Below are positions 1 to 34,372 of a stretch of DNA of 34,372 nt, piece after piece. How positions within the stretch are numbered: position 1 is the first letter of the stretch; each line of letters opens with the position of its first letter. The DNA is from Chloroflexota bacterium. GTDB taxonomy: Bacteria; Chloroflexota; Anaerolineae; DTLA01. The notes beneath the pieces are model-generated. The model saw only the letters and a program-made list of their open reading frames with translations. It did not search any database and had not been told where the DNA came from. Where the stretch lies: NCBI GenBank assembly GCA_014360805.1, contig JACIWU010000032.1:1-34372 (forward strand). The letters are read 5' to 3'. Both the position numbers and the translations under genes were made by a program.

Positions 1-94
1 GCGGGGCTTCGGCTTCGCCGGTTCCCGCGGAGGCCGACGCGGACAAACCGGCGCCGCTCTTCCCGCCGCCTTGCGAATCCTTCTCAATGGGCAT
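1..94 (-). CDS. N-terminal fragment of an unknown protein, cut by the window edge
   Basis: An open frame starts at ATG 94-92 and runs off the left edge without a stop, giving 31 residues that begin MPIEKDSQGGGKSGAG and continue rich in Ala, Ser, Gly and Glu. A Shine-Dalgarno AAAGGAG lies 7 bases before the ATG. The start is 17 bases downstream of the prfB stop on the same strand, so the gene probably belongs to the ftsY-prfB operon. The low-complexity beginning looks like a flexible N-terminal tail. No family can be named from this fragment. Confidence 0.5.
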   Translation of the reverse strand, partial: MPIEKDSQGGGKSGAGLSASASAGTGEAEAP

Positions 95-111
95 CTCGGA
101 ACTCCTTTCGT

Positions 112-1228
112 TTATGGTGTCCCGGCGGGTTCGGCGATGCTCTGCTTCAAGTACGCGATCATCAGGTCGGTGATGTCTCCGTCCAGGACGCTGTCCACGT
201 TGCCGACTTCAGCCTCGGTGCGGTGATCCTTCACCATGTGGTAGGGGTGGAGGACGTAGGAGCGGATTTGGTTGCCCCAGCCGGCTTCCACATGCTTGCC
301 CTTGAGGCGTGCCTGCTCCTCTTCGCGCTTCTGCATCTCCATGTCCCAAAGGCGCGCGCGAAGGATGCGCATGGCGACTTCTTTGTTCTGCAACTGTGAG
401 CGCTCGTTCTGGCACGACGCGACGATGCCGGTCGGCAGATGGGTGATCCGCACGGCGGTGGAGTTCTTCTGCACGTTCTGGCCGCCCGCGCCCGAAGACC
501 GGAAGACGTCAATCCGCAGGTCGTCCGGATTGATGTCCACCTCCACGTCCTCGTCCAAATCGGGCATCACCTCCACCAGCGCGAACGACGTGTGCCGACG
601 GTGGGCGGCGTCAAAGGGCGACAGCCGCACCAGGCGGTGGACGCCCTTTTCGGCCTTCAGGTAGCCGTAGGCGTAGTCGCCGGATACGAGGACGGTTGCG
701 CTCTTGATGCCGGCCTCCTCGCCGCGCATGATGTCCAGGACTTCGGTCTTGAACCCCTGGCGCTCGGCCCAGCGCAGGTACATGCGCAAGAGCATCTGCG
801 CCCAGTCCTGGGAGTCGGTGCCGCCAGCGCCCGCGTGGACGGACAGCAAGGCGTCGGATCGGTCGTATTCGCCGGAGAACAGCAGCAGGAACTCCTTGCG
901 TTCCAGGCTCTGCGCAAGGCGGTCGGCTTCTTCAGCCACCTGGCGCATGGTGGTTTCATCCCCGTCTTCCGCGGCCAGTTCGTAGAGGCCGAGCAGGTCG
1001 GCGGCATGGGATTCCGCATAGCGCCACCATGCGGTTTCCTCCCGCAGGTCGTTCAGTCGCTGCATCTTCCTCTTGGCGGCGATGGGGTCGTCCCAGAAGT
1101 CGGGCGCTTCAGACTCCTTGTTGAGTTGCGCGATCTCCCTCTCTTTGCCTTCTATGTCAAAGACGCTCCATGAGTTCATGGATGCGCCGGGACATGTCGC
1201 TCAGTTTGGATTTCAAGTCTTCCATCAT
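112..1228 (-). CDS. prfB: peptide chain release factor 2 (RF2), expressed by programmed +1 frameshift
   Basis: RF2 recognises UGA and UAA stop codons and triggers peptide release on the ribosome. The gene is in two frames. Frame 1 starts at ATG 1228 (GGAG 8 bases upstream; a second ATG follows directly) and gives 23 residues, MMEDLKSKLSDMSRRIHELM then ERL, to CTT followed by TGA at 1159-1157. After a +1 shift the frame continues from GAC 1158 for 348 residues, 371 in total, the normal RF2 length. The GGQ peptidyl-hydrolysis motif (GAGGQ) and the RF2-type SPF stop-recognition motif (VRLSPFDAAHRR) are present. Reading only the downstream frame from ATG 1179 gives a protein lacking the conserved N-terminal helix, so I reject that start. 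It lies 48 bases downstream of ftsY on the same strand. Confidence 0.95.
1156..1169 (-). promoter_or_regulatory. prfB programmed +1 frameshift site
   Basis: Read on the minus strand the site is GGAG CGT CTT TGA C. It has the canonical slippery CTT-TGA-C heptamer, with an internal Shine-Dalgarno-like GGAG three bases upstream of CTT. When RF2 is scarce the ribosome slips +1 on CUU and bypasses the UGA, which autoregulates RF2. Zero-frame and +1-frame coding sequence on both sides both read as RF2. Confidence 0.93.
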
Positions 1229-1276
1229 CGGATTCACTCCTGGTTCCAGTCTATAATGGGTCGTCTCGGTCTCATC

Positions 1277-2194
1277 CTATGCCGTCGTGTCGGCGAAAAG
1301 GCCATTCACGAACCGCTCGGGGTCAAAGGTGGCAAAGTCGTCGGGCTTTTCGCCCAGGCCGACGAACCGCACCGGCAGGCCCAACTCCGTGGCGATGCTG
1401 AGGACGACGCCCCCCTTGGCCGTGCCGTCCAGTTTGGCCACGATGACGCCGGTAACGTCCACGGCTTCCTTGAAGTGCCTGGCCTGGGCCAGGGCGTTCT
1501 GGCCCGTCGTTGCGTCCAACACCAGCAGGGTCTCGTGGGGGGCCTGGTGCACCTGCTTGGCGGCGACGCCGCGTATCTTGCGCAGTTCGTCCATCAAGTT
1601 GTGCTTGGTGTGCAGTCGGCCTGCCGTGTCCACGATGAGCATGTCGGCTCCGCGCGAGCGGCACGCCTGTATGGCGTCAAACACCACGGCGCCCGGGTCG
1701 CTTCCGGGTTGCTGGGCGATGACCTCCACGCCGAGGCGCTGCCCCCAGATTTTCAGTTGGTCAATGGCAGCGGCGCGGAACGTGTCGGCGGCGGCCAGGA
1801 TCACCTTGCGCCCGCGCAACTGGTAGTAGCGCCCGAGTTTGGCGATGCTGGTCGTCTTCCCCGAACCGTTCACGCCCACGATGAGGATCACCGTCAGGAG
1901 ACGGCCGTCGTCGTTCAGGGGCGTGGTGGGGACGAGGCCACGCGCCATTTCCGCCTTCAGCAGGCGCAGGACATCTTGCCGCGTGCGCGCTCCCTGCGCC
2001 CTGGCCTGCGACTGCACGCGCGCCAGGATGTCCGAGGTTGCGGGAAGCCCGACGTCTGCCTGGATGAGCAGCGCCTCCAGTTCTTCCCACAGGTCGGCGG
2101 TGATGTCGCCGCCGCGCAGCAGCGCGCCGACGCGGGTGAAGATGCTCTGTCGGGTTTTGGCCAATCCCTGTGTCCACAGCGTTTCGCCGGCCAC
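1277..2194 (-). CDS. ftsY: signal recognition particle receptor FtsY
   Basis: This is the SRP-family GTPase that receives ribosome-SRP complexes at the membrane for co-translational insertion. The 305-residue protein has an N-terminal helical N domain (about 1-95) and a G domain with P-loop GVNGSGKTT, the [11 protein letters not shown] insertion-box motif, DTAGRL (G3), TKLD-type [10 protein letters not shown] (G4) and the C-terminal [18 protein letters not shown] signature. It lacks the long acidic A domain of E. coli FtsY, as is usual outside Proteobacteria. The start is GTG 2194 with GGAGG five bases upstream. A strong promoter lies just upstream and prfB follows. Confidence 0.95.
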
Positions 2195-2229
2195 ACAGAC
2201 CTCCGTAACCGAATGTTTTTCCTACAAAC

Positions 2230-2257
2230 ATTATAAGGCAATCGGCGCGGCTGGCAA
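2230..2257 (-). promoter_or_regulatory. promoter for the ftsY-prfB operon
   Basis: On the minus strand the -35 TTGCCA (2257-2252), a 16-bp spacer and a perfect -10 TATAAT (2235-2230) form a sigma70-type promoter about 36 bp before the ftsY GTG. Confidence 0.7.
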
Positions 2258-2324
2258 AGTCCGGCGGAAGGGAGACGGGAGCGCTGGCGGTCAGAAAACA
2301 CGCGGGCGAAAGGCATGGGCTGGG

Positions 2325-2735
2325 CTAGGAGGTGGAGTCGGAAAGCCGAAGGATGCGGAAACCGTCGGCGCTGGAGGGCATCCGGTTGCGGCGGATCATG
2401 GCGCGGATGCGCGCTTGCAGTTCGCTCGGTTGGATGTCGGCCGGAACTACCACGTCGGCCCCGGCCTGCAGGCCCTCTACGACGGCCCGACTCGTGGCGT
2501 CGTAGGTGATGAGGATGATGGGGATGCTCGTCTGCGCCCGAGCGGCCCTGCACGCTGCGCCGTCGTCCTTCCGCCAGCCAGCGACGAGGATCAGGTCGTC
2601 GTCGTGCGAAATCTCATCCGCGGCAGATGTCCAGCGCAGGCCGAAGAAGGGAGCCAAGGCTTCGCTGAAACGGGAAGCCGCTCCCTCCGACGGAGCAAAC
2701 ACGCAGATGGTAGCCCTGGGCGGTATCACAGGCAC
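2325..2735 (-). CDS. degenerate response-regulator receiver domain protein
   Basis: A single-domain protein of about 136 residues. Its second half (SIPIILITYDATSRAVVEGL followed by QAGADVVVPADIQPSELQARI) has the alpha4-beta5-alpha5 pattern of a CheY-like receiver. The usual landmarks are missing or altered. Beta1 (ATICVFAPSEG) has no acidic pair, the beta3 region DDLILVAGW has no obvious phosphoacceptor Asp, and the conserved Lys of beta5 is absent. It may therefore be a non-phosphorylated pseudo-receiver. I chose GTG 2735 (or GTG 2729), preceded by AAGG, because the frame further upstream runs into AT-rich promoter DNA. The gene points away from the surface-protein gene at 3035. Its partner is unknown. 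Confidence 0.6.
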   Translation of the reverse strand: MPVIPPRATICVFAPSEGAASRFSEALAPFFGLRWTSAADEISHDDDLILVAGWRKDDGAACRAARAQTSIPIILITYDATSRAVVEGLQAGADVVVPADIQPSELQARIRAMIRRNRMPSSADGFRILRLSDSTS

Positions 2736-2749
2736 AACCCTTGTGAGAA

Positions 2750-2766
2750 GTACATTGCCATTGTAC
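2750..2766. promoter_or_regulatory. 17-bp near-palindrome, possible operator
   Basis: GTACATTGCCATTGTAC is an interrupted palindrome with 5-bp outer arms, one internal mismatch pair and a further matched pair. It lies 15 bp upstream of the receiver-protein GTG and contains a TACAAT that could act as a minus-strand -10. No -35 is convincing. The role is inferred from position only. Confidence 0.3.
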
Positions 2767-2825
2767 GCGATCCATCGGCCTTTAGGGATAGATTTCGGTT
2801 GGAGAATAGTTTGAAAATGGTTAGA

Positions 2826-2847
2826 GTTTGCGTAAACAGGCGCAAAC
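2826..2847. promoter_or_regulatory. inverted repeat upstream of the surface-protein promoter
   Basis: The arms GTTTGCG and CGCAAAC are perfectly complementary and separated by 8 bp. They end 3 bp before the -35 of the plus-strand promoter at 2851, a usual place for an activator or repressor site. No cognate regulator is identified. Confidence 0.35.
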
Positions 2848-2850
2848 CTA

Positions 2851-2879
2851 TAGACAAGGGTTTGCAATCCGTTTAGAAT
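2851..2879 (+). promoter_or_regulatory. promoter for the thioester-domain surface protein
   Basis: TAGACA (5 of 6 to consensus) and TAGAAT (5 of 6) are separated by 17 bp. Transcription would begin near 2886, giving a leader of about 150 bases before the ATG at 3035. Confidence 0.5.
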
Positions 2880-3034
2880 GTGAGTGATAAGGTAGGATTG
2901 CGGAAGCCACTCATTCCCCCCCAAAAGGAACAGAGGTGGTTCGGTTTGTCTTATCTAGGAGTTTCTGCTTGCAGGCCGACCTCCCTCCGTTCATGATCTG
3001 TCGTTTTGATTCACATGCATGAGGAGGAGACGGC

Positions 3035-6000
3035 ATGGTGAGCAAGAGGTTCCACATTTCCCGAGGCATTCTTCTGATTGTTACGTTAGCCGCCATTGCT
3101 GCGGTCGCGGTGCCTTTGGCCCTGCGAGCATCCACGGCGACGCCAACCGGCACCAAGACGGGGCAGGCGCTCTATGTGGACTGCCTGTCTGGAAATTACT
3201 GGGCAGGCACGTTCAATGCGACCATAGAGGGTGCCGTGAGCGAGGTCTACTGCATTGATACGAATCACAGCATCTGTTACAACCAGACGTATCAGCAGGG
3301 GCCGAACCTGGTGGACGGGCGAGTTGTGTGGATTCTCAACAACTTCTACCCGACCGTGCCCGGGCAGCCGAGCGATCTGAGCACCGCGAAGGATCGGGCA
3401 TCGGCGGTGCAACTGGCCATCTGGCACTTCACCGATGGCTGCAACTTCCCGGATACGGGAAACGGCACGATCAAGGGCGAAGCGTGGGACATCATTGAGG
3501 CCGCGCAGAATCAGTCAGTGCCTCATACCCCAACCACGCTGACGTTGACGCCTTCCTCGGCGACGAACTACCTTCCCCAGGCCACTACGCACACCGTTAC
3601 GGCCGAACTGAAGGACGAGACCGGCGCTCTGATGGATGGCTACGTGGTGAACTTCACCGTGAAGCGTGATGGAGCAACCATCGCCAGTGGCTCCAGCACG
3701 ACGGGGAGCGCAGGCTCGGGCAAGGCCTCCTTCACCTACACGAACCCGGGCGGGTCGGGCCAGGACACCATCACGGCGGAGGTGTCCTACGTCATTCCCG
3801 CGGGGCTTAACTGGTTCCGCGAGGGATGCCAACGCCTCATCATGGCGAAGCAGACGCCGGGGAAAGTAACGGCCCAGGCGACCAAGAACTGGTGGGACCG
3901 GAGTTCCCTGGTGTTCATTGACCAGGGCAACGACTGCGAGGTGGTTTGGGCTACCATCAAGAACGACGGCAGCGGCGATATGCTGTCTGCCACTCAGTGG
4001 AAACTCTACTATTCTGCGTCGGGCGATCCTAAGAACGGCACGGCGGTCGCCAGCGGCACACTTGGGCCTCTGGCTTCCGGTGAGTCTACTACGATCACCG
4101 TACCCGTTTCCCAGGCCGGAAATTACATCTTTTGGGCCGCGCAAATCCCCGGCCATCCTGGGACGGGCGTTCTGTGGTCTCAGCAGATCGTCTTTGTGAT
4201 CTGCCCGCCGTGCGATGTGGAGGTTACCATCAACGGCGGCGAACTGAACTGCAACACCTCCTCCGTTCTGCTGACGGCGAATGTTACGGGCGGGACCGCG
4301 CCCTTCACGTACCAGTGGTACAAGGACGGGGCGGCCATCAGTGGAGCGACGGGAAGCACCTACACGGCCACAAGCGTTGGCACCTACAAGGTCAAGGTGG
4401 TGGACAAGTACGGCTGCGAGGACATGTCCAACGAGGCTGAGGTTACCTCGGTGCCGGACCCGGATGTGAGCGTAACGCCCACGAGCGGTACCTTGACATG
4501 CACGGTGCGGCAATTGCTGCTGACGGCGAGCGTAACGGGTGGCGAAGGGCCGTTCACATATCAGTGGTACAAGAACGGGGTGGCCATCAGCGGTGCGACG
4601 GGTGGCACGTACACGGTGAAGTCGGCCGGGACGTACAAGGTTCGCGTAACGGATGTGAACGGTTGCTGGGACGATTCCAATGAGGTGGAGATCGGGTACG
4701 ACTACGGCGTGCAGGTTTCAGGGCACAAGTACGATGCCGACACCATGGAACCGATAGAAGGGTGGAACATCTACATTCGGAAGACGGTGGGCGGCGCGAA
4801 CCTGTACAGCACGACGACGGATGAGAATGGGTACTACTCGTTCACGGGCATCACGCAGTGCAATCAGGCGCTGTGGGTGGTGGAGGAGCAGCGAGCGGGA
4901 TGGCAGTATGTGGGGTACTACTACAAGGAGATCAACCTGACGTGTCCGCCGAGCGGGACATCGGCGGGGCAGGAGGTTGAGCCGGATCGGCAGGATCCGA
5001 ACTGTCCACCCGCGCAATGCAGTTGGACGGTGGACTTCAAGAACCGGCGCGTTTGCCCGACGGTGAGCGTAACGCCGACGTCGGGTGAGTTGAACTGCAA
5101 CGTCTCGTCGGTGCTGCTGACAGCGAATGTCAGTGGTGGAGTGGGGCCGTACACGTACCAGTGGTACAAGGATGGGGCGGCCATCAGCGGAGCCACGGGC
5201 AGCACGTACAGCGCGACGAGCGCCGGGACGTACTACGTTCGGGTAGGTGATGGGCCATATTGCGATGTGAAGTCCAACGATTCGGTGGTAACCTCGGTGC
5301 CTGACCCGGAGGTGTCGGTAACGCCGACGGGTGGGGAGTTGAACTGCGACGTGAGTTCGGTGCTCCTCACGGCGAGCGTAACGGGAGGCGAAGGGCCGTT
5401 CACGTACCAGTGGTACAAGGACGGGGCGGCCATCAGCGGTGCGACCAATGACACGTACAACGCCACGAGCGCCGGGACCTACAGCGTGGTCGTTACGGAC
5501 CACAACGGGTGCACGGACACGTCGGCGGATGTGGTGGTAACCTCGGTGCCCGACCCGGAGGTGAGCGTAACGCCGACGGGTGGGGAGTTGAACTGCGACG
5601 TGAGTTCGGTGCTCCTGACGGCGAGCGTAACGGGAGGCGAAGGGCCGTACACGTACCAGTGGTACAAGGACGGGGCGGCCATCAGCGGTGCGACGAACAG
5701 CACGTACAACGCCACGTCGGCTGGGACGTACAAGGTCGTGGTTACGGACCACAACGGGTGCACGGACGACTCCAACGAGGTGGAGGTAACCTCGGTGCCC
5801 GACCCGGAGGTTTGGGTAACGCCGACGGGCGGGGAGTTGAACTGCAACGTGTCGTCGGTGCTCCTGACGGCGAGCGTAACGGGCGGCGAAGGGCCGTACA
5901 CGTACCAGTGGTACAAGGATGGGGTGGCCATCAGCGGAGCCACCAATAGCACGTACAACGCCACGAGCGCCGGGACGTACAAAGTCGTGGTTACGGACCA

Positions 6001-8824
6001 CAACGGGTGCACGGACACGTCGGCGGATGTGGTAGTGGTGTCGGTGCCTGACCCGGAGGTGAGCGTAACGCCGACGGGTGGGGAGTTGAACTGCGACGTG
6101 AGTTCGGTTCTCCTGACGGCGAGCGTAACGGGCGGCGAAGGGCCGTACACGTACCAGTGGTACAAGGATGGGGCGGCCATCAGCGGAGCGACTTCCAGCA
6201 CGTACAGCGCGACGTCGGCGGGGACATACAGCGTGGTGGTTACGGACCACAACGGGTGCACGGATGACTCCAACGAGGTGGAGGTTACCTCGGTGCCGGA
6301 TCCGGAGGTATCGGTAACGCCGACGGGCGGGGAGTTGAACTGCAACGTGTCGTCGGTGCTGCTGACGGCGACATTGAGCGGCGGCGAGGCGAACTTCACG
6401 TACTTCTGGTATCGCAATGACGTCCTCGTGGCCACTCACGGCCCGACATCGCTGACCACGGACACGTATCTCGCCACTGCCGCAGGCACCTACCATGTGG
6501 TCGTGGTGGACAACAATCAGTGCGAAGACGTCTCGGAGCCTGCGCCGGTGGTGTACGTGCCGCCGCCGCAGATTGTCCTGACCAAGAGCGTGGATCAATG
6601 CGAGGGTACCGCCGTCTTCACCGTAACGCGGGTCTCCGGCGGCGAGCCTCCGTACTACTTCGCCTGGGATGTCAACGGCGACGGCGTGTACAGCGAGTTC
6701 CCGCGGCAGACGGTCATCACCATCACCGGTCATGCCAAGGCCGGCACGGTGGCCGTGCGCCTGTTTGACAACAACGACTGCATGGATCAGGCAAGCACGA
6801 CCTACGCCATCAACGACGAACTGGCCGTAGAGGCGGAGATCGTCTCGCTGCCGGACTGCACGGGCGAAGCCTGCTTCACGGCGGTGGCCACCGGCGGCGC
6901 GGCCCCTTATACCTACGAGTGGGATCTGGACAACGACGGCGAGTACGACGACTACAACGGCCAGAGCCCATGTCGGGTCTTCCCCGATGCGGGGTCCTAC
7001 ATCGTTCGCGTGAAGGTTACGGACGCTAGCGGCTGCACGGCATACGACACGCTGTCGTTTGAACTGCACGGGTGCAACGGCGAACTGGAGGTGGCGTTTG
7101 ACGCGGATATTGAGGTCTGCGACCTGAACGCAACCTTCTACCTCACCGTAACGAACACCGGCACCTGCGGCAGTTTCCAGGACATCGTCATCACGATAGA
7201 GGCGGTAGAAGGCGCGGGGTACATCGCCGACATTCTGCCGTATGTCTGGAATGTGGGCGACCTGCCGGCGGGCGAAAGCCGCAGCGTGATGGTGGCGGTG
7301 AGTTTCAACGCCCTGTGGGACACGGTTCCTGCGGGCACGGTAACTCGCCTGCGCGCCCGCGTTACCGCCGAGAATTGCAACGGGCCGGTTACCATCGGCG
7401 TGGAAGACACGGTTACCGCGACTCGTCCGCCTGAGCCGCCGGACGCCTATGAGGTGGACAACACCAGCGGCCAGGCCAAGTTCATCTCCGTGGACGGGAC
7501 GCCGCAACTGCACAGTCTCCACGAGGAGCCTGACGTGGACTGGATCAAGTTCAACGCGACGGCGGGCAACGAGTACGTCATCACGACCTTTGACCTGTCG
7601 CGTCTTGTGGACACCATCATTGAACTGTACGGGCCTGACATGACGTTGCTGGCCACGAACGACGACTTTGGCGGAGGCAAAGGCTCGCAGATCGCCTGGA
7701 TCGCCGAAACTTCGGGCACGTACTACGTCAAGATACGGCCCAAGTATCCCGAACTGTGTGGCTGCGAGAACCAGTACAAGGTCAAGGTGGAGGAGTTCAA
7801 GCAGCAGTTGGAGTGCCCGTGCCCAGAGTGGATCGTGTTCCACAGCGACCGCGACGGCAACTGGGAACTGTACCGGCTGGATGCGGCGGGCGGCGCGCCT
7901 GTACGCCTGACCAATGACCCGGCGATAGACATGGCGCCGACTCGCTCCTCGGACGCGGTCTGGATCGCCTTCCAGACGAACCGCAATGGCCTGTGGGACA
8001 TCTACAAGGTGGATGCGCTCGGGGAGAACCTGACGCAACTGACGGCCAACGCGGGCAACAACTTGGACCCGATGTGGTCAACGCCGTGCGGAAGCGAGCA
8101 GATTGCGTTCCAGTCCGACCGCGATGGGAACTGGGAAATCTACATCATGGACGGCAACGGGAACGGGCAGATGCGCCTGACCGATGACCCCGCCCCGGAT
8201 GAGGATCCGTTCTGGTCGCCGGACGGCATGTACATCGCCTTCCAGTCCGGGCGCAACGGCAACTGGGACATCTACGTGGTGGATGTAACGGGCACGGACT
8301 TGATCCAGTTGACCAATGACCCGGCGGACGAGGTTGACCCCGTGTGGTCGCCGGACGGGCAGTACATCGCCTTCCGCTCCAACCGCGATGGCGAGTGGCA
8401 CACCTACGTGATGCCGGCGGCGGGCGGCGATGCGGTCAAGGTCAGCGGCGCGGGCAACAATCTCAATGCGGTGTGGTCGCCCGACAGCCAGTGGCTCGCG
8501 TACCAGTCCGACCGCGACGGGCAGAGCGAAATCTACGCGGTGAACATCCTGACGCTGCTGGAGACGCGCGTTACGGACAATGCGGCCACAGACGAAGCGC
8601 CGACCTGGTCTTGCGACAGCCAGCATATCGTGTTCCACACGAATCGCGACGGGAACTGGGAACTCTACATGACCGACATCCTGGACACGAGCGCGCTGGT
8701 GCGGCTGACCGATGACCCGCACGTGGATGCGTACCCGATGTGGAATCCGCCGTCGGAGGACGGGAGCCGCATGGGTATCGGGCGACTCTACAGGAATCGC
8801 GTGCACATCCCGATAGGTCATTAG
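3035..8824 (+). CDS. giant secreted surface protein: thioester domain, Ig-like repeats, PPC domain, TolB-type propeller
   Basis: The protein has 1929 residues and starts at ATG 3035 after a strong GGAGGAG. Domains in order: signal peptide (about 1-33); a TQXA/TED-like domain (about 38-160) with Cys73 in VYCIDTN and Gln126 in VQLAIWHF, the pattern of an internal Cys-Gln thioester; an invasin-like Ig domain (about 165-255); a further beta region (to 390); two Ig-like repeats (394-559); a CnaB/SdrD-like domain (about 553-670, GHKYDAD to DENGYYSF); six more Ig-like repeats (676-1175), most with two Cys; two PKD-like domains (1176-1348); a CARDB-like domain; a pre-peptidase C-terminal (PPC) domain (about 1470-1590); and seven PD40/TolB repeats of the [10 protein letters not shown] type (about 1595-1915). 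No sortase, PEP-CTERM or type IX tail is visible. The inferred role is adhesion or polymer binding at the cell surface. Confidence 0.85.
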   Translation: MVSKRFHISRGILLIVTLAAIAAVAVPLALRASTATPTGTKTGQALYVDCLSGNYWAGTFNATIEGAVSEVYCIDTNHSICYNQTYQQGPNLVDGRVVWILNNFYPTVPGQPSDLSTAKDRASAVQLAIWHFTDGCNFPDTGNGTIKGEAWDIIEAAQNQSVPHTPTTLTLTPSSATNYLPQATTHTVTAELKDETGALMDGYVVNFTVKRDGATIASGSSTTGSAGSGKASFTYTNPGGSGQDTITAEVSYVIPAGLNWFREGCQRLIMAKQTPGKVTAQATKNWWDRSSLVFIDQGNDCEVVWATIKNDGSGDMLSATQWKLYYSASGDPKNGTAVASGTLGPLASGESTTITVPVSQAGNYIFWAAQIPGHPGTGVLWSQQIVFVICPPCDVEVTINGGELNCNTSSVLLTANVTGGTAPFTYQWYKDGAAISGATGSTYTATSVGTYKVKVVDKYGCEDMSNEAEVTSVPDPDVSVTPTSGTLTCTVRQLLLTASVTGGEGPFTYQWYKNGVAISGATGGTYTVKSAGTYKVRVTDVNGCWDDSNEVEIGYDYGVQVSGHKYDADTMEPIEGWNIYIRKTVGGANLYSTTTDENGYYSFTGITQCNQALWVVEEQRAGWQYVGYYYKEINLTCPPSGTSAGQEVEPDRQDPNCPPAQCSWTVDFKNRRVCPTVSVTPTSGELNCNVSSVLLTANVSGGVGPYTYQWYKDGAAISGATGSTYSATSAGTYYVRVGDGPYCDVKSNDSVVTSVPDPEVSVTPTGGELNCDVSSVLLTASVTGGEGPFTYQWYKDGAAISGATNDTYNATSAGTYSVVVTDHNGCTDTSADVVVTSVPDPEVSVTPTGGELNCDVSSVLLTASVTGGEGPYTYQWYKDGAAISGATNSTYNATSAGTYKVVVTDHNGCTDDSNEVEVTSVPDPEVWVTPTGGELNCNVSSVLLTASVTGGEGPYTYQWYKDGVAISGATNSTYNATSAGTYKVVVTDHNGCTDTSADVVVVSVPDPEVSVTPTGGELNCDVSSVLLTASVTGGEGPYTYQWYKDGAAISGATSSTYSATSAGTYSVVVTDHNGCTDDSNEVEVTSVPDPEVSVTPTGGELNCNVSSVLLTATLSGGEANFTYFWYRNDVLVATHGPTSLTTDTYLATAAGTYHVVVVDNNQCEDVSEPAPVVYVPPPQIVLTKSVDQCEGTAVFTVTRVSGGEPPYYFAWDVNGDGVYSEFPRQTVITITGHAKAGTVAVRLFDNNDCMDQASTTYAINDELAVEAEIVSLPDCTGEACFTAVATGGAAPYTYEWDLDNDGEYDDYNGQSPCRVFPDAGSYIVRVKVTDASGCTAYDTLSFELHGCNGELEVAFDADIEVCDLNATFYLTVTNTGTCGSFQDIVITIEAVEGAGYIADILPYVWNVGDLPAGESRSVMVAVSFNALWDTVPAGTVTRLRARVTAENCNGPVTIGVEDTVTATRPPEPPDAYEVDNTSGQAKFISVDGTPQLHSLHEEPDVDWIKFNATAGNEYVITTFDLSRLVDTIIELYGPDMTLLATNDDFGGGKGSQIAWIAETSGTYYVKIRPKYPELCGCENQYKVKVEEFKQQLECPCPEWIVFHSDRDGNWELYRLDAAGGAPVRLTNDPAIDMAPTRSSDAVWIAFQTNRNGLWDIYKVDALGENLTQLTANAGNNLDPMWSTPCGSEQIAFQSDRDGNWEIYIMDGNGNGQMRLTDDPAPDEDPFWSPDGMYIAFQSGRNGNWDIYVVDVTGTDLIQLTNDPADEVDPVWSPDGQYIAFRSNRDGEWHTYVMPAAGGDAVKVSGAGNNLNAVWSPDSQWLAYQSDRDGQSEIYAVNILTLLETRVTDNAATDEAPTWSCDSQHIVFHTNRDGNWELYMTDILDTSALVRLTDDPHVDAYPMWNPPSEDGSRMGIGRLYRNRVHIPIGH
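4214..4961 (+). repeat. first two copies of the 249-bp Ig-like coding repeat
   Basis: Units begin at 4214 and 4463, exactly 249 bp (83 codons) apart. Each encodes an Ig/PKD-like domain with the FTYQWYK core. These copies are more diverged in DNA than the later block and are separated from it by the CnaB/SdrD-like domain. Confidence 0.7.
5060..6553 (+). repeat. tandem array of six 249-bp coding repeats, four nearly identical
   Basis: Unit boundaries fall at 5060, 5309, 5558, 5807, 6056 and 6305, each exactly 249 bp apart. The units starting at 5309 to 6056 share long stretches of identical DNA (for example ACGTACCAGTGGTACAAGGA), pointing to recent duplication or gene conversion. The last unit is diverged and slightly longer. 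Each unit encodes one Ig-like domain of 83 residues with a Cys in ELNC and another in NGC, probably a disulfide. Confidence 0.9.
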
Positions 8825-8849
8825 GGCAGTCCGGAATCTGCTTCCCCTG

Positions 8850-8883
8850 AACGCGGGGCCCTTCGCAGGGCCCCGCGTTTTTG
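8850..8883 (+). terminator. rho-independent terminator after the surface-protein gene
   Basis: A 12-bp perfect stem (AACGCGGGGCCC paired with GGGCCCCGCGTT) with loop TTCGCA runs into a T run, 25 bases after the stop. Confidence 0.9.
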
Positions 8884-9048
8884 TTATCCCCGCGGCCTGC
8901 TACGTTTCTTGCTTGCATTGGTTCACAATGTCTTCCATGAAACATGACATGGGTCATATCAAGGATTCATGTAAGGTGGTATGCTATGCACGACTGAACA
9001 AGCACAAACCGTTCAGAATCCTATTGCATCATCAGAAGGGACACTGCG

Positions 9049-11235
9049 ATGACAATAAGACAGTACGCTCACTTTACTGGAGTAGCACTGCTGATACTGG
9101 CGGTTCTGCTCCCCTTGGGTGTCGTGAGCGAGCCGCAGGTTGCGGAGGCGGCCGTCAATGCATTCGGCGTAGCCGACACGAAAGTCATCTCGGCAAAGGC
9201 GCTCACCGATCACGAGTGCGATGACTCCGAGTGGCACTTCGTCATCACCCAAGTGGCGGACGAGGCTGATGCACCTGCATCCATTGAGGTGCGTTGGGCT
9301 GATGGCTCCGTTGAAACCGTACCCCTGTGGAAGTTCACAGGCGGCACCGCGCATTACGCCACGACGCTGCACCTGGATTCGCAGGTGGTGTCGGCAACGG
9401 CCACGATTTACGCGAGTTGGTCGGGACAGTTCAACCTGAGCCATGGGCCTTGCCCGAGCACGGCTACCCCCACGCCGACGAGCACCGCGACGAACACGCC
9501 GACGGCGACGCCGACGGGCACTGCGACGAACACGCCGACAGCGACGCCGACGGGCACTGCGACGAACACGCCGACAGCGACGCCGACGAGCACCGCGACG
9601 AACACGCCGACAGCGACGCCGACGAGCACCGCGACGAACACGCCGACGGCGACGCCGACGGGCACTGCGACGAACACGCCGACAGCGACGCCGACGAGCG
9701 CCGCGACGAACACGCCGACAGCGACGCCGACGAGCACCGCGACGAACACGCCGACGGCGACGCCGACGAAGCCCATAGGCACCGACCCTGCGCCTACGCC
9801 GACCGCAGCACCCACACACACGGCGACGGCCACACAGACGCCTACAGCCACCCCGGAGTGTCCGGGAATTGTCCCTGACCCCTATGAGACGGACAACTCC
9901 GCAACTCAAGCGAAGGCGATTCCCGTGGACGGGTCGCCACAAACTCACAACTTCCACTACAAGAATGATGTGGACTGGATCCGCTTCAACGCGACGGCGG
10001 GCAACGAGTATGTGATTGAGACGTTCGGGCTGTTCGGCGGCGTGGACACGGTGATCGCGCTCTACGGCCCCGACATGACGCTGCTGGCCACGAATGACGA
10101 CGCCGACGGCAAAGCGTCCAAGATCGTATTCACCGCACCTGCCACTGGCGTGTACTTCGTGAAGATTTACGCCAAGAACGTGCACCTGCTCCAGTGCAAC
10201 AACGGGTACAGCGTTCGCGTAACCCAGTTTGCGCCGCAGGGGCTGTGCGCCTGCGTGGACTGGATCACGTTCCTCAGCAACCGCGATGGCAACTGGGAAC
10301 TGTACCGCATGGACATCGCGGGAAACAACGTGATCCGCCTGACGAATGATGCCGGCGTGGACATCGCGCCAGCGCGTTCGGCGGATGGTTCATGGATCGC
10401 GTTCCAGTCCAACCGACAAGGCGTCTGGAACATCTACCGGATAGGCGCTTTCGGCCAGGATCGGCTGCAACTCACCGCCAACGCTGGCAACAACACAGAT
10501 CCCGTGTGGACGGCCGATTGCGGGTCCTCGCAGATCGCCTTCCAGTCGGACAGGGATGGGAACTGGGAGATTTACATCATGGACGAGAGCGGGAACGGTC
10601 AGACGCGGCTCACGTATGACCCGGCGGCTGATGAAGATCCGTTCTGGTCTCCAGATGGGTTCCATGTGGTCTTCCAGTCCAACCGCAACGGCAACTGGGA
10701 TCTCTATCGGGTGGACATCACGGGCACGGACCTAGTTCAACTCACAAGCGAGCGCAGCGACGAGACAGACCCTGCGTACTCGCCGGATGGGCGGTACATC
10801 GCCTTCCGCTCAAACCGCGAGGGGCAGTGGAATGTGTACGTGATGCCTGCCGAGGGTGGCGCGGCCGTCAAAGTGAGCGGGGCGGGTAACAACCTGAACG
10901 CCGTGTGGTCGCCCGACAGCCGCTACCTTGCGTACCAGTCTGACAGAAACGGCCGTAACGACATCTACGTGGCCGAGATTGCATCGGGCACCGAGGTTCG
11001 CGTAACGGATCACCCTGCTGCGGACGAAGCGCCAGCCTGGGACTGCAATAGCGGTCGGGTTGTGTTCCAGTCCAAGCGAGATGAGAACTGGAACCTGTAC
11101 GTGGTGGACATCACGGGCACGGGCACGCCGGTGCAGTTGACCAGCCACCCGCGCATTGACGCCTATCCGATGTGGAACCCTGGCGAGGAAGACGCAAGCC
11201 GCATGGGGTTGGGTGTGCTGCTCGGCAACCGCTGA
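9049..11235 (+). CDS. secreted Thr/Pro-tethered PPC and TolB-type propeller protein
   Basis: A 728-residue protein starting at ATG 9049 with GAAGGG upstream. A signal peptide (about 1-34) precedes an unrecognised N-terminal beta domain (about 35-138). Next comes a Thr/Pro/Ala/Asn tether (about 140-268) with eight 12-residue repeats ([12 protein letters not shown] type). A PPC domain (about 270-395, containing [14 protein letters not shown]) is followed by seven PD40/TolB repeats (about 398-715). The PPC-propeller half is a collinear paralogue of the C-terminus of the 3035-8824 protein, and both end in a similar S-R-M-G tail. It is probably extracellular, with the tether spanning the wall or envelope. 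The binding target is unknown. Confidence 0.8.
9475..9762 (+). repeat. eight tandem 36-bp repeats coding a Thr/Pro tether
   Basis: Eight units of 36 bp begin at 9475, each encoding a 12-residue [12 protein letters not shown] block with Ser, Gly or Ala as the variable residue. The near-identical DNA would allow in-frame length variation by slippage or recombination. Confidence 0.9.
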
Positions 11236-11269
11236 TCGGACAGGCCCGCCGCACCGGTAACACACAAAC

Positions 11270-11303
11270 AAGCAGCCCTCCTCTTGGAGGGCTGCTTGAT
11301 TTT
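11270..11303. terminator. bidirectional terminator between convergent genes
   Basis: A perfect 12-bp stem (AAGCAGCCCTCC with GGAGGGCTGCTT) and TCTT loop lie between the plus-strand stop at 11235 and the minus-strand stop at 11321. A T-rich tail follows on the plus strand, and a weaker T-containing tail follows on the minus strand. Confidence 0.85.
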
Positions 11304-11320
11304 CTGCGGCGTCTTTGGAA

Positions 11321-13732
11321 TCACGGAACCTGCCAGGTTGCGGCCGCCGTGGCGTAGATCCAATACCCGCGCCCGGGTTCCAGAGTCCGAAGGGTGTTGG
11401 CCTCTGCGGGGGCGGAAGGGCTGTAACTGAGCCACGCGCTCTCGGCGTCGTTGTCCAGCGCGAACACGGATTCTACCGCCCAGGCGATGCTTTGCAGCGC
11501 GTCTTCGGCGGCCATGGGGGCATCGCCCGGGAACCCGACCAGGTTCCACCCCGGATGGATGTCAACGGCCTGGCTGGACGCGGTCAAGGGCACCGGCACG
11601 TTGAGCGTCAGAGTGGCGGCTGCATTGGCCCGGAGCCAGAAGCCCTGCAAGGAATTCAGTTGGCGGAGCGTGTTCGCCTGCGGCGGCGTGTTGGCGAAGA
11701 ACGTCTTCCAGGGCTGCTGCGCGTCCAGGGGATCGTAGGCGTGGACTTCCTCCCACGCGCCGGCGATGGATGACAGCGCATTGGGCAGTGGGAGCGGTTG
11801 CTCCATCGCGGGCATCGCCAGCAGGTTCCACCCCTCCTTGACGGCGATCTGGATGGTTTGTTGTCGCGGGCGAGGCTTCATCTGGAGCGACGGGTCGCCG
11901 TAGAGGGCGAACGCGAGGACGGTCTGCTGCTGCCCGGGCGAGGAGAGGTAGCGGGCGGCGTGCGTCTCGCGGGCGCGGGCCAGCGCCTGGCCGACCGTCT
12001 GCTCCTTGCTCACCAATTCATCCCCGAAGTAGTAGGCCAGGGTTGCGCTGCCCCCGTCGGCAGGAGACCGCCAGCCCGTTCGGTACCAGGTGATCGCCGT
12101 GGGCGCGACGGTGGCGATGGCCCCGTAGCGCAGCACCTGGGCCGCCAGGCTGTAGGTCTGCGGAGCGCCGTTGGAGCACGCGTTCTGGAACACGATGGGC
12201 GGGTTGTCGGTGGCCAGCGAGTTCAGGTGGTAGATGTCGGCGAAAGGCTTGCGGACGGTCTGGGCGCCGGTCCACAGGGTGCGGTACGCGCCGGTGGTGC
12301 TGCCGTGCCCCCACCACGAGACGAATCCATATCCGCTTGCCCAGTTCGCGGCTAGTGTGTCGCGATCCAGCGCGGCGTCGTGAGGCAGTTTCGTGCCGTT
12401 GCCGTCTTCCTCGTACATGCGCCAGGTGCTGAAGCCAGCCTTGGACAGGTAGCCCAGCATGGATTCGCCCAGGTACGCGCCGTCGGTCTGTGGGCCGCCG
12501 TTGGACTGATAGTCCAGGATGGCCATCGCCAGCAGTGCGCGCTTCCGCCAGTCGCCGTAGGTCGTCTCGTAGGCGATGGTGCGCTCCAGCACGGTGCTGA
12601 TGTAGTTCTCGGTGTCAAAGGGGATGCGGCCCACCAGCAACTCGGCCCCGAAGTCTATGGCGTCGTCTCTGAACTCGCCGGGGAACCCGTCTCTGTCCTT
12701 GTCCCAGTCGCCGGTGAGGTCGGCGTAGTACATGTCGGATGGCGTGGCCCACGTGCCGGTGTGATCGGTGTTGGACGGGTACAGCGTCTTCATCGGGATG
12801 GACGAGGCGCTGCCGATGATGAGAAGATACTGCAAGTTCCAGTCGCGCCACTTGGCCTGGAGGAAAGCCCGAAACTTGTCGGCGCCGTCCTTGCCGGTGT
12901 AGTTGGCCCAGTCCTCGGGCGACACCAGGTACACGGTGAAGCCTTCCGATTCCTTGTGGCGCTTGAAGTTGAGGATGCTGGCGGCCTGGGCCAGGTCGCT
13001 GCGCACGGCGATGGCGTAGCCCGGGCTGCACGTGGACTGCGTGTTGACGCCGGCAGGCGCGCCCGCTGGCTCCGACGGCCTGATGCCGCCCCGGTCTGGC
13101 TGTCGGCCGATGCGCTGGTAGCGCACCGACAGCCGCGCACTGCGGGTGAGGGTGAGCGTATGCGTGGCCAGGTCGTACTGGAGCGGGTAGAAGCGGAAGG
13201 TGATGACCTGGGCATCCCCGCGTTGCTGGATGGCGCTCACCTCCACCGGCGACTCGGGGAATACCTGGGATGCGGGCGGTTCAAACAGAATGGGGGCCTG
13301 GACTCCGCCCTCGCTTTCGGCCTCGGGGGCCACCTGGGCAATGTTGTATGTGCCCGGAATCGCCTCTGCCACAACGTCTTGCAGGCTGTACTGCGACAGG
13401 CGCACTCCGGCGGGCAACTGCACTTCCACATGTTGCACCGGCAGGCGCGGCGCACCCGCGATGCTCACATAGTCAAAACCGTCCAGGGAGACTTGCTGGT
13501 AGCCGCCATCGTCCTCGGTGATCTGCGGCGCGTCGGCCCGAAGCGCAATGCTCATTTCGCCTGTTCTGTCGGGCACGTCTGGAGTCTGGGCTTGCTCCTG
13601 GGGCATGGGGGGAATATACGGGGGTTGCTGCGCCAGGGCAGTGCCTGGTGCTAGGATGAGCAGAGCACATACAACAAGAACGCCCACGGCGCGCTGCTGC
13701 AGCGTCAAGCGCCTTGTCGGTGCTAGGTTCAT
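11321..13732 (-). CDS. secreted gingipain-like cysteine peptidase (family C25)
   Basis: An extracellular cysteine endopeptidase of 803 residues. A signal peptide (about 1-35, ending near TALAQ) precedes a propeptide-like beta region (about 60-235). The C25 catalytic domain (about 240-620) contains YLLIIGSASSIP, SDMYYADL, the catalytic-His motif WWGHGS (His476) and the catalytic-Cys motif QNACSNG (Cys519). After the catalytic domain come two copies of a WN-containing beta domain (GWNLLAMP and GWNLVGFPG, about 630-800), common in secreted proteins of this kind. I chose ATG 13732, with GGAGG 10 bases upstream; the TTG at 13741 is too close to that site. It is convergent with the propeller protein, and a substrate link is possible but unproven. 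Confidence 0.88.
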   Translation of the reverse strand: MNLAPTRRLTLQQRAVGVLVVCALLILAPGTALAQQPPYIPPMPQEQAQTPDVPDRTGEMSIALRADAPQITEDDGGYQQVSLDGFDYVSIAGAPRLPVQHVEVQLPAGVRLSQYSLQDVVAEAIPGTYNIAQVAPEAESEGGVQAPILFEPPASQVFPESPVEVSAIQQRGDAQVITFRFYPLQYDLATHTLTLTRSARLSVRYQRIGRQPDRGGIRPSEPAGAPAGVNTQSTCSPGYAIAVRSDLAQAASILNFKRHKESEGFTVYLVSPEDWANYTGKDGADKFRAFLQAKWRDWNLQYLLIIGSASSIPMKTLYPSNTDHTGTWATPSDMYYADLTGDWDKDRDGFPGEFRDDAIDFGAELLVGRIPFDTENYISTVLERTIAYETTYGDWRKRALLAMAILDYQSNGGPQTDGAYLGESMLGYLSKAGFSTWRMYEEDGNGTKLPHDAALDRDTLAANWASGYGFVSWWGHGSTTGAYRTLWTGAQTVRKPFADIYHLNSLATDNPPIVFQNACSNGAPQTYSLAAQVLRYGAIATVAPTAITWYRTGWRSPADGGSATLAYYFGDELVSKEQTVGQALARARETHAARYLSSPGQQQTVLAFALYGDPSLQMKPRPRQQTIQIAVKEGWNLLAMPAMEQPLPLPNALSSIAGAWEEVHAYDPLDAQQPWKTFFANTPPQANTLRQLNSLQGFWLRANAAATLTLNVPVPLTASSQAVDIHPGWNLVGFPGDAPMAAEDALQSIAWAVESVFALDNDAESAWLSYSPSAPAEANTLRTLEPGRGYWIYATAAATWQVP

Positions 13733-13872
13733 GGATGCCAAGCCTCCTACCGAGTATGGACTCTACGCCCAGTATAGGGGGTATAGGAGGAGGCGAGAAT
13801 GGGAAAATGGTACCAGAGGGGGTAAAGGTGCCGTGAATGCCGGCGCGGGGGTGTCCTACGGGTGGGACGGGC

Positions 13873-15291
13873 CTAGTAAGCGCCCCTGCCGCGGATCACG
13901 GACAGCGCCGTCAGGAGCAGGATTCTGAGATCCAGCAGGAGGGAGTAGTTCTGGATGTAGTAGAGGTCATCCTCGGTGTGCCAGTACATGGGCTTGTCGC
14001 TGCGGCCGTGCACCTGCCACCAGCCCGTGAGGCCCTGGGGCACTCCGAACCGCTTGCGCTGCCAGGGCTCGTAGCGCTCCACGAAGGCGGGCAGTTCCGG
14101 CCTGGGGCCCACCAGGCTCATGTCGCCCTTCAGCACGTTCCACAACTGCGGCAACTCGTCCAGGCTCGTGCGCCGCAGGAATCGTCCCACGCGCGTTACG
14201 CGAGGGTCATCGGGCGATTTGAAGTGCCGAGGGCCCGCGGAAATGGCAGCCTCTACCAGGTCTGGTTCCATCTTCTCTGCGCCGACGTGCATGGTGCGAA
14301 ACTTGTACATGGTGAACAGTTTGCCGCCCTCGCCCACGCGCTGCTGGCGGAAAATGACCGGCCCCGGCGAATCCAGTTTGATCGCCAGCGCGATGGCCGG
14401 CCATATCGGGGCCGAGACCACAAGCGCCACCGCCGAGATGCCGATGTCCATCATGCGCTTCAGCACGCGCTGATGGGGGCGGATGACCGGCTCCTTGAGT
14501 CCGATGAGAGGGATGTCGCCGAAGGTTTCCACCGTGGTGCGGTAGAAGACCAGCGGCCCCAGGTCGGGCGCCACCTTGATGTTGACGGGGAGTTCCTCCA
14601 AACGCGCGACGAGGTTGGCCATCTCTCGGTGCGCGCGCAGCGGCAGCGCGAACACCACGTCCGTGATGCGATTCTCGGCGACGACCCTGGGCGCGTCCGG
14701 AAGGGTGCCCAGCACCCGCACGCCGCCGATGCGTTCGCCCTGCTTGGCCGGGTCATCGTCCAGGAAGCCCACGGTTTCCAGCCCCATCCACTGGTGCTGG
14801 AGGAACGAGTTGGCGATATCCTGGCCCAGGGCGCCCGCCCCAATGATGAGGATCCGCGACGCGGGAAGCCGTCGCACGCCGAAGTTCCGCCATACGATGC
14901 GGAGCAGCAGCCGGATGGTGATTAGCGCGAGGGAGTCCAGCAGGATGAAATAGACCACAAGTAGGCGAGACACAGACCGGTATGAGAAGTAAAGAGCGCC
15001 GGCGAAGAGGAGGGATGCGATGGCGACGGCGCCCAGCACGCGCGTGATCTCCCGCTCGGCGCGCAGGATGCGGCGTGGGTCGTAGGCTCCCGAAACCATG
15101 AAGGCCAGGGTCCACGCGACAAACGCGATGGCGAAAATGGCGGGGCCGAGGCCGCCGTACTGCTCCAGAAAGGGTTTTCCCAGAGGCCACGCGCGCCGTG
15201 CCAGCAGGGCCGCATACAGGGAGCCAAATGTGGCGACCATGTCCAGAACATACAGCGCCAGCGTGTAGCGGAAAGAAGCCCTTTGCAGCAT
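13873..15291 (-). CDS. polyprenyl-phosphate sugar-1-phosphate transferase (exopolysaccharide initiation)
   Basis: An integral membrane enzyme that transfers a sugar-1-phosphate from a nucleotide sugar to undecaprenyl phosphate, the first step in building exopolysaccharide or glycan repeat units. The 472 residues match the WbaP/WcaJ family. Four transmembrane helices (about 9-130) are followed by a CoA-binding-like Rossmann domain (IIGAGALG near 148) and the C-terminal bacterial sugar transferase domain (about 275-472). That domain contains KRMMDIG, SPGPVIFRQQRVG, KFRTM, RRTSLDELPQLWNVLKGDMS and GPRPE. The start is ATG 15291 with GGAG 8 bases upstream; an in-frame extension to 15522 crosses a promoter and repeats and is rejected. 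No other glycan genes are adjacent. The sugar specificity is unknown. Confidence 0.9.
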   Translation of the reverse strand: MLQRASFRYTLALYVLDMVATFGSLYAALLARRAWPLGKPFLEQYGGLGPAIFAIAFVAWTLAFMVSGAYDPRRILRAEREITRVLGAVAIASLLFAGALYFSYRSVSRLLVVYFILLDSLALITIRLLLRIVWRNFGVRRLPASRILIIGAGALGQDIANSFLQHQWMGLETVGFLDDDPAKQGERIGGVRVLGTLPDAPRVVAENRITDVVFALPLRAHREMANLVARLEELPVNIKVAPDLGPLVFYRTTVETFGDIPLIGLKEPVIRPHQRVLKRMMDIGISAVALVVSAPIWPAIALAIKLDSPGPVIFRQQRVGEGGKLFTMYKFRTMHVGAEKMEPDLVEAAISAGPRHFKSPDDPRVTRVGRFLRRTSLDELPQLWNVLKGDMSLVGPRPELPAFVERYEPWQRKRFGVPQGLTGWWQVHGRSDKPMYWHTEDDLYYIQNYSLLLDLRILLLTALSVIRGRGAY

Positions 15292-15340
15292 ACACCGGAC
15301 TCCGAGCCTATATCTGCGAGACTGTGGCTGATCGCGCGAA

Positions 15341-15369
15341 AGTATACTACAGGCGGTGCGGGGTAGCAA
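15341..15369 (-). promoter_or_regulatory. promoter for the sugar transferase gene
   Basis: On the minus strand TTGCTA (15369-15364), a 17-bp spacer and TATACT (15346-15341) lie about 50 bp before the ATG at 15291. Confidence 0.65.
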
Positions 15370-15458
15370 ACCTTCCCACCCATTTGACGATGCCCTTGAG
15401 ACTTGGTTCCAAAGCTTGTCGGTCGCGCTATAGGCACAGGTGCGACGCACTTCCGAAA

Positions 15459-15585
15459 GAAGCAGGGGGCAGGTATGGAAACCTGCCCCTACGCTCGCAA
15501 TAGGCTGGTGGCGCAACACCAAAACGCGTAGGGCGGCTTTCCATAGCCGCCGGAAGCAGGGGGCAGGTGTGGAAACCTGCCCTAC
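15459..15585. repeat. cluster of REP-like palindromic intergenic repeats
   Basis: Two direct copies of a palindromic unit lie at 15459-15492 and 15553-15585. Each contains GGGGGCAGGT, TGGAA and ACCTGCCC, and together they differ at only a few positions. Between them, around 15527-15552, is a related hairpin (GGCGGCTTTCCATAGCCGCC). The region is non-coding and lies between two divergent promoters. The units resemble REP elements; no transposase is nearby. Confidence 0.75.
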
Positions 15586-15665
15586 ACTCTACGCATTTCA
15601 TGCTGCCGCTGATCGGTCTGACCAATTTCCACCGCGAGGTATACACTGCGGCCATTGAGCGCAAC

Positions 15666-15693
15666 TTGTCATTTTGCACAATCAGAATATAAT
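15666..15693 (+). promoter_or_regulatory. promoter for the unknown two-gene operon
   Basis: TTGTCA (5 of 6) and a perfect TATAAT are separated by 16 bp, giving transcription from about 15700, 30 bases before the start codon at 15732. Confidence 0.75.
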
Positions 15694-15731
15694 CTTTTGG
15701 AGTCGTGTAGCATCTGCAACGGAGGTTCATC

Positions 15732-17321
15732 TTGGTTCGCCAGAAACCGGATCAGTCTGCCGAATGGACGAAAGATTTCCTCATCACGGATGATGATGTC
15801 GCGTTCCTGTACGAGTGGCTCCACCAGCAGGGCAAACCCTGCGCGACGAAGGACCTGGCGCTCGCGCTGGTAGGCCAGCGCCTGGCGATGCAGACCAAGG
15901 CGGTCCAGGCGAGGCTTGCCCGCGGAGAGGCGTATCAGCCGAAGAAGTCCTACAGCGTGGGGCAGACGCTCGTTTTTCCCGCACTGGATTTCGCTGTCGG
16001 GAAGGTGGCCGGCATTCGGGATGGCGTGAATCCGGCCTACCCGCCCTTCAAGGTCATCCAGATTGAGATAGAAGGCGAGGGCAAAGTCCGCGAGTTCCCG
16101 TCGGAGTTGGATTTTCCCCACAAGTTGAACGTGGACATTGCGCAACTCCTCCAAGGCTCGTCGCCGAAGCAGATTTACCAGGAACATAAGGCGGTCCTGG
16201 AGAGCGCGATTACCGACAAACTCGCGCAGGTCGCCGCACTCGGCTTCGTCCAGTTGGACGGGCATTGGTTTCTGCGCGAACTGATGCCCGATATTCACAT
16301 CGGATACCTGAATCTGGCCGAGGCGATGATTGAACTCGACAATCGGCCCGTGGGTTCGGATGAGATTCTCAAGGAAGTGGACCTACCTGCGGAGATACCT
16401 GCCGAGGTCCGGCGGTTTGCGCTGGATGTGGCGCTTCGGGCCGACGAGCGGTTCATGAACCTGGGCACGGCCAAGGAGCCGGCTTGGTATCTGCGGCGAC
16501 TCCTCCCGCCCGAGGTTCTGAGCACGCCCGTGTGGCTGGCGTACACGCCCATCGCCTTCAACCGCAAGAACATCAGCGCGGTCTTGCACCAGGTTGAGGG
16601 CGAGATTGACGACGAGGTCAGCGACCTTTCGGCTGGCCCTGCGGAGAAGCGCAAGCCGGGGGATAAGGTCTCGTTTGTGCTGATTGCGCCGCACCGAAAG
16701 GCGGGCACGCTGCCGCTGACGCCGCGCACGCGGGGGTTCTTCCCCGACGGGCCTGGCGCCATCGTGCCTGTGCGGCTGGTCAACGGCCAGAACGGGGAGG
16801 CGATGAACGGCTGGGTTGTGCCGGCGGGCGGGTACGTATTCGGCCTGCGCGACTGGTACCTGCAGAACGAGATTCCGGCAGGCGCGCTCATCTGGCTGCA
16901 GAAGACCGGTAGCCCTTCGGAGATCATTGTGGACTTTGAGCCGCGCCGCATGAGGCGAGAATGGGTCAGGGTGGCCCGCGCCGACGCCGGCAAACTGACA
17001 TTCCAGATGACGAAGTACCCCATCAGTTGCGAGTACGACGAGGCTATGCTGGTGGCCGAAGAGGAGTCGCCGGCCCTGAATGAACTGTGGATCGCGGAGC
17101 AGGAGCGGGGGCGGCCGGTGCTGGACATCTTGTTGGAACTGTTCCCCGAACTGGCGAAACTGGGCCCGCGGGTGCATGCGAAGACCGTGTACGCGGCGTT
17201 CAACCTCATCCGCCGCTGCCCGCCGGGGCCGATCTTCTATGAATTGTCGGTCAACCCGTGTTTTGTGGACGAGGGCAATGGCTACTGGGCCCTTGATCCG
17301 ACCAAAATCCGTATGCGCTAG
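15732..17321 (+). CDS. hypothetical protein of unknown function, 529 residues
   Basis: I do not recognise the family. The protein is soluble, without signal peptide or membrane segment, and charged (KDFLITDDDVAFLYEWLHQQ near the N-terminus). An N-terminal helical region (about 15-70) is followed by a short beta segment (SYSVGQTLVFPALDFAVGKV) and a large central part. The C-terminal helical region (about 445-525, LLELFPELAKLGPRVHAKTV then YWALDP) has the rhythm of a winged helix, as does the segment around residues 20-65. That is only an impression. The start is TTG 15732, six bases after a perfect GGAGG and downstream of a strong promoter. The gene at 17333 follows after 11 bases, so the two are one operon. 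Confidence 0.75.
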   Translation: MVRQKPDQSAEWTKDFLITDDDVAFLYEWLHQQGKPCATKDLALALVGQRLAMQTKAVQARLARGEAYQPKKSYSVGQTLVFPALDFAVGKVAGIRDGVNPAYPPFKVIQIEIEGEGKVREFPSELDFPHKLNVDIAQLLQGSSPKQIYQEHKAVLESAITDKLAQVAALGFVQLDGHWFLRELMPDIHIGYLNLAEAMIELDNRPVGSDEILKEVDLPAEIPAEVRRFALDVALRADERFMNLGTAKEPAWYLRRLLPPEVLSTPVWLAYTPIAFNRKNISAVLHQVEGEIDDEVSDLSAGPAEKRKPGDKVSFVLIAPHRKAGTLPLTPRTRGFFPDGPGAIVPVRLVNGQNGEAMNGWVVPAGGYVFGLRDWYLQNEIPAGALIWLQKTGSPSEIIVDFEPRRMRREWVRVARADAGKLTFQMTKYPISCEYDEAMLVAEEESPALNELWIAEQERGRPVLDILLELFPELAKLGPRVHAKTVYAAFNLIRRCPPGPIFYELSVNPCFVDEGNGYWALDPTKIRMR

Positions 17322-17332
17322 GGAGCGGTAGC

Positions 17333-17776
17333 ATGACCCCTTGGGTGAAGCCTACGCTTGAAACCAAGTTCCACATAGATTTTGATTGGTGGACTGAGAA
17401 GGGCTCCAACTTCCGGGTTGTCCTGCACAGTCGCCTGTGCGACGACTGCCGGCAGAAATATCCGCCGCTGGGGTCCGTGGGGGAGATAGATTGGATTGAC
17501 CCGGACACGGCGGAGATCACCCGCGTGGACGGCTTGTGGCACAGCCTGCGCACCTGTTGCAGCCAGAAGCCGACCTACATCACCGAGTACACGCCCCTGG
17601 CCGAAGCGGCCTTCCGCATCTTCCTGGCCAACGACAACACGCCGCTCACGCCGGTGGAACTCCACAAGATCATCGGCAGAAGGACGCCGGAGGCCATCCT
17701 GGCGACGCTCGCCGGCAAGCAAATCTACATGGGAATCAAGCCCGTCATTCCGTCCAAGGGACGGGCCAACAAGTAG
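17333..17776 (+). CDS. hypothetical protein partnered with the 15732-17321 protein
   Basis: A 147-residue soluble protein of no family I recognise. It contains a CDDC pair (LCDDCRQKYPP) and a later adjacent CC pair (LRTCCSQ) that could bind a metal such as zinc. Its C-terminal half (LAEAAFRIFLANDNTPLTPV then HKIIGRRTPEAILATL) looks like a winged helix. It starts at ATG 17333 after GGGAG, only 11 bases after the preceding stop, and is followed by a clear terminator. The two genes therefore form a closed operon and probably act together. A nucleic-acid-binding role is a guess from the helical pattern and Cys pairs. Confidence 0.75.
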   Translation: MTPWVKPTLETKFHIDFDWWTEKGSNFRVVLHSRLCDDCRQKYPPLGSVGEIDWIDPDTAEITRVDGLWHSLRTCCSQKPTYITEYTPLAEAAFRIFLANDNTPLTPVELHKIIGRRTPEAILATLAGKQIYMGIKPVIPSKGRANK

Positions 17777-17790
17777 CCAAGCGTTTCCAC

Positions 17791-17812
17791 AGCGCCCGAA
17801 AGGGCGCTTTTT
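17791..17812 (+). terminator. rho-independent terminator closing the unknown operon
   Basis: The stem AGCGCCC / GGGCGCT has a GAAA tetraloop and is followed by TTTT, 15 bases after the stop at 17776. Confidence 0.85.
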
Positions 17813-17923
17813 CCTGCGCCGGGTTCCCCAGCGGTGAAAAGTTTGTGAACTCCTGCGCCGGGGGCGGAACTCCAAGCCGTTGTGCGGCGTTTATGGTGGT
17901 AGATACGGCGATGGAGGTCTTCC

Positions 17924-18133
17924 ATGAGAACGTGGCGCACGACATCTCTCCGGACTTTGGCGCTCACGGCGGTTTTCGGCATGGCGCAGGTTGGGGCGGC
18001 GTTGTTGCTCGCCCAGCGGTTTGAGCCGTATCGCCCGGTGGGCGGACTGGGGCGCGCGCTTCTGGTGGGGCTGGCGCTGCTGTTGGCGGTCGCCGAGATG
18101 CTGGCGGCAGTCGGAGGGGCCAGGGCCGATTAG
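17924..18133 (+). CDS. small two-helix membrane protein
   Basis: A 69-residue protein with two predicted membrane helices (about 8-30 and 40-64) joined by a short RFEPYRPVGGLG loop. It is preceded by a perfect GGAGG six bases before ATG 17924 and followed by a strong terminator, which supports a real gene despite its size. No family is recognised. It lies alone between the unknown operon and the inositol-type operon. Confidence 0.6.
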   Translation: MRTWRTTSLRTLALTAVFGMAQVGAALLLAQRFEPYRPVGGLGRALLVGLALLLAVAEMLAAVGGARAD

Positions 18134-18158
18134 CCCCCACGACAGGCTAGGCCGGTTC

Positions 18159-18192
18159 AACAGGCGAGGAGATCGCATCCTCGCCTGTTTTC
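18159..18192 (+). terminator. rho-independent terminator upstream of the iol-type operon
   Basis: An 11-bp perfect stem (ACAGGCGAGGA / TCCTCGCCTGT), loop GATCGCA and T-rich tail lie 26 bases after the small membrane protein. It insulates the regulated promoter at 18211. Confidence 0.88.
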
Positions 18193-18210
18193 GTTGGGCA
18201 AGTGATTTTC

Positions 18211-18239
18211 TTGACAAATGGGCAGGCCCGTGCTATACT
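18211..18239 (+). promoter_or_regulatory. near-consensus promoter of the plus-strand iol-type operon
   Basis: A perfect -35 TTGACA (18211-18216), 17-bp spacer and -10 TATACT (18234-18239). The operator-like palindrome begins 6 bp after the -10. A promoter this strong fits control by repression. Confidence 0.88.
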
Positions 18240-18244
18240 GTCAA

Positions 18245-18258
18245 TGCAAACGTGTGCA
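18245..18258. promoter_or_regulatory. putative LacI-family operator over the transcription start
   Basis: The site TGCAAACGTGTGCA is a near-palindrome around a central CG, with the GCAAACG half-site typical of LacI-family operators. Its core GCAAACGTGTGC (18246-18257) recurs exactly, on the other strand, upstream of the lacI-type gene at 34227-34238, with the same 6-bp distance from the -10. Confidence 0.82.
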
Positions 18259-18324
18259 GCGCGCGTGAGCGTTGCGTAGTCCCGTCCGTGCTAGATTCCA
18301 AACCAACAAGGAGGATGGTTCAAG

Positions 18325-19476
18325 ATGAAGGGACTCGTGCTTACTGCAGATTGGCAACCCCGGCCAGGGTATCCGCTCTCCGAGTTTGAGAAGGCAACAG
18401 GGAAGGCGATCACCGGTAACGCCGTGTGGCGCAACCCGAAACTCGCCGTCAAGGAAGTCCCGAAGCCCGAGATCGCGCCCGACCAGGTGCTCATCCGCGT
18501 GCGGGCGTGCGGCGTGTGCGGGTCCGACATGCATTTCTACGAGACCGACGCGGACAACTATATCCTGTATCCGGGCCTGACCAAGTTTCCCAGCATCCTC
18601 GGCCACGAGTTCTCGGGCGAGATTGTGGAAGTGGGCAGCGCCGTCAAGGACCTCGTCAAGGGCGATTTCGTTACCGCCGAGGAGATGATCTGGTGCGGGC
18701 ACTGCCGACCGTGCCGGGATGGCTATCCCAACCAGTGCAAGAATCTGGAGGAGATCGGGTTCACCATTGACGGGGCGTTCGCCGAGTACATCGCGGTTGG
18801 GGCGAAGTACTGCTGGAAACTGAACGCTCTGCGCGAGCGGTACGATGACGACAAGATCTTTGAAGCCGGGGCGCTGGTGGAGCCTACCTCGGTGGCGTAC
18901 AATGGCATCTTCGCGCGGGCGGGCGGGTTCAAGCCTGGGGCCTATGTGGCGGTGTACGGCGCGGGGCCTATCGGCCTGGCTTCCATTGCCCTCTGCAAGG
19001 CGGCAGGCGCGGCGAAGGTCATCGCCTTTGAGGTCTCGGAGGCCCGCCGCGAACTGGCCAAGAAAGTTGGCGCCGACTACGTGTACGACCCGCGGGCGGT
19101 CAAGCCGAGCGAGGTAGTGATGGAACTCACGGGCGGCGAGGGGGCCGACATGCACGTGGAAGCGGCCGGCGCTCCCTCCAAGACCGTCCCGGAGATGGAA
19201 GCGTCTATGGCGGTGAATGCCCGTATCGTCCAGATTGGGCGCGCCGCCGAGCGAGTCCCGATGTACCTGGAGCATTTCCAGACTCACCACGCCCAGGTCT
19301 TCGGCGCGCAAGGGCATTCGGGCAACGGCACGTTCCCGAACGTCATCCGATTGATGGCGTCGGGGCTGATAGACATGACGCAGATTATCACGGCCCGCTA
19401 CGACCTGGCGAACGTTGTGGACGCCATTCGGCAGTCCACGAGCCGCCAGGACGGCAAGGTCATGGTGCGCATCTAG
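18325..19476 (+). CDS. iolM: scyllo-inosose 3-dehydrogenase-like zinc dehydrogenase (IolM-type)
   Basis: A medium-chain zinc dehydrogenase of 383 residues. In the Thermotoga pathway the IolM enzyme oxidises 2-keto-myo-inositol (inosose) with NAD to a diketo-inositol. Catalytic-zinc residues are Cys65 (GVCGSDMH) and His94-Glu95 (GHEFSG). Structural-zinc Cys are 124, 127, 130 and 138 (CGHCRPC). The Rossmann motif is GAGPIG. From memory of T. maritima TM0412, the unusual N-terminus (LVLTADWQPRPGYPLSEFEK), the AEEM-WCGHCRPC stretch and QGHSGNGTFP near the C-terminus match it closely. The start is ATG 18325 after AGGAGG. It is the first gene of the operon, behind the operator. Orthology is recalled, not computed. 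Confidence 0.82.
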   Translation: MKGLVLTADWQPRPGYPLSEFEKATGKAITGNAVWRNPKLAVKEVPKPEIAPDQVLIRVRACGVCGSDMHFYETDADNYILYPGLTKFPSILGHEFSGEIVEVGSAVKDLVKGDFVTAEEMIWCGHCRPCRDGYPNQCKNLEEIGFTIDGAFAEYIAVGAKYCWKLNALRERYDDDKIFEAGALVEPTSVAYNGIFARAGGFKPGAYVAVYGAGPIGLASIALCKAAGAAKVIAFEVSEARRELAKKVGADYVYDPRAVKPSEVVMELTGGEGADMHVEAAGAPSKTVPEMEASMAVNARIVQIGRAAERVPMYLEHFQTHHAQVFGAQGHSGNGTFPNVIRLMASGLIDMTQIITARYDLANVVDAIRQSTSRQDGKVMVRI

Positions 19477-19483
19477 CGAGGCT

Positions 19484-19523
19484 CTGGGCGGTTCCGGCGG
19501 GGCCGCCCAGTCTCGTTCTTTTC
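19484..19523 (+). terminator. stem-loop with T-rich tail inside the operon (possible attenuator)
   Basis: CTGGGCGG pairs with CCGCCCAG across an 11-base loop (19484-19510), followed by the T/C-rich tail TCTCGTTCTTTTC. It lies between iolM and the next gene on the same strand, so partial termination or 3'-end protection is more likely than full termination. Confidence 0.45.
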
Positions 19524-19536
19524 GGTGAGGGGCTGC

Positions 19537-20277
19537 ATGGAGATCATCGTGCTGGGGTCGGGGACGGGGTATCCAAACCCGCGCCGCGTTCCGCCTGGCC
19601 TGCTGGTGCGCGTGGGCGAGTGCCCGCTGCTGTGTGACGCAGGCTCGGGCACGCTGCACCGGCTGCTGCGGGCGGGCGTGGATGTGGGCGCATTGGAGTA
19701 CGTGCTGTTCACGCATTCGCATTCGGACCACTGCGCCGACCTGATTCCCATGCTCCAGGCCTTCGCCCTGATGCGCCGGACGCGGCCGCTGCATGTGATC
19801 GCGTCGTCGGCGTATCTGGGCTGGATGCGCGCGATGGTGGATTTGAACCCATGGGCGCGGCCGTCTCTGTACGAACTCCGCGAAGTGGACATAACACGCG
19901 GACAGTTCGCGGGCCCCGGCTGGACGGTTGACGCCGCGCCGTCGGACCACACGCCGGAATCGCTGGCGTTCCGCTTGCACGCGGAGGGCAAGACGGTTGT
20001 GTACACGGGCGACGCCAGCCCAGGGCACCACCTCGTCTCGTTCGCCCGCGAGGCCGACTTGCTCATTGCCGAATGCTCGTTCCCCGACGAGTCGGCCGAA
20101 CCGTATCATCTCACGCCGACCAGCGCCGGCACGCTAGCCGAGGAGGCGCGGGTCGGGCATCTCGTTCTCACCCATTTCTATCCGCCGTGCGACCGCGTGG
20201 ATGTGGCGGCTGTCGCGGCGAAGGTCTATTCGGGCCCAATCACTGTGGCGCAGGACGGTCTGGTTCTGCGCATCTGA
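19537..20277 (+). CDS. MBL-fold metallo-hydrolase (RNase Z/AtsA-like group)
   Basis: A 246-residue metallo-beta-lactamase fold protein. The zinc motif FTHSHSDHCAD places His60, His62, Asp64 and His65. Later ligands are probably the TGDAS Asp and the LTHFYP His. The N-terminus (IIVLGSGTGYPNP) and the overall length resemble the short ribonuclease Z-like hydrolases that act on diverse esters and lactones. I chose ATG 19537 because the GTG at 19525 overlaps the Shine-Dalgarno GAGGGG. It sits between the IolM-like gene and a second dehydrogenase, so a lactone or ring-opening hydrolysis in the same pathway is plausible. The substrate cannot be read from sequence. Confidence 0.82.
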   Translation: MEIIVLGSGTGYPNPRRVPPGLLVRVGECPLLCDAGSGTLHRLLRAGVDVGALEYVLFTHSHSDHCADLIPMLQAFALMRRTRPLHVIASSAYLGWMRAMVDLNPWARPSLYELREVDITRGQFAGPGWTVDAAPSDHTPESLAFRLHAEGKTVVYTGDASPGHHLVSFAREADLLIAECSFPDESAEPYHLTPTSAGTLAEEARVGHLVLTHFYPPCDRVDVAAVAAKVYSGPITVAQDGLVLRI

Positions 20278-20293
20278 AGGAGGTGCGAATCGT

Positions 20294-21319
20294 ATGGAAA
20301 AGACCATGTTGGCCGCCGTGTTTGAAGGCCAGGGCAAACTCAGCCTGCGGGAAGTTCCTGTGCCGAAGGTAGCGAATCCCGACGACGTGCTGCTGGAGGT
20401 GGAAGCGGCAGGGGTCTGCGGCACCGACTTGCACATCCTGGAGGTGCCGCCCGGACATCCCGCGACGCCCGGCGCCATCCTGGGACACGAGTATGTGGGG
20501 CGGGTGCTGGAGACGGGCAGCGCGGTCTCCACGGTGCAGCCGGGCGACCGCGTGGTGGTGGCCCCCAACCTGTACTGCGGAATCTGCGGGCCGTGCACCA
20601 GCGGGCGGCCCAATCAGTGCGAGCACTTCACAACCCTGGGAATCTACCTGAACGGCGGATTCGCCCGTTACAACGTCGCGCCGGAGCGAGCGCTGTTCAA
20701 GGTGGCGCCGACTTTGCCCCCGCAGGAGGCGGTGTACGTAGAACTCCTCTCGTGCGTCGTCGGGGGCACGGAGAAGGTGCGCTTGCAGCCGGGGGAAACG
20801 GTCGCCATCCTGGGCGCGGGACCGGTGGGCCTCATGTTTGAGTTGGTGTTCAAGGCGGCGGGCGCGGGCAAGATCATCATGACCGACATCGCGCCCTATC
20901 GCCTGGACCACGCGCGAAAACTGGGCGCCGATGTGGTGGTGAACGTCAAGGAGCAGGACCCCGTCGCCGTTACCCGCGAGGCGACGGACGGGCGCGGGGT
21001 GGACGTGGTCGTGGATGCGGTCGGTTCGCTGCTGCCCCAGGCGATAGAGCAGGCAGCGGTGGGCGGCAAGATCGTGCTGTTCGGCATGAACCAGCAGGCT
21101 TACCCGCAGGTGCACCAGTTTGACATCACGCGCAAGGAACTGACTGTCATGGGCACATACATCGGCATCAACACGTTCCCCAAGGCGATTCGCATGCTGG
21201 AGAGCGGCGTGGTGAAGCCGTCGGCGCTGACGACGCACACCCTGCCCCTGGCGCGCATCCTGGATGGCATTGCCGCTCTGCGCGCGGGCGAGGGCATCAA
21301 AGTGGTGGTTACGCCGTAG
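20294..21319 (+). CDS. zinc-dependent medium-chain dehydrogenase (threonine/sorbitol dehydrogenase-like)
   Basis: A 341-residue NAD(P)-dependent sugar or polyol dehydrogenase. Catalytic-zinc residues are Cys42 (GVCGTDLH) and His65-Glu66 (GHEYVG). Structural-zinc Cys are 95, 98, 101 and 109 (CGICGPC). The Rossmann motif is GAGPVG. It starts at ATG 20294 after AAGGAGG, 16 bases after the MBL stop. It differs clearly from the IolM-like protein, so it is not a recent duplicate. Possible jobs are oxidation of another inositol isomer or reduction of a keto-acid intermediate. I assign no symbol. Confidence 0.85.
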   Translation: MEKTMLAAVFEGQGKLSLREVPVPKVANPDDVLLEVEAAGVCGTDLHILEVPPGHPATPGAILGHEYVGRVLETGSAVSTVQPGDRVVVAPNLYCGICGPCTSGRPNQCEHFTTLGIYLNGGFARYNVAPERALFKVAPTLPPQEAVYVELLSCVVGGTEKVRLQPGETVAILGAGPVGLMFELVFKAAGAGKIIMTDIAPYRLDHARKLGADVVVNVKEQDPVAVTREATDGRGVDVVVDAVGSLLPQAIEQAAVGGKIVLFGMNQQAYPQVHQFDITRKELTVMGTYIGINTFPKAIRMLESGVVKPSALTTHTLPLARILDGIAALRAGEGIKVVVTP

Positions 21320-21351
21320 TCGGAAAAACTCACAGAGCAAGGAGATCGGAA

Positions 21352-22338
21352 ATGAGCACGCAAAAATGGGAACTGCCCCCCAAGGGCGGGCACATGGATT
21401 TGCCCACGCAAGTCTATTTGCAGAATATGACCTGGAAGCAGATTGAGGAGCGCCTGAAGAAGAACGACCTCATCATCGTTCCCGTCGGCTCCACCGAGGC
21501 GCACGGCCCGCACGCCTGCCTGGGCGAGGACACGTTCCTGGTTACCCGCATGGCCGAGGCCGTCGCCCTTCGCACGGGCTGCACCGTGGCCCAGCCGATC
21601 TGGTACGGCTCGCATCCGTATCATCACATGGGCATGCCCGGAACCATCATCGTCCCCGAGGAGATCTTCGTGGGGCAACTGAAGGCGGTGATGGCCGGGC
21701 TGTGGAACATGGGCTTCCGCAAGCAGATTCTGCTCAACGGCCACGGCCAGGAATACGTCATCCCCACCGCCATTCACCAGTTCGCCAAGACGTACCAGGT
21801 GCCCGGCGTGTTCGTCAACCTGAACTGGTACCACGCGATCCCCGATCACTTCAAGACGAAGGCCGAGGGTGGCCCCTACGAGACCAACTTCATCCATGCG
21901 GACGAAGTGGAAACTTCTTGGTCGCTGGTGCTGTTCCCCGAGTTGATGGACATGAGCGCCGTGGTGGACACGCAGCCCACGAGTTTCCTGGGCGACAAGA
22001 TGGCCAAGCACGTGGACAAGGCCGGCAACCTGCTCCACAGGCCCATCGCCTGGTACGGGCAGGTGGGGCTGGGGCCGATTGAGGTGGCGGCCTACAAGCC
22101 CGGCGTGGTGGGCAAGGCCAGCCTGGCCGACCCGAACAAGGCCAAGCCCGGCGTGGAGGCGCTGCTGGACTACATGGTGGAGTTGGTGAACGACATCATG
22201 GAGCGATTCCCCGCAGGGGTGCTGCCGCCGATTGACCAGATCACCCAGCGGCGGCGCGACGAGATTGAAGCCGCCATCAAAGGCCCGCTGGCCGAAGGCG
22301 GTTGCAGCATCTACGCGCTGGCCTATCCGCCAGCCTAG
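21352..22338 (+). CDS. iolN: creatininase-family hydrolase, likely 3-dehydro-scyllo-inosose hydrolase (IolN-type)
   Basis: A 328-residue protein of the creatininase superfamily of metal-dependent amidohydrolase-like enzymes. Likely metal ligands are Glu49, His51 and Asp60 (GSTEAHGPHACLGED) and His131 with Glu134 in LNGHGQE, where creatininases usually have NGHGGN. In T. maritima, TM0413 (IolN) hydrolyses the diketo-inositol made by IolM to 5-keto-L-gluconate; I recall it as a creatininase-family member. The neighbours iolM and iolO support this role. The start ATG 21352 has AAGGAG 7 bases upstream. If the context were misleading, it could be another creatininase-like amidase. Confidence 0.75.
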   Translation: MSTQKWELPPKGGHMDLPTQVYLQNMTWKQIEERLKKNDLIIVPVGSTEAHGPHACLGEDTFLVTRMAEAVALRTGCTVAQPIWYGSHPYHHMGMPGTIIVPEEIFVGQLKAVMAGLWNMGFRKQILLNGHGQEYVIPTAIHQFAKTYQVPGVFVNLNWYHAIPDHFKTKAEGGPYETNFIHADEVETSWSLVLFPELMDMSAVVDTQPTSFLGDKMAKHVDKAGNLLHRPIAWYGQVGLGPIEVAAYKPGVVGKASLADPNKAKPGVEALLDYMVELVNDIMERFPAGVLPPIDQITQRRRDEIEAAIKGPLAEGGCSIYALAYPPA

Positions 22339-22351
22339 CGACCCGGCAACA

Positions 22352-22382
22352 CGAGGCCGGCAATCGCCGGCCTCGCCTTTTG
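22352..22382 (+). terminator. GC-rich hairpin with short T run inside the operon
   Basis: CGAGGCCGGC pairs perfectly with GCCGGCCTCG around an AATC loop and is followed by CCTTTTG. It lies between the IolN-like and IolO-like genes in the same direction, so it may attenuate expression of the two downstream epimerase genes. Confidence 0.6.
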
Positions 22383-22411
22383 TCGCAGGGCGCGCATCCG
22401 CGAGGAGGGCT

Positions 22412-23221
22412 ATGAAGAAAGCCATCGTCGTTTCCACCCACGCGGCGCAATTCAACGCGGTCGCATTCAAGGGCGATCTGGAGGCCAACCTGGCGCGCAT
22501 CGCGTCTCTGGGCTATGATGGCGCCGAACTGGCCATCCGCGACCCGCGCGCCGTGGACGCGGAGGCCCTCGCCGACCTGATTCGCAAGTACGGCCTGGAA
22601 GTGCCTGCCATCGGCACGGGCCAGGCATGGGGCGAGGAGGGGCTATCGTTCACGGATCCGAACCCCGTCGTGCGGCGCGCTGCCGTGGAGCGGGTGAAGA
22701 GCCACGTGCCGGTGGCGGCCAAGTTCGGCGCGGTCATCATCATCGGCCTGCTGCGGGGCATCGTGAGGCCGGGCGTGGCGCACGCGCAGGCGTGGGCCTG
22801 GATGACCGAGGCTCTGCGCGAGTGCGCGGGGGCGGCGCTGGCGGCGGGCGTGAGGATTGCGGTGGAGCCGATCAACCGCTACGAGACCACGCTTGTGAAT
22901 ACCGCCGCCGACGGCCTGGCCCTGCTGGAGCAAGTCGGGATGCCCAATCTCGGCCTGCTCCTGGATACGTTCCACATGAACATTGAGGAGCCCGACATCC
23001 ACAGGAGCATCCGCGCGGTTGCGCCCCGACTGTTCCATTTCCACGTGGCCGACTCCAACCGCTGGTATCCGGGGGCGGGCCACCTGGATTTCCCGGCCAT
23101 CGTGGCGACGCTGCGCGAGGTGGGGTACGACGGCTACATCTCGGTGGAGGCGATGCCCGTGCCCGATGGGGACACCTGCGCCGCCGAGGCCATCAAGGCG
23201 ATGCGCTCCTGGGGGCTGTAG
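22412..23221 (+). CDS. iolO: 5-keto-L-gluconate epimerase-like TIM-barrel enzyme (IolO-type)
   Basis: A 269-residue xylose isomerase-like TIM barrel. In T. maritima, IolO (TM0416) converts 5-keto-L-gluconate to D-tagaturonate. The likely metal and catalytic residues are Glu152 (VEPINRYE), Asp185 and His188 (LLDTFHMNIEE), His211 (HFHVADSNR) and Glu246 (SVEAMP). From memory of TM0416, the segments NAVAFKGDL, ELAIRDP, IGTGQA and VIIIGLLRG match it closely. The start is ATG 22412 with GAGGAG upstream; longer in-frame starts lie inside iolN. The stop is 15 bases before the UxaE-like start. Confidence 0.82.
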   Translation: MKKAIVVSTHAAQFNAVAFKGDLEANLARIASLGYDGAELAIRDPRAVDAEALADLIRKYGLEVPAIGTGQAWGEEGLSFTDPNPVVRRAAVERVKSHVPVAAKFGAVIIIGLLRGIVRPGVAHAQAWAWMTEALRECAGAALAAGVRIAVEPINRYETTLVNTAADGLALLEQVGMPNLGLLLDTFHMNIEEPDIHRSIRAVAPRLFHFHVADSNRWYPGAGHLDFPAIVATLREVGYDGYISVEAMPVPDGDTCAAEAIKAMRSWGL

Positions 23222-23236
23222 GGCGGGGAGGTGAAC

Positions 23237-24796
23237 ATGGAGGAGTTGCTGGTTCGGCTGCTCAAGGCGCCCGCGGTAGGCTACGTGCAGGAGGACTACC
23301 GCGCCGGCCTGGCGGAAAGGCTAGGCCTTCTCGTCGGGGGCGACGTGTACGCGCAGGCCATCGCGGCCTCGCCAGACGGCCTGTTCTTCCTGTGGCGCGG
23401 CGGCGGAGGCAAGCGGCTGGCCTGGCTGCGCACGGAGCCGGGGCGGGAGATGGCGGGGGACATCCATCCGATTGACTGGGGCGGGCACGTGCTGTATCTG
23501 ACCACGGCCCCCCTTTCTCACGACAACCTGAAGGTCTTGCGGCGGCATCTGCCCTTCCTGTCGCCGCGCGTGGCGGGGCTGCGCGGCTCGTTCGGGTTCG
23601 GCGACCGCATCGGCGTGGCGACGCCCGGGCACGTGCGCGCGGCGCGGCGGAGCGGCCTGGTGCCGTTCTTCGCGCAGCAGTCCATCCGCGAGATGGCCCG
23701 CACCGAGCGCACGCCGCAAGGGGTGATGGACGACGCCATCTGGGGCGTGTTCCAGGCGGGCTGGGATAGGGATTTCGGAGCCGACGCGGATCATCTGAAG
23801 ACGCCCGAGGATGTGGCGGCTTGCGCGGCGGCAGGGTACACCATGTTCACCGTGGATCCGGGCGATCACGTGGACAATCAGGCCGACGTGGCGGACGTCC
23901 CCGCGCTGCGGGAAAGGCTGGAGCGGGCGCCGTGGGGCGCTCTACGCACGTCGTGGCGCGCGCTGGAGGGGCGCTACTCGGGCAAGTCCTGGCGCATAGA
24001 GGCGGGCGTCGTGGTGGAGTTTGACGACGAGCGGCTGGCGCGCGCGGTCGTCAAGTACGGGCGGGCGATCGCCCACACGGCATCGCTGTACGAGCACGTG
24101 CGCGATTGCATGTCGCCGCGCCCCTTTGAACTGGAGATGTCGGTGGACGAGACCGAGGCCCCGACGACGCCCGAAGAGCATTTCTTCATCGCGCAGGAAC
24201 TTCAGCGCCTGGGCGTGGAGTGGGTGAGTCTGGCCCCTCGGTTCGTCGGCAGTTTCCAGAAGGGGATTGATTACATCGGCGACCTCAAGGAGTTTGAGAG
24301 GTCCTTCGCGGCGCACGCGGCCATTGCCCGTCGCGTGGGCCCCTACAAGATCAGCATCCACTCCGGCTCGGACAAGTTCAGCATCTACGGCATCGCGGCG
24401 CGCCACACGGAGGGGCTCCTGCACGTGAAAACCGCCGGCACCAGTTATCTGGAGGCCCTGCGGGTGGCGGCGCACAAGGCCCCCGACCTGTTCCGCGAAA
24501 TCTTGGGGTTTGCGAAGGGGCGCTTTGAGCACGACCGGGCCACCTACGCCATGTCGCCTGCGCTGCGCAACGTGCCCGACCCCGACGCGCTCGCGGACGG
24601 GCAGTTGCCGGGCCTGCTGGAGCAGCCCGACGCGCGCCAGGTGCTCCATGTTACCTTCGGCTCGGTGATGACTCACAGGGAGGGGGGCGAATACCGCTTC
24701 CGCGACCGGCTGGTGGCGATGTTGCTGGCGCACGAGGAGACGTACTACCACGCTCTGGAGCAGCATTTCGTCCGCCACTTTGAGGCGTATGGGTAG
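23237..24796 (+). CDS. uxaE: tagaturonate/fructuronate epimerase (UxaE family)
   Basis: A 519-residue protein that matches my memory of the UxaE family (T. maritima TM0440), which epimerises D-tagaturonate to D-fructuronate and so feeds hexuronate catabolism. Distinctive segments are SFGFGDRIGVATPGHVRAA, FFAQQSIREMARTERTP, DDAIWGVFQAGW, FGADADHLKT, ELEMSVDETE and YKISIHSGSDKFSIY. A cluster of Asp, Glu and His fits metal-dependent epimerisation. I chose ATG 23237 because the GTG at 23231 overlaps the GGGGAGG ribosome site. Being last in the operon, it converts the IolO product. Confidence 0.82.
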   Translation: MEELLVRLLKAPAVGYVQEDYRAGLAERLGLLVGGDVYAQAIAASPDGLFFLWRGGGGKRLAWLRTEPGREMAGDIHPIDWGGHVLYLTTAPLSHDNLKVLRRHLPFLSPRVAGLRGSFGFGDRIGVATPGHVRAARRSGLVPFFAQQSIREMARTERTPQGVMDDAIWGVFQAGWDRDFGADADHLKTPEDVAACAAAGYTMFTVDPGDHVDNQADVADVPALRERLERAPWGALRTSWRALEGRYSGKSWRIEAGVVVEFDDERLARAVVKYGRAIAHTASLYEHVRDCMSPRPFELEMSVDETEAPTTPEEHFFIAQELQRLGVEWVSLAPRFVGSFQKGIDYIGDLKEFERSFAAHAAIARRVGPYKISIHSGSDKFSIYGIAARHTEGLLHVKTAGTSYLEALRVAAHKAPDLFREILGFAKGRFEHDRATYAMSPALRNVPDPDALADGQLPGLLEQPDARQVLHVTFGSVMTHREGGEYRFRDRLVAMLLAHEETYYHALEQHFVRHFEAYG

Positions 24797-25072
24797 CGGG
24801 GTTGGCGCGGGGCTAGACCCCCGCGGTGAGGGGCATTTGGATCGCGAAGGAGACGAAAGCACACGAAAGCCACGAAAAGCACGTCCGCACGCGGGGCGTT
24901 CCCTCTCCCGCGGCGGAAGAAATGGCAGGGGTGACCCACGGGTCGCCCCTGCAGCAAACCGGCCCTCGCAGGGCTTTGCGCGTCTAGCCCGATGCTTCAG
25001 CGTCGGGCGCGGCGGGGCTAAACCCCCGCGGTGAGGGAGAGCGAAGCCCCTTCGGGGCTCCAAGTCGCGGAT
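24797..25072. repeat. non-coding gap between convergent operons, full of palindromic and direct repeats
   Basis: A 26-bp element is present twice in direct orientation (24807-24832 and 25012-25037, one mismatch). Both copies contain a GCGGGGCTA start and the segment CCCCCGCGGTGAGGG. A 28-bp hairpin (24925-24952) has GGGGTGACCC opposite GGGTCGCCCC. AGCCCGATGCTTCAGCGTC (24986-25004) recurs exactly inverted at 34322-34340. A further hairpin, GAAGCCCCTTCGGGGCTCC, lies near 25044-25062. Nothing coding is seen. Confidence 0.75.
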
Positions 25073-25306
25073 TCACGCCGTCAGGGCCAGTGCGGCCACG
25101 GCCTCCTGCGGCAACTCCAGACGGACGAAGTAGTCCACTGGGTACAGGTAATCCTCACCGGATTCGTCAATGACCCTTACATAGCCGTCTTTGGCCGCAG
25201 ACTCATCCTCAAGGAGTTGGTACACTTTGCGCAACTCCAGGTCTTCAGCGCCTTCGTTGCGGATGCAGAGCGCGAATTGAGGCTCCGATTGAGCCTTTCT
25301 AGTCAT
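25073..25306 (-). CDS. small conserved-looking hypothetical protein, 77 residues
   Basis: A small acidic soluble protein. Its segments FALCIRNEG, LELRKVYQLLEDE and VIDESGEDYLYPVDYFV recall a small protein I have seen in Chloroflexota and cyanobacteria genomes, with no known function. The start is ATG 25306, 20 bases downstream of the kinase stop on the same strand, making it the last gene of the minus operon. The YLYP-DYF pattern resembles a compact beta fold. A link to inositol metabolism is doubtful and it may be a passenger. Confidence 0.65.
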   Translation of the reverse strand: MTRKAQSEPQFALCIRNEGAEDLELRKVYQLLEDESAAKDGYVRVIDESGEDYLYPVDYFVRLELPQEAVAALALTA

Positions 25307-25325
25307 CGCTCATCCAGGAATTGGA

Positions 25326-26219
25326 TTACCGCAACGCCCTCACCGGCAGCGTCTCGGCAAGCGCCGCGATTTCCGCCAGCGAACGGCGGAGCGGGCCGGG
25401 CTGCGACAGTTTCAGCGATGTGGCGGCGGCAGCGAAGCGGCAGGCTTCGTCCGGCTCGCGCGTCAGGCGGCGGGCCAGGTACGTGGAGATGCACGTATCG
25501 CCGCGCCCGGTGCGCCCGCTCAGGTTCTCGGCGACGAACGGCGACTGGTACACCTTCCCCTCGGCCCACACGGTAACGCCCGAAGCGTGCGTGAGGACGA
25601 TTTCCTTCGGCCCGTAGGCGGCGACGAGCGGGAGCGCGGCGAGCGGGTCGGTCTCGCCCGTCAGCGCCTCGGCTTCGGCCTGGTCCAACTTCAGCGTGTG
25701 GACGAGCGCCAGCCCCTTGCGCCGCTCCGGCCACTCTTCGGTGGGCAGGTCGTTGCCGCGCGGGACGCGCACGAACCCCTGGATGTCCAGCGCGATTTTC
25801 GCCTTGCGGGCAAATCGTTTCACCAAATCCAGGGATACAATGCCGGCCATGATGGGGCCGATGAACACGTACTGGCCGTTCCAGCGGGGGAGGTCGTCCA
25901 GGTCAAAGAGACTGGCGTGGCCGATGGGATGGCAGATGCGCCTGTCCATGTCGGCGGTGTTGTAGATGTTCTCAATGCCCGAGGTCTGGGGCGCCGGCTG
26001 GGCGTACACGGCGATGCCTTCCGCCTTGAGTTCATCCAGGAGGCCGAAGTCCGACGGGTGCAATCGCGTGATGACGCCGGTGCGGATGCCGAGCCGCGCC
26101 ACGGCGATCGCGCCGTAGTACACCGAGCCGCCCGAAGCGACCACGCGCTCCTGGCCGTGAACGAGGACATCTTTGGCGAAGTCGCCGACGAAGAGGATAT
26201 CAAATTGGGGCTGTGGCAT
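25326..26219 (-). CDS. PfkB-family carbohydrate kinase, TM0415-like
   Basis: A ribokinase/PfkB-family kinase of 297 residues. The ATP-site anion-hole motif is GRTGRGDT (near 235), where most PfkB enzymes have D-T-x-G-A-G-D. Other motifs are ASGGSVYYGA near the N-terminus, DIQGFVRVP, LTHASGV and the C-terminal QPGPLRRS. From memory these match T. maritima TM0415, the kinase inside the inositol cluster TM0412-TM0416, including its unusual GRGD. Phosphorylation of inositol or a pathway sugar acid is likely; the substrate is not certain. ATG 26219 is 3 bases downstream of the ATPase stop. Confidence 0.78.
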   Translation of the reverse strand: MPQPQFDILFVGDFAKDVLVHGQERVVASGGSVYYGAIAVARLGIRTGVITRLHPSDFGLLDELKAEGIAVYAQPAPQTSGIENIYNTADMDRRICHPIGHASLFDLDDLPRWNGQYVFIGPIMAGIVSLDLVKRFARKAKIALDIQGFVRVPRGNDLPTEEWPERRKGLALVHTLKLDQAEAEALTGETDPLAALPLVAAYGPKEIVLTHASGVTVWAEGKVYQSPFVAENLSGRTGRGDTCISTYLARRLTREPDEACRFAAAATSLKLSQPGPLRRSLAEIAALAETLPVRALR

Positions 26220-26222
26220 ACG

Positions 26223-27311
26223 CTACCTCACGGCGCAGATGAGGCTTTCCAGGATAATGCGGCATCGCTCGTAGGGGAGGTGCACGTACACGGCCTGGCC
26301 GTTTTCAAACCGCTCCGCGCCGTGCGTCTGCACGCGGATTTCCACGCCCCGGACGTCTACGCGGTAGTCAAACTTGTCGCCCAGGTAGGTGCTCTTGGCG
26401 ATGAGGCCGGCAACCTCGTTGGGGCCTTTGTCGCCCTCGGCGATGCGCAGGCGGACATCGTTGGGGCGGATGAACAGGAGCACGTCTAGCCCCACGTGCA
26501 CCGATTCCACGGGCGGGACGGCGATGTGTTCGCCCTGAACGTCCAGCACGACGCGCTCGCTCTCCACCGCGACGACCTTCGCGGGGATGAAGTCGGAGAG
26601 GCCGATGAAGTCGGCCACGAACTTGGTGGCGGGGTGGTCGTAGATTTCCGCCGGCGTGCCCACCTGTTGCACGCACCCCTTGTTCATCACAGCCACCCGA
26701 TCCGACAGCGCCAGGGCCTCTTCCTGGTCGTGGGTAACGTACACCGCGGTAATCCCCAGGCGCTTCTGCAGGTCTTTGATCTCAAACCGCATCTCTTCGC
26801 GCAGTTTGGCGTCCAGGTTGGAGAGCGGCTCGTCCAGGAGCAGGACTTTGGGGCGGTACACCAACGCCCGCGCCAGGCCCACCCGCTGCTGCTGGCCGCC
26901 GGAGAGTTGCCGGGGGTAATGCTTCTCGTATCCTTCCAGCCGCACCAGTTTGAGTGCGTCTTTCACCATGGCCGCGCGCTCGGCCTTGTTCATGCCCCGA
27001 ATCATGAGGGGGAATTCCACGTTCTCAAACACCGTCATGTGCGGGAATAGCGCGAAGTTCTGGAACACCATGCCGAGTTCCCGACGGTGGGTTGGCACGT
27101 CCGTAACGTCCTTGCCGTCAATGAACACGCGGCCCTCGTCGGGAATGTTCTGGCCGGTGATGCAGCGGAGGGCGGTCGTCTTGCCGCATCCGCTGGGGCC
27201 GAGCAGCGTCATCAATTCGCCCCGCCGGATGCGAAGGGTTACATGGTCATTGGCGACGATGTTGCCATAGCGTTTGGTTACATCCACCAACTCAATCATC
27301 CAGTTGGACAT
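26223..27311 (-). CDS. ABC transporter ATPase (iron/polyamine/phosphonate importer type)
   Basis: The ATP-hydrolysing subunit of an importer, 362 residues. Walker A is GPSGCGKTT (about 39-47), the Q-loop FQNFALFPHM, the signature LSGGQQQR, Walker B VLLLDEPLSNLDA and the H-loop VTHDQEEA. A C-terminal TOBE-type domain (about 245-360) contains FIRPNDVRLRI. The architecture is that of FbpC/PotA, different from the tandem-ATPase importers of classic sugar uptake. The start is ATG 27311 with GGAGG five bases upstream. Confidence 0.92.
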   Translation of the reverse strand: MSNWMIELVDVTKRYGNIVANDHVTLRIRRGELMTLLGPSGCGKTTALRCITGQNIPDEGRVFIDGKDVTDVPTHRRELGMVFQNFALFPHMTVFENVEFPLMIRGMNKAERAAMVKDALKLVRLEGYEKHYPRQLSGGQQQRVGLARALVYRPKVLLLDEPLSNLDAKLREEMRFEIKDLQKRLGITAVYVTHDQEEALALSDRVAVMNKGCVQQVGTPAEIYDHPATKFVADFIGLSDFIPAKVVAVESERVVLDVQGEHIAVPPVESVHVGLDVLLFIRPNDVRLRIAEGDKGPNEVAGLIAKSTYLGDKFDYRVDVRGVEIRVQTHGAERFENGQAVYVHLPYERCRIILESLICAVR

Positions 27312-27341
27312 GAGGACCTCCGATGTGGGTATCTTTGAATC

Positions 27342-28178
27342 TTACACGCCCTTGAAGCCGCCCACCAGTTTTTCCGGCTGCACCTGGCGCTGAATCATGA
27401 ACAGCACGAAGAGCGAGGGGATGATCAGGATCATGGAGAGGGCGCTGGTTACTTCCCAGTAGCCCTCGCCGACGGCCAGGTAGGTGCGCACGGGCAGGGT
27501 GATGGTCTTCGGGCCGTAGGTCATCAGGGTCAGCGTGAACTCGTTGTACGAGGTCGTGAAGGTGAAGATGATGGACGACAGGATGCCGGGCATGACCAGC
27601 GGGAGCGTGATATGGAAGAACGTGCGCAGGTTGTTGGCACCGCACACGCTGGCCGCTTCCAGCACGCGCTCGTCCAAGCCCTCAAACGTGGACGAGAGCA
27701 CCAGGATAGCATAGGGCGCGCAGATGGCCACGTGGGCGATGGCGACGCCCAGGTGGGTGTCGATCAGGTGCAGGCGATAGAAAATCTGGGCCACGCCCAG
27801 AGCATAGGCGATGGGCGGGATCATTCGGGGCAGGAGAATGGTTGACATAATGGCCTCTTTGCCCGGGATTCTCCGCCGGCCCAGCGCCCAGCCCGTGGGG
27901 ATAGCGATCATCGTGGAGATGCCCACGGCGATGCCTGCAATGACCAGCGTATTCCGCAGCACCTCTGGGATGTTGGTTACGGTGATGGCCCAGGTGTACC
28001 AGTCCAGCGTCAACTCCGGCGGGAACCACAGTTTGCCGAACCAGTTGCGCCCCACGGATTTCAGCAGGATCATCAGGAAGGGCGTGGTAACCCAGAGAAA
28101 GAAGCACAGTAAGAACGTATAGGCCAGCAGTTTCTTGGCGTTGAGCAAGGCTTTCAGGTATTGGCGCAGGATTCTCAT
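27342..28178 (-). CDS. ABC transporter permease, second subunit
   Basis: A 278-residue inner-membrane permease with six predicted helices. The cytoplasmic EAA loop, which docks on the ATPase, reads LEAASVCGANNLRTFFHITL then PLVMPGI. It belongs to the PotC/FbpB-type binding-protein-dependent permeases. I chose ATG 28178 because it overlaps the stop of the upstream permease by ATGA, showing translational coupling; the longer in-frame start lies inside that gene. Confidence 0.9.
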   Translation of the reverse strand: MRILRQYLKALLNAKKLLAYTFLLCFFLWVTTPFLMILLKSVGRNWFGKLWFPPELTLDWYTWAITVTNIPEVLRNTLVIAGIAVGISTMIAIPTGWALGRRRIPGKEAIMSTILLPRMIPPIAYALGVAQIFYRLHLIDTHLGVAIAHVAICAPYAILVLSSTFEGLDERVLEAASVCGANNLRTFFHITLPLVMPGILSSIIFTFTTSYNEFTLTLMTYGPKTITLPVRTYLAVGEGYWEVTSALSMILIIPSLFVLFMIQRQVQPEKLVGGFKGV

Positions 28179-29032
28179 GATGCCGTCGGTCTCCTTAGCA
28201 CGCGCATGTAGAGGGTGAGAAACGCCAGTTGGAGCAGTGCCATGACAACGGCCATGGCGCTGGCGGCTTCCCACCGCGCCGGCGTGAATACCTCAATCTG
28301 CTTGTAAATCTGCACGGCCAGCGGGCGGTAACTGCCGCCGGTGATGAGCGGGATGCTGAACGCGCCGAAGGCCGCCATGAACGTCAGCACCGAGCCCGCG
28401 AGGATGCCCGGCATGATGAGGGGAATCACGATGTGGCGGAGCACCTGCCAGGGACTGGCTCCGGCCACCCGGGCCGCCTCCTCAAACGCGGGGTCAAGCC
28501 CCTCCAGCGTGGACAGCGTAGTAACGGCCGTGTACGAGAAATAATGCCACACGTAGAAGATGACCAATCCCGTGAGCGTGTAGTTGATCTTGACGGGCTG
28601 ATCCACCACGTGCAGGCCCTGCATTAGAAAAAGGTTGAGCCAGCCGCGGCTGCCGTAGAACAGCAGCAGTCCCAATGCGCCCACCAGTCCGGGGACTGTG
28701 ATGGGAACCAGGATGGTCAGGCGGAACAGCCGATGCCCCGCGAGTTTCTGGCGCAGGAGCAGCGTCAGCGGCACGGACAGCAGAATGGACAGCACGGTGC
28801 ACGCGATGGCCAGGAAGAACGTCAGCACGATCACCTGGCGCGAAGAAGCCTGTCCCAGAAAACTCGTGTAGTGCTGAATCGTCCAGCCCGTGGTGAGCCC
28901 TTCGGGGCGGAAACTGCGGACGACGGTTACCAACATCGGGTAGAAGAACAGGCCGAAGAAACTGGCAAAGCCCGGCAGGAGCATCAGCAGGCTCATTAAT
29001 CCGTAACGGTGCTTCTTTAAGAAAGAAGCCAT
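28175..29032 (-). CDS. ABC transporter permease, first subunit
   Basis: A 285-residue permease with about six membrane helices, beginning with LLMLLPGFASFFGLFFYPML. The EAA motif is EEAARVAGASPWQVLRHIVI then PLIMPGI. It is of the PotB/FbpB type and pairs with the downstream permease. The gene starts at ATG 29032, 98 bases after the binding-protein stop; that gap holds a strong hairpin. Confidence 0.9.
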   Translation of the reverse strand: MASFLKKHRYGLMSLLMLLPGFASFFGLFFYPMLVTVVRSFRPEGLTTGWTIQHYTSFLGQASSRQVIVLTFFLAIACTVLSILLSVPLTLLLRQKLAGHRLFRLTILVPITVPGLVGALGLLLFYGSRGWLNLFLMQGLHVVDQPVKINYTLTGLVIFYVWHYFSYTAVTTLSTLEGLDPAFEEAARVAGASPWQVLRHIVIPLIMPGILAGSVLTFMAAFGAFSIPLITGGSYRPLAVQIYKQIEVFTPARWEAASAMAVVMALLQLAFLTLYMRVLRRPTAS

Positions 29033-29082
29033 GATCCTCGGTGCCTCCTTGATTTGGATGCGGTCGCGACACGCCCGAGAAC

Positions 29083-29113
29083 GGTCTGGGCGTCCACGCG
29101 GGACGCCCAGACC
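29083..29113 (-). promoter_or_regulatory. strong intercistronic hairpin between binding protein and permease
   Basis: GGTCTGGGCGTCC and GGACGCCCAGACC form a perfect 13-bp stem around a 5-base loop. No T run follows on the minus strand, so it is not a standard terminator. In ABC importer operons such hairpins often stabilise the upstream binding-protein mRNA. Confidence 0.65.
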
Positions 29114-29130
29114 TCACGGGAACTCACCCG

Positions 29131-30363
29131 CTATTTGGGCAGGAGTACCTCAGGGCCCTTTTCCTTGACCCAGTCGGTGAACTCTTTGTTGTTCAGCCGC
29201 ACGCGCACCTTCTCAATCTCGCCCCACTTCGGGATCTTGCGCCACACGACATCGGGGATCTTGTCCTCAATAGCGGTGCCGGTGTACTGCCACATCTCCG
29301 TGATGAGGCGGATCTGCTGGTCGTCCGACAGCAGGTAGTTGATGACCTTCATGGCCACCGTCTTGTAGGCGTCGGGGATGTTGTCCGGGATGGCCAGATA
29401 GCCGTCGGAGCCGGCGGGCATGCCGTCGCTGAGCGAGCCGGCCGCGATGGTGGGTGGCATGGTGCCTTGGCTAATGGACCACAGCGAGTAGTCCATGGCG
29501 TAGCACGCGATCCAGGTGTCGCCGGCGTTGAAGTCCTCAAACATGTTGGTTGGCTCATTGGCGATCTTGCAGTAGGTGATGAAGTCTTTCAACTTGGCGA
29601 TGGCGTCCTGGTACTCCGGCTTCTTCTCCAGTTCTGCCAGCGGGATGGGGGTGCCATCGGGGTTCGTCAGCGGCACGAAGGCGTTGACGAAGGCGTAGGG
29701 CAGGCTGCGGCCCGAGCCGGACTTGGAGTCGGGGCGCATCCAGCCGATGTGGCCCTTCCACTCGGCGCGGCGCTCGTAGAATTCCTTCCACGACTTGGGC
29801 GGATCCTTCACGTATTCGGTGTTGTAGATGAGGGTGTACTGGCTGCGCCAGTAGAGCGCGCCGGTTCCCTGGATGTCCACGCCCTGCGCCGTCTTCAAGT
29901 ACTCCTCCGGGCACTTGGCCAGGTTCGGGATCACGTCCAGCCGGTCGGGGTACAACTTCACCAGCGGGATGTTACTCTTGATGAGGTTGGCCAGGTCATC
30001 CGGCTTCATGAACAGCAGGTGGATGTCGCCCTTGCCCGGCTCCCAGGCCTTCATGCGCTCGGCGACCTCAGCGCTCTTGGAGACCACGTAGTTTATCTTG
30101 ATGCCCAGTTGCTCCTGGACGGCCGGGAGGATTCGGGTCTTCCAGTACAACTGGAAGTTGGCGCCGGAGTTGGTATCCACGACGGTGATTTCGGTGGGCA
30201 GCGGTGGCGGCGGCGTCGCGGTTACGGGTACGATGACCGTTTCCTTGACGGGTACCGGGACGGTCTCCTTGACGACCACCGGCGTGGGCGTCGGTCCGCA
30301 GGCCGGAAGCACGGCCGCAGCGACCAGCAACAGGGTTACGACCGCAAACAGTGTCTTACGCAT
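29131..30363 (-). CDS. extracellular solute-binding lipoprotein of the importer
   Basis: A family 1 extracellular solute-binding protein of 410 residues. A lipoprotein signal ends in the lipobox VLPAC (Cys22), followed by a Pro/Val/Thr/Glu tether (about 24-58, with ETVPVPVKETVIVPVTATPP) and then the two-lobed binding domain (about 58-410). The domain resembles spermidine, iron and 2-aminoethylphosphonate binders rather than the ribose-type sugar binders. GGGGAGGAG lies just upstream of ATG 30363. Given its operon, the ligand may be an inositol, inositol phosphate or sugar acid; this is inferred from context only. Confidence 0.85.
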   Translation of the reverse strand: MRKTLFAVVTLLLVAAAVLPACGPTPTPVVVKETVPVPVKETVIVPVTATPPPPLPTEITVVDTNSGANFQLYWKTRILPAVQEQLGIKINYVVSKSAEVAERMKAWEPGKGDIHLLFMKPDDLANLIKSNIPLVKLYPDRLDVIPNLAKCPEEYLKTAQGVDIQGTGALYWRSQYTLIYNTEYVKDPPKSWKEFYERRAEWKGHIGWMRPDSKSGSGRSLPYAFVNAFVPLTNPDGTPIPLAELEKKPEYQDAIAKLKDFITYCKIANEPTNMFEDFNAGDTWIACYAMDYSLWSISQGTMPPTIAAGSLSDGMPAGSDGYLAIPDNIPDAYKTVAMKVINYLLSDDQQIRLITEMWQYTGTAIEDKIPDVVWRKIPKWGEIEKVRVRLNNKEFTDWVKEKGPEVLLPK

Positions 30364-30471
30364 GGCTCTCCTCCCCTTTCATGCTTTGCTTGCGAATGGT
30401 TACGCCGATACGGACTCCCCTAGCGATACCCTATCCTTGTCTTCGGTTTATCACCTCCTTTCGGCGCCCCG

Positions 30472-31455
30472 TCAGGCTTCCAGCGGCAGGCGAACGGGCT
30501 TTCCCGACCTGGCGCTGCGATACACCGCCTCGGCCAGTTCTACCGCCCGATAGCCATCCAGGGCTTTCACTGGCGGGAAACCTTCTCCCATGACGGCGTC
30601 TACAAAGAGCTTGTCTTCCTCCACGTAGCCCCACTTTTCGGCAGTGGACAGTTGGAAGCAGTCATGGGTGATGATCTGCTGATTCAGCCCGGGGCTGTAG
30701 GTTACCTTTTCCATCTCCTCGGTTACGATGGACGAATGCTCGCCATAGAGTTCTATCCGCTCAAACGGGAAGGCCCAGGAACTATGCGCGCACGACGAGA
30801 ATACGGCGTAGTGCCCGTTCTCAAAGGTCAGGATGGCCGAGAAGTCGTCCAGTTCCTTGTACACATTGGCCTCGGCGCGGCAGTACACCTCTACCACTTC
30901 GCCCATCAGCCAGCGGATCATGTCCAGCAGGTGGATGGTGGATTCGTACAGGAAGCCGCCGGTGAGGGCCGTGTTGCCGACCCAGGGCGGGGTGAGCAAC
31001 TCGCCGCGATTCATCTTGACGTTCGCGGAGAGCGGCGCGAATCCCTGCGCGATGCGATCCTTGGCGAATTTGTACACGGGGGCAAACCGCCGATTGAAGC
31101 CGATCTGATAGATGAGCCCTGTGCGTTCCACAGTGTCCAGAATCTGACGCGCCTCGCCCAGGTCGGTGGCCATGGGCTTCTCGCTGAAGACGTGGATTCC
31201 TCGCTCCAGCGCCGCCAGGACGGGTTCCAGGTGCAGTGCGTTGGGCGTCGTAACGTACACCGCATCGGGCTTCTGCGCGAAGATCTCGTCTAGGGATGTG
31301 CAGGCTTCGCATTGGTACTCCGCGGCAGCCTTCTCGGCGTTGGCGGGGACGATGTCGCCAATGGCGACAATCTGCACTCGTTCGTCCTGGCGCAGGTTCT
31401 GGGCGTGAACCCGACCCATGTAGCCTGCTCCGATGATGGCGATCCGAACGGTCAT
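30472..31455 (-). CDS. Gfo/Idh/MocA oxidoreductase, likely inositol 2-dehydrogenase (IolG-like)
   Basis: A 327-residue NAD(P)-dependent oxidoreductase. The Rossmann motif is GAGYMG (about 9-14), followed by the family motif EKPMA (Lys93) and the catalytic His175 in ESTIHLLD. In this pathway it would oxidise myo-inositol to 2-keto-myo-inositol. Where classic IolG proteins have an Asp four residues before the catalytic His (D-M-T-I-H), this one has Glu171, so substrate or stereochemistry may differ. The start is ATG 31455 with GGAGGAG 8 bases upstream; a longer frame reaches into iolI. I leave the symbol empty for that reason. Confidence 0.82.
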   Translation of the reverse strand: MTVRIAIIGAGYMGRVHAQNLRQDERVQIVAIGDIVPANAEKAAAEYQCEACTSLDEIFAQKPDAVYVTTPNALHLEPVLAALERGIHVFSEKPMATDLGEARQILDTVERTGLIYQIGFNRRFAPVYKFAKDRIAQGFAPLSANVKMNRGELLTPPWVGNTALTGGFLYESTIHLLDMIRWLMGEVVEVYCRAEANVYKELDDFSAILTFENGHYAVFSSCAHSSWAFPFERIELYGEHSSIVTEEMEKVTYSPGLNQQIITHDCFQLSTAEKWGYVEEDKLFVDAVMGEGFPPVKALDGYRAVELAEAVYRSARSGKPVRLPLEA

Positions 31456-31490
31456 TCTGGCGTCTCCTCCAGGTGATGCGGTGGCGTGTT

Positions 31491-32324
31491 TCACTGAACC
31501 CGAAAGCCGGCCCTCGTGAGCAGGGCTACGGTCTTGGCGCGAGCGTCGGCGGCAAGTTCGTGGGCGGGCCTCTTCCAGTATGCCGGCCTGAAGAGTTCTA
31601 TGGAGCACAGGCCGTCAAAGCCAATTATACGCAGGTTGTTCAGGATATCAAGCAGCGGAATCACGCCCTCCCCGGGCAGCAGGCGGTGAGCGTCGGTCAG
31701 CGTAGCCCGAGGTTTGTCCTCGGCGTCGTTGATGTGGAAGATGTAAATCTTGTCCGGCGCGACGGGCAGGATGGAGTCCAGCGTGGAGCCGCCCGCGTAG
31801 AAGTGGAATGTGTCCAGCACCAGGCCCACGTTGGGCAGGTTGGCCTCGCGGACGATTTCCCAGCACTGGGCGAGCGTGGAGACGGAACAATCGGCCTGGC
31901 CCAGGAACTCGTAGGCGAGTTTGATGTTGTGCGCCGCGGCAATCTGCGCCAGGTCGCCCAGGACGCGGACGGACTCGCGCTTGATGTCGTCCCACGTGGC
32001 GCCAGGGGGCGTGGGGCTTGGCACGACCACGATCTTGTCGCAGCCGATGGCCTCCGCGATTTCGCTGTAGCGGCGGCACTGCTCGCGAATCTCCCGAAAC
32101 CCGTCGCCCTTGAACGTGATGTGCTCAATGGAGTTGATGCTGACGGGCTGTATCCCGTTGGCCGCGAACAGCGCGCGCAGGTCATCGGGCGTGTGGCTTT
32201 GCAGGTAGTGGTTCATCTTGCCGGCCCAGATTTCCAGCACCTTGAACCCCGCGCTGCTGGCCGCGGCGATGTCTCCTTCCAGCGTTGCTTTCATCGTCGT
32301 AGCGCCGTTGAAGCCCAGAAGCAT
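31491..32324 (-). CDS. iolI: 2-keto-myo-inositol isomerase (inosose isomerase, IolI)
   Basis: A 277-residue xylose isomerase-like TIM barrel that interconverts 2-keto-myo-inositol and 1-keto-D-chiro-inositol, linking the myo- and D-chiro-inositol routes. Metal residues Glu139 (YEFLG), Asp171 (LDTFHFYAGGS), His197 (FHINDAED) and Glu243 (SIELFRP) are each three positions before Glu142, Asp174, His200 and Glu246, which I recall for B. subtilis IolI. Other shared segments are the N-terminal GFNGATT and LPGEGVIPL. ATG 32324 has GGAGG five bases upstream; the TTG at 32336 overlaps this site. Confidence 0.85.
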   Translation of the reverse strand: MLLGFNGATTMKATLEGDIAAASSAGFKVLEIWAGKMNHYLQSHTPDDLRALFAANGIQPVSINSIEHITFKGDGFREIREQCRRYSEIAEAIGCDKIVVVPSPTPPGATWDDIKRESVRVLGDLAQIAAAHNIKLAYEFLGQADCSVSTLAQCWEIVREANLPNVGLVLDTFHFYAGGSTLDSILPVAPDKIYIFHINDAEDKPRATLTDAHRLLPGEGVIPLLDILNNLRIIGFDGLCSIELFRPAYWKRPAHELAADARAKTVALLTRAGFRVQ

Positions 32325-32348
32325 ACGAGCCTCCAAAGGATGTATGGG

Positions 32349-33158
32349 TTACGCAAAGTGTTGCTGCAGGTACTCGCGCGAGCGTCGCAAATACTCGCCG
32401 AGTTGCTCCCGCCAGCCTTCGCCCTTGACCGGCGTGAACGGGTCGGGGCCGGAAGCGGTGCACTCCACGATGATGTCGCCGGCGTAGCCGATGCGCTTGA
32501 GCGCGGCGGCCAGCGCGGGGAAGTCCGTGTGCCCCAGTCCCAGGCCTGCGCGGTTGGAATCGGCCACGTGGAACAAGAACAGCCGCCCGTCGGCGTGGTC
32601 AATGGCCTGCGCCGGGTTCGACTCCTCAATGTTCATGTGGTAGGCGTCCAGCAGGATGCCGACGGAGGGGTGCGCCACAGCCTGCACGAATTCCACCGCC
32701 TGCGCCGCAGTGTTCAGGAGGTGGCTTTCGTAGCGGTTGAGCACCTCCATGGCAATTCGTACGCCCGCTTCGGCGGCGCGCGGGGCCAGCGCGGCCACGC
32801 CGCCCAACAGGTAGCCGTACTCTTCGGCCTGCGACGCGATGGCACGGACGCGACCCACTGCGCCGTGGCAGGACACGACGGGGCAGCCGATGTCGTGCGC
32901 GAAGTCAATCAGGCGGCGGTAGTAGTCCAGGGCGCTTCGGCGGATGGCCGCGTCGGGGTGCGCCAAGTCCACGTTCTCGGGCGTCAGCGACAGCACCGCG
33001 AGGCCGGTTTGGCGGCAGATGGCGCGGATTGCATCCGGACGATGGGCCTGCAGGTCGCCCATCAGTTCCAGCCCATCATAGCCCATGCCGGCGACCGTAT
33101 CGGCGATTCGGTCAATGGGCATGTCGCCGAATATCCATGTGCAGACGCCAAATCTCAC
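32349..33158 (-). CDS. TIM-barrel sugar isomerase/epimerase (tagatose 3-epimerase-like)
   Basis: A 269-residue xylose isomerase-like barrel. The metal and catalytic set is Glu138 (MEVLNRYE), Asp171 and His174 (LLDAYHMNIEE), His197 (LFHVADSNR) and Glu232 (VECTA), as in ketose 3-epimerases of the tagatose/psicose group. It shares NRYE, HMNIEE and HVADSNR with the IolO-like protein at 22412, so the two are paralogues, but it is clearly diverged. I chose GTG 33158, six bases after AAGGAGG. It may epimerise another keto-sugar acid or inosose. It follows the regulator gene by 34 bases. Confidence 0.82.
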   Translation of the reverse strand: MRFGVCTWIFGDMPIDRIADTVAGMGYDGLELMGDLQAHRPDAIRAICRQTGLAVLSLTPENVDLAHPDAAIRRSALDYYRRLIDFAHDIGCPVVSCHGAVGRVRAIASQAEEYGYLLGGVAALAPRAAEAGVRIAMEVLNRYESHLLNTAAQAVEFVQAVAHPSVGILLDAYHMNIEESNPAQAIDHADGRLFLFHVADSNRAGLGLGHTDFPALAAALKRIGYAGDIIVECTASGPDPFTPVKGEGWREQLGEYLRRSREYLQQHFA

Positions 33159-33192
33159 GGGTGGCCTCCTTGCCAGGGTGGTTGTGCCTGGT

Positions 33193-34194
33193 TCACTTGG
33201 GCGCGCCGGTGGACTCGCGCACCACCAGGGTCGGCTCAATCGTAACGTCCTGCACGTCGTCGGCGCCGTTCAGCAGGCGCAAGAGCATCTCCATCGCCAT
33301 GCAGCCCATGTCGTACTTGCGCTGGCGGATCGTCGTGAGCGGAGGGTCCAGGTACTCCACGATGGGGATGTCGTCATAGCCCACGACGGAGATATCGTCG
33401 GGAACGCGTATGCCCATGCGCTTGAGCGCGCGGATGGTCCCGATGGCGGTCATGTCGTTGTAGCAGAAGATGGCGGTGGGGTGCGCTCCTTGGGACATCA
33501 GCCGGGCCGTTGCCTCCATGGCTGCTGCGGGTCTCCCATCGCCGTCGGCCAGCAGCGCCGGGTCAAGGGCAATACCGCGAGACTCCAGGGCCATGCGGTA
33601 CCCGTTCATTCGCGCCTGGCTTGAGTTGACGTTGTTGGGCGACGCGATGTAGGCGATGCGGGTGTGGCCCAGCGACAGGAGGTGCTCGGTGGCGATCTGC
33701 CCGCCGCGCAGGTCGTCTGTCCCGATGGAGTACACGTACTGGCCGGTCTGCTGATTGTTGATGAGGACGATGGGCACGCCGAAGTCCTCCAGGAGCGGCA
33801 GGTACAGGTCGCCGATGCGCGAGGCGGTTACGATGATGCCGTCCACGCGCTTCTCGCGCAGCGCCTTCACTGCGGCGAGTTCGCGGCGCGGTTCGGCGTT
33901 GGAGTTGCACAGGATGATGGTGTAGCCGTGGTTCTGGCCCGTTTCCTCCAGACCGCGCACGATTTCGGAGACGAATGGGTCGGCGATGGTGGTAACGACG
34001 ACGCCGACGGTCTGCGTTCGGCGGGTTACCAGGCTCCTGGCGAGGGCGTGAGGGCTGTAGCCCATCTCCTTGGCCAGTTGTTTGATGCGCTCGCGCGTTT
34101 CTTCCTTGACGAGGGGGCTATCGGCCAGTGCTCTGGAGACGGTGGAATGAGATACGCCGGCGGCTCTGGCAATGTCCTTTATGGAGACACCCAT
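33193..34194 (-). CDS. LacI-family transcriptional regulator, probable repressor of both operons
   Basis: A 333-residue regulator. It has an N-terminal LacI helix-turn-helix (IKDIARAAGVSHSTVSRALA, about 5-24), a hinge helix (ALARSL near 50) that inserts into the central CG of operators, and a periplasmic-binding-protein-like effector domain (about 60-333). I chose ATG 34194, with GGAGG six bases upstream, because the longer frame from 34230 would translate through the operator. It is the first gene of the minus operon and has the shared operator over its own start site, so autoregulation is likely. Its effector could be inositol, an inosose or a keto-acid. T. maritima uses a different regulator class here, as I recall. 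Confidence 0.9.
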   Translation of the reverse strand: MGVSIKDIARAAGVSHSTVSRALADSPLVKEETRERIKQLAKEMGYSPHALARSLVTRRTQTVGVVVTTIADPFVSEIVRGLEETGQNHGYTIILCNSNAEPRRELAAVKALREKRVDGIIVTASRIGDLYLPLLEDFGVPIVLINNQQTGQYVYSIGTDDLRGGQIATEHLLSLGHTRIAYIASPNNVNSSQARMNGYRMALESRGIALDPALLADGDGRPAAAMEATARLMSQGAHPTAIFCYNDMTAIGTIRALKRMGIRVPDDISVVGYDDIPIVEYLDPPLTTIRQRKYDMGCMAMEMLLRLLNGADDVQDVTIEPTLVVRESTGAPK

Positions 34195-34226
34195 CGCAAC
34201 CCTCCGAACTCGCGCGTGGCAGGGGC

Positions 34227-34240
34227 GCACACGTTTGCAA
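34227..34240. promoter_or_regulatory. putative LacI-family operator over the regulator's transcription start
   Basis: GCACACGTTTGCAA on the plus strand contains, on the minus strand, the same 12-bp core GCAAACGTGTGC as the site at 18246-18257. It begins 6 bp after the minus-strand -10, the same spacing as in the plus operon. Confidence 0.82.
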
Positions 34241-34244
34241 TAGT

Positions 34245-34273
34245 ATTATAGCATCTGCGGGCACGATTGTCAA
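34245..34273 (-). promoter_or_regulatory. perfect-consensus promoter of the minus operon
   Basis: On the minus strand TTGACA (34273-34268), a 17-bp spacer and TATAAT (34250-34245): both hexamers are perfect. It should drive the regulator and probably the whole run of genes down to 25073. Confidence 0.92.
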
Positions 34274-34321
34274 ACTGCGCCACTTCTCCCTTCACGCTCT
34301 GGGACGGCGCGTGGCCCGCCG

Positions 34322-34340
34322 GACGCTGAAGCATCGGGCT
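34322..34340. repeat. inverted copy of the 19-bp repeat at 24986-25004
   Basis: GACGCTGAAGCATCGGGCT is the exact reverse complement of 24986-25004. Like that copy, it is followed within a few bases by a GCGAAGCCC hairpin element, here on the same strand reading to the window end. It is REP-like and lies upstream of the regulator promoter. Confidence 0.7.
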
Positions 34341-34372
34341 GAGGGGGCGAAGCCCTGCGGGCTGGGGGTAGC

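Follow-up and report, generated by a model that had tools for sequence, protein, structure and literature searches.

The zinc dehydrogenase encoded directly upstream of iolN in a Chloroflexota operon, here called DH2, is in our view a zinc-dependent MDR inositol dehydrogenase which makes the inosose for IolM, and the MBL-fold hydrolase encoded beside it (here MBL) an accessory class II phosphodiesterase. We give this reading as a whole a probability of roughly 60%. DH2 would then probably be an unrecognized first-step enzyme of inositol use. We infer the reactions of both proteins from gene order, protein families, co-occurrence, phylogeny and the conservation of metal ligands.

Gene order and operon signals

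The window, that is, the whole stretch of 34,372 bp that was analyzed, corresponds to contig C32; the genome comprises 3.24 Mb, is 96% complete and has Chloroflexota MAGs as close relatives. On its plus strand the genes are ordered iolM-MBL-DH2-iolN-iolO-uxaE. IolM (scyllo-inosose 3-dehydrogenase, 18325–19476; NF041097, 580 bits, cut-off 450), IolN (3-dehydro-scyllo-inosose hydrolase, 21352–22338; NF041098, 527 bits, cut-off 245) and IolO (5-keto-L-gluconate epimerase, 22412–23221; NF041099, 355 bits, cut-off 300) all score above the curated cut-offs and are encoded in one operon, which identifies the IolM/IolN/IolO pathway. The tagaturonate epimerase gene uxaE follows at about 23237–24796 (PF16257, 525 bits). 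MBL (19537–20277; Lactamase_B_2, with the fold of the YhfI-type class II phosphodiesterases) and DH2 (20294–21319; ADH_N and ADH_zinc_N, the proposed inositol dehydrogenase) were both confirmed as real genes.

The inositol pathway of Thermotoga maritima, as cited in PMC3750489, comprises IolG, IolM, IolN and IolO (Rodionova et al. 2013). With full-score IolM, IolN and IolO as well as UxaE, the operon in the window follows the same route to tagaturonate. It differs in having the MDR-type DH2 where Thermotogae loci have the Gfo/Idh enzyme IolG, in the extra MBL gene and in a LacI-type regulator, whereas T. maritima has the ROK-family IolR. We suggest that DH2 carries out the first step and would convert myo-inositol, or a different isomer, into the scyllo-inosose (2-keto-inositol) on which IolM acts. 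The diketo ring is next opened by IolN to give 5-keto-L-gluconate, from which IolO forms D-tagaturonate and UxaE finally D-fructuronate. DH2 would take over the job of the Gfo/Idh-type IolG.

The preliminary description had placed MBL and DH2 as native members of the operon, and this is borne out. The intergenic gaps are 60 bp (iolM-MBL), 16 bp (MBL-DH2) and 32 bp (DH2-iolN), the ribosome sites are clear for DH2 and iolN and weaker for MBL, and the exact six-gene order is retained in both congeners compared. All genes are under purifying selection, with dN/dS values of 0.02–0.07 for IolM, DH2 and IolN (DH2 alone 0.03–0.06) and of 0.15–0.24 for MBL, which thus evolves faster than its neighbors. 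Ahead of iolM we found, on the plus strand, a sigma-70-type promoter (TTGACA-17-TATACT, 18211–18239, 11 of 12 matches) that is kept in both congeners, followed by a LacI-family-type operator, TGCAAACGTGTGCA (18245–18258). This operator has one mismatch to TGNAANCGNTTNCA, a match of which 0.59 instances are expected by chance, and it is identical in both congeners; a resembling site is located ahead of the LacI-iolM genes in two further loci (L159 and L197). Plus-strand hairpins resembling terminators are present in the iolM/MBL gap (19484–19510, kept in all three genomes, the window's and those of L054 and L055) and in the iolN/iolO gap (22352–22375, kept in the congeners). Since the first hairpin separates MBL from iolM, MBL may be expressed at a lower level than iolM. 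A small hydrophobic open reading frame of about 69 aa (17924–18133) lies between a terminator-like site (17791–17808) and the iolM promoter.

DH2 as a regular component of many IolN loci

According to the preliminary description both genes interrupt the expected iolM-iolN order. This applies to MBL, a lineage-specific extra, and not to DH2. The four-gene order is conserved only within the genus; beyond it, iolM-DH2-iolN recurs without MBL in several phyla, namely in Thermoflexus, Anaerolinea, several Bacillota MAGs and one MAG each of Aerophobetes, Planctomycetota and Eremiobacterota. DH2 is therefore no insertion but belongs to the usual gene set of many IolN loci, and the histories of MBL and DH2 are separate. 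In Bathyarchaeota the order is iolN-iolM-DH2-iolO.

In Thermotogae loci, which are ordered iolM-iolG-iolN, a Gfo/Idh-type IolG fills the slot held elsewhere by DH2. Within 4 kb of iolN, a DH2-type gene is found in 27 of 80 IolN loci, a Gfo/Idh gene in 13 and both together in none. This mutual exclusion gives a Fisher P of 0.003, or of 0.0007 in well-flanked loci with IolM, both values being uncorrected for relatedness among loci that are phylogenetically non-independent. A Thermoflexus-type genome consisting of a single contig (G210) has the order iolM-DH2-iolN-uxaE and, over the whole genome, no credible IolG. Its sole Gfo/Idh match sits in a glycan-type neighborhood and scores best as UDP-GlcNAc 3-dehydrogenase (216 bits as compared to 117 bits for IolG). 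The absence of IolG was judged by this whole-genome count and not by the TIGR04380 cut-off, which would be unfair because even in a locus of the Thermotogae type (L137) the IolG-like gene reaches no more than 187 bits.

Two further observations concern the IolN loci. In L139, L147, L150, L156, L158 and L087 iolN is directly followed by the gene of another kind of zinc dehydrogenase, about 386 aa in length; it falls outside the DH2 and IolM clades and is a third dehydrogenase type at IolN. In one Lokiarchaeota and one Nitrososphaeria MAG the IolM match is split in two (L146, positions 2659 and 7103; L128, positions 5808 and 6159), which could mean that the gene is broken, that it contains an insertion or that the assembly is faulty.

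DH2 family and phylogeny

DH2 is a zinc MDR protein: the catalytic Cys/His/Glu residues (C42, H65, E66 and E150) as well as the structural-zinc cysteines C95, C98, C101 and C109 are invariant in 17 orthologs. With IolG (TIGR04380) it has in common the proposed reaction and the operon position. The superfamilies, however, are unrelated, as DH2 contains only the ADH-type domains with their conserved zinc ligands and gives no match to TIGR04380. A search with the fold retrieved only generic zinc alcohol dehydrogenases. To IolM (NF041097) DH2 is linked by the MDR superfamily, by cyclitol ketone chemistry and by the likely use of NAD; DH2 is probably NAD-dependent. The IolM model is the best NCBIfam match of DH2, although at 224 bits far under the cut-off of 450. 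In a tree of 53 rows all DH2 orthologs, whether from bacteria or archaea, group in a single clade (support 100/99), which is distinct from IolM and from LgoD, Tdh, RspB, GatD and YdjJ of Escherichia coli.

Within this clade, a subclade from another Chloroflexota family (45–50% identical) is located in classical iol loci. IolE-like genes adjoin its members (155–167 bits, cut-off 290), IolD is encoded nearby (774 and 828 bits, cut-off 715), and IolB directly downstream (280 bits, cut-off 205). IolD is encoded in the subclade genomes, in one of them in two pieces; neither the window's genome nor the Thermoflexus-type genome has an IolD at full score. Inosose is the sole metabolite common to both downstream routes, that is, the IolM/IolN route and the classical iol route. 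From these known pathways, the first oxidation is favored as the reaction of DH2. The proposal in the preliminary description of a second entry substrate can be kept in part for DH2, which occupies the iolG slot and groups in the tree with dehydrogenases encoded in classical iol loci.

Could DH2 instead be a second, paralogous inosose dehydrogenase, which shares or varies the IolM step, for example with another inosose isomer? Its MDR family and the IolM model as best match (224 of 450 bits) point in this direction, and so does the separation of the DH2-iolN pair from iolM in several genomes: L101 and L103–L106 keep DH2-iolN as a pair, with an IolM above the cut-off elsewhere in four of these five genomes. 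The persistence of this pair also speaks for our own reading. Nevertheless a full-score IolM is present beside DH2 or elsewhere in nearly all genomes searched, and the clade members in classical iol loci have downstream enzymes that use inosose itself. We consider such a role improbable.

A little less probable still is that DH2 acts on sugar acids, as an L-gluconate or L-galactonate 5-dehydrogenase which supplies IolO and UxaE with 5-keto-L-gluconate or tagaturonate. There is a precedent in LguD of Luteolibacter LG18, which makes 5-keto-L-gluconate that is used by an IolO-type epimerase (PMC12632266), and LgoD of E. coli carries the annotation L-galactonate oxidoreductase. Yet LgoD falls outside the DH2 clade in our tree, whose 53 rows do not include LguD, DH2 occupies the iolG slot, and clade members are found in IolE/IolD/IolB loci, where L-gluconate plays no part. 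We therefore rejected this activity as the main reading of DH2 and retain the oxidation of inositol.

Replacement of IolG by DH2 is clear only in some lineages, because the subclade genomes also hold IolG-like Gfo/Idh genes (about 290–346 bits). In genomes with an IolG-like gene DH2 would not replace IolG but be an added dehydrogenase, perhaps with another isomer as its substrate; where such a gene is also present, as in the window, it probably serves a second isomer. Our literature search, mostly outside subscription journals, found neither an MDR-type inositol dehydrogenase nor a characterized enzyme of the DH2 clade.

The MBL-fold protein

Among the 80 IolN loci only two, both of the same genus, carry an MBL homolog, and we therefore rejected the idea that MBL belongs to iol loci in general. 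In a phylum search the nearest homologs outside the genus were 44–45% identical; they belong to one other Chloroflexota family and are likewise encoded directly after iolM, followed in one genome by a glycogen synthase-like gene. The identity of all remaining homologs did not exceed about 36%.

Lactonases are found within the MBL superfamily, and the preliminary description had linked MBL to the handling of lactones or esters. A lactonase or esterase for a lactone side product would fit the position directly after iolM in two families. The nearest relatives in sequence and predicted structure, by contrast, are YhfI-type cyclic-phosphate phosphodiesterases, RNase Z and other phosphodiesterases. 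The AlphaFold model of MBL (pLDDT 94.9) matches YhfI of Bacillus subtilis best (TM 0.88), followed by RNase Z, PNGM-1 and Apyc1, and there is no known lactonase among the best 50 PDB matches. Furthermore, E179 and H191, positions common to YhfI and RNase Z, are kept. A lactonase or esterase is thus very unlikely.

MBL is not the RNase Z of this genome, an alternative that had been raised at the outset. It covers only positions 1–149 and 200–274 of the 302 in the RNase Z profile, the central part being missing, and a full-length RNase Z is encoded elsewhere (contig C3, 20771–21667; 281 bits, just under the cut-off of 293).

We place MBL among the YhfI-type class II phosphodiesterases, as it has the MBL fold without the RNase Z insertion, the HxHxDH motif and the other metal ligands. 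The ligands H60, H62, D64, H65, H138, D159, E179 and H213 are invariant in 28 homologs. Fold, metal ligands and length are those of YhfI, Rv1339 and Apyc1; the differences are an identity of only about 26% and the location after iolM, and the phosphodiesterase activity is predicted from the modeled structure. In our reading MBL is accordingly a lineage-specific accessory class II phosphodiesterase, perhaps acting on a cyclic phosphate of inositol. An inositol phosphate diester as substrate is a reasonable but unsupported guess.

At least as likely as this substrate is that MBL is a cyclic-nucleotide phosphodiesterase which tunes catabolite control, or else a passenger gene that has nothing to do with inositol. 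Together we regard these two options as quite possible, though somewhat short of even odds. YhfI prefers cAMP and cGMP (PMC9117128), and Rv1339, which was modeled on YhfI, acts as a phosphodiesterase on cyclic nucleotides (PMC9293780). In addition, nearly all other IolN loci lack MBL, and the gene evolves faster and sits behind a terminator-like hairpin. Against both options stand the position directly after iolM in two separate families and the purifying selection.

Remaining genes of the window and a second iol cluster

A convergent cluster on the minus strand encodes a LacI-family regulator (33193–34230), two TIM-barrel proteins, an IolG-like Gfo/Idh dehydrogenase (30472–31455; TIGR04380, 192 bits, cut-off 355), an ABC transporter consisting of an ATPase, two permeases and a solute-binding protein (26223–30363) and a PfkB-family kinase (25326–26219; PF00294). 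In other loci, kinases of the same family are encoded next to iolN and iolO, and the transporter set recurs with 71–84% identity in L113, an IolN locus that has neither MBL nor DH2. The two TIM-barrel (AP_endonuc_2) proteins adjoin the IolG-like gene (31491–33239, minus strand), and one of them pairs with IolG-like genes in other IolN loci (L114, L119 and L120). PD40 beta-propeller repeats characterize two large, probably exported proteins encoded at 3035–11235 of the window (1929 and 728 aa); the larger one also has Ig-like, PKD and thioester domains.

The same genome has a second iol cluster on contig C25 (18941–22033; L057), in which a Gfo/Idh gene accompanies iolN (532 bits) and iolM (537 bits). 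Beside these three genes there is neither a DH2-clade gene nor an MBL gene.

Implications

It is conceivable, though we hold it only tentatively, that an unrecognized MDR zinc-type inositol dehydrogenase family of several bacterial phyla, Bathyarchaeota and Asgard archaea replaced the Gfo/Idh-type IolG at the entry of the IolM/IolN pathway in many lineages, and that in two Chloroflexota families the operon in addition acquired a phosphodiesterase which frees inositol phosphate from its cyclic phosphate. A large genome survey searched only for the classical iolBCDE cluster, and its inositol dehydrogenase genes were iolG1, iolG2, iolU, iolW and iolX from Salmonella and B. subtilis (PMC9430895). 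If DH2 is indeed a zinc-type inositol dehydrogenase, genomes like that of Thermoflexus would gain a complete inositol route which is missed by such searches.
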